DNA of 64,000 bases from Acidobacteriota bacterium (GCA_016196065.1 JACPYL010000010.1:372001-436000), one strand, 5' to 3'; numbered from the stretch's first letter, positions 1-64,000 are shown. The notes: a model not told the origin generated them from the letters alone. Translations and numbers: made by a program.

Positions 1-351
1 TCCGGTCGCGTGCAGGCGTTTCAGCAGATTCGGTTCGCCATCGAACTGATGAGAAAGTTGCCGTTGTTGAATCATCAGCCGGGCATGGGCGCGAGCTGCG
101 TCCATTAGATCCTGGTTCATGCGAAGCGGAGGCAGACCGGCGTTTTGGCGGCTTTGGTTGGCCAGCGCAAGCAATTCACTCTCGGCGGCGGAGTCCTCGG
201 TGATGGAAGGCAGGGCCGCCGAGAGCAATTTGGGGGTGGGCTTAGTGGATTTTGTTGCACCGGACGCGACCGCATGCTCTTCGGCGGGCGCGGCGTTCTG
301 CGCCCATCCAATCGTGGCCAGCGCGAGAACGACGATCCAGGTTCGAAGCAT
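1..351 (-). CDS. CAP (SCP/PR-1) domain secreted protein, 3' end outside window
   Basis: The N-terminal 117 residues are visible; the gene runs off the left edge. Residues 1-17 form a short signal peptide ending at WAQ. A Ser/Ala/Pro-rich linker follows to about residue 55. From residue 59 the pattern ELLALANQSRQNAGLPPL, then AARAHARLM and LSHQFDG, is the start of a bacterial CAP domain, where an Asn/Gln-Arg helix precedes the SH motif. The family is secreted and its biochemical role in bacteria is mostly unknown. The start is the only ATG ahead of the signal peptide. It is divergent from rmuC, with a 92-bp gap holding both promoters. The frame is open to base 1. Confidence 0.8.
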   Translation of the reverse strand, partial: MLRTWIVVLALATIGWAQNAAPAEEHAVASGATKSTKPTPKLLSAALPSITEDSAAESELLALANQSRQNAGLPPLRMNQDLMDAARAHARLMIQQRQLSHQFDGEPNLLKRLHATG

Positions 352-443
352 GTCGCGGCTCCAGTTCTTTGTTGCCAGAAGGCGTCAAAGTTCCGCTTTC
401 CATCTCCGACCCTAGCCTCTAGAATTCAGCCTAGCTACTTACG

Positions 444-1784
444 ATGGAGACATTACTGCTAGTTGTCGTGCTCGCCGGAACCCTTGCCCTGCTTGGGGTT
501 TCACTGGTCCTGCTGCGCCGCTCGTCGATGGCCTCGCAAGTGGATGTAAAAGCGGAAGTTGCGGGCCAGATCGAAGGTCTCAATACGTCCCTTGGCCAGA
601 AGTTCAGTGCCGCTACTGCCGACATGGCCAGTCGCCTGGAGCAGACCAAAGGGGACCTCCGCCAACAGGTCACAGACCGCATCCAGCAAGGCTTTTCAGA
701 GATTCGCGGCGCGGTGGAACAGCAGCTCGCTTCGGGCCGGGAAGAGCAGACTCGGCGTCTGGCTGAGGGCCGCACGGAGTTGGCCGGCGCTCTGCTGCTG
801 ACGACCCAGCAACTGCAATCGGAGTTTCACAAACTCAATCAACAGACCGCGCAGAGCCTGGATTCCATCCGCGATCGGGTCGACCAGAAATTAATGGCGA
901 TCACTGACCAGGTGCAGCAGAAGCTCGATCAGAACATCAAGGAAGGCTTCGCACAGTTTGAAAAAGTTCAGCAACATTTGAAGAACGCCGAGGAGCAACT
1001 CCGCGAAGTGGGCGTGTTGGGGAACTCCATCAACGACCTAAATAACCTGCTCAAGCTGCCACACCTGCGCGGGCAGTTTGGAGAAGCCAGCCTCGAACGG
1101 CTGCTGGCGGATTTTCTGCCGGCCCACATGTTTGCATTGCAAGCATCGCCCGGCGAGGGCGGAGGGCGCGCCGATGCTGTCATTTACTTTCCGGATCGCA
1201 AGCTCCCGATTGACGCCAAGTTCCCTCGCGAATCGGTGATCGCGCTTTTTGAAAGCAATGACAAGGCGGAAATCGAATTGGCGCGCATCGAACTGGTGCG
1301 CGTGATGAAGGCGGAATCGAAACGCATCCGGCAATACATCCAGCCGGAGAGCGGCACGACCGACATTGCGCTGATGTATCTACCCAGCGAGACGCTATAT
1401 ATGGAAGTGATCCGCAACCGCGAACTTGGCGACTGGATGAACCAGCAACATGTGTTTCCCGTCTCGCCGAACACGTTGCTGATGACGCTGCATACGATTT
1501 CTCTTGTCCACAAATGGTATGAGGTTGCCAAAGGATTTGAGAAGAGTCGCGCCGAACTTGCGAAGGCGCAAAAATCGTTCGACTTCTTCCAGAACCAGTT
1601 CGAAAATGTCGGCAAGAATCTGAATAAAGCGCAGGAGGCCTTCGAAACTGCGCAGCGTCATCTGAAAACCTATCGTGGGAAAGTGTCCGCGCTCAGCGGA
1701 CAGGAACAGTTGGAATTGGATACGACTGCAAGCACCGAAGACAAGCTGCCTCCTCTTCCGTTGCTCGACAAAGCAAGCGCCTAG
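444..1784 (+). CDS. rmuC: RmuC family DNA recombination protein
   Basis: 446 residues, normal length for RmuC. An N-terminal membrane anchor (about residues 3-24) is followed by a long coiled coil rich in Gln/Glu (about 35-190). The RmuC nuclease-like domain then starts with RGQFGE at 209-214 and carries PIDAKFP at 255-261, both hallmarks of the family. RmuC limits inversions at short inverted repeats in Escherichia coli and has a predicted restriction-endonuclease-like fold. That may matter in a genome with this many inverted repeats, but the link is only an inference. It stands alone between a divergent secreted protein and a downstream isomerase gene 54 bp away. Confidence 0.93.
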   Translation: METLLLVVVLAGTLALLGVSLVLLRRSSMASQVDVKAEVAGQIEGLNTSLGQKFSAATADMASRLEQTKGDLRQQVTDRIQQGFSEIRGAVEQQLASGREEQTRRLAEGRTELAGALLLTTQQLQSEFHKLNQQTAQSLDSIRDRVDQKLMAITDQVQQKLDQNIKEGFAQFEKVQQHLKNAEEQLREVGVLGNSINDLNNLLKLPHLRGQFGEASLERLLADFLPAHMFALQASPGEGGGRADAVIYFPDRKLPIDAKFPRESVIALFESNDKAEIELARIELVRVMKAESKRIRQYIQPESGTTDIALMYLPSETLYMEVIRNRELGDWMNQQHVFPVSPNTLLMTLHTISLVHKWYEVAKGFEKSRAELAKAQKSFDFFQNQFENVGKNLNKAQEAFETAQRHLKTYRGKVSALSGQEQLELDTTASTEDKLPPLPLLDKASA

Positions 1785-1838
1785 TTGTCGCGGTGGATCG
1801 CGCGTCCGCAAGAATCCAACAGATGGTAGGATTTCCGC

Positions 1839-2672
1839 ATGTCTCTAACTCGGCGCCATTTTATTGCCTTGTCCGCGGCTCTTCCGTGGGCAATCTCTGC
1901 GCACGCGTCTACTTCCATTCCAGTGGGCCTTGAACTCTACTCGGTACGAGACGGGCTGGCGAAGGATCCGGACGCGACAGTGCGTGCGGTCGCGCAGATG
2001 GGATACCAGGTTGTCGAATTCTACGCGCCCTATTTCGACTGGACCGAGAGCCGCACGCGGCAGATGCGGACGCTGTTGGATGACTTGGGAATCCGCTGCC
2101 TGTCGACGCACAACGATGAATCGTATCTCAGTGCGCAGAATCTGCTCCGCACACGCGACTTGAATCTGATTCTCGGCAGCAAGTACGTTGTGCAAGCCTC
2201 CACGGATCCAAAAACGACGCTCGACCAGTGGAAGGTGGTTGCCGACAATCTCAACGCGGCGGCTGATCAATTGGAACGTTCAGGCTTGAAGGTCGGCTAT
2301 CACAATCACCAACCGGAGTTCACTCCGATTGAGGGGAAGCGTCCCATTGAGATTCTGGCGAAGAGCACCAAGCCTTCGGTGATGCTGCAGTTGGACGTCG
2401 GCACATGTCTCGAAGTGGGATCGGATCCGGTAGCGTGGATACGGGCGAATCCGGGCCGAATTCGTTCCCTGCATTGCAAAGACTGGTCAAAGGAAAAGGG
2501 CTTCTCCGTGCTGTTCGGCGAAGGTTCCGTGGACTGGAAAGGAATCTTCGAAGCTGCCGAATCAGTCGGCGGCGTGGAGTACTACCTGATCGAGCAGGAA
2601 GGCAGCCGATTTTCTGAACTTGAGACGGCGAAGAAATGCCTGGAAGAATTTCGGAAGAAGCGCGTTGGATAG
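1839..2672 (+). CDS. Sugar phosphate isomerase/epimerase-like TIM-barrel protein, exported
   Basis: 277 residues of the xylose-isomerase-like TIM barrel superfamily (AP endonuclease 2 type). The N-terminus MSLTRRHFIALSAAL has a twin-arginine-like pair followed by a hydrophobic segment, so export through Tat is likely. Family patterns include GLELYSVRD near the start, YHNHQPEF in the middle and LQLDVGT towards the end; these regions normally supply metal-binding His, Glu and Asp residues. The substrate cannot be read from sequence. Such exported isomerase-like proteins are common in Acidobacteria and Planctomycetes. It lies 54 bp after rmuC and abuts the convergent carbonic-anhydrase-like gene. 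Confidence 0.82.
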   Translation: MSLTRRHFIALSAALPWAISAHASTSIPVGLELYSVRDGLAKDPDATVRAVAQMGYQVVEFYAPYFDWTESRTRQMRTLLDDLGIRCLSTHNDESYLSAQNLLRTRDLNLILGSKYVVQASTDPKTTLDQWKVVADNLNAAADQLERSGLKVGYHNHQPEFTPIEGKRPIEILAKSTKPSVMLQLDVGTCLEVGSDPVAWIRANPGRIRSLHCKDWSKEKGFSVLFGEGSVDWKGIFEAAESVGGVEYYLIEQEGSRFSELETAKKCLEEFRKKRVG

Positions 2673-3167
2673 TTACGCGATGCCGCGTGCGGGTGCTTTT
2701 TGTCCAGCAGTTTTCAGGTGGTCGGCGTTCTTTACTTCCCAAATGCCGTCGAATTTTACGAAGTAGGGTTCGACGGAGATGTCTGGAAAATGCCCCGTGA
2801 GCAACTCGCCCGCGCGGAGCAATTCACCGCGGTGATGTTCGGCTTCGGCCGCCTTGTCGCCCTTGAACTGGGCGAGGCCCCCATAAGTGGCACAGTCGGA
2901 GTGGCTCATTACGAGCACGCGTTCGGTCTTGTGCAGACGAATCGACATGCGAACCTGCTCGAGGATGAAGTCCTGTTCAAAGTCGTTGCGCGGCGACGCC
3001 AGTGTCTTGGCGCCTCCTGCCACAATGATCATGTCCGCGCGTTCGATATGCTGCTTCTTCAGAAACTTCTGCACGACCGTGCTGATCCGGTAGTCGAAGC
3101 AGCAGAGCACCGCGGCGTCGGCCACGTACTGGTCGGTGGGGGAGTCGAAATGGAAGATCTTCTTCAT
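2673..3167 (-). CDS. Beta-carbonic-anhydrase-like protein
   Basis: 164 residues. It keeps the beta-carbonic anhydrase signature: C23-x-D25-x-R27 in CCFDYRI and H89-x-x-C92 in SHSDC, giving three zinc ligands plus the Asp/Arg dyad. The residue after the last Cys is Ala rather than the usual Gly, and the protein is shorter than classical enzymes (about 200 residues). I therefore call it carbonic-anhydrase-like; CO2 hydration is probable but not certain. There is no signal peptide, so it is cytoplasmic. Its stop abuts the stop of the plus-strand isomerase gene. Confidence 0.75.
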   Translation of the reverse strand: MKKIFHFDSPTDQYVADAAVLCCFDYRISTVVQKFLKKQHIERADMIIVAGGAKTLASPRNDFEQDFILEQVRMSIRLHKTERVLVMSHSDCATYGGLAQFKGDKAAEAEHHRGELLRAGELLTGHFPDISVEPYFVKFDGIWEVKNADHLKTAGQKAPARGIA

Positions 3168-3322
3168 CTAGCGGGTTCGCCTACCAGAGCCAATTCTAAT
3201 CGAGTTTGCCTCTACAAAACGAGTCAGATGCGACGCAACCTTCCAGTAATTTCCGCGGCTAGGTCTGAACTCACCGTCCGATTTCGGCGCTAGCGCTTTA
3301 CTTCCACATGACGGCTCCGGGC

Positions 3323-3778
3323 TCATGTCAACCGCAAGTGTCCCTTCACCCACGACGCCACGACTGTGGCAAGAACTCCTCCAATAAATCCAAGAGCGAG
3401 TGACCACAGGCGGTCCAAGACTTTTTGTGTGTGTTGATCAAGATAAAGAGCGCCCTTTGCTTTAAGAAACACCCTTTCGTTGTTCGGATTGAGGCTTCCA
3501 GAAGAGCTAATTCCGCGGTAACAAACGGTACCGTCTGGGCCTTTTGGTAGCGTAAACATGTGAAGAGTTGTCGCTAAAGAGAACTCCCTCATCTCTTCGG
3601 CTCCAGTAGGGGGCGTGTGATTGATGGTGACCCCGAGAAACCCGTCCTCCAGCAGCAGCGCGAGGGGGTATTGATCAAGGTGACTTCCATGGTGTCCGGT
3701 TATTCGAATGGCCTCCGCCAAGGTAACCTCACGGCGCTTGGCAACGGCCCTCAGAATCCGCAGGGAGGCGCGGTTCAT
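3323..3778 (-). CDS. Hypothetical membrane-anchored protein
   Basis: 151 residues, not recognised. The first 50 residues (MNRASLRILRAVAKRREVTLAEAIRITG) look like a small winged-helix-type segment. The middle is polar and a single hydrophobic helix lies near the C-terminus (about residues 122-143, SLALGFIGGVLATVVASWV), suggesting a tail-anchored protein. Codon use fits a real gene and no long frame on the other strand is better. It stands between the carbonic-anhydrase-like gene and pspA on the same strand, 155 bp and 109 bp away, so cotranscription with the pspA operon is possible but unproven. Confidence 0.55.
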   Translation of the reverse strand: MNRASLRILRAVAKRREVTLAEAIRITGHHGSHLDQYPLALLLEDGFLGVTINHTPPTGAEEMREFSLATTLHMFTLPKGPDGTVCYRGISSSGSLNPNNERVFLKAKGALYLDQHTQKVLDRLWSLALGFIGGVLATVVASWVKGHLRLT

Positions 3779-3887
3779 CGTTGTCCTGCTTTCATTAATA
3801 GAACGCGACCATACCGATATGCGCTCGGTCGGGTAGTTATCGCCATCCGCAACTCGGCGTTGGAGCCGGAGGTGAGAAGCTCCTCGC

Positions 3888-4547
3888 CTACGCGCCCCGT
3901 TTCGTCTTCAACTCCACCAGCAACTGCTCGATGCGATCTTCCTTCTCGAGCGCTGCGAGCCGGTCTTCCACGTCGTCGGCGAGTAGTTCGGCTTTGGCCT
4001 GGCCGATGGCTTCTTCGCGGACAACTTTTCGCTTCATGCGATCGAAGGTTGCGGACTTCGCATTCGCATCCATCCCGGTGTGCGCGTCGGTGGCACGATG
4101 CGCGGCGCGGGCGCGGCGATGCTGCGCGATCAGCAGGTCGGCTTTGGCGTTGGCTTCGGCGAGTTTCTGCTCTAGCTTGCGCAGAGCCGACTTCAGATTT
4201 TCGACCTGGGCTTTCTGGTCTTCGACCTGTTGCGCGAAATTGGCTGTCATCTCCCGATAGCTTTCGACGCGGAGCAGGGCGGCGCGCGCGAGATCGTCGT
4301 GTTTCTTGTCGACGGCGAGTTCGGCTTTACGCATCCATTCCAGTACCTTCTCGTCGTTCTCCACTTTCTTTTTTTCGAGCAGGTGCTGGTCGGCGATGGC
4401 GATCGCAACCTGCGTTTTGACCTGCAAGAGCTGGTTCTGCATGTCGAGGATGATTTGCTTGATCATCTTTTCCGGCTCTTCCGCCTTGTCGATCAGATCG
4501 TTCAAGTTGGCCCGGACCAGAGTAGATACGCGTTCGAGTAATGCCAT
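3888..4547 (-). CDS. pspA: PspA/IM30 family envelope-stress protein
   Basis: 219 residues, typical for PspA. It starts MALLERVSTLVRANLNDLIDKAEEPEKMIKQ, the classic amphipathic first helix and conserved EDPxK-like segment of the family, and is otherwise an extended coiled coil. PspA/IM30 proteins form ESCRT-III-like polymers on the inner leaflet and protect the membrane from leakage. It is the last gene of a minus-strand operon that includes flotillin and NfeD-like proteins, a gene combination seen in other bacteria as a membrane-microdomain/stress module. A short stretch of odd residues (AHRATDAHTGMDAN, about 150-163) differs from usual PspA. Confidence 0.93.
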   Translation of the reverse strand: MALLERVSTLVRANLNDLIDKAEEPEKMIKQIILDMQNQLLQVKTQVAIAIADQHLLEKKKVENDEKVLEWMRKAELAVDKKHDDLARAALLRVESYREMTANFAQQVEDQKAQVENLKSALRKLEQKLAEANAKADLLIAQHRRARAAHRATDAHTGMDANAKSATFDRMKRKVVREEAIGQAKAELLADDVEDRLAALEKEDRIEQLLVELKTKRGA

Positions 4548-4564
4548 AAAACACCTCGTTGTAA

Positions 4565-4765
4565 TTAATTGTTGGTCGTTCGTCGTGGATTGTTCGTTTT
4601 CGATTTCCAGAAGCCGCCCGCAATTGTGAGCGCGATGTAGGTGATGATGCCGCCGGCCACCCAGACACCCATGTGTCCAGTGATGGCGCCTCCAGCAGCG
4701 CCGAGCGCGCCGCCCATGGCGGTGGCGAGGCCGACTGATCTTGCGCGATCGAGTTCTTCCTGCAC
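4565..4765 (-). CDS. Small glycine-zipper membrane protein, 66 aa
   Basis: 66 residues reading VQEELDRARSVG at the N-terminus. The start is a GTG 5 nt after a perfect AAGGAGG ribosome-binding site, so the longer upstream frame is not used. It has two hydrophobic helices rich in Gly/Ala (ATAMGGALGAAGGAITG and VAGGIITYIALTIAGGFW), a glycine-zipper pattern typical of small envelope-stress peptides. It lies 17 bp upstream of pspA and is surely cotranscribed. The C-terminal NNPRRTTNN is encoded by a low-complexity stretch that resembles the edge of an intergenic repeat. Function unknown; a PspA or flotillin partner is plausible. Confidence 0.75.
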   Translation of the reverse strand: MQEELDRARSVGLATAMGGALGAAGGAITGHMGVWVAGGIITYIALTIAGGFWKSKTNNPRRTTNN

Positions 4766-4781
4766 GATGCCTCCTTGTCTC

Positions 4782-4835
4782 GGGGCTAAAGCCCCATTAC
4801 GAATCTGTTTCTGGCGGCACGGCTGAAGCCGTGCC
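4782..4835. repeat. Two adjacent REP-like palindromes
   Basis: Two perfect-stem palindromes lie in the 113-bp gap between the two small membrane protein genes: GGGGCTAAAGCCCC (4782-4795) and GGCACGGCTGAAGCCGTGCC (4816-4835). They look like interspersed REP-type elements rather than a terminator, since no T-run follows and the operon continues on either side. Confidence 0.7.
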
Positions 4836-4878
4836 CTCCCGATTTCGAGCCTTCCCGGACACGTGCTCAGCCGAAGTA

Positions 4879-5040
4879 TTACTTTGCTGCGCTGCCGCGG
4901 GCGAAGAGAGAGCCGAGTGCCACGCCCATTCCCGCGCCGATGGCGGTCCATACAGCGATGTTGTGGGTTGCAGCGCCGATGGCAACGCCGATTGCAATTC
5001 CGAGTGCGATTCCGACGCCTATGTTTTTCGATCCTGTCAT
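4879..5040 (-). CDS. Small glycine-rich membrane protein, 53 aa
   Basis: 53 residues beginning MTGSKNIGVGIALG. The ATG is preceded by GGAGG at suitable distance. Almost the whole chain is two Gly/Ala/Ile helices (GVGIALGIAIGVAIGAA and AVWTAIGAGMGVALGSLF) with a short polar hairpin and a basic tail. It looks like a glycine-zipper hairpin peptide. It lies between flotillin and the 66-residue peptide in the same operon; the two peptides are similar in style but not in sequence. No function known. Confidence 0.75.
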   Translation of the reverse strand: MTGSKNIGVGIALGIAIGVAIGAATHNIAVWTAIGAGMGVALGSLFARGSAAK

Positions 5041-5072
5041 GCGTTTTCCTCCGTGAATTCGTGGGTGCGGGC

Positions 5073-5104
5073 CAGAAGAGACGCGGCAAGCCGCGTCTCT
5101 TCTG
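5073..5104. repeat. Palindromic repeat family A, copy 1
   Basis: Perfect 15-bp stem with a 2-nt AA loop, core GACGCGGCAAGCCGCGTC. The same core recurs at 7541, 7591, 9720, 12697, 27576 and 33887 in this window. This copy sits just after the flotillin gene inside the operon, where the stem could act as an RNA processing or attenuation hairpin. Confidence 0.85.
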
Positions 5105-5124
5105 CCGGTTTCTGCGCGCCGGCG

Positions 5125-6570
5125 TTACGCCTTGCCGGTGTCTTTGCTGTCCGCCTTCGATCCTTTTTCGCCGATCTGGCGGACTTTGCCTAACAGCTCA
5201 CTGAGCGGCATTCCGGAGAGTGTTTCGAACAGCGCCGGAATCTGCGCAGCCATCTTGGTCATGTCGCCGGTAATCTTGTTCATCCCAGCGGTTTCGCCGT
5301 TGCCGGTCGAGACGATGGTGATCTTGTCCACGTTCGAGAGAGGACTCGCCAGCGCCCGGACAATCTCCGGCATGCTGGTGAACAGTTTGTCGATGATCGC
5401 GGCCTGGTTGTATTCCTGGAACGCTTCGGCCTTCACGTTCATCGCTTTCGCTTCCGCCTCGCCTTTCTTGAAGATGATTTCCGCCTCGGCTTCACCTTGC
5501 TGGCGAATCGAAGACGCGTGTCCTTCGGCCTCAGACATCAGGCGATTCTTCTCGGCGTTGGCGAGGGTCTCGATCCGCTGGCGATCGATCTCCGCGCCCT
5601 TCAGTACGGTTGCGATCAGTTCTTTCTCTCGGCGATTGATTTCCGCTTCCTGCACTTTGACCTGTTGCTCTTTCTCGATCTGCTGCACCTTCACCTGCTC
5701 GGCTACAACCTGCTGCTGCATGATGTTGGTCTGGATGTCGTAAGCCTTGTCAGCTTGCGCCTGCTGCTTTTTCGTGACTTCGAGGTACTGCGCTTTCTTG
5801 ATCTCGAGGTCGCGCTGCGCTTCCGCTTGCTTCGCTTGCGACAACGTTTCCGCCAGGACGCGTTCCTGGTCGGCTTGGGCGCGCGCCACGGCCGATTCGC
5901 GAGTTGCAACCGCACGGCGGATCGCGGTATCGCGGTCGGCTTCGGCGGTGGCTACGTCGGCATCGCGCTTGATGCGGGCCACGTCGGGGCGTCCCATGTT
6001 GGTGATGTATTCGTTCTTGTCTTTGACCTCCTTAATGGTGAACGAGATCACCTCCAGACCCATCTTGTTCATGTCGTCGGCGCAGGTGGCGCGCATGCGG
6101 TCGCCCACCATCTCGGGCTGCTTCACAATTTCTTCGACGGTGAGCTGCCCGATGATGCCGCGCAGGTGGCCCTCCATCACCAGCCGGATCAGGCCTTCGC
6201 GTTCCTGGTCGGTTTTGGTGAGGAACTGTTCGGCAGCGGTGTAGACGGATTCGGTGTCGGATTTCACCTTGATCTGGGCGACGGCCTCTACCGTGACCGC
6301 AACGCCCTGCTTGGTGTAGAGATCCTGCTGCGGAGCGACGTCGAAAGACATCAGTTCCAGCGAGAGGTTGTGACAGTTCTCGATCATGGGGAACACGATC
6401 GTGCCGTGACCGGTCACGACGCGCTTGCCGCGAAAGCCATAAACAATCAGCGCTTCGTGCGGGCCGGCTTTCTTATAGAGACGGGCCAAAACGCTCATGA
6501 TGAACAAAAGCGCTAAGACGCCGAGGCCAGCAAATACCAATATCTCCGTTGCTCTTGACATCTCAAACAT
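5125..6570 (-). CDS. Flotillin family protein
   Basis: 481 residues. One N-terminal transmembrane helix (about 8-30) is followed by the SPFH/band-7 domain (about 35-220, with AGPHEALIVYGFRGKRVVTG at its start). A long Ala/Glu-rich flotillin coiled coil comes next (about 220-400), including EAEAEIIFKKGEAEAKA, then a short C-terminal region. Flotillins form oligomeric scaffolds of membrane microdomains. ATG 6570 has AGGAGG 4 nt upstream; a second ATG 9 nt further in is possible. The NfeD-like partner gene and pspA in the same operon match the known flotillin/NfeD pairing (FloT-YuaF, YqiK-YqiJ). Confidence 0.93.
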   Translation of the reverse strand: MFEMSRATEILVFAGLGVLALLFIMSVLARLYKKAGPHEALIVYGFRGKRVVTGHGTIVFPMIENCHNLSLELMSFDVAPQQDLYTKQGVAVTVEAVAQIKVKSDTESVYTAAEQFLTKTDQEREGLIRLVMEGHLRGIIGQLTVEEIVKQPEMVGDRMRATCADDMNKMGLEVISFTIKEVKDKNEYITNMGRPDVARIKRDADVATAEADRDTAIRRAVATRESAVARAQADQERVLAETLSQAKQAEAQRDLEIKKAQYLEVTKKQQAQADKAYDIQTNIMQQQVVAEQVKVQQIEKEQQVKVQEAEINRREKELIATVLKGAEIDRQRIETLANAEKNRLMSEAEGHASSIRQQGEAEAEIIFKKGEAEAKAMNVKAEAFQEYNQAAIIDKLFTSMPEIVRALASPLSNVDKITIVSTGNGETAGMNKITGDMTKMAAQIPALFETLSGMPLSELLGKVRQIGEKGSKADSKDTGKA

Positions 6571-6630
6571 ATCGCCTCCTAAAATCGCTACTCGCCGTTC
6601 GTCGTTCGCTTTGTGCGTTTCGCGAGGGCG

Positions 6631-7524
6631 TTAACTCCCGGGGAAATTCTTCACAACCAGGTCCAGGTCGCGCACAATTGTCTGCGGATCGCGATGCCCG
6701 ACGTACACGTCGCCATTGGTCGTCTTGATATGGACAACCTTGTTGCCCCATACAAAGGCACGCGTGTTACCGATCCCGCGAATGCCATAGCCGCGCCATG
6801 GCCCCCACCTTTCTGCCTGGTAACTCACAATCTGCGAACGCGGAATGGAACGCAGGCGCAAACCGAGCGCGCTGATTTCCAGCCCATGCTGCAGGAATCG
6901 GTAACGAAACCCCGTCCAGACCATGGCCATGGTAAGGACGGCCAGGGCGACGACCAGCAGCATGCTGACTCGCGTCGCCGTGCTGGGAGCGAGCCGGAAC
7001 ATGATCAGCGGTGTAACCAGCGCGGGAATGAAGACGAGCGACCACGCGCCTCCGCGATGGATTTCTTCCGCCAGAACTACGCCCGCCGGCAAGGCCGTGC
7101 CGCGTCGAGATCGAAGAAAGATCACGGTGAAGATGACGGACGCCAGCGTGATGGCCATCGCCAGCAGTTCGACGCGGATCGGCGCTCCCCGCAGGTTGTA
7201 CTCGATCACCTGCTGATTTCCGGCGGCAACAAAGCCCAGGATGACCGCAGTGAATCCCAGGAATGACCAGGCCACGCCCTCAGCGCGCTCGCGAGACATC
7301 ACCCACAGAATCACGCTGAAGACAACCAGCAGGAATGCCATCAGACAGAAAATGAATTCGGCGGATCCTTCCCGCGACATCCAGCCGTTGGGCACTCCAG
7401 AAAAGTTGAAGTGCGTGGCCATCCGCGCGGGCAGTTGGTTCCAGACACGCCAGTACTGCCACGCCACCAGCGGCAGGGCCAGCCAGAGCAGCGCGATCGC
7501 GAATTGGAATGGCCTGCGAGTCAT
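6631..7524 (-). CDS. DUF1648-like integral membrane protein
   Basis: 297 residues from ATG 7524 (MTRRPFQFAIALLWLALPLV). The frame extends upstream to 7602, but that part is read through two copies of repeat family A, so the internal ATG is preferred. About six to seven membrane helices are visible. The N-terminal segment RMATHFNFSGVPNGW matches the DUF1648 pattern (HFNxxGxPDGW). The C-terminal 90 residues are soluble and PH-domain-like, with GLRLRSIPRSQIVSY. It is part of the flotillin operon, 60 bp before flotillin. Role unknown; the family includes SdpI-type immunity/signalling proteins. Confidence 0.78.
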   Translation of the reverse strand: MTRRPFQFAIALLWLALPLVAWQYWRVWNQLPARMATHFNFSGVPNGWMSREGSAEFIFCLMAFLLVVFSVILWVMSRERAEGVAWSFLGFTAVILGFVAAGNQQVIEYNLRGAPIRVELLAMAITLASVIFTVIFLRSRRGTALPAGVVLAEEIHRGGAWSLVFIPALVTPLIMFRLAPSTATRVSMLLVVALAVLTMAMVWTGFRYRFLQHGLEISALGLRLRSIPRSQIVSYQAERWGPWRGYGIRGIGNTRAFVWGNKVVHIKTTNGDVYVGHRDPQTIVRDLDLVVKNFPGS

Positions 7525-7540
7525 AGTCAAATTCCCTGTA

Positions 7541-7612
7541 GAGACGCGGCTTGCCGCGTCTCCTCTTGCGTGCTCCCACCGGCTGCGGCGGAGACGCGGC
7601 AAGCCGCGTCTC
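7541..7612. repeat. Palindromic repeat family A, inverted pair (copies 2 and 3)
   Basis: Two copies of the palindrome in opposite loop orientation (TT at 7541-7562, AA at 7591-7612) are separated by 28 bp. The pair can fold as two hairpins or one long cruciform. It occupies the gap between the NfeD-like gene and the DUF1648-like gene of the same operon. Confidence 0.85.
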
Positions 7613-7626
7613 TACCTGAGATTCCT

Positions 7627-8223
7627 TTACTCGCCGCTGACTTCTTCCCAGCGGCGGATGTAGGCGATCCCTTTTTCATATCGCGTCACGACTACTTCCG
7701 CGTCGCGTTCGATGGCGACGCTATCTTCACTTCGCGCAGCACACGCGCGGCGGGTGCCGGCTTGCGAATAAAGGATCTCGCCTGTGCCGCCTTCCCGGAT
7801 CGGGCCGCAGACCCGCGCGACCACGCCGACCATTTCGTAGTCGGCAGGATCCATCAGTGCCTCCGGCGTCATCAGGACTTTCGCGAGAAACACAAAGACG
7901 ATGCCTGCGCCTACCAGTCCGACAGCGGTGGAAATCAGTAGTCCTAGCGCGAACACGATGGTTGAGTAGCGCGACAGCAAGTAGCCTGTGCCTCCGAACC
8001 ACGCCAGAAATACGGCGATGGTGAAGAAGTTGAAAGGCGAGACGGAGTCATGTCCGCCGTGCGCGTGCGAACCCGCTGCATGTGTTCCTGCGCCATGCGC
8101 TCCGGTATGCACGTGCACATGCGGCCAGTGGCCGTGCAGGTTCAGGCCTCCGGCGATAAACGACAGCAGGCTGAACAGAAAACCGATCGCGAAACAAATC
8201 AAGTAAAAGTCAGACCAGGTCAT
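7627..8223 (-). CDS. NfeD/YqiJ-like membrane protein
   Basis: 198 residues. An N-terminal helix, a His/Gly-rich loop (about 30-60, with repeated HxH and HGGH), two more helices (about 66-115) and a C-terminal soluble domain of the OB-fold NfeD type (MVGVVARVCGPIREGGTGEILY and later DAEVVVTRYEKGIAYIRRWEE). NfeD-like proteins accompany flotillins and are thought to organise them. The His-rich loop may bind metal; that is inference. Its ATG overlaps the stop of the upstream XRE gene by 4 nt (ATGA), so translation is coupled. Confidence 0.8.
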   Translation of the reverse strand: MTWSDFYLICFAIGFLFSLLSFIAGGLNLHGHWPHVHVHTGAHGAGTHAAGSHAHGGHDSVSPFNFFTIAVFLAWFGGTGYLLSRYSTIVFALGLLISTAVGLVGAGIVFVFLAKVLMTPEALMDPADYEMVGVVARVCGPIREGGTGEILYSQAGTRRACAARSEDSVAIERDAEVVVTRYEKGIAYIRRWEEVSGE

Positions 8224-8792
8224 AGGCGCCTCCTGGATGTAGTGGCCGGTGGATTCAACTCGGCGCGGGCCACTCTACCCCGCGACTGCCGGCGAGTCGC
8301 TGTCACTGCGTTTGAGCTTGCCGCTGCTTCCGGGCTGAGCGCTTCGAACAAGCGGTCAGCCAGGCCGGGCGTGTTCAGGATTTCGCCGAGCATCAACACG
8401 CAACTGCGCGTATCCGCCTCGCGCGCCAGCTTGATCAGCACTTCACTGACTTCGTGATCGTGAGCAAAGCGCTCCGAACCTTGCAGCAGCCACACGTCGA
8501 GCTGCCCTTCGGTCGTGCGCAGGTCGGACGTCAATTCAGTGTGATAGCCCTCGGGGTCATCCACGAGAAAGCCGGGGTGCACCTTGAAAAACTTTGCCAG
8601 CAGTGTGCGCGTCGATTGCGTCATATGCGGACGCTTTCCGCCTTCGATCTGCGACAGGTACGACTGGCTGAGGGATCCGCCCGTCTCGGCCTTGATGGCC
8701 TTCAGCAACTCCTGCTGGGTCATGGGGCGGTCGAATCCCCGCAGGGAGCCCTCGACTTCACGCAGGTAGCGAATTTTTTCGGCCAGAGTCAT
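8220..8792 (-). CDS. XRE-family transcriptional regulator of the flotillin/Psp operon
   Basis: 190 residues. The N-terminal HTH (about 1-75) has MTQQELLKAI and SQSYLSQIEGGKRPHMT, the classic XRE recognition helix pattern with SQIExGKR. The middle (about 95-150) is helical and likely mediates dimerisation or sensing. The tail is basic and disordered. It is the first gene of the operon ending in pspA, so it is the likely local regulator. Its promoter region contains ATCGCAAT repeats overlapping the -10 box. Confidence 0.88.
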   Translation of the reverse strand: MTLAEKIRYLREVEGSLRGFDRPMTQQELLKAIKAETGGSLSQSYLSQIEGGKRPHMTQSTRTLLAKFFKVHPGFLVDDPEGYHTELTSDLRTTEGQLDVWLLQGSERFAHDHEVSEVLIKLAREADTRSCVLMLGEILNTPGLADRLFEALSPEAAASSNAVTATRRQSRGRVARAELNPPATTSRRRL

Positions 8793-8799
8793 ATAGCAA

Positions 8800-8838
8800 A
8801 TCGCAATTACAATATCGCAATATGCAATACCACGTCAA
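8800..8838 (-). promoter_or_regulatory. Promoter with candidate autoregulatory operator of the XRE-flotillin-Psp operon
   Basis: On the minus strand, TTGACG (8833-8838) is followed after 18 bp by TATTGT (8809-8814). Read on the plus strand, ATCGCAAT occurs at 8800-8807 and 8814-8821, 14 bp apart, with a related ATGCAAT at 8822-8828. The repeats overlap the -10 region just upstream of the regulator ATG at 8792, as expected for an autorepressor operator. Confidence 0.5.
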
Positions 8839-8875
8839 GTGCTGGATTTGCCGCGTTTTCAGCGGCTTGGGAAAA

Positions 8876-9016
8876 GGTCAGAGGTCTGGGGTCAGATTGC
8901 AGAGGTGGAGGAGCAGGTCAGAGGCGAGGTTAGAGGTGTGAGGTCAGATTGCAGAGGTTCAGGCTCACACTCTGGCGACCCTTAACATCTGCAATCCGAC
9001 CTCAGACCTCTAACCT
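8876..9016. repeat. Long inverted repeat (family D, TCAGAGGT type)
   Basis: Left arm 8928-8959 and right arm 8985-9016 are near-perfect inverted copies of about 32 bp, with a 25-bp loop. The arms are made of short repeated words (GAGGT, GGTCAG, TTGCAGAGG). A second direct copy of the left word string begins at 8876. The right arm starts at the stop codon of the minus-strand gene at 9016, so the structure may also end its transcript. Confidence 0.75.
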
Positions 9017-9549
9017 TAAAACATGCGAGCGTTGTGCTTCTTCAGGTGGATCGTATTGGTGTTTTTGCTTTGTGAAGCATCGCCCTGGGCTGGTTCTGGT
9101 TGTGTCAGTTTGCGGTCTTGTTCGCGATCGCTGTGAATCTGGTGATGGAGCGCCGTTTCTTTGGTCTCGAGATGAGCAGCGCGGCTGCTCTTAAGTTCGC
9201 CAGTCTTCAGTTGGGCGGAACGCGGTTGCGACGCGGTTTTGTGAGGGTGGTAGGTCGCCTTCGAAACCTGGCTGGGATGAAGTTTCGCGCTGCTGGCGGA
9301 CACGAGGCGTCCTCGATTGTCTTCGCGCATGTCGCGTTCCTCGTTGATCCCTGCTTCGTTTCTCTCCAGGCTGGCGGCTTCACCGAGGGCGCGCCGGTGC
9401 TTCTTGGCGACGTGCGATACAGGTTTCTGCTTATGCGGCGCAGTGGTGGCGCGCTTTGGGGTGCCTGCGGAAGTGCTTTGCGCGAGTGCGGGCATCGCTA
9501 CGATGGCCAGTCCGGCAGCGAGCAGAGCGAGTTTCCTCGTCGTTTCCAT
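9016..9549 (-). CDS. Secreted basic low-complexity protein
   Basis: 177 residues from ATG 9549 (METTRKLALLAAGLAIVAMPALAQ is the signal peptide with an ALAQ cleavage site). The frame extends 17 codons upstream, but the signal peptide argues for the internal ATG. The mature part is rich in Lys, Arg, His, Ser and Gln, with almost no hydrophobic core, so it is probably disordered. No domain recognised. A cell-wall or nucleic-acid-binding role is possible but not supported by more than charge. Confidence 0.55.
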   Translation of the reverse strand: METTRKLALLAAGLAIVAMPALAQSTSAGTPKRATTAPHKQKPVSHVAKKHRRALGEAASLERNEAGINEERDMREDNRGRLVSASSAKLHPSQVSKATYHPHKTASQPRSAQLKTGELKSSRAAHLETKETALHHQIHSDREQDRKLTQPEPAQGDASQSKNTNTIHLKKHNARMF

Positions 9550-9660
9550 CTGTCGATGGTGGAACAGTGACTTCGAGGAGGCAACGCCTATCCGTAACAT
9601 GGGGCGTTACGAAGGGGAAACGCACATGGCGAACGGGCATTGTCCGTCAACGTAAGTGCA

Positions 9661-9695
9661 AGAAAAAGAGCCTCGGGTGCGGGCCGGAGGCTCTG
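9661..9695 (-). terminator. Rho-independent terminator of the SBBP-repeat gene
   Basis: Read on the minus strand, AGAGCCTC and GAGGCTCT form an 8-bp stem around a GC-rich loop, followed directly by TTTTTCTT. It lies about 80 bp downstream of the stop of the giant gene ending at 9773. This is a textbook intrinsic terminator. Confidence 0.8.
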
Positions 9696-9719
9696 GGTAG
9701 GTTTTGCTTTCTGTTCTGA

Positions 9720-9741
9720 GAGACGCGGCAAGCCGCGTCTC
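9720..9741. repeat. Palindromic repeat family A, copy 4
   Basis: Perfect copy of the GACGCGGCAAGCCGCGTC core with AA loop. It lies between the stop of the SBBP-repeat gene (9773) and its terminator. Confidence 0.85.
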
Positions 9742-9772
9742 TACGGTGAATTTTCGTGCACACGCTCGAACG

Positions 9773-12700
9773 TTAGTTCACGATCAATGTGACGCGCTGG
9801 TTGTGGGACGCTGATCCCGACGAACCCGTGATCGTGATCGTATACGTTCCGGCCGGCGTGCCAGTGGTCGTAGTCGTCGAGCTGCTGCTGTTTCCGCAAG
9901 CCGCTTGCAACAGGATCAGACCAGCCACCAGTCCGATCAGCATTCCGGCCAGCCAGCGACGACGCTTAACGCCGGCGCCGACGCCCAGGCCGAGCAGGCT
10001 TAATCCGCCGATTGGCAGCCAGGTAGCGTAGATCGGTCCGTTGTGCAGCAGGCTTCCGCTGCTGACGGGCCGCGCGGTGGTACTGATATTGAGTGTGGTG
10101 GTCGCGGCGCTGCTTCCCGAAATGTTCACCGTGGATGAGGTGAACGTCCCGGTAGCGCCGGTCGGCAGGCCACTGTCGCTCATGGTGATCGCGCCGGCGT
10201 AGCCCTTGTCGGTGTTTGGCGCAAGGGTGGCGACAAAACTGGTGCTCTCGCCAGCGTTGATGGTGACTGATGTGGGAGCGATGCCGATCGTGAAGTCTGT
10301 GACGGGCACGGCGGGGACGGAAGCAAAACTTACGAACGGACCACCATTCACGCTGAGGGATGGATTTACGTTAATCGCCGTAGTGCCGGTGGTCGGAGTC
10401 AAGACAACCGTCACCGTCACCTTGGCGGCCACGGCAACCGTCTGTATGTTGCAAAGTACGGTGGCGTTGACCGGAGCCGGGCAAGATCCACCCGGAGAAG
10501 CAGTAGCGGAATTGAAGGTCACGCCCGAGGATGGGAAGGTGCCGCTGAAGACCACTCTCGCCGCGGGATCGGGGCCATTGTTCGTGAAACTAAACGTGAA
10601 CGTAACCGGATTGCCAAGCGAAGCCGGATTCGGGCTGGCTGTGGGATCAGGAGTTTCCACAAAAACGCTGGTCGCGCCGATGCGAGCGAGGAAAGCATCC
10701 TGAAAGCCGTTCAAAGTCTTTTGATAGGGGACAGGCGCGGGCGGAAGTGGTTGCGGAAAATCCGCCGATTGCGTTTCGCCCGCAACGTAGGCGCTGTTGT
10801 TCACGTCGACCACGATGCCCAAACCGCGGTCGGCCTCGCTGCCGCCCAGATAGACGAGATAATCGCCGGCGGCGCGTGAAGAAGCAGACGTGATGATCTG
10901 CGCTACGAACGCGTCGGTCTTGCCACCGAAGGCCAGTTGCTCGGCCAGTGGATCGAGGACGAGCAAATCCGGTGATCCGGTGGAACCGGTTACGTGCGCA
11001 CCCTGCGCGGAGTCAACCGCGATGGATTGTCCAATGTCATCGCCCGTGCCACCCAGATACGTGAAGTAAGTCAGAGGGAACGTGGAGCTGGTTCCAGTCG
11101 GATTGCCGATCTTGGCGATGAATGCGTCGTGGTTGCCCACACCACCGCCGGCGAACGTGGTTTGAAACGGCGCCGGGCTGGTCGGCGGAACCCAGTCAGA
11201 CGAAAGAGTCTGGCCAGTAACGTAAGCAACGCTTGCGGAGTCGACTGCGATGCCGAGACCGGCGTCATCGGCTGAGCCGCCGAGATAAGTGGAATAGATC
11301 AAGCCGACCGTGCCCGCCCGGTTGGGATTGATCTTTGCCACGAAGGCGTCAGGCGCGCTCAGGTTCGTATCGCACGCGGTTTCTGTCGGCACCTGATCAA
11401 GACAAGCCTGCTGGGCATTGAGAATCGGGAAATTGGTGCGCGGCTGATTCGGGATGACGGCATTGGGATCAAAAATAAAATTCGTTGCACCCGTGAAGTA
11501 CATGTTGCCACTGTTGTCGATCGCGATGCCGCCGCCCGTGATGGTAGGCGAAGTCGGAGTGGTGCCACCGAAGTACGTGGAGTACAGCATGCTGGCATTG
11601 CCGAGATGCGTGGTGTTCGTCGTATCGACCTTGCTGGCAAAGAACTGGACTGACGACAGGGAAGTGATCTGATAGCCGCCGGCCGTGGAAGGGAAGCCGG
11701 TCGCGGAGTTCGTGGAGGTCGTCGTCCCGGTCAGGAATGCATTGCCGCGCGTGTCAATCGCCAGTCCGGTTACGAGGTCCGTCGTAGGGGCGCCACCATT
11801 CGTTCCTGCCAAGTAAGTGGAGTAGAGGGGAACTCCGGTCGCATCCAGTTTGGTCAGGAAGCCATGGGTTCCCGCAGCGACAGGCGGTGGTTCAAACGCC
11901 TGTGCGGTCGTCGGGTAGTCCGCGGATGTGGTGCTGCCTGCTACATACGCCTGGCCGTTATTGTCGACGGCGACGGCAGCCGTGTCATCCGCACCAATCC
12001 CGCCAATATAAGTTGCATAGACCAGTTGCGATAGGGGCGGCAGAAGCGAAGGATTGAGTTTGGCGACAAAGACATTTCTCGCGCCGGTTTTGCCGCCGCC
12101 AATCGTCTTCGGGAAGTCGCTCGAGTCGGTCGTGCCCGCCAGGTAGATGTTCAGGCTGGAATCGACCGCCACCTGTGTGTTCGTTTCCGTGCCGCTGCCG
12201 CCGAGATAAGTGAAATAGCTCAGGCTGGGGTCAATCACCAGTTCGCGATTGCGATCGTAGCTGCCAATCTGGAATCCAATCCTGTTGCCAGCAAGTTGCT
12301 GGAAGCTGCCCGCGACGGTCTTCTTCGCGTGACCGTCCATTTGATAAACGGTGGGAGCCTGGAAGCGGACATCGCCGTGGCTGGTGGAGAGCACGAGGTC
12401 GCCTGCATCGAGGTGAGTCGATGCTCCATCGAAAGTCAGAGCGATCTGCTTCGGATCCGCACCCGGCGCGACTCGGAAGTCGTATTCGAGTTGTCCATGG
12501 TTGCCGTAGTAGGTCAGATCAATCCCGGGATAGACCGCCTCGTAGTTGACGCGGCCATATTGCGAAATGTTGCTGTGCCACTTCGAAGGATCATTACCGA
12601 TGAAGTAGTTGCTCTTCCCGGCCAGAAGTTCGGCGCCGGATACGCGAGCGCGGGAGTTTGCCCCGGCGAGGCGCATATGGATCACGTTGGCTTCCGTAGA

Positions 12701-13084
12701 CGCGGCAAGCGGCGTCTCTACAGAGGATTTCTTGGCGGTCCGCGCGCGCTGCAGGCTCAGGACGGCTTCGTCCGAGGTCAGGAACAGGCTGTAGCCGTGT
12801 CCGCGGGACAGGAACTTGACGCTGGGATCGGTTTGTCCCTGGTTCGCTTCAAAGAACATGGGGAGCGATACATGCGTGACCGGAGTTCGACTCGGACTGG
12901 CCGAGTTCTTGGCGAGGGCCACCGGGGTAGCCGAGCCGAAATAGAAGAGGGAACCTGCCGTGGCGACCACGATCGCTGCCAGAAAAATAATTGCCAGACG
13001 CCTACTTGTCACTGATCCTCCCACCGATTGCAGAAATCCTGACGCTTGCGACTTCAAGCTTGCAGCACGGGTATTCCGATTCAC
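9773..13084 (-). CDS. Giant secreted SBBP-repeat beta-propeller protein with DUF11-type domain
   Basis: 1103 residues from a GTG at 13084 placed 7 nt after GGAGG; the 17 upstream codons to 13135 have no such site. An N-terminal membrane segment (LAIIFLAAIVVATAGSLFYF) is followed by a domain with FFEANQGQTDPSVKFLSRG, typical at the head of acidobacterial SBBP proteins. About nine SBBP repeats come next, of the type YLGGSGxDxGxxIAVDxxGxAYVTGxT. A DUF11-like Ig domain (DPTASPNPASLGNPVTFTF), another Ig-like domain, and a C-terminal hydrophobic segment (LPIGGLSLLGLGVGAGVKRRRW) with basic residues and a lipid-like AACG stretch complete the protein. Likely surface anchored; role unknown, perhaps adhesion. 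A family A palindrome is embedded at 12697. Confidence 0.88.
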   Translation of the reverse strand: MNRNTRAASLKSQASGFLQSVGGSVTSRRLAIIFLAAIVVATAGSLFYFGSATPVALAKNSASPSRTPVTHVSLPMFFEANQGQTDPSVKFLSRGHGYSLFLTSDEAVLSLQRARTAKKSSVETPLAASTEANVIHMRLAGANSRARVSGAELLAGKSNYFIGNDPSKWHSNISQYGRVNYEAVYPGIDLTYYGNHGQLEYDFRVAPGADPKQIALTFDGASTHLDAGDLVLSTSHGDVRFQAPTVYQMDGHAKKTVAGSFQQLAGNRIGFQIGSYDRNRELVIDPSLSYFTYLGGSGTETNTQVAVDSSLNIYLAGTTDSSDFPKTIGGGKTGARNVFVAKLNPSLLPPLSQLVYATYIGGIGADDTAAVAVDNNGQAYVAGSTTSADYPTTAQAFEPPPVAAGTHGFLTKLDATGVPLYSTYLAGTNGGAPTTDLVTGLAIDTRGNAFLTGTTTSTNSATGFPSTAGGYQITSLSSVQFFASKVDTTNTTHLGNASMLYSTYFGGTTPTSPTITGGGIAIDNSGNMYFTGATNFIFDPNAVIPNQPRTNFPILNAQQACLDQVPTETACDTNLSAPDAFVAKINPNRAGTVGLIYSTYLGGSADDAGLGIAVDSASVAYVTGQTLSSDWVPPTSPAPFQTTFAGGGVGNHDAFIAKIGNPTGTSSTFPLTYFTYLGGTGDDIGQSIAVDSAQGAHVTGSTGSPDLLVLDPLAEQLAFGGKTDAFVAQIITSASSRAAGDYLVYLGGSEADRGLGIVVDVNNSAYVAGETQSADFPQPLPPAPVPYQKTLNGFQDAFLARIGATSVFVETPDPTASPNPASLGNPVTFTFSFTNNGPDPAARVVFSGTFPSSGVTFNSATASPGGSCPAPVNATVLCNIQTVAVAAKVTVTVVLTPTTGTTAINVNPSLSVNGGPFVSFASVPAVPVTDFTIGIAPTSVTINAGESTSFVATLAPNTDKGYAGAITMSDSGLPTGATGTFTSSTVNISGSSAATTTLNISTTARPVSSGSLLHNGPIYATWLPIGGLSLLGLGVGAGVKRRRWLAGMLIGLVAGLILLQAACGNSSSSTTTTTGTPAGTYTITITGSSGSASHNQRVTLIVN
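12697..12720. repeat. Palindromic repeat family A, copy 5, inside a coding sequence
   Basis: An imperfect copy (one changed base in the right arm, two bases missing in the left) lies in frame within the SBBP-repeat gene. It encodes part of the peptide SSVETPLAASTE. This sits in a loop between a variable linker and the conserved NVIHMRLAG strand. Confidence 0.75.
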
Positions 13085-13311
13085 GAAAACTCCTCCAAAT
13101 ATCCCAATTTCACGGGGTGAGGCGAAGAACGGCACACAAACACCGCTGGGGCTCGACGCCCAAAGGAAGCGGATGCGTACCTGTCACCAGAACTGGGGTT
13201 AAACCAAACAAATACTTTTACATCCGGGAGATACGCTGTCAAGCCGAGCCAGGGAGTTTTACGGCCGCTTTAGTGAGAAGCGCGGCAGAGAAGAATGGTT
13301 GCAAGGGAAAA

Positions 13312-13439
13312 GCAGGTGCCAGGTGTCAGGTCTTAGGTGTCAGGAACGTCTGTGCCGAATGCAGTGAATTGTGCTCTCCGCACGCAGTTTCTGAAGTGTT
13401 GTTTTCCTGACACCTGAGACCTAGCACCTGACACCTGCC
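13312..13439. repeat. Long inverted repeat (family E, AGGTGTCAGG type) in a gene-free stretch
   Basis: Arms 13312-13345 and 13405-13439 are inverted copies of about 34 bp built from the word AGGTGTCAGG, with a 59-bp loop. The stretch 13085-13440 has no gene I can support: it holds the upstream region of the SBBP gene and this repeat. The right arm lies directly after the ccmD stop codon on the minus strand. Confidence 0.8.
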
Positions 13440-13440
13440 C

Positions 13441-13563
13441 CTAGCCCTTCTTCAGATCGTCGATCTCGCGCTTCAGGCGGGAATAGCGGCTCACCAGCGC
13501 GGCCAGGTAACCGATGTGGATGATCCAGGTGACGACGTAAGCGGCGATTAAATATCCGTTCAT
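13441..13563 (-). CDS. ccmD: CcmD-like haem exporter subunit, 40 aa
   Basis: 40 residues starting MNGYLIAAYVVTWIIHIGYL. A single transmembrane helix is followed by a basic/acidic tail (SRYSRLKREIDDLKKG), exactly the layout of CcmD. It follows ccmC on the same strand with a 9-bp gap. CcmD holds the haem-loaded CcmE in the CcmABC complex so that holo-CcmE can be released. Identification rests on size, topology and position, since CcmD sequences are poorly conserved. Confidence 0.8.
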   Translation of the reverse strand: MNGYLIAAYVVTWIIHIGYLAALVSRYSRLKREIDDLKKG

Positions 13564-13572
13564 CGGGAGCTC

Positions 13573-14250
13573 CTATTTGGCGGTGAGGGATTGCATAGCA
13601 TGGGCCGCTTCCACTTCACGCTGGACCTTTTCCAGGCGATAGCGTGACCAGCAGACCAGAAACGCAAAGCACGAGAATGCCAGCCAGTTGATCAGCAGGA
13701 CGTGCATCATGCGCGGATCAATCGATCCGCCGCCCCCAATAACCGGCTGGGGGTGCTGCGTCCGGAAGAACCAGATTGAGAAGTAGACGAACGGCACGCA
13801 GAGCGCACCAAAAACAGACAGCGTGGCCGCAAGTAGCGCGGTCTGGCTGCCGGAGGAAAAGCGTCGCAGGATCAAATAGCTCACATAGATCAGCCAGAGG
13901 ACCAGGGTGGAGGTCAGGCGCATGTCCCAAGTCCACCAGATGCCCCAGACCGGGCGTGCCCAGATTGGTCCGGTCACCAGAACAATGGTGCAGAAGACGA
14001 CGCCGACTTCCGCGCAGACCAGGGCCACAATATCCGCGCCGGTTTTGCGCGTGGTGAGATAGATGATCGATCCCACGAAATTGATTGTGAACAGGATGAA
14101 CGCGGTCCAGGCCGACGGAACGTGGTAGTAGAAAATGCGTTGTACGTCGCCCATGGTCTGCTCGGTCGGTGCCACGACGAGCGCCAAGTGGAGCGCATAA
14201 CTGAGAAGACCCGCGGTCAGGATGCCGAGGATGGGGAAGGCTTTTTTCAT
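13573..14250 (-). CDS. ccmC: Haem exporter protein CcmC
   Basis: 225 residues with about six transmembrane helices. The tryptophan-rich haem-handling motif WGIWWTWD lies at residues 102-109, between TM3 and TM4. Conserved histidines flank it (H43 in YYHVPSAW and a later one in MMHVLLINW). CcmC delivers haem to CcmE at the periplasmic face. It is the fourth gene in the order ccmE-A-B-C-D. Confidence 0.95.
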   Translation of the reverse strand: MKKAFPILGILTAGLLSYALHLALVVAPTEQTMGDVQRIFYYHVPSAWTAFILFTINFVGSIIYLTTRKTGADIVALVCAEVGVVFCTIVLVTGPIWARPVWGIWWTWDMRLTSTLVLWLIYVSYLILRRFSSGSQTALLAATLSVFGALCVPFVYFSIWFFRTQHPQPVIGGGGSIDPRMMHVLLINWLAFSCFAFLVCWSRYRLEKVQREVEAAHAMQSLTAK

Positions 14251-14258
14251 GGGATTAG

Positions 14259-14326
14259 TCGCGAGCTACGAGCTTCGAGCTACGAGAAGCCGGTTCTGTC
14301 ATAGCTCGCAGCTCGGAACTCGCAGC
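14259..14326. repeat. Inverted repeat (family F, CGAGCTACGAG type) between ccmB and ccmC
   Basis: The left arm (from 14259) is made of GAGCTACGAGCTTCGAGCTACGAG-like words; the right arm (to about 14326) is an imperfect inverted copy. It fills most of the 82-bp ccmB-ccmC gap and could fold as an RNA hairpin within the ccm transcript. Confidence 0.65.
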
Positions 14327-14332
14327 CTGTTT

Positions 14333-15010
14333 TTATTCTGCGTTCAGCACGGTTTGAAATAAAACCAGACACGCGCTAGTAAACACCAAGTCGTAGGTGA
14401 GAAGCAATGCGATCCAGACGCGAGCATTGTTCTCTCCGGTGAGAATTGCGGTCGTCGCTTGCACCATCGCCAGCAATGCGGGGATCGAGATCGGAAATAG
14501 TAATAAGGGCAACATGATCTCGCGGCTGCGTAAGCGCAATGACATGGCGGCGAAGAAGGTCCCGTTCACAACCAGGGCCCAGGTGCCGAGACCGGCCACG
14601 AGCAGGAGTTGCCATGCCGGTCCGAGCGCTCGCAATTGATAGAACACGACGAACAGCGGAGTCATCAGCGCTTCCAGCACGGTCACGAAAATAAAATTGC
14701 CGATTGTCTTGGCGAGAAACAGTGAGTTCGCCGGCGCGGGCGATACGCGGTAGGCGTCAAGCACTTGATTGCGAATCTCTCGCGCCCACGTTTGATTGAG
14801 CGCAACCACGGCAGCAAAGAGAAAAGCCACCCAGATCAGGCCGCCGGCAATTTGCCGGGACTCTTCGGCGTTCGGATCAAACGAAAAACTGAACACCACG
14901 ACCACCAGCAGCGAGAAGAAAAGCATGGAGTTGATCGCGTCTTTGGAGCGCCACTCCAGGCGGAGGTCTTTGCGAAGCGTGGCGCGCGTGATGCCAGTGG
15001 GTGTTGGCAT
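14333..15010 (-). CDS. ccmB: Haem exporter protein CcmB
   Basis: 225 residues, six predicted helices, normal length. The N-terminal LRKDLRLEWRSKDAINSMLFFSLLVVVVFSF and later AREIRNQVLDAYRVSPAP are typical of CcmB. It forms the permease of the CcmAB ABC transporter, which uses ATP to release holo-CcmE from CcmC. The start codon overlaps the stop of ccmA (shared base 15010), so the two are translationally coupled. Confidence 0.93.
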   Translation of the reverse strand: MPTPTGITRATLRKDLRLEWRSKDAINSMLFFSLLVVVVFSFSFDPNAEESRQIAGGLIWVAFLFAAVVALNQTWAREIRNQVLDAYRVSPAPANSLFLAKTIGNFIFVTVLEALMTPLFVVFYQLRALGPAWQLLLVAGLGTWALVVNGTFFAAMSLRLRSREIMLPLLLFPISIPALLAMVQATTAILTGENNARVWIALLLTYDLVFTSACLVLFQTVLNAE

Positions 15011-15699
15011 CAGTTCGCATCTCCTGAATTCTTCACCGCCGGCGGTTTCAGGTCACGGGTGCGGGCTACGATCTGGCCCGCCTCCATCCAGATGAACTCA
15101 TCGGCAGCGCCCTCAAGTAACGCGGCTTGATGGGTGACGACAATAATCGTCTTGCCTTGATCGCGCGTGCTGGCCAGCAGTCGCACCATCTCGGTAGCGG
15201 AGTGGATGTCAACGTTCGAGAACGGTTCGTCCAACAAAAGAATCCTGGGATCGTTGAGCAGCGCGCGAGCCAGCGACATCCTCTGCCGCATTCCTTGCGA
15301 GTATTGCCCAACCGGACGAGCAAGCTCTGGATCGAGCCGCACGGCGCGAATCGCGTCCGCGCAGCGCAAGCAGTCGGTGATGCCATAGAGCCGTGCAAAG
15401 TACTCCAGGTTTTCCATGCCACTCATCTCGTCATACAGCAACGACGGATGCGCCATGTATCCAATCTGGTGGCAGATGTCATGGAAGTTTCGGGAACCGA
15501 GAATGGTCACTTCACCGCTGCTGGGCTGGTTGAGCCCGGCAAGAGTGCGGAGCAGCGTGGTCTTTCCGGCGCCATTGTCGCCGAGAATGGCATACAGCTT
15601 TCCCGCGGAGAAATCGGCGGTTACACCGCGCAGGGCGGCGAAACGGCCAAACTGCTTGATCAGGTTTGTGACGGTGATGACAGGCGCGGTTTCAGTCAC
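15010..15699 (-). CDS. ccmA: Cytochrome c maturation ABC ATPase CcmA
   Basis: 229 residues. Walker A GDNGAGKTTLL, signature segment YSQGMRQRMSLARAL, Walker B ILLLDEPF and the switch His in VVTHQ are all intact. CcmA is the ATPase of the CcmAB complex. The order directly after ccmE (10-bp gap) and before ccmB fixes the identity over generic ABC ATPases. Confidence 0.95.
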   Translation of the reverse strand: MTETAPVITVTNLIKQFGRFAALRGVTADFSAGKLYAILGDNGAGKTTLLRTLAGLNQPSSGEVTILGSRNFHDICHQIGYMAHPSLLYDEMSGMENLEYFARLYGITDCLRCADAIRAVRLDPELARPVGQYSQGMRQRMSLARALLNDPRILLLDEPFSNVDIHSATEMVRLLASTRDQGKTIIVVTHQAALLEGAADEFIWMEAGQIVARTRDLKPPAVKNSGDAN

Positions 15700-15709
15700 C
15701 GGTTGAAGT

Positions 15710-16186
15710 CTAATTCGCCATGCTGTTGGAAGGGGAGTTCTGATTCTGAGTCATGCTCTTGCCAGGCTGGGCGGCCGGCGCTTCGCCCGGCTTCGGCGCG
15801 TATTTCGATGCGCATTTCGCCTGCAGCTGCTTGGCGTGAAACACACCGTCGCGGCCAAAACTGCCATCCGCCAGGGCTTGCGAGTCGTCCTTGAAAGTGT
15901 CGGGCGGGGCCTCGGTGCCGGTATAGGAGACGTTCAGCGTCAAGTCCTGCTCTTTCAGGAGGAAGTCGACGCGGGTCCCAGAGCGCTTGATGGAGCCCGG
16001 AACGACGTTTCCTGCGACGCGCAGGCGTTTCGAGTAGGCTCCGTCGCCCATGCCCTGCAGTTCCTTGATAGTGACGTAGTAACTCTTACTGTCCTGAACA
16101 CCGGTGTAGGCGAGATAGCCCAGCGAAAGCAGGATAAGCACGGTAACCGCGCCAAATTTAAGGTACTTGCTGGCTTCGCTTGACAT
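15710..16186 (-). CDS. ccmE: Cys-type haem chaperone CcmE
   Basis: 158 residues: one N-terminal transmembrane helix (about 12-30), then the OB-fold domain (LRVAGNVVPGSIKR, VDFLLKEQDLTLNVSYTG, EAPPDTFKD). In most bacteria haem is attached to a His in HxxxY. Here the site reads C125-A-S-K-Y129, the CxxxY variant known from archaea and some delta-proteobacteria such as Desulfovibrio. The tail is Pro/Gln/Ser-rich. It is the first gene of the ccm cluster and divergent from the plus-strand gene at 16323. Confidence 0.93.
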   Translation of the reverse strand: MSSEASKYLKFGAVTVLILLSLGYLAYTGVQDSKSYYVTIKELQGMGDGAYSKRLRVAGNVVPGSIKRSGTRVDFLLKEQDLTLNVSYTGTEAPPDTFKDDSQALADGSFGRDGVFHAKQLQAKCASKYAPKPGEAPAAQPGKSMTQNQNSPSNSMAN

Positions 16187-16322
16187 GGAAACTCCTATTC
16201 AAAAACTCTACGCGTTACGGTGGGACGGGGTCAAGGTGACATCAGGGCAGTTGTTGGCCGTTGGCTGGACATCTGGATTGTCCCACAACAGGCGTAAAAT
16301 CGGAGGACAGGTCTCCGGTCCC

Positions 16323-17165
16323 ATGGCCGATCAAGCATTCCGACGAAGTCTTTTTGTTACCACCATTCTGTTGTCCGTGATGACGGTCCTTTCATTAGCT
16401 CAGGATTCTGCGTCCAGCACGGCACCAGTCTCAGAATTTACGGTGATCGTTACCGATCAAGCCGGAGCGCGCATCACCCAAGCGGAACTGACATTCAAGG
16501 GCGGAATCACGCTTACCGCGCACACTTCAGCGATCGGGTATGCCCACCTTAGTCTGCCATACGGTCGTTACGACGTGACGATTGGCTGTCGCGGTTTTAA
16601 AGCACTCAGGATTGTCGGTCTCCTGGTAGAAAGCGCGAAACCGGAAGCGCTGAACGTAATTCTCCAAGTTGGTCCAGCTTGGCATGATTTTCCGGGAGAG
16701 TCTGTGATCGTGCCCACGATTGTCTCCGACCTTCCAAACGTCGTCATCGAACGCCCAAGAATCACTATTCGTCTCTTGGACGTGCGCAATGGAAAGCCTC
16801 TGCCGAACCAGACTATTACTGTTACATTTCCGCACGATGAGCACGCCTCTAGACTTCCAAGTCTGGAGGTGAAGACGGGAGTGGACGGAACCGCAGTGTT
16901 TTACTTACCTCAAGCAAGTCCTATGCTCGTCAATGTGACTTCTGAAGCCGAAACTGATTTGTACACCTGTTCGACGCGACTATCGACTGATGTCGAGCAG
17001 GTACTCACGGACGGTCTTGTATCGCGCTGTTCCAAGGGCGTTCAGGCGTGTCGCTGCAAGTTCGGCAAAGCGGTGTCGGCCATTCGAAGTGTACCGGGTG
17101 AGTTGGTGCTTTTCGCTCGACCCGTAACACGGGGCGAGCGATCGCGGTGGCACGTTTGTGAGTAG
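16323..17165 (+). CDS. Secreted protein with carboxypeptidase-regulatory-like domain
   Basis: 280 residues from ATG 16323 (MADQAFRRSLFVTTILLSVMTVLSLAQ is the signal peptide). The frame runs upstream to 16167, but that overlaps the start of ccmE and lacks a signal. Residues about 38-120 have the CarboxypepD_reg-like pattern (VTDQAGARITQAELTF, GYAHLSLPYGRYDVTIGCRGFK). A second beta-rich segment follows (ITIRLLDVRNGKPLPNQTITV, GVDGTAVFYLP). Likely a periplasmic or surface binding protein; role unknown. The C-terminus is Cys-rich (CSTRL, CSKGVQACRCKFG). Confidence 0.7.
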   Translation: MADQAFRRSLFVTTILLSVMTVLSLAQDSASSTAPVSEFTVIVTDQAGARITQAELTFKGGITLTAHTSAIGYAHLSLPYGRYDVTIGCRGFKALRIVGLLVESAKPEALNVILQVGPAWHDFPGESVIVPTIVSDLPNVVIERPRITIRLLDVRNGKPLPNQTITVTFPHDEHASRLPSLEVKTGVDGTAVFYLPQASPMLVNVTSEAETDLYTCSTRLSTDVEQVLTDGLVSRCSKGVQACRCKFGKAVSAIRSVPGELVLFARPVTRGERSRWHVCE

Positions 17166-17190
17166 AGAACATGAGCGCCGCGGGTTCCTA

Positions 17191-17271
17191 ACCACAGAGG
17201 ACACGGAGGTCACAGAGGAAAGCCAAGTTCAAACCCCGGGGTTCCCCTGTGACCTCCGTGACCTCTGTGGT
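17191..17271. repeat. Long inverted repeat (family G, CCACAGAGG type)
   Basis: Arms 17191-17219 and 17245-17271 are inverted copies made of the words ACCACAGAGG and GGAGGTCACAGAGG, with a 25-bp loop. It lies between the end of the secreted-protein gene and the pyrophosphatase gene. The same word style occurs in many Acidobacteria and Verrucomicrobia genomes. Confidence 0.8.
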
Positions 17272-17306
17272 GAAGGGTTTGACTCTCCGCCATTTAGAAT
17301 GTAGCC

Positions 17307-17861
17307 ATGATCCATCCTTGGCACGACGTTACGCCCGGCGGCGAACTGCCGCAGGAATTCAATACCGTCATCGAGATTCCTTTTGGGTCGAGTGTGAAGT
17401 ACGAGCTCGACAAGACCAGCGGGCTGATCAAACTCGACCGCATCTTGTATTCGGCGGTGTACTATCCCGCGAACTACGGCTTCATTCCGCAGACCCTCGC
17501 CGAGGACGACGATCCGCTCGACGTGCTTGTGCTCTGCCAGGAGACGGTTGTGCCACTGACGATTATCTATGCTCGAGCGATTGGACTGATGACCATGATT
17601 GATTCTGGCAAACAGGATCACAAGATTATTGCGGTCGCGACCGAAGATCCGGAGTTCAACAACTATCACGAGGCCGCGGAAATCCCGCCCCACCGATTGA
17701 TCATGCTGCGCCGCTTCTTTCAGGACTACAAGCAACTGGAAGGCAAAGAAGTGGAAGTCAATGAAATCCGCCCGGCAGGTGAAGCGTATCCGATTATTGA
17801 AGGGGCATTACGCCGCTACAGTCAGCAACGGCGTGCTGGCTTTAAGGGCGACGCGAAGTGA
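17307..17861 (+). CDS. ppa: Inorganic pyrophosphatase (family I)
   Basis: 184 residues, normal length. The signature [10 protein letters not shown] (about 66-75) gives the metal-binding aspartates. Upstream elements [16 protein letters not shown] and [11 protein letters not shown] are also standard. It hydrolyses pyrophosphate to phosphate in the cytoplasm and so drives biosynthesis forward. It converges on the M1-peptidase-like gene with a 7-bp gap. Confidence 0.95.
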
Positions 17862-17868
17862 AAAAGCC

Positions 17869-19905
17869 CTAGTTGCCTTTTTCGCGTTCGAACGCCTTCT
17901 GCATATATTTGCGAGCTTCGTCGAGCGCGCCCGAAGTGTTGTCGTTGGTCTGGATGGCCTGCCGGTATTCATTGACTGCGCGTTCGCGCTGGCCAGTCGT
18001 ATCGAAAATCTTGCCGAGTTGCAGATGGCTCCATACTTCTGTCCAACGAGGTTCTCCGTCACCGTTCAGAGATTCGCGATACGCGTTGGCGGCTGCCTGA
18101 TAATTCCGCTGCAGATAAAAAACTTCGGCGATGCGGTAGTGCGACAGGGAACTGTTCTTGCTGACTTCCAGTGCTTTGTTAAACTCTCCCAGCGCGCCGG
18201 CAAGGTCGCCCTGCTGGATCAATCCCTGTCCGCGAAGGATGGAGGAGCGCAGCTTGATCTCCTTGGAGTTGGTCAGGACGCGGTTGTCGGGATCCACCGA
18301 AATGCGCCGCGGACGTCCGAATGTCTCGATCGTGAAGGGTGAATTTGTCCCCACCACTTCGATGCGCTTCTGTTCGGTCTTTCCATCGGTATCGATTTTG
18401 AGTTCCACGGGCATGCGGAAAAGATCGAGGTCCTGATCGATCTGCCCGACCACGCGGAATCCCTTGTTGTTGCCGAGGCGATAGACCGTGTACTTCGTCT
18501 TGAACTCGGGAGCGCCGGTGGAATCGAGCCACTGGGAGAAGAACCAGGTCAACTGCTGTCCGTAGTTTTCTTCGGCGAGTGCTTGAAAGTCAGCGGTGGA
18601 AGCGGATTTTCCGCCGAATTTCGTGGCGAAGTCGCGCATCGTCTTCAGATATTTAGGTTCGCCCACGAGCCAGCGCAGCATGTGCAGGATCATCGCGCCT
18701 TTGTCGGTTACGACCGACTGAAATTCGGGCGAGAAATAGTCGAGCTTTGCGGTGGTCGAGAGCGGAACGGTGTCATAGGCGAGCGCGCCCACCGACATGT
18801 CCTTGACCATCTCTTCGAGTCCAGCTTCTCCGGCTGCACTTTCCACGTAGCGAGCTTCGGAGTAGCGAGCGAAGCCGTCATTGATCCACCAGTCGTCCTT
18901 GGCTGCCGGGCTGACCGACGTTCCCCACCACTGGTGCGCGATCGTATTCGCGAGTAACCGGTAGTTGATCTTTTCTGTAATGGCGCGTCCGGACAGCATC
19001 GCAAGGTCAGGAGCCCATGCCGACGGCACAGTGTCGTCCGGGAGTTCGACGATGCGCAGCGTGGTCGATGGAGCGTTCCCGTATTGCGTGACGTAGTACG
19101 TGAATTCCTTGACCGCCGTCGCGGCATACTCTGCCGCTAATTTCTGATGGAACGGCTTGAAGAATATGTGCATATCAATGCCGGCATCGTCGCTTTTATA
19201 TTCCTGAAAATCGCCTGCAATGATGGTGCCGGGAAAGCTCGGCTTGTCCCATGTGAAGGTGTAGGTCTTGGAGTTGGCGGGTGCATTCTTCTTCGCCGAA
19301 GGGCCGGCCAGCGTCTCTTTGCCGCTGCCGATCGCAACCATGTGCGCGGGAACGGTCAAACTGATGGTCGAAGTGAAGCGGTTGATCCCGTATGCATTCA
19401 CGGGAAACCAGAATCCGGAGTACAGCAAATACGTCGACTCAGGACCGACGTAGGCAAGCTTCAGGCCCTGCACAGGGCTGTCATCGGGCGACTCGAGCGT
19501 GCCTTCATAGTCGAACGTGATCGACGTGCTGGCGTTCTTGGCCAGACCACCGTTCAGCGCAAAGCGGACGGAGGAATCTTGCGTATTGCGTTCCGGGTTG
19601 AGCGGCTTGTTCGCGGCGTCCATCAGCTTGGTGATGCGCAGAGAATTATTCAGCTGAAAAGTGGCGACACTCAGGTCCTCCAGCGCCGTGATCTTGACCA
19701 CCGCGTGCGCCGTGAGCTTGTGATTTTGGGGAAGCAGTTCGGCGTCGATCTGATAATCGTCGACCCGCATGCGAGGTTTTTCTGCAGCGAAGGCCGGGCG
19801 GGCCGCAATAAACGAAAGAAATACAACAAGATACAAATAGAGGGCCCGACTCACAGGTCGAGATTGCCAGAGCGTCAAGTTATGTTCTCCTCGGGGATAC
19901 CGCAC
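17869..19905 (-). CDS. M1 aminopeptidase homologue lacking the zinc motif, with C-terminal TPRs
   Basis: 678 residues. Signal peptide 1-40 (FLSFIAARPAFAA). The N-terminal M1 beta-sandwich and thermolysin-like domain follow. Where active enzymes have HExxH, this one reads N320-T-I-A-H324-QWWG, and the third zinc ligand, Glu in WxNEG, is D343 (WWINDGFARY). The GAMEN substrate motif is also absent. Thus two ligands/catalytic residues are lost and the protein is probably a non-peptidase scaffold. Residues about 550-678 contain tetratricopeptide-like helices (DLAGALGEFNKALEV, RAVNEYRQAIQT). The fold assignment is firm; the inactivity is inferred. Confidence 0.85.
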   Translation of the reverse strand: MRYPRGEHNLTLWQSRPVSRALYLYLVVFLSFIAARPAFAAEKPRMRVDDYQIDAELLPQNHKLTAHAVVKITALEDLSVATFQLNNSLRITKLMDAANKPLNPERNTQDSSVRFALNGGLAKNASTSITFDYEGTLESPDDSPVQGLKLAYVGPESTYLLYSGFWFPVNAYGINRFTSTISLTVPAHMVAIGSGKETLAGPSAKKNAPANSKTYTFTWDKPSFPGTIIAGDFQEYKSDDAGIDMHIFFKPFHQKLAAEYAATAVKEFTYYVTQYGNAPSTTLRIVELPDDTVPSAWAPDLAMLSGRAITEKINYRLLANTIAHQWWGTSVSPAAKDDWWINDGFARYSEARYVESAAGEAGLEEMVKDMSVGALAYDTVPLSTTAKLDYFSPEFQSVVTDKGAMILHMLRWLVGEPKYLKTMRDFATKFGGKSASTADFQALAEENYGQQLTWFFSQWLDSTGAPEFKTKYTVYRLGNNKGFRVVGQIDQDLDLFRMPVELKIDTDGKTEQKRIEVVGTNSPFTIETFGRPRRISVDPDNRVLTNSKEIKLRSSILRGQGLIQQGDLAGALGEFNKALEVSKNSSLSHYRIAEVFYLQRNYQAAANAYRESLNGDGEPRWTEVWSHLQLGKIFDTTGQRERAVNEYRQAIQTNDNTSGALDEARKYMQKAFEREKGN

Positions 19906-19987
19906 TGAGTATGATGATAATCTTCCCGCAAAAGATGTGCAGCGACAAGGGTTAGGTAGAGCCGGAGTCTTGCCGGCGCTTACAGGA

Positions 19988-21160
19988 TCAGCCCCAATGC
20001 TCTGGAGCCCGCGCCGAATTGGATTCCGGGCTGGCAGGCCTCAACATTCCTAGGATCACGTCCGCCGCCCTCTCCGATGCGTGTCCGCCGTCCTGATCGG
20101 GCTTCTTTAGCTTTGCCTTCACGGCGGCAAGACCCTGCAGCATGCGAGTGCGGGGCTCGCCATCCGGTATCAACTTCCGTAATTCTGCGACCACGCTCCC
20201 GGCTGTAAAGTCGTCCTGCACGAGTTCCGGGACCAGTCGCTCGCCTGCGATCAGATTCACCATGGCAAAGTGAGCGACCTTCACGCGCGGTTTCCCCAAC
20301 ATATACGTGAGCGGGGACACCCGATACACCATCACAAAGGGAGTGCCCATGAGCGCAGCCTCGACCGTGGCTGTGCCACTGGCCACGATCCCGGCGCGGG
20401 AATGATAGAGCGCAGGCAGCGCCTCGGGCACGAGATGAATGTCACGATTGCCGATCAGTTCTTTGAGGAACGATGGATCGAGCGTGCGTGCCACCGGCAA
20501 AAGAAATTCGTAGTCCTGACCAAGTTTGGCGGCGGCCTCGAGAATCGTGGGCAGGTTCATGCCTACCTCCTTGCGGCGGCTGCCAGGCATGAGCGTGATC
20601 CACGGCTTGACGTGATCCAGCGCCTGCTGCGTCGCATAGTGCATGCGAGAAATTTCGGGAGTGGGCGAGTCCGCCAGCGGATGTCCGACGAACGTCGCGT
20701 TCACGCCATGCACGCGATAGAAATTCTCTTCAAACGGAAAGATCACCAGCGCCTGGTTGATGTACTTGCGAAGCAGCTTGACGCGCCCCTGGCGCCACGC
20801 CCAGAACTGCGGGCAGACGTAATACACAACCGGAATGCCGCGCTTGCGCATCTGGCGGGCGACGCGCCAGTTGAAGGCGGGAGCGTCAATGACGATCGCC
20901 AACGCGGGTCGCTTCTGGTCAGCAGCACGGATCAGTTTCCTGTACAGGCCGAGGATTTTTGGGAGATGGCTGAGGATCTCGGTGATGCCGACGACGGCCA
21001 GATCCTTCGCGTCGACAACGATCTCGCAGCCCGCCGTGCGCATGCGCTCTCCACCGGCGCCGAAGAATGTCAGCGAATGATCGCGGCGGCGCAACGCTTC
21101 GATCAGCTGCGCGCCGTACATTTCACCGGAAGCTTCACCGGCGGAGATCAGGATCTGCAC
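19988..21160 (-). CDS. lpxB: Lipid-A-disaccharide synthase
   Basis: 390 residues from GTG 21160 (VQILISAGEASGEMYGAQL). The frame reaches up to 21241, but that overlaps the tRNA-Arg gene, so the GTG is preferred even though no clear ribosome-binding site is seen. Hallmarks are AGEASGEMYGAQL, the GAGGERM segment, YYVCPQFWAWRQGR and FVGHPLAD. LpxB joins UDP-diacylglucosamine and lipid X at the inner membrane, so the cell makes an LPS-type outer membrane. It lies 52 bp after the tRNA on the same strand. Confidence 0.93.
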   Translation of the reverse strand: MQILISAGEASGEMYGAQLIEALRRRDHSLTFFGAGGERMRTAGCEIVVDAKDLAVVGITEILSHLPKILGLYRKLIRAADQKRPALAIVIDAPAFNWRVARQMRKRGIPVVYYVCPQFWAWRQGRVKLLRKYINQALVIFPFEENFYRVHGVNATFVGHPLADSPTPEISRMHYATQQALDHVKPWITLMPGSRRKEVGMNLPTILEAAAKLGQDYEFLLPVARTLDPSFLKELIGNRDIHLVPEALPALYHSRAGIVASGTATVEAALMGTPFVMVYRVSPLTYMLGKPRVKVAHFAMVNLIAGERLVPELVQDDFTAGSVVAELRKLIPDGEPRTRMLQGLAAVKAKLKKPDQDGGHASERAADVILGMLRPASPESNSARAPEHWG

Positions 21161-21211
21161 GGGAGCAATTGTAAAGGAGGGCGGAAACGGAAAGGGACTT
21201 AGCCGGCAAAG

Positions 21212-21287
21212 TGGTGACCCCGGAGAGATTCGAACTCCCAACCAATTGGTTCGAAGCCAATTGCTCTATCCATTGAGCTACGGGGCC
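21212..21287 (-). tRNA. tRNA-Arg (anticodon TCG)
   Basis: 76 nt including an encoded 3' CCA. Acceptor GGCCCCG pairs with CGGGGTC (one G-U). The D arm has GCTC/GAGC. The anticodon stem ATTGG/CCAAT holds the loop CTTCGAA with anticodon TCG, and the T arm is GGGAG-TTCGAAT-CTCTC. It lies between the ABC transporter and lpxB on the same strand. Confidence 0.95.
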
Positions 21288-21331
21288 ATCTCATAAAACT
21301 TTACCATTACAGCGCGGTTTGGGACACGGAC

Positions 21332-23278
21332 TTAGTCGTCCCCGCGCACGCCCATCTCAGGCAGGTTCGCGGGCGAGGGCGCCCGCGCCACACTGACTTC
21401 CTGGTCTTTGTACTGCAACTGGTAAAGCTTGTAGTAAATTCCGCGCTGGGCCAGCAGTTGCTGGTGCGATCCCATTTCGCGGACCTGCCCTTTGTGCATG
21501 ACGATGATCTTGTCGGCGCGCTGGATGGTCGATAGACGGTGCGCGATGATCAATGACGTGCGGCCTTCCACCATGCGACTGAGCGCGTCACGGACGCGGA
21601 ATTCGGTTTCTGTGTCGACGCTGGAAGTTGCTTCGTCGAGGATCAGAATTTTAGGATCGTGCGCCAGCGCTCTCGCGAAGGAGATGAGTTGTTTCTGACC
21701 AGTGGAAAGCGTTGATCCGCGCTCGCGCACTTCTTCCTGAAATCCGCCGGGCAGTGTGCGGATGAAATCGGCGAGGTTGACTTCTTCGGCGGCGCGCTCG
21801 ACGTCCGCATCATCGATTCCGGCCGTGCCGAGGCGAATATTTCCGGCCACCGTTCCCGAGAACAAGAATGGATCCTGCAAGACCACGCCGAAGCGGGAGC
21901 GCAGGTCTTTCAAGTCCATCTCTTTGATGTCGACGCCATCGATGCGGATGGCGCCTTTCTGTACGTCATAGAAACGCATCAGCAGAGAAATGAGCGTTGT
22001 CTTGCCCGCGCCAGTGTGGCCGACCACGGCAACGGTCTCTCCGGGATCAAGTACGAAACTGACATCGCGCAGCACCCAGTCGGGCCCGGCCGACTTGCCA
22101 TGATCTGCTGCCGGGCTTTGCCCGGCCTGGACAGGTCGAAGACCTGTCCCCACATCAACACTTCTGTAGGCGAACCAGACGTGATCGAATTCGACACGGC
22201 CGGGGCCTTGCGGTTTTTTCGGGACTGCGGGAGACATTACTTCCACTGGCGCGTCCAGCAGTTTGAAAACGCGCTCGCCGGCGGCCATGGCCGATTGCAG
22301 GATGTTGTACTTCTCGCTCAGATCCTGAATCGGACGGAAGAAGCGCTGCGCGTACTGTATAAACGCCACCAGGACACCGAGTGTCACCAGTTTGGGCACT
22401 CCCAGTCCGCCAAACCAGAGGATCGACGCAATCGCCAACGCCGAAAGAATTTCGACGACAGGATAGTAGACCGCGTATGCCAGGATGGCGTCCTTGAACG
22501 CTTCCATGTGGCTGGCATTGATGTCGGAGAACTGTTTGAACGCGCGCTTCTCGCGATTGAAAAGCTGCAGGACCAGCATGCCTGATACGGCTTCCTGCAA
22601 ATAGGAATTGATGCGGGCAATAGCCGTTCGAATGCGTCGGTAGGAGTCGCGAACCTTGTCCCGGAAAATCTTGGTGGCGTAGACGATGAGCGGGAGCGCG
22701 GCAAATGTGATCAAAGCCAGCCGCCAATTCATGTTCAACATGATGCCGACAATGCCGGCCAGCACAAAGACGTCTTCGAAGATCGAGACGACGCCTGCCG
22801 TAAACATTTCGTTCAGGGCGTCCACATCGGTGGTGACGCGCGTGACCAGCCGTCCGACCGGATTCTTGTCGAAGAAGCCGATATGAATATGCTGCAGGTG
22901 ACGGAAGATCTGTTTGCGCAGATCGAACATGACTTTCTGTCCGGTCCACTGCATGGTGTAGGTCTGCACATATTCCAGAATGAATGTGGAGATCAGGATT
23001 CCCACATAAATACTGCCGATTTGAGCGATACCGGTGAGAGGCGTACTGCTCAAGCGGTCGCCGATCCACGAGTGCGAGTCGGGTGACTTCGCGAGATATT
23101 TATCGACGGCAATCTTGGTGAGGAAAGGACCGAGCACGTCCAATCCTGACTTCAGCACGATCGACAGCAGAGCGATCCCCACATGCCACTTGTACGGCCG
23201 CAAGTAGGTAAGCAGCCGCCGCATCAGCCGGCCGTCATACGCTTTGCCGAGTACTTCTTCTTCCTGGTTGGAGGCCAT
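21332..23278 (-). CDS. MsbA-like ABC transporter, fused permease/ATPase
   Basis: 648 residues. Six-helix transmembrane domain (about 25-330, with FFDKNPVGRLVTRVTTDVDAL, a typical exporter segment), then the nucleotide-binding domain with Walker A GHTGAGKTT at 420-428, signature LSTGQKQLISFARAL, Walker B ILILDEATSSVD and the H-loop IAHRLST. Probably exports a lipid or drug from the inner leaflet. The nearby lpxB fits a lipid A flippase role, but this is inference. Residues about 373-400 are an extra loop encoded by palindromic repeats, absent from ordinary relatives. Confidence 0.9.
   Translation of the reverse strand: MASNQEEEVLGKAYDGRLMRRLLTYLRPYKWHVGIALLSIVLKSGLDVLGPFLTKIAVDKYLAKSPDSHSWIGDRLSSTPLTGIAQIGSIYVGILISTFILEYVQTYTMQWTGQKVMFDLRKQIFRHLQHIHIGFFDKNPVGRLVTRVTTDVDALNEMFTAGVVSIFEDVFVLAGIVGIMLNMNWRLALITFAALPLIVYATKIFRDKVRDSYRRIRTAIARINSYLQEAVSGMLVLQLFNREKRAFKQFSDINASHMEAFKDAILAYAVYYPVVEILSALAIASILWFGGLGVPKLVTLGVLVAFIQYAQRFFRPIQDLSEKYNILQSAMAAGERVFKLLDAPVEVMSPAVPKKPQGPGRVEFDHVWFAYRSVDVGTGLRPVQAGQSPAADHGKSAGPDWVLRDVSFVLDPGETVAVVGHTGAGKTTLISLLMRFYDVQKGAIRIDGVDIKEMDLKDLRSRFGVVLQDPFLFSGTVAGNIRLGTAGIDDADVERAAEEVNLADFIRTLPGGFQEEVRERGSTLSTGQKQLISFARALAHDPKILILDEATSSVDTETEFRVRDALSRMVEGRTSLIIAHRLSTIQRADKIIVMHKGQVREMGSHQQLLAQRGIYYKLYQLQYKDQEVSVARAPSPANLPEMGVRGDD
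22111..22149. repeat. Palindrome pair (family B) inside the ABC transporter gene
   Basis: CCGGGCTTTGCCCGG (22111-22125) is followed by a perfect palindrome of 21 bp around GACAGGTCGAAGACCTGTC (22129-22149). Both are in frame and encode about residues 377-390 (TGLRPVQAGQSPAA), placed between the first strand of the ATPase domain and the next conserved strand WVLRDVSF. Confidence 0.85.
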
Positions 23279-23356
23279 CGGGCAGTGAAGGAACTAAGTA
23301 AAAGATTACCTTAAATAGATGGCGGGAAGGGCGATTCGGATGGAAAAGCTTGCTGG

Positions 23357-24493
23357 CTAGAAAGGTTGTCCGCTGGGCAGGCAGCGCGGGTTGGGAGGGG
23401 TCACGGTCGGCGCCGCAGCTTTCTCGTTGATGTTGGCTTTGAGCCACTGTCGCAGAGGAGCCAGGGATTTGGTTCCATGGTCTTCCATCGCTTGCGACAT
23501 GATTTGATTTGTGATCCGGTACGATTTCCATGCCAGGATGTTTTGCGTCTTTCCTGCGCGCGGTATCACCAGCTTAACGACGTAACCGCCGTCAGTTGGG
23601 ACCAGTTCGCCTTCCACTGCCTCTTCCGGCAAATTCACCAGCACCGGGTCGTCAAGAATTTCTCGCAGCGAGTTCAGTTGCGACGGGGTGAGGGAGCCGT
23701 CTAGAACTGCAGCGCTCATCCCATTGCTCAGATTTTTCGATTGTTGCACCAGATGGTAGCCGCCCGATGGGGACACGAGCAGACATGTAACTTCAGTTCG
23801 GTCGCCCTCGAAGCGATTGTTGTACATCAGTAAAGTGGAGTTCTCCCGCGTCACGGCGGGAGCGGGCGACGGAATCGCGGGTACGCTGATCGAAGGGCGC
23901 GGATGAGGTTCTTCCGGCTGGATTGGCTTGCGCTGCGAAAATTCTATTTTGCGTGGCGGCAAGCAGTTGTTGCGCCCCGCATCTTCGGAAAGTTCGCGCG
24001 CTTTCCTGTTCTTGACTGTATCGAGCCAGGTCAGAAGCGGGTCCAATAGATCGTGGAAAGGCGCGCGGGAGGCCGAATCTGGAAAAACGATTTGTTGCCA
24101 GGAACCGAGGCGAGAAATGTCCAACAACACACGTTCGTCGGCGGACTTCATCATCAGGTCTGGAATCTGTTTCTCGTCGAATTTGACAAGAGCATCGACT
24201 GAAACGATACGCTCGATTTCGCGTAGCTCTCCTCCAGAGAGTTTTCCTTCGAAAACACGGACTCTTTGTGTAGCGCGACGTTGGACGTGCATCTGTGCGG
24301 CCTTGCGTTCGAGATGATAGTCTCCATTCGCGGCCAGCAGGACACAGACGGATCGCAGATAGCCCGTACGCTCAAGGCGGAGGAGATAAGTAGCAGGTTC
24401 AGCCTGGGATGCAGGTGTGCTTGTCTGCGAGTGGACTGACTGAGCGATCAACAATCCAAGCACCAGCAGGATTGTTTGAGTGCGCCCCATCAA
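23357..24493 (-). CDS. Secreted protein with an internal domain duplication
   Basis: 378 residues, not recognised. Signal peptide 1-22 (ILLVLGLLIAQSVHS). Two similar halves are visible. Half 1 (about 34-160) has LLRLERTGYLRSVCVLLAANGDYHLER, then VFEGKLSGGELREIERIV. Half 2 (about 225-350) has LLMYNNRFEGDRTEVTCLLVSPSGGYHLVQQ, then VLDGSLTPSQLNSLREIL. They are joined by a Pro-rich linker. Each half keeps the order strand, G-x-Y-H-L, xLxGxLxxxxLxxL, so an ancient tandem duplication is clear. Exported, periplasmic or surface. Confidence 0.7.
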   Translation of the reverse strand: MMGRTQTILLVLGLLIAQSVHSQTSTPASQAEPATYLLRLERTGYLRSVCVLLAANGDYHLERKAAQMHVQRRATQRVRVFEGKLSGGELREIERIVSVDALVKFDEKQIPDLMMKSADERVLLDISRLGSWQQIVFPDSASRAPFHDLLDPLLTWLDTVKNRKARELSEDAGRNNCLPPRKIEFSQRKPIQPEEPHPRPSISVPAIPSPAPAVTRENSTLLMYNNRFEGDRTEVTCLLVSPSGGYHLVQQSKNLSNGMSAAVLDGSLTPSQLNSLREILDDPVLVNLPEEAVEGELVPTDGGYVVKLVIPRAGKTQNILAWKSYRITNQIMSQAMEDHGTKSLAPLRQWLKANINEKAAAPTVTPPNPRCLPSGQPF

Positions 24494-24554
24494 CCGATAT
24501 TAGACCACGGAAATTCTCGTTCATCGTTACCGAATAGCGCCGTGCACGGGCGGG

Positions 24555-25802
24555 CTAACTCACTCTTCGGAGCACCAGCGCCGAATTCTTGGAACCAAAT
24601 CCCACGCAATTACAAACAGCGTGATTGATGTCGGCTTTGCGTCCCACGTCGGGAACGTAGTCCAAGTCGCAGGCGGGGTCGGGCTGTTCGAGATTGATGG
24701 TGGGAGGGATCCGATTGTGCTTCATGGCAATCAGCGTGGCTGCAACTCCAGCCGCGCCGGAAGCGCCTTGCGGATGGCCAATCTGCGACTTCAATGCTGA
24801 TGTTGGAATCTTCTTTGCGCGATCACCGAGGGCCAGCTTCACGGCGCGAGTCTCCACGCGATCGTTGAGTTCGGTCGAAGTTCCGTGCAGATTTACGTAA
24901 TCGACTTGTTCCGGTGCGGCTCCCGCGTCTTCAAGCGCGAGGGTGATAGCGCGGGCTGGTTCTTCGCCGTCTTCCCCGAGTCGCACGCGATGCAACGCTT
25001 CGCAGGTGGATCCATATCCTGCCAGTTCGGCGTAAATATGTGCTCCCCGTGCGCGCGCACGTTCATATTCCTCGAGGACAAACATCCAGGAACCCTCGGC
25101 GAGCACGAAGCCGCTGCGGTCGGCCGAAAAAGGACGCGATGCGCGTTCGGGCGCGTCATTCCACAGCGGAGTCAGCGCGCGCAGAAGCGTGTAGGCCTTC
25201 ACAGTGGCAGGGCTGAGCGGAGTATCGACACCTCCCGCCAGCATCAGGGGAAGATTGCCCATCCGGATTTGGTCGAGCGAGTAGCCGAGTGCGTCAGTGG
25301 ATGAAGTGCAGTTAGTCGTGACTACGTGGCTGGGTCCGCGAAATCCGAAGCGCATCGAAATTTCGCTGGAAAGCGTCCCCATGGTGCCGGACGGAATGCA
25401 GAACACGCTTGCCTGCTTGACGTGTCCCGTGTGCCATAAACGATATTGTTCTTCAGTGAATTCCTGCGCTCCGCCGCCCGTGCCGAGGATCACGCCAATC
25501 TCGCGCTTCTCGTCTTGCGACATATTCTTTGGATCGAGTCCAGCATCTGCGATTGCTTCCGCGGATGCCGCGACCGCGAGCGGCACGGATCGTGAAACGT
25601 GTTTGCGCTCGCGCGCATCCACATAGGCGAGTTCGTCGAAGCCTTGAATTTCGCCGGCCGCATGCACGGGCAAGAACGACGGATCGAAACGCGTGATTTT
25701 CTTTACGCCGGACGTTCCGGCAAGAATGGCGCGGCAGAAGGCTGGCTTGCCGATGCCGTTGGGAGAAACAACTCCCATTCCAGTGATGACTACGCGTTTC
25801 AT
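24555..25802 (-). CDS. fabF: Beta-ketoacyl-ACP synthase II type
   Basis: 415 residues from ATG 25802 (MKRVVITGMGVVSPNG, the usual KAS start; the upstream 18 codons of open frame are not conserved). Catalytic triad C165 (TTNCTSSTD), H306 (NLHGTST) and H343 (GHPQGASGA) is intact. It condenses malonyl-ACP with acyl-ACP in fatty acid or polyketide synthesis. No acyl carrier protein or other fab gene is adjacent, so a specialised pathway instead of housekeeping FabF cannot be excluded. It is divergent from hemW with an 85-bp gap. Confidence 0.85.
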   Translation of the reverse strand: MKRVVITGMGVVSPNGIGKPAFCRAILAGTSGVKKITRFDPSFLPVHAAGEIQGFDELAYVDARERKHVSRSVPLAVAASAEAIADAGLDPKNMSQDEKREIGVILGTGGGAQEFTEEQYRLWHTGHVKQASVFCIPSGTMGTLSSEISMRFGFRGPSHVVTTNCTSSTDALGYSLDQIRMGNLPLMLAGGVDTPLSPATVKAYTLLRALTPLWNDAPERASRPFSADRSGFVLAEGSWMFVLEEYERARARGAHIYAELAGYGSTCEALHRVRLGEDGEEPARAITLALEDAGAAPEQVDYVNLHGTSTELNDRVETRAVKLALGDRAKKIPTSALKSQIGHPQGASGAAGVAATLIAMKHNRIPPTINLEQPDPACDLDYVPDVGRKADINHAVCNCVGFGSKNSALVLRRVS

Positions 25803-25887
25803 GGTCGTTATAAGGTACCTCAACGGGTCCGAGGAGTTGTCAACGAGAGCAGACAAAGTTCCGCGGTCCCATAGAATACAGAAGACG

Positions 25888-27096
25888 ATGACTTTGGGCC
25901 TCTATCTGTCGGTGCCGTTCTGCCGCACCAAGTGCAGCTACTGCAACTTCGCGTCCGATGTCTTCTCTAAAGGCGCGTACGAAAGCTACGTGGCGCGCCT
26001 GCTCGAAGACATCACGGCCGCACGACGCCTCGCTTCTGAGCTTGGATGCACGCTGCCGGAAACGGTTGACTCGATTTATCTGGGCGGGGGCACGCCCTCG
26101 ATTCTCTCTGGGGACCAATTACAGCGAATCTTCACGGCGTTGCGAGAGCAATTCACTGTGGATCCTGCAGCTGAAATTACGGTGGAATGTGCTCCGGGAA
26201 CGCTGAGTCCGTCGTTGATCGAAACCCTACTCGCGTGCGGAGTGAATCGCGTCAGCCTGGGAGTGCAATCCTTCGTGGACAAGGAAGCGCAATCGGTCGG
26301 CCGTCTTCACACACGCGCTATTGTTTTGGAGGAAATCGCTCGTCTCCGAGCAGCCGGACTCCACAACATCAACGTCGACCTGATTGCCGGGCTGCCTCAT
26401 CAGACTGCCGAGAGTTGGACTCTCTCTCTCAACGAAGCAATCGCCACCGGAGTTCCGCACACGAGCGTCTACATGCTCGAGGTGGATGAAGATTCTCGAC
26501 TGGGACGGGAACTGATTGCCGGCGGCACGCGCTATCACGCCCACTTCGTGCCGGATGACGAAGCGACTTCCGATTTCTATCTGCAGGCTTGCCAGACGCT
26601 GAACGCGGCCGGGATCGCGCAATACGAGATTTCAAATTTCGCGCGTACCGGATTTGAATCGCGCCACAACCTGAAATATTGGACACGCCAGCCCTACCTA
26701 GGATTCGGCGTCGACGCGCACTCGATGTTGGCGACTGATCGTGCCACGGGCACGCGGGCAGTTCGCTTCTCCGTACCCGACTCGCTCGACGCTTACATGA
26801 ATCGCGGGCCGCGCCCGGTTACTCCAGTCTCGGAGCGGGCAGCGCTCGAAGAATGCTTCTTCCTCGGCCTGCGCCTGAATCAGGGAATCGATCTTGGGAA
26901 ACTGCGTGCTCAATTTGGCGAAAATAGACTTGCAGATGGCGAGAAGGCGATTGAAGAATGCGTCCGCGAAGGATTGCTGGAACCTCAAGGAACGAGAATC
27001 TGCCTGACGAGCCGAGGGCGCCTGCTCTCAAACGAAGTGTTCGAAAGATTTCTGACGGAGGAATCGACCGTCGGACCTGCGTCCGCGGTGGTTTAG
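25888..27096 (+). CDS. hemW: HemW-type radical SAM haem chaperone
   Basis: 402 residues from ATG 25888 (MTLGLYLSVPFCRTKCSYCNF). The cluster motif CxxxCxxC is followed by Asn-Phe, not by the fourth Cys of HemN, so it belongs to HemW rather than coproporphyrinogen dehydrogenase. Other features: SIYLGGGTPSIL, NVDLIAGLPHQT and, near the end, a HemN C-terminal domain. HemW binds haem and passes it to respiratory proteins. The longer open frame to 25693 overlaps the fabF-like gene and is rejected. It ends 4 nt inside the convergent PilZ gene. Confidence 0.9.
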   Translation: MTLGLYLSVPFCRTKCSYCNFASDVFSKGAYESYVARLLEDITAARRLASELGCTLPETVDSIYLGGGTPSILSGDQLQRIFTALREQFTVDPAAEITVECAPGTLSPSLIETLLACGVNRVSLGVQSFVDKEAQSVGRLHTRAIVLEEIARLRAAGLHNINVDLIAGLPHQTAESWTLSLNEAIATGVPHTSVYMLEVDEDSRLGRELIAGGTRYHAHFVPDDEATSDFYLQACQTLNAAGIAQYEISNFARTGFESRHNLKYWTRQPYLGFGVDAHSMLATDRATGTRAVRFSVPDSLDAYMNRGPRPVTPVSERAALEECFFLGLRLNQGIDLGKLRAQFGENRLADGEKAIEECVREGLLEPQGTRICLTSRGRLLSNEVFERFLTEESTVGPASAVV

Positions 27097-27404
27097 CCAG
27101 CTCCTGCCATGGCGAGCGTCTTCGGCATTCCAACTCCAAATATGGGGTTCTCGCACGGCAATGATTGAATGCCAATTTCTCCCGGTCTCGACCAGACCAC
27201 GCGAAATTGCGCCCGCCGGGCTTCGTGCTGCACGTCGAGAACTTCACCCGGATTCAGTTTGGAATGGACATCGAGAAGGACGGCGCCGGATTCGCTCACA
27301 CCGGTAGCCCTGACTAGTTCGGCAAAAGGGCGCGCGTTCCGATCGACGCCCCAGATCTGTACCGATAACTCCATGTCCAGCCTGTATTCCTTGCGGCGGT
27401 CCAT
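27093..27404 (-). CDS. PilZ-domain protein
   Basis: 103 residues. MDRRKEYRLDMELSVQIWG carries the R4-xxx-R8 part of the PilZ c-di-GMP motif. The second part, normally [DN]xSxxG, reads GVSESG, so the first polar residue is lost and binding may be altered. The single-domain layout suggests an adaptor or remnant. ATG with GAAGG upstream. It overlaps the hemW 3' end by 4 nt tail to tail. Confidence 0.75.
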   Translation of the reverse strand: MDRRKEYRLDMELSVQIWGVDRNARPFAELVRATGVSESGAVLLDVHSKLNPGEVLDVQHEARRAQFRVVWSRPGEIGIQSLPCENPIFGVGMPKTLAMAGAG

Positions 27405-27473
27405 GCCAGCCTTCCCGATGCGTAGCGATCATAGCGAGGAAGGTGGGGCGTGGAAACGTCACGCCGGTCACCG

Positions 27474-27487
27474 GGTAACCGGTTACC
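27474..27487. promoter_or_regulatory. Perfect 14-bp palindrome upstream of the PilZ gene
   Basis: GGTAACCGGTTACC is a perfect dyad 70 bp before the PilZ start. The related half-site GGTCACC/GGTGACC lies next to it at about 27466-27472. It could be an operator for a dimeric regulator. It lies in the gap between the FmdB-like and PilZ genes, which otherwise holds only a family A palindrome. Confidence 0.4.
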
Positions 27488-27575
27488 GATGAGACTTGAA
27501 AGACAGGAAAAAGCGCTCTGGGAGCCTGATTTGCCGGGATGGCGAAACCTGGTGCGCGAAGAAAATGCGGCCGTT

Positions 27576-27597
27576 GAGACGCAGCTTGCCGCGTCTC
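27576..27597. repeat. Palindromic repeat family A, copy 6
   Basis: One mismatch to the consensus in the left arm (CGCAGC for CGCGGC), TT loop. It lies 20 bp downstream of the FmdB-like gene on the minus strand, where it could help define the transcript end. Confidence 0.8.
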
Positions 27598-27617
27598 CTG
27601 TGTGCGGAAGTCCTGCC

Positions 27618-27845
27618 CTAGTTGTTGAACGAGCACGAGCCCGGCCCGCGAGGATCGCCGCAAGAACCACAGGGCCCTGCCGACATGGCAGGAGCGCCGC
27701 TTCCCTTGGCGGGGGCGGCAAAAACTGACAGCTGGGTCGCGAGCTTCTTGCTCTGGCATTTTGGACAAGCAGGTTTGTCCTTGCCCATCACCAACGCTTC
27801 AAACTCATGCTTACATTCCTGGCAGATATATTCGAAGATCGGCAT
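27618..27845 (-). CDS. FmdB-family zinc ribbon protein
   Basis: 75 residues from ATG 27845, with GGAG just upstream; a TTG two codons earlier is less likely. MPIFEYICQECKHEFE and CPKCQSKKL give the two CxxC knuckles of the FmdB/CxxC_CXXC_SSSS family. The tail is Gly/Ser-rich with CGSCG, as common in the family. Putative regulatory or metal-handling peptide; no firm function. Confidence 0.88.
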   Translation of the reverse strand: MPIFEYICQECKHEFEALVMGKDKPACPKCQSKKLATQLSVFAAPAKGSGAPAMSAGPCGSCGDPRGPGSCSFNN

Positions 27846-27906
27846 GCGCAACTCCTCGCTGAAGTACCTTACTACTCAAAACCTAATCTCTATTTAAAAT
27901 CAGTAG

Positions 27907-28908
27907 GTGGGGTCTCCGCAATCAACCGGAAAGACAGAGCCGTTCGTGCCGCGACGCTGGTTGCGCGGCGGACACGTTCAAACGGTCGCCAGTTTTCTTC
28001 TGCCTCGCCATTTCAATTTGCCCGCGCCGGAAGAACGGTTCATTGAAGTAGCTCCCGGCATTCAGGTTCTGTGTCACTGTCACTGGCAGGCCGATCGCAC
28101 CAAGCCTCTGACCATCATCATCGTTCACGGCCTGGAAGGATCAAGCGATTCGCAATATGCACTCGGAGTCGCCGAAAAAGCTCTGGCTGCCGGCATGAAC
28201 GTCGTGCGCTACAACCAGCGCAATTGCGGAGGCACGGATGCGATGGCTCCGGTTCTTTACCATTCGGGCTTGTCGGACGACGTCGCGGCCGTAGCACGTG
28301 AATCGATTGAGCGCGATCGTATTTCTCAATTCGCGCTGGTTGGTTTTTCCATGGGCGGGAACCTGGTTCTGAAACTCGCCGGCGAGTGGGGCGGGCGGGG
28401 AGATGCCCCAACTCAATTCCGTGCCGTGGCCGCGTGTTGTCCTTCGATGGATCTGGCTGCGTCGGCAGATGCGTTGCACGAACCTGCAAACCGGCTCTAC
28501 GAAAAATACTTTCTCTTCAACCTGAAACGCCGGATGATCCGCAAAGCGAAACTATTTCCCGGTCACTTCGATGTCGGGCGTATGCACGGCATGCGCAGTC
28601 TCAGGGACTTCGATCATCAGATCACGTCGTACTACTGCGGCTTCAACGGTGCAGACGATTACTATGCAAGAGCTTCTGCATCGAATGTGGTTGGAAAAAT
28701 CACGGCGCCGGCGTTAATCCTGCACGCTGCGAATGATCCTTTCATTCGCATCTTGCCGGAGACGCGGCAGAAGATCGCACATAACCCGCACATCAAGTTC
28801 ATCGAGACCGAAGATGGCGGCCACTGTGCCTTCATTGGAACCCGGAACGGTGCTGGTGATGGTTTCTGGGCCGAGACACAAATCGTGAATTTCCTGCGTG
28901 GAATCTGA
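27907..28908 (+). CDS. YheT-like alpha/beta hydrolase
   Basis: 333 residues from GTG 27907. The family opening RRWLRGGHVQTV is present. IIIVHGLEGSSDSQY carries the oxyanion region, GFSMGGN the nucleophile Ser, AANDPFI the acid and EDGGHCAF the His. This is the YheT/ABHD1-3 group of esterases with unknown natural substrates. Its stop overlaps the ATG of the next gene by one base (TGATG), so the two form an operon. Confidence 0.9.
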   Translation: MGSPQSTGKTEPFVPRRWLRGGHVQTVASFLLPRHFNLPAPEERFIEVAPGIQVLCHCHWQADRTKPLTIIIVHGLEGSSDSQYALGVAEKALAAGMNVVRYNQRNCGGTDAMAPVLYHSGLSDDVAAVARESIERDRISQFALVGFSMGGNLVLKLAGEWGGRGDAPTQFRAVAACCPSMDLAASADALHEPANRLYEKYFLFNLKRRMIRKAKLFPGHFDVGRMHGMRSLRDFDHQITSYYCGFNGADDYYARASASNVVGKITAPALILHAANDPFIRILPETRQKIAHNPHIKFIETEDGGHCAFIGTRNGAGDGFWAETQIVNFLRGI

Positions 28909-29483
28909 TGGACGCCGATTTCTCCATCGAACTGGGGCGCGAAGATCCAGTGCTGGATTTTCCTTGGAAGGATCCGGAGGGAAGACTTGTCTATACCGAC
29001 GTGAAGCGCCATCCGGAATTGCTGACGCGCATCGAGGAGGCGAATCATTTTCCGGAGCTCGGCGATTTCCTGCGTGTCGTCAATTTGCCAACCAGCATGT
29101 TTGAAAGCGCGAAGTGCGATGCCTGGTCGACGGAGGAGTTAAGTCCAGAGGAAGACGTCTTCGGAGCCTTGTGCAAGTTCGCCAGTTATGTCGACCTGGT
29201 ATTTGTGCGCGTCGATCAACGCGATTCCCTGGAGCTTCACGAACTCTTTGCGAGACGCTTCGTCGAATTGCTCCGGCGGACTCCGGAGATTGCTTCGTCG
29301 GCGGAACTCTGCGTCCGACGGGCCTTCTACGAGGACGGAGGAAAGGTGTCGGAAGGCTGTTTCTGCACTGTTTATGTCAATGGTTTCGGTGATGACGAGG
29401 CGAGAGCGCGTCTCAATTGGGAGATTGGACTGAAACTAGTCGGCAATGCTGCACTGCAACTGTCGGCGGCGGGGTTGACGTAA
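28908..29483 (+). CDS. Hypothetical protein coupled to the YheT-like hydrolase
   Basis: 191 residues, no domain recognised. Acidic, soluble, no signal peptide. Notable stretches: FPELGDFLRVVNLPTSMFESAKCDAW in the middle (a possible catalytic Cys or structural site) and a beta-rich C-terminus with GCFCTVYVNGFGDDE. Coupled to the upstream hydrolase by a 1-nt overlap, which suggests a joint function that cannot be named. Confidence 0.7.
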   Translation: MDADFSIELGREDPVLDFPWKDPEGRLVYTDVKRHPELLTRIEEANHFPELGDFLRVVNLPTSMFESAKCDAWSTEELSPEEDVFGALCKFASYVDLVFVRVDQRDSLELHELFARRFVELLRRTPEIASSAELCVRRAFYEDGGKVSEGCFCTVYVNGFGDDEARARLNWEIGLKLVGNAALQLSAAGLT

Positions 29484-29532
29484 ATCGTAAGAAGTCATCC
29501 GTCGTCTTCGGATTTTCATCCCCACACTAGGA

Positions 29533-29613
29533 GTTGTCATTCTGAGCAAAGCGAAGAACCTGTTTTTCCATGCGCCCGAGACAGCAGGTCCTTCGCTTCG
29601 CTCAGGATGACAA
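29533..29613. repeat. Long inverted repeat (family C, TCATTCTGAGC type)
   Basis: Left arm 29533-29562 (GTTGTCATTCTGAGCAAAGC...) and right arm 29583-29613 (...CTTCGCTTCGCTCAGGATGACAAG) are inverted copies with a 20-bp loop. This element type is widespread in Acidobacteria and other phyla. The right arm supplies the last codons and stop of the minus-strand gene at 29602. With the convergent stop at 29483 it may act as a two-way terminator. Confidence 0.85.
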
Positions 29614-30723
29614 GCCTTTTTTCGGGCGATGCAGCACCGCTTTCCAGTCAATCCGTGTCCGCAGCATCGACAACGCCAGCATCATGAGAAAAATCACCAG
29701 CATCCCGATGGAAGCCGTCCGAATATCGTTTGATCTTTTCGGCAAGATCGAAACTCGCCCGTAGACGAACTCGATGTGAACCCAGTAAACAAGCAGGGAA
29801 GTTTGACCCAGTTGGATCAACGGACTGAACCCTCGCGCTCCCAGCCCCCAGCGGCACCACGCGTAACTCAGAAACGCAATTATGAGCAGAAGACCTACGC
29901 GCATCAGGAGGAAATTGGGACTGGTATGCCAGTAGTCGTACACCGAGTAGATCTGCACGGGGGAATGGTCGAACCACCATGCGACGGCAATCATGCCGAT
30001 GCCCGCGCTCCCGCAGATCGCGAGAAGCCTGGCTGCATGGTCGCGGCCCCAGTCGCTGAACAGAACGAATCCGGTTGCGAGGCCGGCGAAGGCAAAGGCC
30101 GTCCAAGGAAAAACGGGGAATAGCCAAGGTTGGGGTGCGCCCAGATTGTGCACGCCGTTCACATAGGATTCGATCGGCCACGGAAGCCATGCGGGGCGCC
30201 AGTTCGTCCAGAGCGGAGGCGCCAGCAAAGCAATGAAAGCTGCGGCTGCCACGGCCGTCCCTATCAAACGAGATCGGCGCTGCTCCGGATCGGCAAAATG
30301 AACCGCGACTCCGCAGGCGAGCGCCATCAACATCATGGAAATTCCGATCATGTTGAGGACGTCAACGCGCAGCAAATCCGTCCATGGCGCCCAGCCCCAG
30401 GAAATCAGATATTCCTGCAAGCGGAAGAGAATTCCGAAAGCAAACACTTCGGCACCACGGCGCAACATGATGCGAGTGATCTCTCCCGCAGCGACATTCT
30501 TGCGAACCAGTTTGTCAGCGACGAGTGCGAATGAAATACCCGCAAGGAAGAGAAAGAGCGGAGCCGGAAGCGTCCCACCAAGCTGCGAGTACATCAGAAA
30601 ATCGCCCTCGCGAGCGTCTCCGCCAAGCCAGGAATCGTAACAATGCGTCTGAAACATCAGTAAACAAGCGAGGCCGCGCATCCAATCGATCCATGCGAGG
30701 CGGGAGCCAGGGGGCTTTGGCAC
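29602..30723 (-). CDS. DUF1624/acyltransferase-like membrane protein
   Basis: 373 residues with about ten membrane helices. It begins with GTG (VPKPPGSRLAWIDWMRGLACLLMF); LAWIDWMRGLAxLLMFxxH is the signature of the heparan-alpha-glucosaminide N-acetyltransferase/DUF1624 group. The conserved FLFLAGISFAL also fits. It may transfer acyl groups to a surface glycan; substrate unknown. The last residues KKGLSS and the stop codon come from the inverted repeat at 29533-29613, so the native C-terminus has probably been replaced. Confidence 0.78.
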   Translation of the reverse strand: MPKPPGSRLAWIDWMRGLACLLMFQTHCYDSWLGGDAREGDFLMYSQLGGTLPAPLFLFLAGISFALVADKLVRKNVAAGEITRIMLRRGAEVFAFGILFRLQEYLISWGWAPWTDLLRVDVLNMIGISMMLMALACGVAVHFADPEQRRSRLIGTAVAAAAFIALLAPPLWTNWRPAWLPWPIESYVNGVHNLGAPQPWLFPVFPWTAFAFAGLATGFVLFSDWGRDHAARLLAICGSAGIGMIAVAWWFDHSPVQIYSVYDYWHTSPNFLLMRVGLLLIIAFLSYAWCRWGLGARGFSPLIQLGQTSLLVYWVHIEFVYGRVSILPKRSNDIRTASIGMLVIFLMMLALSMLRTRIDWKAVLHRPKKGLSS

Positions 30724-30836
30724 GCGATTAGTCTAGTGGCAAACGGGCAATCCGGTCAGTTGGGCATCGAAATAGTCGCCGGTGCGCAGGGTGCGTTCGG
30801 AAAATGCGTGCTAGCATTTTCGCAGGCACTCCCGCC

Positions 30837-32813
30837 ATGACGCACTGTCTCACCTTCGGTTCGGCCCTGGCTTCCTTTCTGGCGATCGTTTTTTCTGCCG
30901 CCCCCGTCTGCGCGAAGGATGAACCAAAGTGGCAGGAAGTTCACACGGCGCATTTCAATGTATTGACCGATGCCGGCGAGAAACGTGGCCGTGAAGTGGC
31001 GCTGCGCATGGAACAGATGCGCTCTCTCTTTGGACAATTGTTGATGCGGGACAAATTGAAAATGCCGCTGCCCATTACTGTGGTGGCTTTGAAGAGCGAC
31101 AAGTATTTTGGGCTGGTCGCTCCCACGAAACAAAATATGGCGAAGGGCTTTTACGTGCCTGGGAGCGATCAGGTTTACATCGTATTGAATCTTTTCGAGC
31201 CCGATCCATGGCGGGCGATTGCGCATCCCCTGGCGCACTACCTGATGAATTACAACTACCCGCCGGCGCAAGGATGGTTCGACGAGGGGTTCGCGGAATA
31301 TTTTGGTTCACTCAGAATCGACAACAAGGGCGTGGACATAGGCGGCGATCCCGAAATGACGTCCGAATGGTATGAAGACGCTTTCGAGAATCTGACGCGC
31401 AATCCCAATACACCACAGTCCCTCACCCAACTCGTCAGTTCGCCCGTGTGGCTGAGCATGGTCGATCTCTTCGCCATGAAGCATGATGGATCGGGCGCGC
31501 GAGAGGGAACTCACCACACCCTCTACTACGCGCAGGCGTGGATGACGGTCCACTACCTGATCAACAAGAACAAGCTGCCGGAAACCGGCGTGTATTTTGA
31601 TCTCGTTTTGAATCAGAAAGTGCCCGTAGACAAGGCGATCGTACAGGCTTTTGATCTGACTCCTGCGACGCTAGAGGAAGCTGTCAAGGCGCATTTTCGT
31701 TCTCTGAGCAATTTGGGTGTCGCGCTGGATCGCTCGAAGCAGCCGAACGTTGAAACGTCCAATGCCGATGTGTCGCAGCCCCTTCATATGCCGGCCCCGT
31801 TTGGCGAAGATGAGATTGGAATGACCGTCGGTGAAGTCACTGACGTCGAGGCGCGCGCGGTGATCGGAGACGTAATGGCTCGGATTCCAGAGCGCCGTGA
31901 TCAGGCATTGCAGGAATTGCAGCAACTCACGGACGATCCGAAAGACAATGAAACCGCTCGCCGGGCGATCGCGTGGGATCACATTTCACAAAAGAAATTC
32001 GATCAGGCCGTGGACGAACTCGACCGGGCGACAGCACTCAATCCGCGCGACCCATGGACCTGGTACTACCGCGCCGTTCTAAAGTATCGCCAGGCGGAAG
32101 AAACACATCGTGAAATGCAGGGTCTCGCCAACATGATGCAGGACCTGCGCGCGGTTCTGGACTGGTATCCGGAGTTCGCCGAAGCCTACAACATGCTGGG
32201 TATGGCGAGAGTGGAAGGTGGGGGTATTAATTCCGCGCTGGAGGCGCAACGATTGGCGGTTTCGCTTTCGCCTCGTAATCTTGAATATCAATTCAATCTG
32301 GGTCAGATCTACGTGGCGGCAAAAAAATGGGATCCCGCCCGAGACCTTTTCACGAGGCTAAAGACCTCGGGAGATCCGCGCGTGGCGACAGCCGCGAAAC
32401 GTCAACTTGATGATTTAGCGTCTCTGCAGAAATATGGAATTCGTCCGCAACGTGCCGGCGAGACTCGGACGCCGGATGGAGCCGCCAGCACCCCTGCCGC
32501 CGTGAGTAGTTCCGGCAGTGATGACGACGATGACGCACCTCCGAAACCAGCTCCTCCCAAGCCCGGTACGACGGGACCGGTACAGCACATGAAAGGCAAA
32601 TTGGTCGCGAGCGACTGCTCAAAACCTCCCGACGCGGTGATTACATTTCTGGTCGGAATGAAGACGTACAAGATGCATACCTCCGACTACAAGACCATGC
32701 TGGTAATTGGCGAAGATCAGTTCTCGTGTGATTGGCGAAACCGCATTGCATCCGTGAACTACCGCGCAGTGGGCACGAACGGTGGGGAACTGGTCTCGGT
32801 GGAAGTGCAATAG
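30837..32813 (+). CDS. Secreted TPR protein with a degenerate peptidase-MA-like domain
   Basis: 658 residues from ATG 30837 (signal peptide to about residue 26; an ATG at 30804 is possible). The N-terminal domain resembles the peptidase MA/DUF1570 type: AHYLMNYNYPPAQGWFDEGFAEYFG is the usual second half. The zinc motif reads H130-P-L-A-H134 instead of HExxH, so the catalytic Glu is Pro, while E150 in FDEG is kept. Residues about 330-560 carry TPR-like helices (FDQAVDELDRATALNPRDPW, INSALEAQRLAVSLSPRN). The last 90 residues form a small beta domain (MKGKLVASDCSKPPDAVITF). Probably a binding protein rather than a protease. Confidence 0.8.
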   Translation: MTHCLTFGSALASFLAIVFSAAPVCAKDEPKWQEVHTAHFNVLTDAGEKRGREVALRMEQMRSLFGQLLMRDKLKMPLPITVVALKSDKYFGLVAPTKQNMAKGFYVPGSDQVYIVLNLFEPDPWRAIAHPLAHYLMNYNYPPAQGWFDEGFAEYFGSLRIDNKGVDIGGDPEMTSEWYEDAFENLTRNPNTPQSLTQLVSSPVWLSMVDLFAMKHDGSGAREGTHHTLYYAQAWMTVHYLINKNKLPETGVYFDLVLNQKVPVDKAIVQAFDLTPATLEEAVKAHFRSLSNLGVALDRSKQPNVETSNADVSQPLHMPAPFGEDEIGMTVGEVTDVEARAVIGDVMARIPERRDQALQELQQLTDDPKDNETARRAIAWDHISQKKFDQAVDELDRATALNPRDPWTWYYRAVLKYRQAEETHREMQGLANMMQDLRAVLDWYPEFAEAYNMLGMARVEGGGINSALEAQRLAVSLSPRNLEYQFNLGQIYVAAKKWDPARDLFTRLKTSGDPRVATAAKRQLDDLASLQKYGIRPQRAGETRTPDGAASTPAAVSSSGSDDDDDAPPKPAPPKPGTTGPVQHMKGKLVASDCSKPPDAVITFLVGMKTYKMHTSDYKTMLVIGEDQFSCDWRNRIASVNYRAVGTNGGELVSVEVQ

Positions 32814-32838
32814 AGTTTGATCCGGATGTCCGGCGCCT

Positions 32839-33870
32839 TCACTTCTCGCCGGTCTTTAATATCGCGATGGTTCCCTTCGGTCCGGCGGCCCAGCCCGAAT
32901 TGTGCGAAAAGATGGCAGCGTTGAAGGGTTGGTGGTCGAATGTCTTCCAATGTCTGCCGCCATCGGTTGAGATGTCGCTGCCATTCGGGCCGACCGCCAC
33001 GAGAGTTCGATGAGGGCCATAGGCAACCGCAGATCGGTAGCCTCCAGCCTCAGACTCAGATAAGTGCCAAGTTACGCCAAAATCGTTTGAATAGATTGCA
33101 CCTTGTTTCGCAGAAGCCGGTTCTTTGTAGTCTCCGCCCACCGCCACAATGGACTTTCCGCTGCACGTAATACTGAAGATCCCACTGGAAGGATTGTTGC
33201 TGGCTAATGGAGTTTCCGTGGCCTTCCAGGAGTGGCTTCGATCGGAGGAGTGAATGACGCGCACGACTCGTCCTCCCCCGGTGCCGAAGACGATGTCGCC
33301 ATGACCGCAGAGTGCGATCGTAGTGCCGCTGCCAGCGAATCCACCTTCGCCGGCCAGGGCAGCAGGCATTTGATCACGCGGCAACTCGTTCCAGTGTTCG
33401 CCATCGTTCGTGCTCACAACCAGAAACTTTCCATCCACCGGATCGCTGAGAGCGACGCAATGAAGTTCCGAATCGCAGGCAAGTGCATCGAGGAAAAACC
33501 CCGGACGTTCGTCAGAATATTGCATCTTCCAATTTGCGCCACTATCCGTTGTTTTGTAGATGCGGGACTTGCCTTTTTCACCGCTCGACATCACGTATGC
33601 CGTGTTAGCGCCGAAGCCTTCGACGTCGCGAAAGTCGAGATCAGTGCCCCCGGGTATGTTCAGTTGTTTCCAGTTTGCGCCTCCGTCGTTCGAACGCAAC
33701 AGAACGCCGTTGGATCCCGCTGCCCAAAGGATTACCGCACGCTTTCCATCGACGGAGGCGTACTGGGCGCTCATCCCGCGCAGGTTGGTATCCACGCCGG
33801 TGGTCTGCACTACCCAGCGTTGAGCGACGGCATAGGCCGACAGGAAAATTACGATCGTTAGGGAGCGCAC
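32839..33870 (-). CDS. Secreted BNR/Ycf48-like beta-propeller protein
   Basis: 343 residues from a GTG at 33870 (VRSLTIVIFLSAYAVAQ is a short signal peptide). The frame continues upstream through a family A palindrome to 34008, which I treat as non-native. Repeats of the type GVLLRSNDGGANWKQL, RIYKTTDSGANWKM, VSTNDGEHWNEL and IYSNDFGVTWHL are BNR/sialidase-type blades, as in Ycf48/HCF136-like propellers. The sialidase catalytic residues cannot be placed. No ribosome-binding site is visible in front of the GTG. Confidence 0.75.
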   Translation of the reverse strand: MRSLTIVIFLSAYAVAQRWVVQTTGVDTNLRGMSAQYASVDGKRAVILWAAGSNGVLLRSNDGGANWKQLNIPGGTDLDFRDVEGFGANTAYVMSSGEKGKSRIYKTTDSGANWKMQYSDERPGFFLDALACDSELHCVALSDPVDGKFLVVSTNDGEHWNELPRDQMPAALAGEGGFAGSGTTIALCGHGDIVFGTGGGRVVRVIHSSDRSHSWKATETPLASNNPSSGIFSITCSGKSIVAVGGDYKEPASAKQGAIYSNDFGVTWHLSESEAGGYRSAVAYGPHRTLVAVGPNGSDISTDGGRHWKTFDHQPFNAAIFSHNSGWAAGPKGTIAILKTGEK

Positions 33871-33886
33871 GGCAGGATTATATGTA

Positions 33887-33908
33887 GAGACGCGGCTTGC
33901 CGCGTCTC
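33887..33908. repeat. Palindromic repeat family A, copy 7
   Basis: Perfect copy with TT loop, 17 bp upstream of the GTG start of the BNR-repeat gene and 16 bp before the end of the GMC oxidoreductase gene (33924). It fills the gap between the two same-strand genes. Confidence 0.85.
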
Positions 33909-33923
33909 CTATTTCCGAAAAAC

Positions 33924-35606
33924 TCACGCGCCCTGTTTCAGTTCCTGCATCACGTAGTCGCAAGAGCGCACGCATAGTGCCATGATCGTCAGTGTGGGAT
34001 TCTGACAAGGATTCGATGTAAAGCCGGAAGCGTCCATCACAAAAAGATTCTTGATGTCATGGGTCTGCTGAAACTGGTTGAGCACGGATTTCTTCGGATC
34101 AGAACCCATGCGCGCCATGCCGGCTTCATGCAGTGCCCATCGGGGTGCGGACGGGTTGGCGTAGGTCTTGATATTGGTCGCGCCCGCGGCCTCGAGCATC
34201 TCGCCCGCAGAATCGCCCATATCCTGGATCATCGCCCGCTCATTTTCGCCATCGGACATGTGGATCTTGAGCACGGGGATTCCGTAGACGTCCTTCACCG
34301 CCGGATCAATTTCAACGAAGTTGTCCCAGCGCGGTAGCACTTCGCCGAAACCGGTGATTTCCAGCGCTGCGCGCGGCTCCAGAAGCGACTTCTTGTAGGC
34401 GTCCCCGAATCCGGCCGCGCCCCAATTGAAGTCCAGGCTTGATTCGCCCTCGTATCCAAAGCCGCGCAGAAATTTCTTTTGAGGAGGCTGACCTTTGAGA
34501 TTCCGGAAACGCGCAACATAAATTCCGGTTGGCCTGATCGGCCCACCACGCGACGGCTTTTCTCCCAGAGCAGGGAAGTTGCCACTGCCGCCACCGCTAC
34601 GGACATGCGCGGTCAGATAATGTCCGAGCACGCCGCTGGAATTGCCCAGGCCCCCTGGATGTTGCGACGTTTCGGAATTGAAAAGAATGCGAACCGATTC
34701 CTGCGCCTGCGCACAGAGAATCACCACCCGCGCGGTGACTTCGTGGGGTTGCCGAGTCTGGCGATCGACGTAGAGCACGCCGCGCGCGCGATTATTCTCC
34801 GGGTCCATGAGGACTTTGTGGACCATGGCGTTTGTAATCAGAGTGCAATTGCCCGACGCAACTGCGTCGGCTACGGTCGTGAACGCGGAGTTGAAGTAGG
34901 AGTGAGTCACGCAGCCGCGTTCGCACGGACCACAGTAGTGACACGCACCGCGTCCATTGAGCGGACGAGTCAGATTGGCAGCGCGTGCCAGCGTTACCGT
35001 GCGGCCCATTTTTTCTTTCACGCGATCCCGAAAGGAAGATTCGTGACACGTGAGAGGCATGGGAGGCTGAAACTGGCCGTCCGGCAGGTGCTCTAGTCCC
35101 TCGGCCATGCCGGTTACGCCGACATATTTTTCAACCAGATCGTAATACGGGGAAAGATCCTTGTATCCCAGCGGCCAATCTTCGCCGTAGCCGTCCTGCG
35201 AGGCGGCCTTGAAATCCGATTCGCTAAAACGCAGGCTGACGCGGCCCCAGACATTCGTACGACCACCCGTCATGCGCACACGGCCCATCCAGTCAAATGG
35301 TTTGTCCTTGGGCGTGGTGTAGGGCTCTTCGATATCGTTCACGAACCAGTCGTGGGTGTATTCGTTGCAGACGTCGAATTTCGATTGAACCGGGCGCGTC
35401 TTGCGGAGAGTCTCCGGCGCGAGATTGCGATATTTCAACGCAAAGGCCGGCTTGTGTTCCGAAAAATTGGCGTCACTCTGCGGACGCCCGGCCTCCAGCA
35501 GCGCAACTTTCAATCCGGCTTCCGCGAGACGTTTGCACGCCCAGCCGCCGGATGCTCCCGACCCAACCACCAGTACATCAAACGACGTTTTGCTCTTCGC
35601 AGGCAT
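33924..35606 (-). CDS. GMC-type FAD oxidoreductase
   Basis: 560 residues from ATG 35606 (MPAKSKTSFDVLVVGSGASGGW, the FAD-binding GxGxxG; the nine upstream codons are not part of the fold). Other GMC marks: TGGRTNVWGR, a Cys-rich GACHYCGPCERGC segment (seen in choline/gluconate dehydrogenase-like members), and the C-terminal SNPCQNPTLTIMAL. It oxidises an alcohol or sugar; substrate unknown. The divergent gene at 35842 encodes the small subunit of the gluconate-2-dehydrogenase type, so the two probably form one membrane-linked dehydrogenase. Confidence 0.88.
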   Translation of the reverse strand: MPAKSKTSFDVLVVGSGASGGWACKRLAEAGLKVALLEAGRPQSDANFSEHKPAFALKYRNLAPETLRKTRPVQSKFDVCNEYTHDWFVNDIEEPYTTPKDKPFDWMGRVRMTGGRTNVWGRVSLRFSESDFKAASQDGYGEDWPLGYKDLSPYYDLVEKYVGVTGMAEGLEHLPDGQFQPPMPLTCHESSFRDRVKEKMGRTVTLARAANLTRPLNGRGACHYCGPCERGCVTHSYFNSAFTTVADAVASGNCTLITNAMVHKVLMDPENNRARGVLYVDRQTRQPHEVTARVVILCAQAQESVRILFNSETSQHPGGLGNSSGVLGHYLTAHVRSGGGSGNFPALGEKPSRGGPIRPTGIYVARFRNLKGQPPQKKFLRGFGYEGESSLDFNWGAAGFGDAYKKSLLEPRAALEITGFGEVLPRWDNFVEIDPAVKDVYGIPVLKIHMSDGENERAMIQDMGDSAGEMLEAAGATNIKTYANPSAPRWALHEAGMARMGSDPKKSVLNQFQQTHDIKNLFVMDASGFTSNPCQNPTLTIMALCVRSCDYVMQELKQGA

Positions 35607-35841
35607 AGAGTTTCCGAAGGCGAATGCTAACAAGTTGGAGGAACGGGGTCAAAGAAAGAATGACCGCAGCGCTGATTGCGCCAAGAAATGTTCTGGGCCA
35701 AGAGGCAGGCTCTCAACCTCAAAATCACCGACGAAATACCCCAAAGGACGCCAGGCAGTACGCTCCACAGTTGTTACCAGCGAACGCGAGTGATAGTATG
35801 CGACCAATTTGCTGGCACGAATATCCACAAGGGTAATAGGA

Positions 35842-36405
35842 ATGATAACGGAAATCCAGAAATTGACGCGACGCGAGATGGTGGAGAAGCTCTTCGCAGG
35901 CATTGCCGCCGGAGCTGTCTGGCCGGTCGTTGCATCGTCGCACCCGCTGCACGCGCTTCTGAAGGATGGCGGTACGCTCGACCGCGCCGATGCGGTCGAT
36001 CACGCGGCGGATTGGAAGCCCCTGTTCTTGAATGCTCAACAGAACCAGACGCTGGTCGACCTTGCGGAAACCATCGTGCCCGGGTCCACCAAGGCGCAAG
36101 TGAACCGGTTCATCGATCTTCTCCTGAGCGTCGACACAAAGGAAAGCGGGGAGAAGTTTCTCGCGTCACTCGCCACGATACAAACCGCGAGCCAGGAGAA
36201 GTTCACGCGTGGGTTCGGTCAGTTGACGGCAAGCGAAAAAGAGCAACTGCTCACCAGCGTCTCAGCTGACCCGGTGCAGCAGAAGCATTTTGAGGATCTG
36301 AAAGAATGGATATCGCTGGCGTATTACTCGTCTGAAGAAGGAATGCGGGAATTGGGTTGGACCAGCCAACACGCTTTCCGGACCTTCCCTGAATGCACTT
36401 CATAA
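35842..36405 (+). CDS. Gluconate-2-dehydrogenase subunit 3-like protein
   Basis: 187 residues from ATG 35842. KLTRREMVEKLFAGIAAGAVWPVVAS is a Tat-like leader; LVDLAETIVPGSTKAQVNRFIDLLL is the core of the gluconate 2-dehydrogenase subunit 3 family. This subunit is thought to aid export and assembly of the partner GMC flavoprotein, which lies divergently across a 235-bp gap. The gap holds both promoters and nothing else I can name. Confidence 0.85.
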   Translation: MITEIQKLTRREMVEKLFAGIAAGAVWPVVASSHPLHALLKDGGTLDRADAVDHAADWKPLFLNAQQNQTLVDLAETIVPGSTKAQVNRFIDLLLSVDTKESGEKFLASLATIQTASQEKFTRGFGQLTASEKEQLLTSVSADPVQQKHFEDLKEWISLAYYSSEEGMRELGWTSQHAFRTFPECTS

Positions 36406-36415
36406 ACGACCGTGA

Positions 36416-36442
36416 GGACCGGAACCAATACGGCTCCGGTCC
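36416..36442. terminator. Possible bidirectional hairpin terminator
   Basis: GGACCGGA and TCCGGTCC form a perfect 8-bp stem with an 11-nt loop between convergent genes ending at 36405 and 36469. No clear T-run follows, so termination is only likely from position. Confidence 0.45.
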
Positions 36443-36468
36443 CCACAACCTGTTACAACCTGCTGAAA

Positions 36469-37182
36469 CTACTTCTGGTCGTTTAGTTCCGCAGTCTTCG
36501 CCTGTTGTCCGGCGTTTGAAACCGCATGCATGAAGGCTTCCGCACTTTGGGGCGTTGGGACTTTGCCCGAAAGAATGTTGCGGAACCGCATGTTCTTGCC
36601 ATAGATCGCGCGCGTTGAGTCGTTGTCCTGTTCGATCACGGCACCTTCCAGGGTCAGGCCGGCGAACACGCCCTTCGAGCGCGAGTAGGTCAGCATCTCC
36701 GTGTTCATCTTCCAGTCGGTGCCGGCGGAAGCATGACGTCCAACTGGGCCTGCTGCGACCGATCCTTCACCGCTGAGCGCGAACTTGCTGGAAAGCAAAT
36801 GCTGAAGGCCGCGGTCATTCATGACCAGCATGACCAGGTCTACGCCTTCAACGCCAATCTGCAGTCCCCAACTCCCGCCCCCGATGGAGACGAATGCGGG
36901 TGCGCTCCAGGCGTCAGACGTACGGCACGATGCGACGCCGCGCCCGTGTTTGCCACCAAAAATGAAGCCGCCTTTGATCAGGTCGGGTACCACCATGATG
37001 CACTTTGCATTGCTCAGAACTTCTTCGGGAATACCTTTGTCCGGCGCGGCCATCACTGCGTGCAGGACGTCGACCGACGATTGCAGCCGAGCCACCGTGT
37101 CCTCGCGGGCCGAACCCGCCCAGGCGTAGGTTCCCATCAGGGTCAGGACACACATCGTCAGCATAGAGATTACTTTTTTCAT
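36469..37182 (-). CDS. SYLF/YSC84-domain lipid-binding protein, secreted
   Basis: 237 residues. Signal peptide 1-22 (MLTMCVLTLMGTYAWA). The SYLF (YSC84) domain spans most of the rest: IPEEVLSNAKCIMVVPDLIKGGFIFGGKHGRGVASCR, then SIGGGSWGLQIGVEGVDLVMLVMN and the typical FAGLTLEGAVIEQD. The family binds phosphoinositides in eukaryotes; the bacterial role in the envelope is unclear. ATG is preceded by AAAGGAAA. It faces the zinc-ribbon/lmo0937 pair across a 252-bp gap. Confidence 0.9.
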   Translation of the reverse strand: MKKVISMLTMCVLTLMGTYAWAGSAREDTVARLQSSVDVLHAVMAAPDKGIPEEVLSNAKCIMVVPDLIKGGFIFGGKHGRGVASCRTSDAWSAPAFVSIGGGSWGLQIGVEGVDLVMLVMNDRGLQHLLSSKFALSGEGSVAAGPVGRHASAGTDWKMNTEMLTYSRSKGVFAGLTLEGAVIEQDNDSTRAIYGKNMRFRNILSGKVPTPQSAEAFMHAVSNAGQQAKTAELNDQK

Positions 37183-37434
37183 TGTTGTTTCCTTTAGGCG
37201 TACTGCTAAGAGGGGCGGACTTCAGGTGTGCTGACTTAGTTCAGAGGACCCGAAAGAGAGAGAAGAAGTGCTCGTCTCCATTGCATGATCGCCGATTCAA
37301 ATTCAAATTACTGAGCAATCCGACTCAGAATCACAGCGTGGGTTCTGGCATGGTGAGTGTGCCAGACCGAGCCGGAACTGTCGACCTGGCATAGAACATT
37401 GCCGGCAAGCAGGCAAGATAACAAAGGAGGGCGG

Positions 37435-37668
37435 ATGGATTCTGACCTACGTCGCTTTGCCGACCGTGTGCAAAGACTAGCCGCCTCCGTCGGACGCAGA
37501 TTCTCTGGTGTTATAGCGGGACTGAGCCGACCAGGCAAAGACTATGCGTCGCAAAGAATGTGTCCGTTTTGCGGGCTGATCACTCCGCGCTCCAGACGGT
37601 TGTGCATGGAATGTGGCAAGCCTCTGAAAGCAATTCAAGTTGACCGGAAAGACCTACCACAGGAATAG
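37435..37668 (+). CDS. Small zinc-ribbon protein
   Basis: 77 residues from ATG 37435, with AAAGGAGGG just upstream. An amphipathic basic N-terminal half (DLRRFADRVQRLAASVGRRF) is followed by a zinc ribbon with CPFC and CMEC (about residues 43-61). Perhaps a nucleic-acid or ribosome-associated peptide. It is 17 bp upstream of the lmo0937-like peptide and likely cotranscribed. Confidence 0.7.
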   Translation: MDSDLRRFADRVQRLAASVGRRFSGVIAGLSRPGKDYASQRMCPFCGLITPRSRRLCMECGKPLKAIQVDRKDLPQE

Positions 37669-37685
37669 TTGAGGGGACCCTAACG

Positions 37686-37835
37686 ATGCTTTGGACAATT
37701 TTCGTAGTGTTGGGAATATTGTGGTTACTCGGTTTTAGTCTGCACGTGGGTGGAAGCCTGATTCACCTGTTGCTGGTGATCGCTTTGGTGGTCCTGATCG
37801 TAAACCTGTTGAGTGGCCGCCGAAGCGCCAGTTGA
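37686..37835 (+). CDS. lmo0937-family membrane peptide, 49 aa
   Basis: 49 residues starting MLWTIFVVLGILWLLGFSLHVGG. Two hydrophobic helices separated by HVGGSLIH match the lmo0937 family of small membrane proteins, which are often stress-induced. ATG preceded by GAGGGG. Sits with a small zinc-ribbon gene and close to the SYLF gene, a group commonly seen in stress regulons. Confidence 0.85.
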   Translation: MLWTIFVVLGILWLLGFSLHVGGSLIHLLLVIALVVLIVNLLSGRRSAS

Positions 37836-37862
37836 GACGTCGGGATTCAGGCATGGATTGTT

Positions 37863-40800
37863 CTAAGCGGACTTTGAATTGAAATCTGTGTCCCACCCTG
37901 GGACTTCGGCCACTTTTTGACGAATCTTGCTTGCCAGTTCTTCCAGAGCAAAAGGTTTCTGCACAAGCGTGGTTTCGCTGTCGCGGATGCCCGCCAGGGC
38001 TAGCTTGTCGTCGCTGTATCCTGACATGTAGACGACTTTGAGAGCGGGATGGGTCGCCATCATCGCCTCGGCAAGTTGTCGCCCGTTCATACCCGGCATG
38101 ATGACATCCGTCACCAGCAGGTCGATTGGCTTCCCGTATGTTCCTGCAACTTCCAGAGCGTGGGCGGGAGTATCGGCCTCCAGCACGTGAAAGCCGGAAT
38201 TCTCCAAATAGATTCGAATCAATTCTCGTAGCAGATTCTCGTCTTCCACCAGCAAAATCGTGCCGCTTCCGTCGACGGCGGGAATAACTGTTTCGCGTTG
38301 CCTTGCTTCAGGGACTGCGTCCACCATTGGGAAATAAATGTGGAAGGCTGTCCCTTGGCCGAGCTGGCTGGTGGCGGAAATGCTGCCATTGCACTGCATG
38401 ACGATGCCATACACTTGCGCCAGACCCAATCCAGTGCCCTTTCCGCGAGGTTTGGTTGTAAAGAAGGGCTGGAAGATATGGTTGAGAGTCTCTGCGTCCA
38501 TCCCGCAGCCGGTATCGCTGACGGTGAGGTGAACGTAGTCTCGTTGTGGGTCGCCCGATTCGGAACGTAGCTGGATTTCCTCTCCGTTCGCTTTGTCGAT
38601 CTGCATCACAAAGCGGCCGCCCTCGGGCATTGCCTCTCGAGCGTTGATCGCGAGATTGATGAGCATGCGTTCAATTTGATTCAGATCGGCCATGATCGCC
38701 GCGCCTGGCAGGTGAGCCTCGGTGACGATCTTGATATCTTCGCCCATCACACGGCCAAGAATTTCATGGACCTCGGATAACGTTCTGGTTAAGTCGATCG
38801 CCCGCAGCTGCAGCGTTTGCTTGCGGCCAAAAGCAAGCAGTTGTTGTGTGAGTGCCGCGCCCCGCTTGCTCGTTTCAAGAATGTTCGTCAGGCCTTTGTG
38901 GGCGAGTGCCGGCGACGCATCCGGATCAAGCAGCAACTGCGCGTATCCCATGACGATGTTCAGGATGTTATTGAAGTCGTGAGCAATCCCACCGGCCAGG
39001 AGTCCGGTGGCTTCCAGTTTTTGCGATGCCAGTAACTGCCGCTCCAGAAGTTTGCGATCGGTAATGTCTTCCTGTGTTCCCTCGTAGTACAGGATGTTGC
39101 CGCTGGCATCGCGCACGGCCCGCGAATTCTCTGAAACCCAGCCGTGACTGCCGTCTTTCCGGTAGATCTCAAACGCAAAATCCCGAACGATACCATCTCG
39201 TTCCAGCAGTTGCATCAATTGGCGTCGCCGCCTCGGATCGACATATTCCTGGTGCTCGATGTCCTGGACGATGGACATGAGTTCTTCCGGAGAGGTATAG
39301 CCATACATGGTCGCGAGCGCATAGTTGGCGCTTATGTAGTGTCCGTCCGGCGTCGTCTGGAAAATTCCCACCACTGCGTTGTCGAATATCTCGTGGTATT
39401 TTTCCTCCGCTTCGCGTAACGCTCGCTCCACCCGCTTGGGTTCGGTAATGTCAATTGCCACCCCGAGGATTGCGGGCCGGCCATCAAAATCCGTTCGAGC
39501 GCCATGAACCTCCACATCCAGCAGACTGCCGTTCTTGTGGCGGCATCGATACGTGGCGCGGATGCTCGGCTCAACGCCGTCGATGCGCCTGCGAATGTTC
39601 TCCTCCATCATCGGGCGGTCTTGTTCCGTGACGATGTCTACGGCCCGCTGGCCCACCATCTCCTCCTGCGTAAAGCCGAAAATCTCCGCCGCCCTGGGAT
39701 TGACGTAGCTCACGCGGCCTTCTTTTCCCTCCAATAGATAGATGCCGGCCAGGGATTGTTCCACCAACATGCGAAAACGCGCTTCGGCCTTTCTCAATTC
39801 TGCGGTCTGTTGCTCCAACCTGATTTCAAGTTGCTCGTTGAGACTCAGTCTCTCTTCTTCCAACCGCTTTCTGTGGCTGATGTCGCGCGCGATTCCCAAC
39901 ACCAGCGTTCGTCCATCTACCTCGACGGGGAAGGCAGTAATTTCAACTTCGATCGGCGTCCCATCTTTTCGATTCAGTACGATTTCTTCTCCCGTTTCAA
40001 TGTTTACACCGAGAGTGTTTTTCGCCATCAATGTCGCCACCTTGCAGAGGTGCGGACCGGAGAGAAGTCCACAGGTGGTGAAGTTCTTGCCGATCAATTC
40101 TTCTCGCGAATACCCGATCAGTTGCTCTGCGGCACGGTTGCCGTCGACGAAGGTTCCTTTCAGGTCGTTCAGGTAGTAGGCATCAGGAGCGTTCTCAAAG
40201 ATCAGATCAAACAGCTGCTCGGCTTCACTTCGTTTCTTGTCGGCGACCACACGCAATCGATTGAGTGCCTTTCTCTCGTTTCTCGCCAACAGGTAGAGCA
40301 CCACCATCATCAGGGCAACCAGAATTCCGCGTGCTGCCTCCAATCGGTACGGTGTCGGGCTGAAAATCCCCAGGCAGATATGCATGGCCGGCAGCAGAAA
40401 CAAGAGAAGCCCGCTCGGCGTTAAGGTGACGGTTTCCACTGGAGCAGAGCGGGACCGTGGTACGTCGGCCTCGGAGGCGGATGCTGCAGTGCGGATGCGC
40501 GTGGACAGAAGCATTGGGATCAAGGGAAGCAAGAACGTGACATCCATCCAGGTACCGGATCCCATTTCCAGCACGTGCGCTTCGCCAAGCACATTCAGGG
40601 TGTCTGAGAGACACCACAAACCCGATGCCAGGGCGATCAATCCGTAGATGGCTTTCCAGGGCCGCGAGGGGCATCTCAGCCACAGTGCGAGGTAACGAAA
40701 CGCAACTACCAGATCCAGGACCAGGTACGCTACCCAAGCCGGGACAAACTGCCCCGGTTGAACCGCGCCCATTTCGGCAGGAATCAAATCGAAGTAAGCG

Positions 40801-41273
40801 AAGAGTACGGAGCCCAGAAGCCAATATCCCGCCTGCCTTACGGGCAACCGCGATTCACTCCCCGCAAGGTCAACTCCAGCATCCTGGCGCTGCTCGGAGG
40901 CGATCAGCGCGCACAACGGACAGGCAAGGCCGAGGATCGTGACCAGTAGATTGCCTGAGAATCGGCCGGTTGCGTGCCGAAAAACCGCGAAGGCAATTTC
41001 TGCACCCAGGTACACGACATTGCTTGCCAAAAGCCAAGTCCAGAAGCGTTGCTCCTGGCGCAGTTTCGCGTGGCGAACATTGCCTGCCAGTGCAACGTTA
41101 ACCAGAATGATGAGCGGTATGAGGGAAAGATAGTCCCTGTAGAATTGCCGGCTTGATGCAGAAAAAAGAGTGATGGAATCAACACTCAGGGTCGCGACAA
41201 GCAAAATTCCCAGAGCCAGGACGTAGGGATCCCACCCACGCTTCCAGGTCAGCTCTGCGTTGCGTTCGCTCAT
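37863..41273 (-). CDS. Membrane hybrid histidine kinase (PAS x3, HisKA, HATPase, receiver)
   Basis: 1136 residues. About ten N-terminal membrane helices (to about 335) form an unassigned sensor region. Three PAS/PAC units follow (QLFDLIFENAPDAYY, RFRMLVEQSLAGIYL, KYHEIFDNAVVGIF). The HisKA domain carries phospho-acceptor H765 in GGIAHDFNNIL, then HATPase with DTGCGMD and GKGTGLGLAQVYG. A C-terminal receiver domain has phospho-acceptor D1056 in LLVTDVIMPGMNG. A self-contained phosphorelay, with no cognate response regulator beside it. Signal unknown. Confidence 0.92.
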   Translation of the reverse strand: MSERNAELTWKRGWDPYVLALGILLVATLSVDSITLFSASSRQFYRDYLSLIPLIILVNVALAGNVRHAKLRQEQRFWTWLLASNVVYLGAEIAFAVFRHATGRFSGNLLVTILGLACPLCALIASEQRQDAGVDLAGSESRLPVRQAGYWLLGSVLFAYFDLIPAEMGAVQPGQFVPAWVAYLVLDLVVAFRYLALWLRCPSRPWKAIYGLIALASGLWCLSDTLNVLGEAHVLEMGSGTWMDVTFLLPLIPMLLSTRIRTAASASEADVPRSRSAPVETVTLTPSGLLLFLLPAMHICLGIFSPTPYRLEAARGILVALMMVVLYLLARNERKALNRLRVVADKKRSEAEQLFDLIFENAPDAYYLNDLKGTFVDGNRAAEQLIGYSREELIGKNFTTCGLLSGPHLCKVATLMAKNTLGVNIETGEEIVLNRKDGTPIEVEITAFPVEVDGRTLVLGIARDISHRKRLEEERLSLNEQLEIRLEQQTAELRKAEARFRMLVEQSLAGIYLLEGKEGRVSYVNPRAAEIFGFTQEEMVGQRAVDIVTEQDRPMMEENIRRRIDGVEPSIRATYRCRHKNGSLLDVEVHGARTDFDGRPAILGVAIDITEPKRVERALREAEEKYHEIFDNAVVGIFQTTPDGHYISANYALATMYGYTSPEELMSIVQDIEHQEYVDPRRRRQLMQLLERDGIVRDFAFEIYRKDGSHGWVSENSRAVRDASGNILYYEGTQEDITDRKLLERQLLASQKLEATGLLAGGIAHDFNNILNIVMGYAQLLLDPDASPALAHKGLTNILETSKRGAALTQQLLAFGRKQTLQLRAIDLTRTLSEVHEILGRVMGEDIKIVTEAHLPGAAIMADLNQIERMLINLAINAREAMPEGGRFVMQIDKANGEEIQLRSESGDPQRDYVHLTVSDTGCGMDAETLNHIFQPFFTTKPRGKGTGLGLAQVYGIVMQCNGSISATSQLGQGTAFHIYFPMVDAVPEARQRETVIPAVDGSGTILLVEDENLLRELIRIYLENSGFHVLEADTPAHALEVAGTYGKPIDLLVTDVIMPGMNGRQLAEAMMATHPALKVVYMSGYSDDKLALAGIRDSETTLVQKPFALEELASKIRQKVAEVPGWDTDFNSKSA

Positions 41274-41520
41274 CTGCGGCCGCCTCCCTCGAGTCTCCAG
41301 GTGCTCCGGAAACTCCGCATGATCTCAACGGCGAACAGAAATGCGAAAAACCAGGCTATGCTGCGGTGGCAAGACTGCCATGACCACTCGACCTTGTCAA
41401 ACGGCAGAGTTGGGCCTGGCAAGTCCATTTACCACGCCAAGTAAGTCAGGTTCCCTGGAAGGCGAGAGGAATCGCCGGCGCCTGTAGGGATGTCTATGTG
41501 CTGGTCAGTGAGCGAAGGTC

Positions 41521-43072
41521 CTAGTTAGCCGCCTCGGCGGAACTGGGTTTTTGGACCGGCACACTCCACACCTCGGGCAGCTTAAGGTGAGGCATTGCCG
41601 GACCTGCAAACAGTCTCTGGCAGGGTTTGGCGAGCAAGCGAGCCCACTGTGCCGATCGCGATACGCGCGCACTGTCCGTGGCGATTCCGGTGTCGGCATA
41701 CATCTGTCGGTAGATCTTCGAGATCAGGACAAATGCCAGCCTGGCGCGCAGCGACTTGATAAACCGCGAGCGCAACCAGATTGACTTCAGGCTGTAGAAC
41801 GTGTCCCAGACCCCTTGGGTGCGGCTGCGGACTTCCTCCGCGGACATCGTCGGATGCGACCAGTACAGCTTCGGCCGCAGTGCCTGCGGGATGAGCCAGC
41901 GCCGCGTAATCGGAATACCCGCAATCTGGACGGGAGATTCTCCCAAGTCCTTTTCCCAGCGGATGAAGTCAACTGTACCGGGGTAGGGAGTCAGGGTCAC
42001 AAACTGAGCAAATGCGACTTCCGCTTGCGAGGCCGCGGTGGCAGTGGCCTGGAATGTTTCCGGACGGTCGCTCGGCAAACCAAAAATAAACGACCCCAGC
42101 ACATACACGCCGTGACGGCGGAATGTTCGCAGGCGTTCCACCAAGTCGACTCCCGCGGCATTGAACTCCTTGTACACATCCTTCAGGCCTTCCGGGGTCA
42201 CAGATTCGATTCCCACCAGCGCGCCTTTGATGTGGGCGGCTTTCATAGCGTCGAGAAATTCGGTGTCTTCCGCGGCTTCCATGGTGATCTGCGTAAAGAA
42301 GATCGTGTCGGAGGGCAACTGCGCGAGGCGCGCCATCAGCGCAAAGCGCTCGGCCCGGAGTGCCTTCAGTTCGTTGACCCGGTGCGTATTGTGTTGTGCC
42401 TCGGCGAGTTGGATATCGGTGAGAGTTACGGGATAAAAATTATCGTCGGCGAGAGCGATGAAGCGAAATCCCAGCCGCCGCAACTGGACGATCTCCTCGA
42501 TCACCGCGTCCGATCCGCGCTGCCGCGGTTTCTGTCCATCCGTGCGCCACACCGAACAGAATGAACAGTGCTTGGGACAGCCGCGCACGGTTTGCACCGA
42601 TGCCCACATATAACTTTTGCGCGGCACCAGATCCCAACGGGCAGGCAGGAACTCCGAGGCGTCAATGCGTCCGCCTTCATACACCGCAATGGGTGCGCCC
42701 TTGGAGCAGTCCAACAATACTTGTCCCCAGACCACGTCTCCATCGCCCTTGACGACCGCGTGTGCGCCGCCGAGTTCATGGGCTTCCACCGGATAGAGCG
42801 TCGCGTGGATTCCTCCGAACACCACGTAGGCGCCGCGCGCGCGCCAGCTTCCCGATCTTGTAGCCGCGTAGCGCATTCGCCGTGTGGATCCCGATGCCCA
42901 CTACATCGCCAGGCTGAATCTGATCGGGATCGAGCGATTCCAACGTTTCATCGACCAGAGAGGGGTCGCCGTAAGTTGCTGGAGTGGCTGCCGCCAGGAC
43001 GTACAGCCAGCGGGGAGTGATGACGGCCGTGCCAAAAGCAACATCGCTGGGATTGACGAGGTGCACGCGCAC
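41521..43072 (-). pseudogene. B12-binding radical SAM gene interrupted by a frameshift
   Basis: The N-terminal cobalamin-binding part reads in one frame from GTG 43072 (VRVHLVNPSDVAFG; GGAGG upstream, GTG 43114 also possible) to about 42840. The rest (AYVVFGGIHATLYPVEAH, then the radical SAM core RGCPKHCSFCSVW with CxxxCxxC) continues in another frame to 41521. The break falls in an alternating CG run at 42831-42845; loss of one CG pair explains it. All other motifs are intact, so it could be a recent mutation, a phase-variable site or a sequencing error. Intact length would be about 515 residues. Product would be a B12-dependent methylase or similar. Confidence 0.8.
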
Positions 43073-43316
43073 GCTGGGAGGCCCTCCTCGGGCTGGACTA
43101 CTCGGGCGCGTCACGAGTCGTGCGCACGATCGACAAGACTAGTCGTTCACGCGGCTATTCGCAAATCCAATCTGCAATGTTTTGGACATGAAACGCCGAG
43201 CACGCACCCCGATTACGCTTCATTCTCATGTTTGACGAATCCGGGAGTCTGTTCAATAGTGCTCACTTTTCTGGTGGAGAGGACAGTTATTCTGGGACGT
43301 CACATCCCGGAATTCG

Positions 43317-44093
43317 ATGAAGTTTTGCCTGCAAATCGTGTTTGTGACCGTGCAGATCCTGACGATCTGGACCAGTTTATCGCTTCCGCTCAGTGGCCAG
43401 GTCGCGAGCGCGGTTGCGATGGACTCTCGCGCACTTCTAGGCGCGGATCAAGTGGTTGCCAACATGGTCCGCAGGAATCTGGAACGCGCGCAGGCCTTGG
43501 GTTCTTACAAGGGCACTCGGGTCTATCGGCTGGACTATCGCGGTTTCCCAAGTTCTCGTAGTGCGGAGATCACGGTCGAAGTGGTGTTCCGGTCCCCGTC
43601 CACGAAGGAATTCAAGATCCGATCGGAAACTGGCTCGCACTTTCTGGTGGAGAAGGTTTTTCGCAGAATGCTACAGAGTGAGCAAGACGCGCTCACGGCG
43701 GAGAATCAATCTCGTGTTGCCCTCAATAACGATAACTACCAGTTCGCTCTCGCGGGCGTTGAAGTCTTGCCGACTGGGCCGTCGTATATTCTGTCGGTCG
43801 AACCTCGGACCAATAACAAGCTGCTCTACCGCGGACGCATCTGGGTCGACGCCGAAGATTTTGCAGTCGTGCGGATAGACGCGGCCCCCGCCAAGAACCC
43901 TTCCTTTTGGACCAAGGATACGACGATCCAACAGGTCTATGGGAAAGTTGGCAATTTCTGGCTGCCTCTATCCAACCGTAGTACCAGTACGATCCGCCTG
44001 GGAGGGCATGCCTCTTTCTCGATTGACTACCGTGATTACCAGATCACAGCCGAGGCACCGTCCGGAACTTCAAGCAAAGGCAAAGGGTACTAG
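43317..44093 (+). CDS. Secreted LolA-like outer-membrane lipoprotein-sorting-type protein
   Basis: 258 residues. Signal peptide 1-27 (IVFVTVQILTIWTSLSLPLSG). The mature protein is all-beta: SYKGTRVYRLDYRGFPSSRSAEITVEVVF, then LSVEPRTNNKLLYRGRIWVDAEDFAVVRIDA, the pattern of LolA/LolB-fold proteins annotated as outer membrane lipoprotein-sorting. It probably binds a hydrophobic ligand in the periplasm. Stands alone. Confidence 0.75.
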   Translation: MKFCLQIVFVTVQILTIWTSLSLPLSGQVASAVAMDSRALLGADQVVANMVRRNLERAQALGSYKGTRVYRLDYRGFPSSRSAEITVEVVFRSPSTKEFKIRSETGSHFLVEKVFRRMLQSEQDALTAENQSRVALNNDNYQFALAGVEVLPTGPSYILSVEPRTNNKLLYRGRIWVDAEDFAVVRIDAAPAKNPSFWTKDTTIQQVYGKVGNFWLPLSNRSTSTIRLGGHASFSIDYRDYQITAEAPSGTSSKGKGY

Positions 44094-44105
44094 CCGAGTA
44101 GCTGT

Positions 44106-44324
44106 TCAGGCTTTCGCGCGCGAGCCGGCAAATGCCAGGGCGATTCCACCGCCAATCAACACGGCGCTAATTATTGGGGACACTTTTTCGCTGTGAGTGG
44201 TTTGCACGCCGATGTTGGCATCGCCGATCTTGATGCCTTGCTTTTCAGAACTTGGAATCGGCACCACCAGCGATGCGAGTCCAAGCACAATCAAGAGAAT
44301 ACCTGCATACAAGAACATCTTCAT
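44106..44324 (-). CDS. Small membrane protein, 72 aa
   Basis: 72 residues with AAAGGA before the ATG. Two hydrophobic helices (KMFLYAGILLIVLGLASLVV at the start and ISAVLIGGGIALAFAG at the end) flank a polar loop (KQGIKIGDANIGVQT). Similar to DUF3185-type peptides. Lies 118 bp downstream of the Crp-family gene on the same strand. Confidence 0.75.
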   Translation of the reverse strand: MKMFLYAGILLIVLGLASLVVPIPSSEKQGIKIGDANIGVQTTHSEKVSPIISAVLIGGGIALAFAGSRAKA

Positions 44325-44442
44325 GGCGGATCCTTTGCCGTTCGAAGGGGGAAGGACTTCGCGTTCCATTTTCCACATTCGGAATGCCGAAGCTGTGCAA
44401 TTTTGCTCAGGCTGGCTCGACGAAAGAACCTGCGAGCGGGTT

Positions 44443-45192
44443 TCAGTCGTGGAGAACGACATTGAGCAGCGAACTGTGGACTTGCAAGCCACCATCGATG
44501 CCGCCGGAGTAGTTGATGAATCCGAGCTTGCGAAAGCGGTTCATGAAGAAACTGACTCGTGAGCGAGTCGTGCCGATCATTTCCGCCAGCGTTTCCTGGC
44601 TTATCTTGGGAACTACCGCTTCCGGAACGCCTTCTTTGCCGAAATGAGCGAGCAGGAGAAGCACTCGGGCCAGTCTCTTTTCGCTGGAATTGAAGAGCTG
44701 GTCCACCAGATCTTCTTCGTACCGGATATTCCGGGCCAGCAGGTAGGCGACGAACAGGTCGGAGAATGTGCGTTCGCGGTGCAAGGCCGACATCATCGCC
44801 CCTTTTTCGACGCGCAGAATTTCACAATCCGACATTGACTCGGCAGATCCCATGCGCATCAGCTGACCAGCCAGGGCTCCTTCGCCAAAGAAGCTGGATT
44901 CAGTAAGGATCGCAATCGTGGCTTCTTTGCCGGCCTTGGAAACAACCGTGAGCCGCACCTTGCCTTTTTGGACATAGAAGACCGCGTCCGCTGGATCGCC
45001 CTGGGTATAGACGGTCCTCCCCTTCGCAAAGGTCAGCATCGTTCTGCCCTCGCCAATCGTGGCAAGGAAAGTCTTCGGATTGAACGGGAGATGTTTCTTG
45101 CTCACGCGAACTAGGGTCATAAGTAGCGGGCCATCGAGAGGTACGTCAAACTGTTCAGCGTAGCGCGTGGCCTTCCGACGCGAGGTTGCCAT
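44443..45192 (-). CDS. Crp/Fnr-family transcriptional regulator
   Basis: 249 residues from ATG 45192; longer versions to 45309 are possible but not conserved. The cyclic-nucleotide-binding-type barrel has VYTQGDPADAVFYVQKGKVRLTVVS and FFGEGALAG. The C-terminal winged helix contains SQETLAEMIGTTRSRVSFFMNRFRKLGFI. No N-terminal Fe-S cysteines, so it is not an FNR oxygen sensor; its ligand is unknown. Confidence 0.9.
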   Translation of the reverse strand: MATSRRKATRYAEQFDVPLDGPLLMTLVRVSKKHLPFNPKTFLATIGEGRTMLTFAKGRTVYTQGDPADAVFYVQKGKVRLTVVSKAGKEATIAILTESSFFGEGALAGQLMRMGSAESMSDCEILRVEKGAMMSALHRERTFSDLFVAYLLARNIRYEEDLVDQLFNSSEKRLARVLLLLAHFGKEGVPEAVVPKISQETLAEMIGTTRSRVSFFMNRFRKLGFINYSGGIDGGLQVHSSLLNVVLHD

Positions 45193-45722
45193 CGGCTTTT
45201 CTTTCAAGATTGTAAGCGCTGCCAGCCGCATATCGATGACTTCATTTGAAGTCTGGCCCGCGGAGTCGTATGCCCACCACCCAGGGCATGGCGCCTGGGG
45301 CGTAGTCACAGCTCCTGTGTTTCCAGACGATTGCCCCCATCTTTACAGACAGATGCAGGTGAATTTATGAAAAATCGGCAAGGCAAGTCTGTGCAAAAGT
45401 GCTCATAAATTTATGTCGCTTGGGACGGAATCGTTGAAACCACATGAACTTTCCAGTACCGACGACGTCCCGTTCCTGGGTTCCTACTTCTCTCCAGCAA
45501 TCAAACGGCGGTCCCGATGGGGCTCGGTCCTGGGCAGACCGGTACTCAGTTCGCATTTTTCCCCCGGTTTAGCACCACAAGTAGGGCAGCGAACCGTCAG
45601 GACCTTCTTTTCCGTGACTTTCATAGCTACATCATGCAACGCAATGTACTTCCATGTTGGTCAAAAGTGACCAGTATCTTCCGTAATGAGTCACGATCGT
45701 GGATTTCGGCATCTAACTCGAA
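45193..45722. other. 530-bp gene-poor stretch with a 9-bp inverted repeat
   Basis: No gene is supported here; short frames on both strands lack start signals and family resemblance. The Crp-type gene's promoter must lie in the left part. AATTTATGA (45362-45370) and TCATAAATT (45404-45412) are inverted 9-mers 33 bp apart, the only clear structure seen. They may be a regulatory site. Confidence 0.4.
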
Positions 45723-45923
45723 ATGAAAGCGACCAAGTCAATTTTCGACGAGCAATACCGGGTCGTCGCTATTGCAAGTGACCGCCTGGTCGTGCGGGGG
45801 ATTCAGAGTGGGGAAATCCTGACTATCGTCAACCCTGAGCCCGCGAGTCCGCTTAGCCAGACTGACTTTCCGCCCGGAAAGCTGATTGCGCTCAGCGATC
45901 CTTCCACCGTGCCGATGAATTGA
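45723..45923 (+). CDS. Small hypothetical protein, 66 aa
   Basis: 66 residues. Beta-rich (QYRVVAIASDRLVVRGIQSGEILTIVN), with a Pro-rich tail. No signal or membrane segment. It may be an SH3- or Hfq-size barrel. Precedes the phospholipase-C-like gene on the same strand. Codon use is normal, but evidence is limited to the frame. Confidence 0.5.
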   Translation: MKATKSIFDEQYRVVAIASDRLVVRGIQSGEILTIVNPEPASPLSQTDFPPGKLIALSDPSTVPMN

Positions 45924-46068
45924 TTCGATCTTGTTCCTGGCTTCGGGCCGGTCGTTAAGGACCGGTCTGAAAGCCAATTTTCCGGGTCGCCGGTTCTTGC
46001 TGGTTGATGTTTTTCGTTCTCGGCCGCGATTTCGCTTTATGTCTATTGTCTCCAAATTACTGGGCGCC

Positions 46069-47385
46069 ATGATCCAGCGGTGGCATTTGCTTTTCATGCG
46101 CGCCATCACAATCAGCCTGATTGTTCTGGTGTGCTGCAGTGGCTCTTCCGCTTATTCGGTACTGACTCACGAAGAAATCATTGACCTTGTGTGGCTCGAC
46201 ACCATTCAGCCGCTGCTGTTGAAAAAATACCCGGGACTGTCGGAAGAGCAGATTCGCGAAGCGCACGCCTATGCGTATGGCGGCGCGGTGATTCAGGACC
46301 TGGGCTACTACCCGTTCGGAAGCAGGGAATTCAGCAACCTGGCGCACTACGTCCGCAGCGGAGATTTTGTCCGCGAACTCGTGCTCGAAAGCCACGACGT
46401 CAACGAATATGCGTTTGCGCTCGGTGCGCTCTCTCACTACGCATCGGATATTGCAGGCCATCCCGCGGTCAATCAGGCTGTGGCCATTGAATATCCCAAA
46501 CTGCGTGCGAAGTACGGTTCGTCGGTTCGTTACGCGCAGGACAAAACAGCTCACTTGAAAACGGAATTCGGCTTCGACACCGTCCAAGTTGCCAAGAAGC
46601 GCTATGCGCCGGAGAATTACCACGACTTTATTGGTTTCAAAGTCTCGAAGCCGTTGCTGGAAAGGGCTTTTCCAATTGTCTATGGAGTGCAACTGACGGA
46701 CGTCTTAACCCATGAAGATCTGGCGGTGGGAACATATCGCTTCGCGATCGGCAGGATGATCCCGCAAATGACTCAGGTCGCGTTGCAGATCCACAAGAAA
46801 GAACTGATTCAAGAGACGCCGAATTTCCAGAAGCGAAAATTTCTATATCGCCTGTCGCGGTCGAGTTATGAAAAAGAATGGGGAAAGGAATATGAAAGGC
46901 CAGGCGTGGGCACGAGGATTCTATCGACACTCTTGCGGTTTGTCCCGAAGGTAGGCCCGTTCAGGGGGCTCGCATTCAATCACCCAACCCGGCAGACCGA
47001 AGACCTATACATCCAGAGCATTAACACCACGGTCGATCAGTATCGCGCGTTCTTGGCACAGGAAAGCGCCGGATCTCTTGTCCTGCCCAATTGCGATTTC
47101 GACACGGGCAAACCGACGAAAGCCGCCGAGTATTCCCTGACTGACGAGGCGTACGCCAAACTCCTCGGCCAATTGGACGACCGGAAGTTTGATAGCATCT
47201 CGCCCGAACTGCGGGCCAACATTCTTGATTTCTATTCCGACCTCAACGTGAAGTTCGATACCAAGCGAGATCACGATGATTGGAATAAGGTGTTGACCGA
47301 ACTGGAGAGACTGCGAGCCGCGACACCGGTTCCGTCACTCGCAACCACCGCCAAGCATGACGCGACGATCCAATCGCAGCACTAG
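46069..47385 (+). CDS. Zinc-dependent phospholipase C-like protein, secreted
   Basis: 438 residues from ATG 46069; 46039 and 46096 are alternatives, none with a strong ribosome-binding site. Signal peptide ends near CSGSSAYS. The start of the mature chain, VLTHEEIIDLVW, and later AYGGAVIQDLGYYPFGSREFSNLAHYVRSGDF and GALSHYASDIAGHP supply the His/Asp ligands of the PF00882 zinc phospholipase C group. Substrate unknown. It ends 4 nt inside the convergent TonB-receptor gene. Confidence 0.85.
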   Translation: MIQRWHLLFMRAITISLIVLVCCSGSSAYSVLTHEEIIDLVWLDTIQPLLLKKYPGLSEEQIREAHAYAYGGAVIQDLGYYPFGSREFSNLAHYVRSGDFVRELVLESHDVNEYAFALGALSHYASDIAGHPAVNQAVAIEYPKLRAKYGSSVRYAQDKTAHLKTEFGFDTVQVAKKRYAPENYHDFIGFKVSKPLLERAFPIVYGVQLTDVLTHEDLAVGTYRFAIGRMIPQMTQVALQIHKKELIQETPNFQKRKFLYRLSRSSYEKEWGKEYERPGVGTRILSTLLRFVPKVGPFRGLAFNHPTRQTEDLYIQSINTTVDQYRAFLAQESAGSLVLPNCDFDTGKPTKAAEYSLTDEAYAKLLGQLDDRKFDSISPELRANILDFYSDLNVKFDTKRDHDDWNKVLTELERLRAATPVPSLATTAKHDATIQSQH

Positions 47386-50300
47386 AAGCGGTATTTGAAT
47401 GCAAACTGCAGAACGCGTGGCCCATTCAGGGCGTTGATTCTCTGCAGACTCCCAAATCCGTTTACGCCGCTGTTTTGCACCAGATAGCAAATCTGATTTG
47501 AACTCAAACCGTCTCCGCACGTATCCCCGAACGGACTGTACTGAATCTGATTGACTCCGTTTCCATTCTGCACATAGTAGTTGGCATGGTTGAAAAGATT
47601 GAACGCCTGCACTTGAACAGCAACGCTCTGCCGCTCATTGATGTGGAATTGCTTGCCGAGGCTAAGGTCGATTTGCTGCGTCCAGGGTCCGTAGAACGAG
47701 TTCAATCCTGCCCGCGGACTTGGCCCCGCGCCGTTTATCCCGAGCGCTGAATTCGCGGTACTTTGTAAGGCAGCTGAGTCGTTCACGATATTGCGAGTTG
47801 CTCCATCCGCGAGATCGCATTCAGGACCGATTTCATCCGAAGGGCAGGCCGTATCGAGTAGGGCTGCGTAAGGGCGCCCCGAAGCGAACTGCATCAATGT
47901 ACTGATCGTCCAGTTAGATACGAGACCACGAAGCCTCGGAGAATGCAGATTCTGCCCAAACCCCGGTTCATAGACCGCAGCGATTGAGAGCCGATGGCGC
48001 TGGTCGAGTAGATAGGGGGCGTGGGTATTGCGCAAGTCAAACTGGTTGTTGAAATCCACGCCGCGGGCCATGATGTTTTTTGCATACGTATACGAGGCGT
48101 GGAACGAGAGCCCTCGCCGCATCCGCCTCTGCGCCTGCGCGAAAAATGAGTTGTAATGATTGATCCCGGGACTGACCAGCGCATTGATCTGATTGAAGCT
48201 TGAGCTGATTCGCCCCTCTTGCAGCAAGCCGGAATCGAGATTTGGAAGAACGACTTGTTTCCCGTTGCAGTCTTCAGTGTCCGCGGCCTCCGGGGGGCAG
48301 AGCACAAATGTGGTCGCGCCGGTCGGTGGAATCAGATTCAGATCGTAGGCACTGGACGCAATCAAATGCACGCCATGTGTCCACGTTGTTCCCACGGTAA
48401 GCACTGTGTCAGGAAATATCTCGCGTTCGATTTGAAGGCTGGACTGCAGGATCGAGGGGAATCGAAAATGCGGATCGATCAGGGAAATATCTGCCGCTGA
48501 GAATAGCGATGGATCGGTCACCTGGTTCGGGAAAACTGCGACTTGATCCTGGGGCGTGAGGTCCCCATTGTAAGCAAGATTCACCGAAGCCTGTTGGGAG
48601 AGCAATCCATTCGACACCACGGAATTGCGGTAGTTTAGGCCGTTCAGGTTTTCGTAGAACATGCCAAAGCCGCCGCGGACCACGGTCTTTTCCATCGGTT
48701 GCCATGCCAATCCGATGCGCGGAGCGAGTCGCTGGTACTGGTTCGGAAATTGTCCCGTCAGTGGGAAATCGGGGTTGCCCCGCGGTTGCGGATAGATCTG
48801 AAAGTCCTCCCGCAGGCCTAGATCAAGCGTCAGGCCACGGCGAATCTGGTAGGTGTCAGCAATATAGAAACCGAGGTACGGCACCGCGAAAGAGAATTTC
48901 GGATTGCCGGCGCTCTGCACGAAATTGTCGTAACGTCCAATCGCAAAATCCGGCAGACTCGAGAATGTATAGGTTCCACGGAATGTTCCATTTTGACGGG
49001 CGGCGTCTGGATCGAATCCGCCAAACGCAAGGTCCGCCACGTGCCCGTAGCTGAACTCCACTCCGAATCGAAAGGTGTGCCTGCCTTGCAAGTAGCTGAC
49101 GCGGTCGGAAGTTTGCCACAAGGCCTCATTCGTGCGACCTCCGGCGAATCCGGCATTGCCAAGTTGCAACGCTCCGCCCTGATCGGCATCGCCGCCTGAA
49201 GTGAGAAGAATCGCGGGAAGGACCGGATTCACCAGGCCAGTGGGCGTGAAGTACTGATCGTCACGCGAAAAACTGGCATGAAACTCATTCAGGAGATTAC
49301 TCCCGTAGGCATGGCTCCAGCCGAGAGCAGCGTGGTAGTCGCGAACAAATGCATTGGCCAGCGTGCTGATCCCGAATAGCGGTGTTTGATTGCCCACGAT
49401 AGCGCCGCCCGGCGAGTCAAAGCGATTCCAATTCAGGCTGAGATAAATGCGATCGTCCTTCGAGTCCCGGTAGTCGATCTTCGTGAGGAGTGCCCAGTCA
49501 TTGCGAAAGCGAGGATGAATGCCAAGATTGGAGTGAATTGCCTGGAGTGCGTTCGCGACTCCCTGCAAATATCGCGGGTCCTCCGGGTCGGGATTGTTCG
49601 TATCGCCAGGGGAAGGAAACTGGCCGTTCGCAGGCGGCAGCTGGATTCCGTCCTCAACGCCGAAGTCTTCCTGCGAAACATCCGCGAAAGCGGGGTTAAT
49701 CACCGACATTGGATTCTTCTGCCGCTGTTGTTCGTAGTCCGTGAAAAACCAGGCGCGGCCCGGCATCACCGGCCCACCCAGGCTGCCCCCGAACTGTTGA
49801 AGAATATTTGCGGGCCTCGGGATGCCATTGGCTTTGTTGACGGCATCGTTCGCGCCGGCCCCAGAATTCCGGTTGTAGTAAAAGGCGTTGCCATGCAGAG
49901 TGTCTGAGGCCGAGCGGGTGACTACGTTGACGAATCCCGTTGCAGCGCCGCCGTAGTCCGAGCGATAGGGCGAAACGGCAACCTGGAATTCCTCGATCGC
50001 GTTTTCTCCAAAGATGTAAGGGACGCGCTCGCCGCCGCGTGCCGCTCCAAAATAGTTGCTGCCGGCGCTAGCGCCGTCGACCGAAAATGCATTGGAGCCG
50101 TTGGCGTTCGCGTAGCCAGTGTCCTGCCCGCCTTGCTCCCCTGCAAGGCTGACCAATCCCTGTTCGCCGTCCGGTGTGGCGTTCGGTACCAATAGCGCGA
50201 GATCAAGGAAGCGGCGTCCGCTGAGCGGCAAATTATTGAGGGCGCTGCGATCGATTACCGAACTCAGGTTCGAGTTTTCGGTCTGCAACAGCGGAGACTC

Positions 50301-50690
50301 GCCCGTCACCGTCACCGATTCGCTCTCTGAACCCGGTTGCAGGCGAGTGGTCACCGTGACTGTCTGTCCTACCTGCACCACTACCGCCTTAACAATTTCC
50401 TTCCGGAAGCCGCGAGCAGTTACCTCAAGCGCGTACAGTCCAACCGGCTGAGACGGAAACAAAAAAATACCTGCCGAGTTCGATATACATTTCTGGCTTC
50501 CACTGGAGGATTGGAAAGCGAGAACGACAGAAGCACCTGCGATCGTCGCTCCCGTGTTGTCTGCAACCACGCCACGGACCGCACCCGTCGGCGCTGCGGC
50601 CTGGGCCCATAGGGGTTTGCAACAGGTCGCGAGCGCAATCCACAACACCACACTGGGAACTTTCAATCGATATCCCGTCGACCGGTTCAT
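47382..50690 (-). CDS. TonB-dependent receptor (Oar-like) with N-terminal CarboxypepD_reg-like domain
   Basis: 1102 residues from ATG 50690 (AAGGA upstream; the 20 upstream codons are outside the signal peptide). Signal peptide to about residue 30 (LATCCKPLWAQ). A carboxypeptidase-regulatory-like domain follows (GAVRGVVADNTGATIAGASV, about 36-115). The plug has LSGRRFLDLALLVPNAT and NAIEEFQVAVSPYRSDYGGAATGFVNVVTR. A large barrel ends in VLQFAFKYRF with the C-terminal Phe needed for insertion. This Oar-like class is expanded in Acidobacteria and thought to import large polymers or peptides. No substrate genes adjoin. Confidence 0.93.
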   Translation of the reverse strand: MNRSTGYRLKVPSVVLWIALATCCKPLWAQAAAPTGAVRGVVADNTGATIAGASVVLAFQSSSGSQKCISNSAGIFLFPSQPVGLYALEVTARGFRKEIVKAVVVQVGQTVTVTTRLQPGSESESVTVTGESPLLQTENSNLSSVIDRSALNNLPLSGRRFLDLALLVPNATPDGEQGLVSLAGEQGGQDTGYANANGSNAFSVDGASAGSNYFGAARGGERVPYIFGENAIEEFQVAVSPYRSDYGGAATGFVNVVTRSASDTLHGNAFYYNRNSGAGANDAVNKANGIPRPANILQQFGGSLGGPVMPGRAWFFTDYEQQRQKNPMSVINPAFADVSQEDFGVEDGIQLPPANGQFPSPGDTNNPDPEDPRYLQGVANALQAIHSNLGIHPRFRNDWALLTKIDYRDSKDDRIYLSLNWNRFDSPGGAIVGNQTPLFGISTLANAFVRDYHAALGWSHAYGSNLLNEFHASFSRDDQYFTPTGLVNPVLPAILLTSGGDADQGGALQLGNAGFAGGRTNEALWQTSDRVSYLQGRHTFRFGVEFSYGHVADLAFGGFDPDAARQNGTFRGTYTFSSLPDFAIGRYDNFVQSAGNPKFSFAVPYLGFYIADTYQIRRGLTLDLGLREDFQIYPQPRGNPDFPLTGQFPNQYQRLAPRIGLAWQPMEKTVVRGGFGMFYENLNGLNYRNSVVSNGLLSQQASVNLAYNGDLTPQDQVAVFPNQVTDPSLFSAADISLIDPHFRFPSILQSSLQIEREIFPDTVLTVGTTWTHGVHLIASSAYDLNLIPPTGATTFVLCPPEAADTEDCNGKQVVLPNLDSGLLQEGRISSSFNQINALVSPGINHYNSFFAQAQRRMRRGLSFHASYTYAKNIMARGVDFNNQFDLRNTHAPYLLDQRHRLSIAAVYEPGFGQNLHSPRLRGLVSNWTISTLMQFASGRPYAALLDTACPSDEIGPECDLADGATRNIVNDSAALQSTANSALGINGAGPSPRAGLNSFYGPWTQQIDLSLGKQFHINERQSVAVQVQAFNLFNHANYYVQNGNGVNQIQYSPFGDTCGDGLSSNQICYLVQNSGVNGFGSLQRINALNGPRVLQFAFKYRF

Positions 50691-50827
50691 GCATTTCCTT
50701 CGATGGGGGGCACCCGTCGCGCGATATGGTATGTGATCTGTTGCATTCAAGTCAGGGAACGCGGGATCACTGCGAGGGGTAATTCTCGCCCAGCAACACG
50801 GGACACAGCAAGTGGTGGGATCGAGCC

Positions 50828-52195
50828 TTAGGAAGGAACGCCTTGCTCCTGCAGAGCCAGCTTGGCTTCTTTGCTGGCTTCCTGTGTCTGATCACGCATG
50901 CCGAAACGAATACCGATCTTCTTCAGGAAGTCATAAGGCGGCACTCCACCGGCAAAGATCCAAACGAAGTCGTTCGGCAATTCACGTTTTTCGCCTTGCA
51001 CGTCGAGCAACACGGAATCAACTTTGAACTCGACTGGGTTCGTATTGAAAAGGACTTCGACCTTTCCGGACCGCATGCAGTCGGCGATTCGTTTTGAATT
51101 GCGCTCCTTGATGCGGCTGAACTGCGCGCTCCGGTAACAGAGCGTGACCTTGTTGCCGGATTGGTTCGCGAGTCCCATCGCGGCTTCCACAGCGCTGTCT
51201 CCGCCGCCGACGATGAGAATTTTCTTGTTCACATAGTGATCCGCCTCAATCAGCCGATACATGACCTTGCCCTGTTCCTCGCCCTGAACTCCTAGTTTGC
51301 GCGGAGTGCCGGTCTTACCCAGGGCAAGAATGACGGCTCGGGTGCGGTATTCATTGGTGGCCGTTTTGACCGTGAATATCGCGTCTTCACCCTTGTTGAT
51401 CTGTTCGACCTTTGCGCCCGTCACGCAGTTGAAGTCCGCGCGGTTGAGAACCATATCCCAGAACGCAAGCAGGTTTTCCTTGGACAGTTCGGTCTTCTTG
51501 AACTTACCGTACATCGGAAATTCCACGGGACTGGTCATCACCAGCTTTTGTCGAGGATACTTCGCAACGGTGCCGCCAATTTCATCCTGTTCGAGGGTGA
51601 TGTAGTTCAGCTTGTTTTCGATGGCGCGTAGCGATGCGCTGATTCCGGCCGGTCCTGCACCCACGATCAGCACATCATAAACACCCGTCTGCGCCGTTCC
51701 ACCGCGAGAGGCACGTCGGCGCACGAGGTGGTCAACGCATTCGCGGCCCTGATTGACCGCATTCTTGATCAGTGCCAGGCCGCCGAGTTCGCCGATGAGA
51801 AACAGATTCTCAATGCTGGTCTCGAATTCCGGGGTCATGTAGGGCATGTCGGCCCCCATGCTCGGAGTGGCCATGACCATCGTGATCGCACCGACTGGAC
51901 ACGCCTCCGCGCACAAGCTGTGGCCAATGCACTTATATCCATTGACGATCACGGCCTTGCCCGCCAGCATGGCGAGTACGTCGCCTTCCGGGCATACGGT
52001 CGTGCACGTCGCGCAGCCAATACAGTTGTTGGTATCAATATGCGGATGCTGCGAGCGCGGGCCTTCGGAGAAAACTTTCCCTTTCTCAGCCGCTTGTTTG
52101 GCGAGTTCGTCCCGCTGCTTCAAGCTTTTCAGATAGCCACGGAGGAAGAATAGAGACACTGCGACCGCGATCGCGATGGTGATCAGAGACTCCAT
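50828..52195 (-). CDS. Membrane-anchored 4Fe-4S/FAD/NAD(P) oxidoreductase
   Basis: 455 residues. One N-terminal helix (about 3-20) anchors it. Two ferredoxin-type motifs follow: C58-C61-C64-C68-P, and a second with C89-x-x-H92-x-x-C95-x-x-x-C99-P where His replaces the second Cys. The rest is a thioredoxin-reductase-like flavoprotein with FAD motif GAGPAG at 179-184 and a second dinucleotide motif VGGGDSAVEAA. The CxxC disulfide of true thioredoxin reductase is absent. It probably takes electrons from NAD(P)H and passes them to the membrane protein encoded 9 bp upstream. Last gene of the cytochrome cluster. Confidence 0.88.
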   Translation of the reverse strand: MESLITIAIAVAVSLFFLRGYLKSLKQRDELAKQAAEKGKVFSEGPRSQHPHIDTNNCIGCATCTTVCPEGDVLAMLAGKAVIVNGYKCIGHSLCAEACPVGAITMVMATPSMGADMPYMTPEFETSIENLFLIGELGGLALIKNAVNQGRECVDHLVRRRASRGGTAQTGVYDVLIVGAGPAGISASLRAIENKLNYITLEQDEIGGTVAKYPRQKLVMTSPVEFPMYGKFKKTELSKENLLAFWDMVLNRADFNCVTGAKVEQINKGEDAIFTVKTATNEYRTRAVILALGKTGTPRKLGVQGEEQGKVMYRLIEADHYVNKKILIVGGGDSAVEAAMGLANQSGNKVTLCYRSAQFSRIKERNSKRIADCMRSGKVEVLFNTNPVEFKVDSVLLDVQGEKRELPNDFVWIFAGGVPPYDFLKKIGIRFGMRDQTQEASKEAKLALQEQGVPS

Positions 52196-52204
52196 ACATC
52201 GATC

Positions 52205-53158
52205 CTAGAAAAAGCCCATCATCAACACCACGCCAATGTGAACCAGCACCAAGACTGCAAACGTGTAGCTGAATGGTTTGTGTACGACATGCCACAGGTG
52301 AAAGACCTGCTGCGTTCGCGAAAGGAACAGGATGCGTTTGGAAAGAGCCGCTTCTTCCTTCGCGATGGCGATGGCCCGTTCCAATTCGCGGTTCTTTGTG
52401 ACCAGCAGTCCGCCCAGAGTCGTCAGGTACTCCGAGCCATGCAGAGATCCGCTGCGCAAGCGCGCAATCCGCAACGGCCGCAGCAGGTCGAGTAAGAACA
52501 TATAGACCAGTGCGACAGCGGCGGGTAAACGATCCACCGTTTCCTGGCTGGGAAGGCGCAGTGCAGAACGCACATCCGACTCCCGCAAGACTTTTTGCTC
52601 GGCGAGTTGGTCCGCCATCTTTGCTTGGATATCCTGCAGCTCCTTGCGCGAAAATTCCGCTGCGTTGACTCGCCGCGGAATCTGTCCGTAGAGGTATCGG
52701 CCCACGATTCCGCTTGTGGAAACAGCGACCATGATCCAGAACGCGATCCCCGCAAAACCATGGAACTTGAACGACGAGTGCATGGCGATGACAAACGGCG
52801 CCGACAAGCCGAGCACGATGTGGAAATCCAGCCAATGCCGGGAAACGCCGATTCGGCCCAGCCATGTCCAACGCTTTCGCAGCGGGTAGAGAAAGATGAT
52901 CAGGAACATGCCCACGCCCAGCATGCCGAGCTTGATGCCGATCCGTCCGCTCGGCTTGAGCAGCGCGTGTTTCGCCATGAAGGGGCGATCGTGGGGACCG
53001 GCAGTGTAATAGTCGAAGCCATAGGCGCCCAGCCCTACGATCAATGCGATGGCGACTAGGTAGGCAAGGAACAGGCGTAGTTTATGGCCTGCCTCAGGAT
53101 TGCTGGCGGCGGCCGCAACTGCGACGGGAATTGGACTTGGGGCAGTGGCTGTGCTCAT
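52205..53158 (-). CDS. Histidine-rich membrane protein, putative cytochrome b
   Basis: 317 residues from ATG 53158, which overlaps the upstream stop by 4 nt (ATGA); the longer frame to 53422 is ignored. Five to six helices: about 28-48, 72-92, 112-130, 136-158, 212-228, 296-314. Histidines cluster at helix ends (H108, H113, H127, H133 in the first half; H287, H290, H293, H307 in the last helix region), a pattern suiting two b-type haems. A cytosolic coiled region lies at about 165-205. No close family is recognised; a quinone- or ferric-reductase-like cytochrome b is the best guess. Confidence 0.7.
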   Translation of the reverse strand: MSTATAPSPIPVAVAAAASNPEAGHKLRLFLAYLVAIALIVGLGAYGFDYYTAGPHDRPFMAKHALLKPSGRIGIKLGMLGVGMFLIIFLYPLRKRWTWLGRIGVSRHWLDFHIVLGLSAPFVIAMHSSFKFHGFAGIAFWIMVAVSTSGIVGRYLYGQIPRRVNAAEFSRKELQDIQAKMADQLAEQKVLRESDVRSALRLPSQETVDRLPAAVALVYMFLLDLLRPLRIARLRSGSLHGSEYLTTLGGLLVTKNRELERAIAIAKEEAALSKRILFLSRTQQVFHLWHVVHKPFSYTFAVLVLVHIGVVLMMGFF

Positions 53159-53970
53159 TTTTGGGCGACGTGCTCCTCGGTGGATACCGCAAACTGCTTG
53201 TACGTCGTGAACCGGTGCGTGTTTCTCCAGTGCTGCTTCGGCGTTTCTACTTCCACGACCGCTTCGGTGGGAAACCAGTACACCGGTTGCGTCTTGTCGG
53301 TGCTGAAGGGCACCGCAGCAAAATGGACCGACGACTGCAAGGTTTTCATCCCGATATCTTCCAGTGTGGACCCAACGCCGGCATCCACGCGCAGGATGTC
53401 CCCTTTTTGGGGATCGACCCATGCCGTGCCCGATAGTTCCAGCGGATATTCACGCCCTCGCAGAGCGAGAGCCGCCACGGATCGCGTGTTGGGAATGTGC
53501 TGGAAATGAATTTTGCGAGTGGCATGGCCGTCAAGCGTTTCACTGCCCGCATCGCTGAATTCAAAACCATTCATGTAGTAGGGATGGAATACCAGGAACA
53601 GGGTCGCAAAGCCGTTGCTGAGCAACATCGAAATCGGCATACGGCTGTTGACCTTGGATTCCTTGATGGGAAGTCGTGACTCGTTGAGCGTCAGGTCTCC
53701 GCCAGTGTTGGTCAGAATGACGAGGTAGTCGTACGAGGACTGCCGTTCGATGTCTACCTTGCCGTCCAGTCTAAACTTCTCTTGCGTGACCTGCTCCGTG
53801 CACTTGACGTTCGAAAACTGGTCGAGAAATTCCGTCGTGCGATGCGACGTCCGGTCGAGAATTTGCTCGAACGAATCTGTCTGTGCTCCGGTCAGCGGGC
53901 AGACACACAACAGCAGAGCGGATATGCCGAGAAAAACCCGAGTTGAGACGAACCTGCGCATCCTGATCAC
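53155..53970 (-). CDS. Secreted hypothetical protein of the cytochrome cluster
   Basis: 271 residues. Signal peptide to about residue 29 (LLLCVCPLTGAQ). The mature part starts helical (FEQILDRTSHRTTEFLDQFSNVKCTEQV), then is beta-rich, with AWVDPQKGDILRVDAGVG resembling the strand hairpin of LolA-type proteins. No CxxCH. Both ends overlap neighbours by 4 nt, so it is translated in fixed ratio with the outer-membrane barrel and the cytochrome b candidate. It may be an assembly chaperone for the barrel. Confidence 0.78.
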   Translation of the reverse strand: MIRMRRFVSTRVFLGISALLLCVCPLTGAQTDSFEQILDRTSHRTTEFLDQFSNVKCTEQVTQEKFRLDGKVDIERQSSYDYLVILTNTGGDLTLNESRLPIKESKVNSRMPISMLLSNGFATLFLVFHPYYMNGFEFSDAGSETLDGHATRKIHFQHIPNTRSVAALALRGREYPLELSGTAWVDPQKGDILRVDAGVGSTLEDIGMKTLQSSVHFAAVPFSTDKTQPVYWFPTEAVVEVETPKQHWRNTHRFTTYKQFAVSTEEHVAQK

Positions 53971-56801
53971 CGGTGTCCGTGACGGTTATCAAAGCGGTAG
54001 CCAAACGTGAAGATCCACTGATCGTAGTTCATCTGGTTCCCGCGGTTGATGGTGCCGCCGCCCTGCACAAAATAGTGTTCGCCGAGCGCGCTCTCCATCA
54101 TGATGTTGACGAAACGAGAGCGGTTCGCCGCGCTGAGCGTGGACGCAAAGTTTTGCTGTCCGGCAAGAATCTGGAGTTGCAGGGTTTCGCCGAGATTCTT
54201 GGAGAGCGACAGCGCTTCATACGAGCCGCTGCCAAAACTGCTGTTGAATCGCGAGTAGCGCGCGTCCGCGTGCATGTTGACCCATGGAATCCGGCCAAAG
54301 GTGATGCCGAACATTTCGTTCAACGAATTTTTCTTGTCGCCGGTCCGGTTGCTAAGCCCCAAGTCAGCGCTGAGCCAGACCTGCTTGTAGATTTCGACAC
54401 GGGTGCCCGCGCTGAACCCTTGCATCAGATATTTGTCGAGCAATCCGGTCTGAATCAGGCTGGGATCGAAACTCGGCAAGTCGCGAAAATACGTGTGATT
54501 GAAGCTCAACTCGACTTTGGGATGAACCTGCGCGCGCATCGTCAGGAAACTCCTCCCGAGGCCAAAGCCTGTACCGGGTTGATGTCCTGTTGTTCCGTCG
54601 GCATTTTTGTAGTCGTACCCTGGCTGCGAATCCAACTGTGACGATTGATAAATCGAAAAGATGCGTTTGTAGAAGATGCTGTTTTCCGCAAACAGGAACG
54701 GACGGTTCGGACTCCAACTCAGCAACTTCATGCCAGCGCCGGTGGTCGACGTGTAGTGCAGGTCTTCGTAACTTCCGCCTTCGAAGTTGACGAACGAACC
54801 GCCGATTTCGCGGTTCGGCGCGTAACTATACGAAGTCGGATCGGGAGTCGAGCCAAGAAAAACACCGGCCGTAACTCCTTGCTTGAGCCGGCGCCCGAAA
54901 TATCCGCCGTCAATCGTATCCAGGCTGGTTGCCCACGGAAGATACATACGGCCAAAGCCCGCCACCCACGCGGAGTTTGGATTGTCGTACGTTGTATACA
55001 GGTGATAGGTTCGGTTCAGCAGATCCTGCAGCGTCTGCGTACCCGCAGTGGTGTGATTCAAGCGCCCACGCCAATATCCACTCACGTTCCAATAGGTTCC
55101 GTTAAGGCGCGTGATATCGGCGCGCAGGACTACGCCCAGGTTGGAACTCTGCATCCCGGAGCCGTCGTGGTTCAAGACGCCAATGTAGTCGAAGCCAATA
55201 CGGCCACGAGCACGATTCACAGACGGCAACGGCGGCTTCGGAACTTCAGCGCGCGCTTCGTCGTCCAGCGTATCGTTCTCAGTAAAACTGATGACAGCGG
55301 GATATTTTCGGGTGGCGCTCAGGGCATTTTTTTCGACCAGCGATTGCTGATCGGCAGACGACAGGTAGGCGAGATCGCCAATTTTCACAGAGCGCTTCGG
55401 CGTGTGAATTTCGGTGACGGAAGAAGTTTCAGCGACGGACAAAACCACAAGTTCGGCTACATCACCGGCGGCTTCTGGATCGGATCCTTCACTTGCCACA
55501 GCGCCCGAGTGAGGCAGGTCGCGCACCACCAACTTCATCCCTTCCGTAAGGCCAGCCGCTCGTCCGCCATCCAGGTAAGCGGCGTCCTGCGCGACGTACT
55601 TCACTCGAAATGCAGTCCGCAGATCAGAATTCTCTCCCGCGCGAGCAGGCATCTGGAGCTGCCCCTGGCCCGAGCCCTGGGCCTCTTCGCTGCTGTCTGC
55701 GGAAGTAGTGTCGGTTGCAGGCTGCGAATCCTTGGCAGCGTGTTGCGCGGTTGCTTGCGGCTGTTCCTTGGTAACCGGTTCAGAAGTTGTTCGGGCGCTG
55801 GGCTCCTGTGCTTTCGCAATCTTCGAATCGGAATTCTTGGCAGGCGTCTGCTCCACTGCCTGCACCGGTGGCGGCGGCGCGACTGCGGCCTCTTGAACCG
55901 GTGCTGGTAGAACTGGGGGCGGCGCAGGGGGCGTGATTGTTCCTTGCAGAACCGATGCGGTTGTTTCTGGTTGCGTTTTGCGAGCAGCCGCCAATGCTTC
56001 TCGAAGAGCCTGATCGCTAGCCGGCGCAGGTTGCTCGCTTACGGAAGCTTGCGTCCCGGCGGCGCTCGTGTCCAAGCCGCTGGGCCGGGGCAGTCCGGAA
56101 ACCGGTGGTACTTCTCCTGTGCCCGGGGATCCGGCGGTCGGAAACACCGTTCCTTGTTGCAGGCTGCCAGTCTTCGGATGTTGGGCCGTTGGCGGTCCGG
56201 TGGAGGCGGTGGTCGAATTGGCGGAAGAATCGGGTGTCCCGCGCGGAAATTGAATCGGCGGACCAGATGGCGGAGGCGTGAGTAGAACGCCATCCTCGTT
56301 GCTCTGGTTGCCGTACTCCCCGCCGGACTTCGATCCTCGTCCGAGTGTACTAATGAGTGGACGCGACGCGGCAGCAGCCGGCCCGGTCCGCTTGCGCGCG
56401 GACATACTCGGTGGAGCTTCTACCACCAGGATGATTTTCTTACCATCCGTCAGAATTTTGTACGAGTGTTCTGAGTCCAGATCGACAACCAGATGAGTCT
56501 CGGGCGGAGTGGTCTGGTTCAATCCAAAACGGACAACCCGCACACCCAGTTGTCCGACCGCGATTCTCTTTTGCTGCGTTTCGGAAAGTGTGCCGGGGAG
56601 TTTGAGGACCAACCGATCAGGATGTTGCGCAACTGCTACGGACGGGGTAACTACAGCGCTCAGAGTCACTTCAACGCGAATCTCGCCATTGACGGGAACG
56701 ATCTCAACCTTGCGCACTGCGGCCGGACCAAGTTCGTTGGTCTGTGCCGACAACATGGCCCCCAGGATCAGGAGCAATCCCAGATAAATCAACCGCTTCA
56801 T
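53967..56801 (-). CDS. Outer-membrane beta-barrel with N-terminal AMIN domain
   Basis: 944 residues. Signal peptide 1-19. AMIN domain about 27-130 (VRKVEIVPVNGEIRVEVTLS, DRLVLKLPGTLSE, GVRVVRFGLNQTTPPETHLVVDL), a fold that docks proteins to peptidoglycan or secretins. A long Pro/Ala/Gln-rich linker spans about 135-390. A small domain is at about 395-480. From about 530 to the end there are amphipathic beta strands ending in QWIFTFGYRFDNRHGHR, with aromatic girdles typical of an outer-membrane barrel of about 18-22 strands. No CxxCH. Located between the giant cytochrome genes and the inner-membrane genes, it is the natural candidate for the outer-membrane conduit. Confidence 0.8.
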   Translation of the reverse strand: MKRLIYLGLLLILGAMLSAQTNELGPAAVRKVEIVPVNGEIRVEVTLSAVVTPSVAVAQHPDRLVLKLPGTLSETQQKRIAVGQLGVRVVRFGLNQTTPPETHLVVDLDSEHSYKILTDGKKIILVVEAPPSMSARKRTGPAAAASRPLISTLGRGSKSGGEYGNQSNEDGVLLTPPPSGPPIQFPRGTPDSSANSTTASTGPPTAQHPKTGSLQQGTVFPTAGSPGTGEVPPVSGLPRPSGLDTSAAGTQASVSEQPAPASDQALREALAAARKTQPETTASVLQGTITPPAPPPVLPAPVQEAAVAPPPPVQAVEQTPAKNSDSKIAKAQEPSARTTSEPVTKEQPQATAQHAAKDSQPATDTTSADSSEEAQGSGQGQLQMPARAGENSDLRTAFRVKYVAQDAAYLDGGRAAGLTEGMKLVVRDLPHSGAVASEGSDPEAAGDVAELVVLSVAETSSVTEIHTPKRSVKIGDLAYLSSADQQSLVEKNALSATRKYPAVISFTENDTLDDEARAEVPKPPLPSVNRARGRIGFDYIGVLNHDGSGMQSSNLGVVLRADITRLNGTYWNVSGYWRGRLNHTTAGTQTLQDLLNRTYHLYTTYDNPNSAWVAGFGRMYLPWATSLDTIDGGYFGRRLKQGVTAGVFLGSTPDPTSYSYAPNREIGGSFVNFEGGSYEDLHYTSTTGAGMKLLSWSPNRPFLFAENSIFYKRIFSIYQSSQLDSQPGYDYKNADGTTGHQPGTGFGLGRSFLTMRAQVHPKVELSFNHTYFRDLPSFDPSLIQTGLLDKYLMQGFSAGTRVEIYKQVWLSADLGLSNRTGDKKNSLNEMFGITFGRIPWVNMHADARYSRFNSSFGSGSYEALSLSKNLGETLQLQILAGQQNFASTLSAANRSRFVNIMMESALGEHYFVQGGGTINRGNQMNYDQWIFTFGYRFDNRHGHR

Positions 56802-56875
56802 TCGCCCTCATACTTCCTGCTGTAATCGGATGACCCTCAGGTCTCACTATCAGTTCAAAGCACGTTGGATTCCGT

Positions 56876-59800
56876 TTAGCCCCCGCCACCGTTCTTGTGG
56901 CACTGGTAGCAGTTCGCGCTGTTGTAGACATAGTTGCGAACGCCCTGATGCTTCGGGTCGGTCTGGGACTTGGTGTGGCAGCTTGTGCAAGTGAAGACCG
57001 AGAAGTCGTTCGGATTCGTATGGCAGTTGGAGCAGATGCCATTCGCGTTCCCGTGGTTGAGCGGAAAATACGTGTGATTGAACTTGCCGTTACTCCACTT
57101 GACTGTGTCATGACAGGTGGCGCAGGTGGTCGGGAAATGAGCGGCCGTATGGTTCGGATTATTCGTATTGAGGTAATCCGTCTTATGGCAGCCGTAGCAA
57201 TCCGTCGGCAGCATCGTGTAGTTGCCGTTGACGTGGCAGTCCACGCAGACTCGCGGCGGCACCAGGTGCGAGCCGGTCAGCGGGAAGGCCGTCTTGCTGT
57301 GATCAAACACTGCGTCGGTCCACTTGATGGTGTCGTGGCAGACTTCGCACGTCTGCGGGAATTTCGCCGCCACGTGATCCGGATCTTTGGCACCGTTGAA
57401 GTCCGCGAGGTGGCACGTCACGCACGCCGTGTTGTTCAACTTGTAGTTGTTGTTGACGTGGCAATCCGAGCACGCTCGCGGAGGCACCGTATGCGAGCCA
57501 GTCAGTGCCCAACCCGTGGCCGCGTGATCGAATTTGCCGTCCGTCCAGTTGACGGTGTCATGGCAGGTTTCGCACGTCGTCGGGAAGTTCGCCGTGATGT
57601 GATCGACCGGCGTCTTGGCGTTGTTGTAGTCCGTCTGGTGACACGAAACGCAAGTCGTCACCGTGATGTTGTAGTTGCCGTTGACATGGCAATCCACGCA
57701 CGCGCGCGGCGGAACGGTATGCGAGCCTGTCAGTGTCCAGCCAGTTTGCGCGTGATCGAACTTGCCATCCAGCCAGTTGACGGTGTCATGGCAGGTTTCG
57801 CAGGTGAGCGGGAACTTCGCGCCCACGTGATCGACCGGCGTCTTGGCGTTGTTGTAGTCCGTCTGGTGGCACGAGACGCAACTGGTCTGCGTCAGGTTGT
57901 AGTTGCCGTTGATGTGGCAATCGGTACAAGCGCGCGGCGGAACGGTGTGCGAGCCCGTTAATGCCCAACCGGTTTGGGCGTGATCGAACTTACCGTCCAT
58001 CCAGTTGATGTTGTCGTGGCAGGTTTCGCAAGTGAGCGGGAACTTCGCGCCCACGTGATCGACCGGCGTCTTGGCGTTGTTGTAGTCCGTCTGGTGGCAC
58101 GAGACGCAACTGGTTTGCGTCAGGTTGTAGTTGCCGTTGATGTGGCAATCGGTGCAAGCGCGGGGTGGCACGGTATGCGAACCCGTCAACGCCCACCCAG
58201 TCTGCGCGTGATTAAACTTGCCGTTCATCCAGTTCACGGTGTCATGGCAGGTTTCGCACGTCGTCGGGAACTTGGCCTTAATGTGGTCGACTGGCGTCTT
58301 GGCGTTGTTGTAATCGGTCTGGTGGCACGTTACGCAAGACGTCTGGGTCAGGTTGTAGTTGCCATTGATGTGGCAGTCGGCGCACTGCCGGGGCGGCACG
58401 GTGTGCGAGCCCGTCAACGCCCAGCCGGTGGCGGCGTGATCGAACTTGCCATTCATCCAGTTCACTGTGTCGTGGCAACTCTCGCAGGTCGTGGGGAACT
58501 TCGCCGTAACGTGATCGACCGGAGTCTTGGCATTGTTGTAGTCGGTTTGGTGACACGAGACGCAACTCGTATTTGTGATGTTGTAGTTGCCGTTGACGTG
58601 GCAATCAGTACAAGCGCGCGGCGGGACAGTGTGCGATCCAGTTAATGCCCAGCCTGTGCCCGCGTGATCGAATTTTCCGTTCGTCCACTGCACCGTGTCA
58701 TGGCAGTTGGCGCATGTGGTCGGGAACTTCGCACCCACGTGATCAACCGGCGTCTTCGCGTTGTTGTAATCCGTCTGGTGGCACGATACGCACTTTGTAT
58801 CCGTGATGTTGTAGTTGTTGTTGGTGTGGCAATCTTCGCATTGTCGCGGAGGCACCGTGTGCGATCCGGTGAGCGGGAATCCTGACTTCGCGTGATCGAA
58901 CTGGGCCGGCTGCCACGCGGTGGTGGTGTGGCAGACTTCGCAAGTCTTGGAGAATCCCTGCTGCGTGTGATTCGGGTTATTCGTGTTGTTGTAATCCGTA
59001 AGGTGACACGTCACGCAGGTCGTCTGCGTCAGATTGTAGTTGCCGTTGACATGGCAGTCCGAGCACGCTCGGGGCGGCACCGTATGCTGGCCAGTGAGCG
59101 CCCATCCGGTCGAGGCATGATCGAATTTGCCATTTGTCCAGGCGACGGTGTCATGGCAACTCGCGCACGTCGTGGGGAAATTGGCACCGATGTGATCGAC
59201 CGGCGTCTTCGCGTTGTTGAAGTCGTTCTGATGGCACGAGACGCAACTCGCCGTCGTGATGTTGTAGTTGTTGTTGACGTGGCAGTCCGTGCAAGCCCGC
59301 GGTGGAACGGTATGCGAGCCCGTTAACGCCCATCCCGTCGAAGCGTGATCGAACTTGCCATTCGTCCATGCCACCGTATCGTGACAACTCGCGCACGCCG
59401 TGGGCAAGTTCGCCCCCAGGTGATCGACTGGCGTCTTCGCGTTGTTGTAATCCGTCTGGTGGCAGGAAACGCAATCCGTATTCGTAATGTTGTAGTTGTT
59501 GTTGACGTGGCAATCCGCGCACTGGCGAGGCGGAACCGCGTGCGCATTGTTCAGCGGGAAGCCAGTCTTCGAGTGATCAAAACTCGCCGGCTGCCAGGCA
59601 GATGTCGAGTGGCAGCTGTCGCAAGTCTGCGGAAAACCGCCCTGCACGTGATTCGGATTCGTGCTGTTCTGGAAGTCCTTCAGGTGGCAGCCCACGCAGG
59701 CGGTCTGCGGCAAACTGTAATTGTTGTTGACGTGACAGTCTGTGCAGGCCCGCGGCGGAGACATGTGTGCCCCCGTCAGCGGGAATCCCGATTTCGCGTG

Positions 59801-60676
59801 ATCGAAGTTCGCCGGTGTCCAGGCTACGGTCGTGTGGCACGATTCGCAGGTTTGCGAGAAACCCTGCTGCGCGTGGTTCGGATTCTTGGTGTTCTGAAAA
59901 TCCTTGAGATGGCAGCCCACACAGGTGGTCTGGGGCATCTGGTAATTATTGTTGGCATGGCAATCCGCGCAGGCCCGCGGCGGAACCATGTGCGCGCCGG
60001 TCAGAGGAAAGCCAGTGAGCGCGTGATCGAACTTCGCGTTTAACCAGTTGTCGGAAGAGTGGCAGGATTCGCAAGTCGTCGAAAACTTACCCGCCACGTG
60101 GTCAGGATTCTTCGCCCCTTGAAATTCCTTCTGGTGACAGCTGTAGCACGCTGTCGACATCGTGCTGTAATTGCTGAGCGCGCCATTCTTGTGGCAGTCA
60201 TCGCAGGTTGCCGCCGCGTGTGCACCGGTCAGCGGGAAACGATTCATGTGCTGGTTGATCTGCTGGACCGCGACCTTCCAGCCACGAACCGTGTGGCACG
60301 ATTCGCATTTCGCGCCCATCTGGCGCTTATGAATATCCGCGTGACAGTCGGCGCACTTGTTGCCGACGTTGCTGAACACCATCTTGGTATGGCACGCCGT
60401 GCAAGGCACACCCTCATGCAGGCCGCGCAGCGGGTAACGTGTCTGATTGTGATCGAATTCAGGAACCGCCCGGATCGGCTTCCATCCGTAGACCGTGTGG
60501 CAGTTCTGGCAGGACAGATTCAGATTTCCGTGCGGGCTCCGCGAGCTTTGCGGATTCTGCGGCGCGCCCGGTGCGGGCGACGGCAGCAGCAAAAGCAGCG
60601 AAACTACCAGACTCGCAAATAGTCTCGAAATCAAAATGAGCCAAGCCTCAACTAGTGTGTGATCCACTACAAGCAA
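56876..60676 (-). CDS. 49-haem c-type cytochrome of tandem three-haem modules
   Basis: 1266 residues with a TTG start at 60676; TTG 60634 is an alternative that still leaves the signal peptide (SLLLLLPSPAPGA). I count 49 CxxCH motifs. Seven lie in the N-terminal part. Then 13 tandem modules of 75-76 residues follow, each with three CxxCH in the order x-DCH, CVxCH, CExCH. The last three are in the C-terminal part. Each module also has three conserved lone His (NPNH/PVDH, KFDHA, GSHTVPPR), enough for bis-His ligation of all three haems. Secreted; probably a filament or wire-like electron carrier outside the inner membrane. No catalytic domain is visible. Confidence 0.93.
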   Translation of the reverse strand: MLVVDHTLVEAWLILISRLFASLVVSLLLLLPSPAPGAPQNPQSSRSPHGNLNLSCQNCHTVYGWKPIRAVPEFDHNQTRYPLRGLHEGVPCTACHTKMVFSNVGNKCADCHADIHKRQMGAKCESCHTVRGWKVAVQQINQHMNRFPLTGAHAAATCDDCHKNGALSNYSTMSTACYSCHQKEFQGAKNPDHVAGKFSTTCESCHSSDNWLNAKFDHALTGFPLTGAHMVPPRACADCHANNNYQMPQTTCVGCHLKDFQNTKNPNHAQQGFSQTCESCHTTVAWTPANFDHAKSGFPLTGAHMSPPRACTDCHVNNNYSLPQTACVGCHLKDFQNSTNPNHVQGGFPQTCDSCHSTSAWQPASFDHSKTGFPLNNAHAVPPRQCADCHVNNNYNITNTDCVSCHQTDYNNAKTPVDHLGANLPTACASCHDTVAWTNGKFDHASTGWALTGSHTVPPRACTDCHVNNNYNITTASCVSCHQNDFNNAKTPVDHIGANFPTTCASCHDTVAWTNGKFDHASTGWALTGQHTVPPRACSDCHVNGNYNLTQTTCVTCHLTDYNNTNNPNHTQQGFSKTCEVCHTTTAWQPAQFDHAKSGFPLTGSHTVPPRQCEDCHTNNNYNITDTKCVSCHQTDYNNAKTPVDHVGAKFPTTCANCHDTVQWTNGKFDHAGTGWALTGSHTVPPRACTDCHVNGNYNITNTSCVSCHQTDYNNAKTPVDHVTAKFPTTCESCHDTVNWMNGKFDHAATGWALTGSHTVPPRQCADCHINGNYNLTQTSCVTCHQTDYNNAKTPVDHIKAKFPTTCETCHDTVNWMNGKFNHAQTGWALTGSHTVPPRACTDCHINGNYNLTQTSCVSCHQTDYNNAKTPVDHVGAKFPLTCETCHDNINWMDGKFDHAQTGWALTGSHTVPPRACTDCHINGNYNLTQTSCVSCHQTDYNNAKTPVDHVGAKFPLTCETCHDTVNWLDGKFDHAQTGWTLTGSHTVPPRACVDCHVNGNYNITVTTCVSCHQTDYNNAKTPVDHITANFPTTCETCHDTVNWTDGKFDHAATGWALTGSHTVPPRACSDCHVNNNYKLNNTACVTCHLADFNGAKDPDHVAAKFPQTCEVCHDTIKWTDAVFDHSKTAFPLTGSHLVPPRVCVDCHVNGNYTMLPTDCYGCHKTDYLNTNNPNHTAAHFPTTCATCHDTVKWSNGKFNHTYFPLNHGNANGICSNCHTNPNDFSVFTCTSCHTKSQTDPKHQGVRNYVYNSANCYQCHKNGGGG
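57060..59990 (-). repeat. Tandem coding repeat, about 228 bp per unit, 13 units
   Basis: The unit of 225-228 bp encodes one three-haem module. Units between about 57,580 and 58,650 are nearly identical at DNA level: 57806-57930 matches 58034-58158 with only a few changes at an exact 228-bp offset. Outer units (59,000-59,990) are more diverged. This points to recent unit duplication or conversion in the centre of the array. Confidence 0.9.
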
Positions 60677-60927
60677 TCACGTGTCCAACAACACTACTGC
60701 GTATACCCAGTTGGGCTGTAGTTACGGTAGTGAATGTTCGTGGGTACAGTAGGCATGTTGTTCAGAAATCTGTACTTATTGCTACTCCGAGGCGCAAAAC
60801 TAGGCTGAGTAGTTTCTGCTCGCGACCTTGGAAAAATTACGGTTCAGAAATCTGGCACTTGAAGTGCGTTATCTGGACAATTCGTCCCGATTTCAGGTGT
60901 TTTGGATGAGGTCGAAAAGGGCGCTGT
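60677..60927. promoter_or_regulatory. Gap between the two cytochrome genes with a repeated palindromic word
   Basis: 251 bp without a gene. TTCAGAAATCTG occurs at 60761-60772 and 60843-60854, 82 bp apart; CAGA-AA-TCTG inside it is an inverted repeat. A degenerate copy (GTTCAGAGATTGCG) lies at about 63121 before the amidohydrolase gene. The gap probably contains a promoter for the 49-haem gene, and the two words are candidate operators. Confidence 0.4.
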
Positions 60928-62919
60928 TCAGGACTTTTGCTGGAACTTGGGGTCCGCTCCATGGCAATCCTTGCAGTCTTTGGGAGTCGGTTTGTAGTAG
61001 AGGACTTGCTTCCCTTCAAAGTCCTTCATCAGTTTGTGGCAGTCGCCGCAACGGACGCTCTTGTGCGCGCCTGCGAGCGCGAACTGGGTACGCTTGTCGT
61101 GGTCGAAAGTCGAGGGTTTCCACTTCGCGCTGTTGTGACAATCGGCGCACGGAGTGACCTCACCTTTGGCGAATTGCCGGCCGTGCGGATCGGCATGACA
61201 CTCCTCGCACTTCAGCGGAGCCTCGGTGAAATTCGCGTCGATCAGCTTGGTGCTCAGGTTCGCCGGCTTGTGGCAATCGATGCACGTCACCGCGCGATGC
61301 GCCCCGACCAACGCAAACTTGGTCTTGGCATGGTCGAAGCGGGTCAGATCCTTCCAGTCTTTCGTGGAGTGGCAGGCCTCGCACCCGGCTCGCGTTCCAT
61401 CGCCACGTAGCGCTTTCATCCGTTCCGCAAACTGGTTGTTGTGCGGGTCCTTGTGGCACGTCACGCAGGAACCATCCTGGAAATGAAATACGGCGGTCGT
61501 GCCGTACCGGGGAGGCTCAGGTGCAGGTGTTGTCTGTACCGCTGCAGAAGCGGGCAGGAGCGCCGCACTCGGGAATGCCGACGCCGGTTTGTGGCAATCG
61601 CTGCACAGCACTGCCAGATGGCCGTTGGTTAGCTGGAAGCGAGTCTGCTTGTGTTTCGCCAGCGAGAACGAAGACGGCTTGAATCCTTCCACTGAATGGC
61701 ACTGCTCGCACTGGTTCAACCAGGGAGCCGCCGCAAACTGTGTCTGATGTTCGTCGTGATGGCATTCCAGGCACTTCTCGAACTTGATCTTGTATAGAGT
61801 GTCTTTCCCCTTGGCAATGTGACACTGCGCGCAATCCAGTTTCGCGTGCTTGCCGGCCAGCGGATATTGAGTGGAAGCATGCGCCTTCACGTCGAACTTT
61901 GAAGGCTTCCATCCAGTGACCTCGTGGCAGGCAGAGCACTCGCCTGCATCGGGACGCTTCGCGAACTGCCCATTGTGCGCGTCTTTGTGGCAGTCCGTGC
62001 ACTTCGCGAATTGGAGTGGCTTCTTGAAGTCGCCGTTCGCGTGGCAGGAACCGCATGGCACGGTCAGATGTTTCCCAACCAGCGGATACTTCGTCTTGGA
62101 GTGATCGAAGCTCTGGTTGAGTCCGGTGGTGACGACCTTCTTCCAGCTTGCCGTCGTGTGGCAGCTCTGGCAACTCTGCTGTCCGAAGCTGCCCTTATGC
62201 GGATCGGCATGGCAGTCATTACACTTCGAGAAGGGAAGTCCCATGTAGCGCGGTTGCTTGTCCGGCCCCGGCGTATGGCACTTTTCGCACTTCACCTGCG
62301 CGTGCTGTCCGGTTAACGGGTAGCGGGTCTTCGCGTGATCGAACGTTCCCGAAACATTTTTCCAGTCCGTGAAATTGTGACAGGTCGCGCAATTCGGTCC
62401 CAGCCGTCCGCTATGAGGGTCTTTGTGGCAAGTGGCACAAGTCTCTGCTAACCCTACGAAACTGCGGTTGAGGTCCTTGATCTTAATCAACGCACGTTCT
62501 GCGGGAAGAATATGTTCCGGCGTGTGGCACTTCTTGCATTCCACGCCTGCATGCTTGCCTTCCAGCGTGTACCCGGTCTGCTTATGATCGAAAGTCTTTG
62601 TGTCCCACTTGACGAGCGGGAAGTCCAGTCCGTTGTGGTCGGAGTGGCACTTCGTGCACTCCTGGCTTGATCCCGGCCGCATCCCGTACGAGAAGTGCAA
62701 CCCCTTGTGCGCGTTGAGCCGGGCCGCAATTTCACCGTGACACTCCAGGCATTTGAAAACGACTTCTCCGCCCAGTTTGTGGCAAGTTGTACAGCGCGTG
62801 GCGCCCTCGAGATCCTTATGTGCGCGCGCGAGTGCGCCCGGAGAAATCTGTCCTGCCGCCGCAGTCGATAGAACCGCGATCGCGAAAATCAGGAAATACT
62901 TGCGCAAGCGCCAAGCCAT
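60928..62919 (-). CDS. 23-haem c-type cytochrome
   Basis: 663 residues from ATG 62919 (MAWRLRKYFLIFAIAVLSTAAAGQ signal peptide; a TTG at 63012 gives an implausible N-terminus). I count 23 CxxCH motifs over about 600 residues. Motifs are spaced irregularly, often in pairs with the recurring phrase FDHxKTxYxLxGxH between them, which supplies distal His ligands. It is related in style to the 49-haem protein but has no exact tandem units. Likely periplasmic or surface electron carrier. First gene of the cluster, 251 bp upstream of the 49-haem gene. Confidence 0.92.
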   Translation of the reverse strand: MAWRLRKYFLIFAIAVLSTAAAGQISPGALARAHKDLEGATRCTTCHKLGGEVVFKCLECHGEIAARLNAHKGLHFSYGMRPGSSQECTKCHSDHNGLDFPLVKWDTKTFDHKQTGYTLEGKHAGVECKKCHTPEHILPAERALIKIKDLNRSFVGLAETCATCHKDPHSGRLGPNCATCHNFTDWKNVSGTFDHAKTRYPLTGQHAQVKCEKCHTPGPDKQPRYMGLPFSKCNDCHADPHKGSFGQQSCQSCHTTASWKKVVTTGLNQSFDHSKTKYPLVGKHLTVPCGSCHANGDFKKPLQFAKCTDCHKDAHNGQFAKRPDAGECSACHEVTGWKPSKFDVKAHASTQYPLAGKHAKLDCAQCHIAKGKDTLYKIKFEKCLECHHDEHQTQFAAAPWLNQCEQCHSVEGFKPSSFSLAKHKQTRFQLTNGHLAVLCSDCHKPASAFPSAALLPASAAVQTTPAPEPPRYGTTAVFHFQDGSCVTCHKDPHNNQFAERMKALRGDGTRAGCEACHSTKDWKDLTRFDHAKTKFALVGAHRAVTCIDCHKPANLSTKLIDANFTEAPLKCEECHADPHGRQFAKGEVTPCADCHNSAKWKPSTFDHDKRTQFALAGAHKSVRCGDCHKLMKDFEGKQVLYYKPTPKDCKDCHGADPKFQQKS

Positions 62920-63169
62920 GGAAAGCAGAGTGTCAGCACGTAGGACGCCGTTCTCGATTCTTGATCGAGTCTCGCCAGCCGGGAAAGTGACTTCATCAAT
63001 GACAGCGTCCAATGAAACTGGTATACAACACCGCAGCGGGATAAGTCAGTGAGTCTGTTGATACAGTAGCCCGTTGACCTTGGTCACTTGCGCCGCGCGC
63101 TCCGAATGTGACGAGCTGTTCGGTTCAGAGATTGCGAAAGCCGCCAACAAAGAACATAGAGGAGAATCC

Positions 63170-64000
63170 GTGCATCCAACCTACGTTCGGTTTGCAAAGG
63201 TCATATTGACGTGTGGCATCGCAGCTTCGACGCTGATTTCGCAAGCCCAGTCCAACAAGAAGGCCACAGAAGCTGCCGACGAGGCCATGCGCAAAGCCCC
63301 GCCGCGAGCCGAAGGGGAGGGGCCGTTCCCGCATCTCATTCTTCGCGCAGCGACACTTATCGACGGAACTGGCGCTCCCGCCGTTGGCCCCGTTGATATC
63401 GTCATTGAAAAGAATCGCATCACAGAGATCGTCAACGTAGGCTTTCCCGGTGTGCCGCTCGCGGACAAAATTCCTGGCTCTACAAAATTGCGTCCCAAGG
63501 CCGGACCCGGCGACAAGGAACTCGATCTTACCGGCATGTACGTGTTGCCCGGCTTCATCAACGCGCACGTGCACATCGGGCCTGAGCACAGCACCGGCGC
63601 GGAATACATCTACAAACTCTGGCTGGGCCACGGGATCACAACTATCCGTGAGGTGTGGGGAGACAACGGTGTGCCCTGGATGCTTGACCAGCGCGACAAG
63701 AGCGCGCGCAATGAAATCACCGCGCCCCGCATCAAGGCCTACATCGCGTTCGGAATGAACCTGAAAAGCGAGACGGGCGACATCGACACAATTGCTACCC
63801 CGGACGCCGCTCGCCGCTGGGTCGACGGTCTTTCTGATGCCGGGGCCGATGGCATCAAGTTTATCGGCGCGCCTCCGGATATTTTTCAGGCTGCTATTGA
63901 TGAAGCGAAGAAACGCCACCTCGGTACCGCAGCTCATCTCTCCCAAACCTTCGTTGCCCAGGCCAATACACTCGACGCGGCCCGCTGGGGACTGAATTCG
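63170..64000 (+). CDS. Secreted amidohydrolase, 3' end outside window
   Basis: 277 residues visible from GTG 63170, with AGAGGAG upstream. Signal peptide to about residue 26 (GIAASTLISQAQ). The metal-dependent amidohydrolase pattern starts with LILRAATLIDGTGAPAVGPVDIVIE, and GFINAHVHIG supplies the HxH zinc site. Later GITTIREVWGDNG and AGADGIKF also fit. Substrate unknown. Divergent from the 23-haem gene across a 250-bp gap. The frame is open to the right edge. Confidence 0.88.
   Translation, partial: MHPTYVRFAKVILTCGIAASTLISQAQSNKKATEAADEAMRKAPPRAEGEGPFPHLILRAATLIDGTGAPAVGPVDIVIEKNRITEIVNVGFPGVPLADKIPGSTKLRPKAGPGDKELDLTGMYVLPGFINAHVHIGPEHSTGAEYIYKLWLGHGITTIREVWGDNGVPWMLDQRDKSARNEITAPRIKAYIAFGMNLKSETGDIDTIATPDAARRWVDGLSDAGADGIKFIGAPPDIFQAAIDEAKKRHLGTAAHLSQTFVAQANTLDAARWGLNS

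What the first reader, a model, noticed from the sequence alone, without database searches (positions are those of the whole stretch)
50828..62919. Candidate trans-envelope electron-transfer system: 72 haems, an AMIN-barrel, a cytochrome b candidate and an Fe-S flavoprotein in one cluster
Six same-strand genes encode a 23-haem and a 49-haem cytochrome c, an outer-membrane barrel, a secreted protein, a His-rich membrane protein and a membrane-anchored NAD(P)H-type oxidoreductase. The last four overlap by 4 nt (ATGA) or lie 9 bp apart, so they are made together. Seen in sequence: CxxCH counts, overlaps, membrane segments, barrel-like C-terminus. Known: porin-cytochrome conduits (MtrCAB, Pcc) pair a barrel with multihaem proteins. 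Inference: electrons flow NAD(P)H to flavoprotein, cytochrome b, 23-haem, 49-haem, outside. None of the parts is an evident homologue of Mtr or Pcc proteins, and the AMIN domain on the barrel is unusual.
Basis: partly seen in the sequence, partly recalled or inferred. Interest (0 to 1): 0.88.

Follow-up and report, generated by a model that had tools for sequence, protein, structure and literature searches.

The report
NAD(P)H-linked trans-envelope electron wire
A conserved set of soil-bacterium genes appears to build a wire of up to 70-odd haems that carries electrons between NAD(P)H inside the cell and the outside world, with one cytochrome of fixed length and another whose length varies by adding or removing three-haem units.

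Summary
Six co-directional genes (62919 to 50828, minus strand) encode a 23-haem and a 49-haem cytochrome c, an outer-membrane barrel with an AMIN domain, a LolA-fold periplasmic protein, a five-helix di-haem cytochrome b and a membrane-anchored 2[4Fe-4S]/FAD/NAD(P) flavoprotein. The set is conserved across Terriglobia, recurs with shuffled gene order in other Acidobacteriota, and five of the six genes occur on a Bacteroidota plasmid (Emticicia, 23 + 40 haems).

The first cytochrome has exactly 23 haems in 40 of 44 loci. The second ranges from 19 to 61, almost always 3n+1, independent of relatedness: fixed caps around a varying number of 76-residue tri-haem repeats.

It is not Mtr or a Geobacter Pcc. 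It matches PCC3 (He et al. 2017), a predicted conduit described from Proteobacteria: the cytochrome b carries both WX3HX13H motifs and the TM4 SGXXG motif of the PCC3 inner-membrane protein. It differs in its co-conserved NAD(P)H-type flavoprotein, LolA-fold protein, smaller 22-strand barrel and strictly 23-haem partner. Direct homology to PCC3 could not be tested.

Best reading: a PCC3-type conduit whose inner end is NAD(P)(H)-linked. Direction of flow is inferred, not shown. New variant of a known kind.

The parts
60928..62919 (-). 23-haem cytochrome c (663 aa, signal peptide, 23 CxxCH, 46 Cys); inferred periplasm-spanning carrier
   Evidence: ORF and counts; Pfam Cytochrome_C7 and Cytochrom_c3_2; exactly 23 haems in 40 of 44 loci; 36% identity end to end to the Emticicia 23-haem protein
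56876..60676 (-). 49-haem cytochrome c (1266 aa, TTG start, 49 CxxCH, 98 Cys): fixed N- and C-caps around about 76-residue tri-haem repeats; inferred extracellular wire
   Evidence: N-cap (34%) and C-cap (41%) conserved in the Emticicia 40-haem protein
53967..56801 (-). Outer-membrane beta-barrel protein: signal peptide, AMIN domain (residues 32-120), Pro/Ala-rich linker, beta-rich domain, C-terminal 22-strand barrel
   Evidence: Pfam AMIN; AF2 model of residues 375-944, pLDDT 75; Foldseek best matches are outer-membrane barrels; orthologues
56442..56708 (-). AMIN domain of the barrel protein (residues 32-120), present in only a subset of orthologues
53155..53970 (-). Secreted LolA-fold protein (271 aa, GTG start), no redox motif
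   Evidence: AF2 pLDDT 91; Foldseek best hits LolA3 / LolA superfamily, E about 1e-6; adjacent orthologues
52205..53158 (-). Di-haem cytochrome b (317 aa, five TM helices): WX3HX13H at residues 109-127 and 289-307, SGXXG at 149-153
   Evidence: weak Ferric_reduct match
50828..52195 (-). Flavoprotein (455 aa): one N-terminal TM helix, 2x[4Fe-4S] domain (residues 50-104), TrxR/YpdA-like FAD-NAD(P) fold (172-434), apparently circularly permuted (FAD-contact segment at about 115-150)

Best explanation
A porin-cytochrome conduit of the PCC3 kind whose inner end is coupled to NAD(P)(H). Proposed path: NAD(P)H is oxidised on the cytoplasmic side by the membrane-anchored flavoprotein; its FAD passes single electrons through two [4Fe-4S] clusters to the cytoplasmic-side haem b of the five-helix cytochrome b (H113/H293) and then to the periplasmic-side haem b (H127/H307); the 23-haem cytochrome, of fixed length, carries them across the periplasm to the 22-strand barrel, through or at which they reach the 3n+1-haem cytochrome that projects outward and delivers them to an extracellular acceptor (Fe(III) minerals, humics or another cell). 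The LolA-fold protein is a non-redox periplasmic helper, possibly for assembly or delivery; the AMIN domain in some lineages probably ties the barrel to peptidoglycan. Shown: gene content, motifs, haem counts, fold classes, conservation. Inferred: localisations beyond signal peptides, contacts between the parts, direction, electron acceptor.
For: Conserved six-gene order in nearly all complete Terriglobia loci found. The same cytb, flavoprotein, 23-haem, 3n+1-haem and barrel set in different order in other Acidobacteriota and on Emticicia plasmid pEMTOL02, so linkage has outlasted rearrangement. Cytb signature identical to the PCC3/PCC4 inner-membrane protein. Flavoprotein lacks the YpdA active Cys (GAGPAG against GGGPCG) and has a 2[4Fe-4S] domain, so its electrons most likely go to Fe-S rather than a disulphide. 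Barrel models as a 22-strand barrel. Low residues per haem (25.8 and 28.8) and enough His for bis-His ligation throughout fit a wire, not an enzyme. Partial loci split into an inner module (23-haem + cytb + flavoprotein: L105, L123) and an outer module (22-haem 3n+1 protein + barrel: L038), which assigns the 23-haem protein to the inner membrane side and the variable one to the barrel.
Against: No experiment. Host isolates named in the hits (Occallatibacter savannae, strain AB60, Emticicia) are not known to me as iron reducers (own knowledge). NAD(P)H to periplasm through a cytochrome b moves charge so as to spend membrane potential, as NOX enzymes do, so it would not conserve energy by itself. 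The barrel model has moderate confidence (pLDDT 75, pTM 0.65). [quoted passage not shown] propose. Flavoprotein distances correlate only weakly with the barrel's (Mantel r 0.24), and two flavoprotein types occur, so this part is exchangeable.
Confidence: 0.62

Rival explanations
1. Electron uptake: the same conduit runs inward, from an extracellular donor (Fe(II), reduced humics, a partner cell) via 3n+1-haem and 23-haem cytochromes and cytochrome b to the flavoprotein, which reduces NAD(P)+.
For: PCC3 was proposed for Fe(II) oxidation, and its inner-membrane component was up-regulated in Fe(II)-oxidising Sideroxydans CL21 (PMC12442390). Bis-His wires are reversible; all parts are shared with the outward reading.
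Against: Reducing NAD(P)+ with typical extracellular donors is uphill. The named host isolates are heterotrophs to my knowledge; no lithoautotrophy genes were tested here.
Confidence: 0.17
2. Quinone-linked PCC3: cytochrome b draws electrons from or feeds them to menaquinone, and the flavoprotein only supplies or regulates a side branch.
For: He et al. 2017 propose this for the PCC3/PCC4 inner-membrane protein by analogy with cytochrome b of bc1 and hydrogenase. The flavoprotein is the least co-evolving part and lies on the opposite strand in a few loci (L083, L101, L103, L111).
Against: A flavoprotein is next to or near cytb in nearly all loci including other classes and Bacteroidota; L105 and L123 keep flavoprotein + cytb + 23-haem when the outer module is gone.
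Confidence: 0.15
3. Not extracellular: a periplasmic electron sink or store (capacitor) for redox balancing, the barrel serving another purpose.
For: Loci without barrel and 3n+1 cytochrome exist (L105, L123).
Against: These are a small minority, and L105 retains an N-cap-like scrap (SPHGSL) at the end of its 23-haem ORF, suggesting loss of an ancestral 3n+1 gene. Barrel present in at least 66 loci; up to 61 haems would not fit lengthwise in a periplasm.
Confidence: 0.06

Closest known systems
PCC3 porin-cytochrome cluster (He et al. 2017, PMC5566968; Gallionellaceae, PMC10734462)
   Same: Porin + two very haem-rich cytochromes + about 300-aa inner-membrane protein with two WX3HX13H motifs and SGXXG on TM4; 22-39 residues per haem; repeat-built cytochromes; variable haem number in the extracellular one; periplasmic one long enough to span the periplasm.
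   Different: Here: Acidobacteriota and Bacteroidota instead of Proteobacteria; a co-conserved Fe-S/NAD(P)H-type flavoprotein and (Terriglobia) a LolA-fold protein, neither listed for PCC3; 23-haem partner essentially invariant (PCC3 periplasmic: 21, 24, 27 in Gallionellaceae); 22-strand barrel (PCC3 porins up to 42 predicted strands); different gene order.
MtrCAB / MtoAB
   Same: Barrel plus multihaem cytochromes as trans-outer-membrane conduit.
   Different: No decahaem MtrA-type protein over its cut-off (49.4 or 64.6 against 192 bits), no MtrB match, no CymA; the inner end is a b-type cytochrome.
Geobacter OmbB-OmaB-OmcB and Ext conduits
   Same: Porin-cytochrome principle.
   Different: No family match in Pfam or NCBIfam for the barrel beyond AMIN; haem numbers and inner partner differ. 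A Burkholderiales cluster with 24- and 49-haem cytochromes and an OmbB-like porin is reported (PMC7399161), a similar-looking case not compared here.
NADPH oxidase / ferric reductase (FRD)
   Same: Di-haem b membrane protein with two HX13H motifs fed by a flavin/NAD(P)H module.
   Different: Flavin module is a separate TrxR/YpdA-like protein with 2[4Fe-4S]; electrons pass to c-haem wires; only a sub-threshold Pfam Ferric_reduct match (14.7 against 28 bits).
YpdA / TrxR-type flavoproteins
   Same: FAD/NAD(P) fold (E about 1e-26 to YpdA).
   Different: Lacks the YpdA Cys, has an Fe-S domain and TM anchor, and is apparently circularly permuted.

Membership tests
PCC3 | Cluster of beta-barrel porin, two multihaem cytochromes and an inner-membrane protein | tested here: met
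PCC3 | Inner-membrane protein about 300 aa with two WX3HX13H motifs and SGXXG between them | tested here: met
   317 aa; motifs at 109-127, 289-307 and 149-153
PCC3 | Very haem-rich cytochromes, 22-39 residues per haem | tested here: met
   25.8 and 28.8 residues per haem
PCC3 | Large porin (up to 42 predicted strands) | tested here: inconclusive
   22 strands in the AF2 model; He et al. used another predictor and give a range
PCC3 | Sequence homology to known PCC3 porin / inner-membrane protein | not testable with these tools
PCC3 | Extracellular / periplasmic location of the two cytochromes | not testable with these tools
   signal-peptide-like N-termini only; partial loci give indirect support
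PCC4 | Three periplasmic cytochromes with 4, 5 and 10 haems, no extracellular one | tested here: not met
   23 and 49 haems; PCC4 content
MtrCAB/MtoAB | Decahaem MtrA/DmsE-family cytochrome with MtrB barrel | tested here: not met
   TIGR03508 below cut-off for both cytochromes; no barrel family match
YpdA bacillithiol disulphide reductase | Score over TIGR04018 cut-off and active-site Cys in GGGPCG | tested here: not met
   159.2 against 339.9 bits; GAGPAG at that place
NOX/ferric reductase (PF01794) | Two HX13H motifs on separate helices | tested here: met
NOX/ferric reductase (PF01794) | Score over the Pfam cut-off | tested here: not met
   14.7 against 28 bits

The most novel reading that the evidence does not exclude
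A distinct, phylum-crossing class of extracellular electron conduit: a NOX-like split NAD(P)H-to-haem-b electron exporter wired directly to an outer-membrane exit, with a fixed 23-haem periplasmic spacer and an outer wire whose length evolves quickly by gain and loss of whole tri-haem units between fixed caps (19 to 61 haems, 3n+1). It would be a natural length series for testing how far a single-chain haem wire needs to reach.
Probability: 0.4. Interest if true: 0.8.

Novelty: new variant of a known kind. Interest (0 to 1): 0.66.

Why it matters
Soil Acidobacteriota are abundant and mostly uncultured, and few electron conduits are described in them. This cluster gives a searchable marker set found at 80 loci in public species-level genomes, ties extracellular electron transfer to NAD(P)H rather than only to quinones, and supplies a natural length series (19 to 61 haems, unit of three) against a constant 23-haem partner, which makes 'why so many haems' testable.

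Tried and rejected
Simple degenerate pattern for adjacent CxxCH in the own genome: no hits, too strict. PDB sequence search of the 23-haem protein: no hit. Papers on 'AMIN domain' + multihaem, and on Acidobacteria + PCC3: none held. CRP/FNR-type sites upstream of the 23-haem gene: none found. Foldseek of the barrel gives only generic barrels (ushers, AlgE, TonB receptors, TM 0.2-0.5), so no family assignment. Idea that haem number tracks phylogeny: rejected, correlation 0.00; cytb 95% identical pair has 49 against 43 haems. Hydrophobic stretch 208-229 of cytb as a sixth TM helix: rejected because it is not hydrophobic in Emticicia (sequence).

Full report
Observation. In order of transcription: 23-haem cytochrome 62919-60928, 49-haem cytochrome 60676-56876, barrel 56801-53967, secreted protein 53970-53155, His-rich membrane protein 53158-52205, flavoprotein 52195-50828. 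Overlaps are GTGA and ATGA, then a 9-bp gap. All 46 and 98 cysteines belong to CxxCH motifs. The 49-haem protein shows a regular 34-16-25/26 residue spacing, i.e. a tri-haem unit of about 76 residues, visible as a 228-bp tandem array at 76% match. It has 100 His and the 23-haem protein 50, so each haem can have two His ligands: a wire rather than a catalytic centre (inference).

Parts. The membrane protein has five hydrophobic helices and two WX3HX13H motifs (109-127, 289-307) plus SGIVG at 149-153, mostly invariant or nearly so among 11 relatives. This is the di-haem b pattern of ferric reductases. The flavoprotein has one N-terminal membrane helix, two [4Fe-4S] motifs and a TrxR/YpdA-like FAD/NAD(P) fold. 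It has Ala where YpdA has its Cys. A segment normally at the C-terminus of that fold (ETSIENLFLIGELGG) lies in front of it; moving it back raised the YpdA score from 96.2 to 106.7 bits as one continuous alignment, which suggests circular permutation. The secreted protein folds as LolA-like (pLDDT 91; top PDB matches LolA3 and LolA superfamily, TM about 0.4). The barrel's C-terminal 415 residues give 22 strands (pLDDT 75) and match outer-membrane barrels generically.

Conservation. A scan of 84,980 species genomes with the cytb profile gave 80 loci (best of 134 candidates), all Acidobacteriota by title. In the loci long enough to judge, the order 23-haem, long cytochrome, barrel, LolA-like, cytb, flavoprotein is nearly universal; in some the flavoprotein is on the opposite strand or a short way off. 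In the phylum, 52 of 396 sampled genomes have a cytb match; in the second tier, other classes, the same parts appear in other orders and without the LolA-like gene. On the plasmid pEMTOL02 of Emticicia oligotrophica (Bacteroidota) the order is CcsA, cytb (31.6% identity), flavoprotein (E 4e-108), 23-haem, 40-haem, barrel (HMM E 3e-20). The 23-haem proteins are 36% identical end to end, and both caps of the long cytochrome are conserved. Carriage is patchy: about 9 of 24 sampled genomes of the window's own genus.

Haem arithmetic. In 44 loci with both cytochromes present on the contig, the first has exactly 23 motifs in 40. The second (CX2-4CH) has 3n+1 in 40 of 44, values mostly 19 to 61. In 40 filtered loci 38 fit 3n+1 (binomial p 2.6e-16 against one third), haem number shows no correlation with cytb divergence (0.00), and a 95%-identical cytb pair differs by two units. 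The arithmetic follows from gain and loss of whole tri-haem units between fixed caps. Caveat: most genomes are MAGs, and repeats can be collapsed in assembly, though units are only about 76% alike in the window.

Modularity and location. L105 (isolate AB60) and L123 keep 23-haem, cytb and flavoprotein without barrel and long cytochrome; L038 has a 22-haem cytochrome of the long type plus barrel alone. This places the 23-haem protein with the inner membrane and the variable one with the barrel (inference). A length that never changes suits a periplasm-spanning part; a length that varies threefold suits an extracellular one.

Mechanism. I favour NAD(P)H, FAD, 2[4Fe-4S], haem b (cytoplasmic side), haem b (periplasmic side), 23-haem, barrel/3n+1-haem, extracellular acceptor. 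The positive-inside rule is consistent with the large cytb loop and the flavoprotein lying in the cytoplasm (charges). Direction is not decided by sequence. Outward flow through cytb would spend membrane potential, so redox balancing or survival under low oxygen is as plausible as growth-supporting respiration (inference).

Comparison. The closest known system is PCC3 (PMC5566968; PMC10734462; PMC12442390), itself predicted and functionally untested. The testable PCC3 features are met except for porin size, which is inconclusive; sequence homology to PCC3 could not be tested. Additions here are the flavoprotein, the LolA-fold protein, the invariant 23-haem partner and the phyla. PMC7399161 reported what it called the first likely PCC in Acidobacteria (Holophaga, MtrB and ExtB/E types); I found no held paper on this cluster.

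Verdict. Real, conserved, more than a chance neighbourhood; best filed as a PCC3-like, NAD(P)(H)-linked variant.

Noticed in passing
window 50828-52195 and orthologues: The flavoprotein looks like a circularly permuted TrxR/YpdA fold fused behind a 2[4Fe-4S] domain; moving residues 109-168 to the end raises the YpdA score by about 10 bits.
   Followed up: partly
L043, L046, L052, L086, L088, L108, L127: A second flavoprotein type (about 42% identical) occupies the same cluster position; two read in full (L043, L046) carry an extra zinc-ribbon-like CxxC...CxxC motif before the Fe-S domain.
   Followed up: no
L046 / L100 (G036): Apparently decaying locus: the barrel ORF is internally shortened to 345 aa and the 23-haem gene is split, while cytb, LolA-like and flavoprotein are intact.
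   Followed up: partly
L105: 6578-8680: The 23-haem ORF of isolate AB60 ends with a scrap resembling the mature N-terminus of the 3n+1 cytochrome (SPHGSL), as if the long cytochrome and barrel had been deleted.
   Followed up: partly
L141 (Emticicia pEMTOL02) 10896-23480: Plasmid-borne copy of the system beside a CcsA cytochrome c biogenesis gene, suggesting the conduit can move with its own maturation factor.
   Followed up: partly
L153 6196-9899 and L154 (own genome): Other multihaem clusters in the same genome: 11- and 7-haem cytochromes, the first fused to a membrane cytochrome b-like domain; and a 10-haem protein next to a distant cytb paralogue.
   Followed up: no
window 47382-50750: Large carboxypeptidase-regulatory / beta-barrel (OMP_b-brl_4) outer-membrane protein directly downstream on the same strand, of the kind common in Acidobacteria.
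   Followed up: no
window 44443-45309: CRP/FNR-type regulator about 5.5 kb downstream of the cluster; no matching site was found upstream of the 23-haem gene.
   Followed up: partly
L038 (G001:C19): A genome with the full cluster elsewhere also carries a stand-alone 22-haem cytochrome plus AMIN-barrel pair without cytb or flavoprotein.
   Followed up: partly
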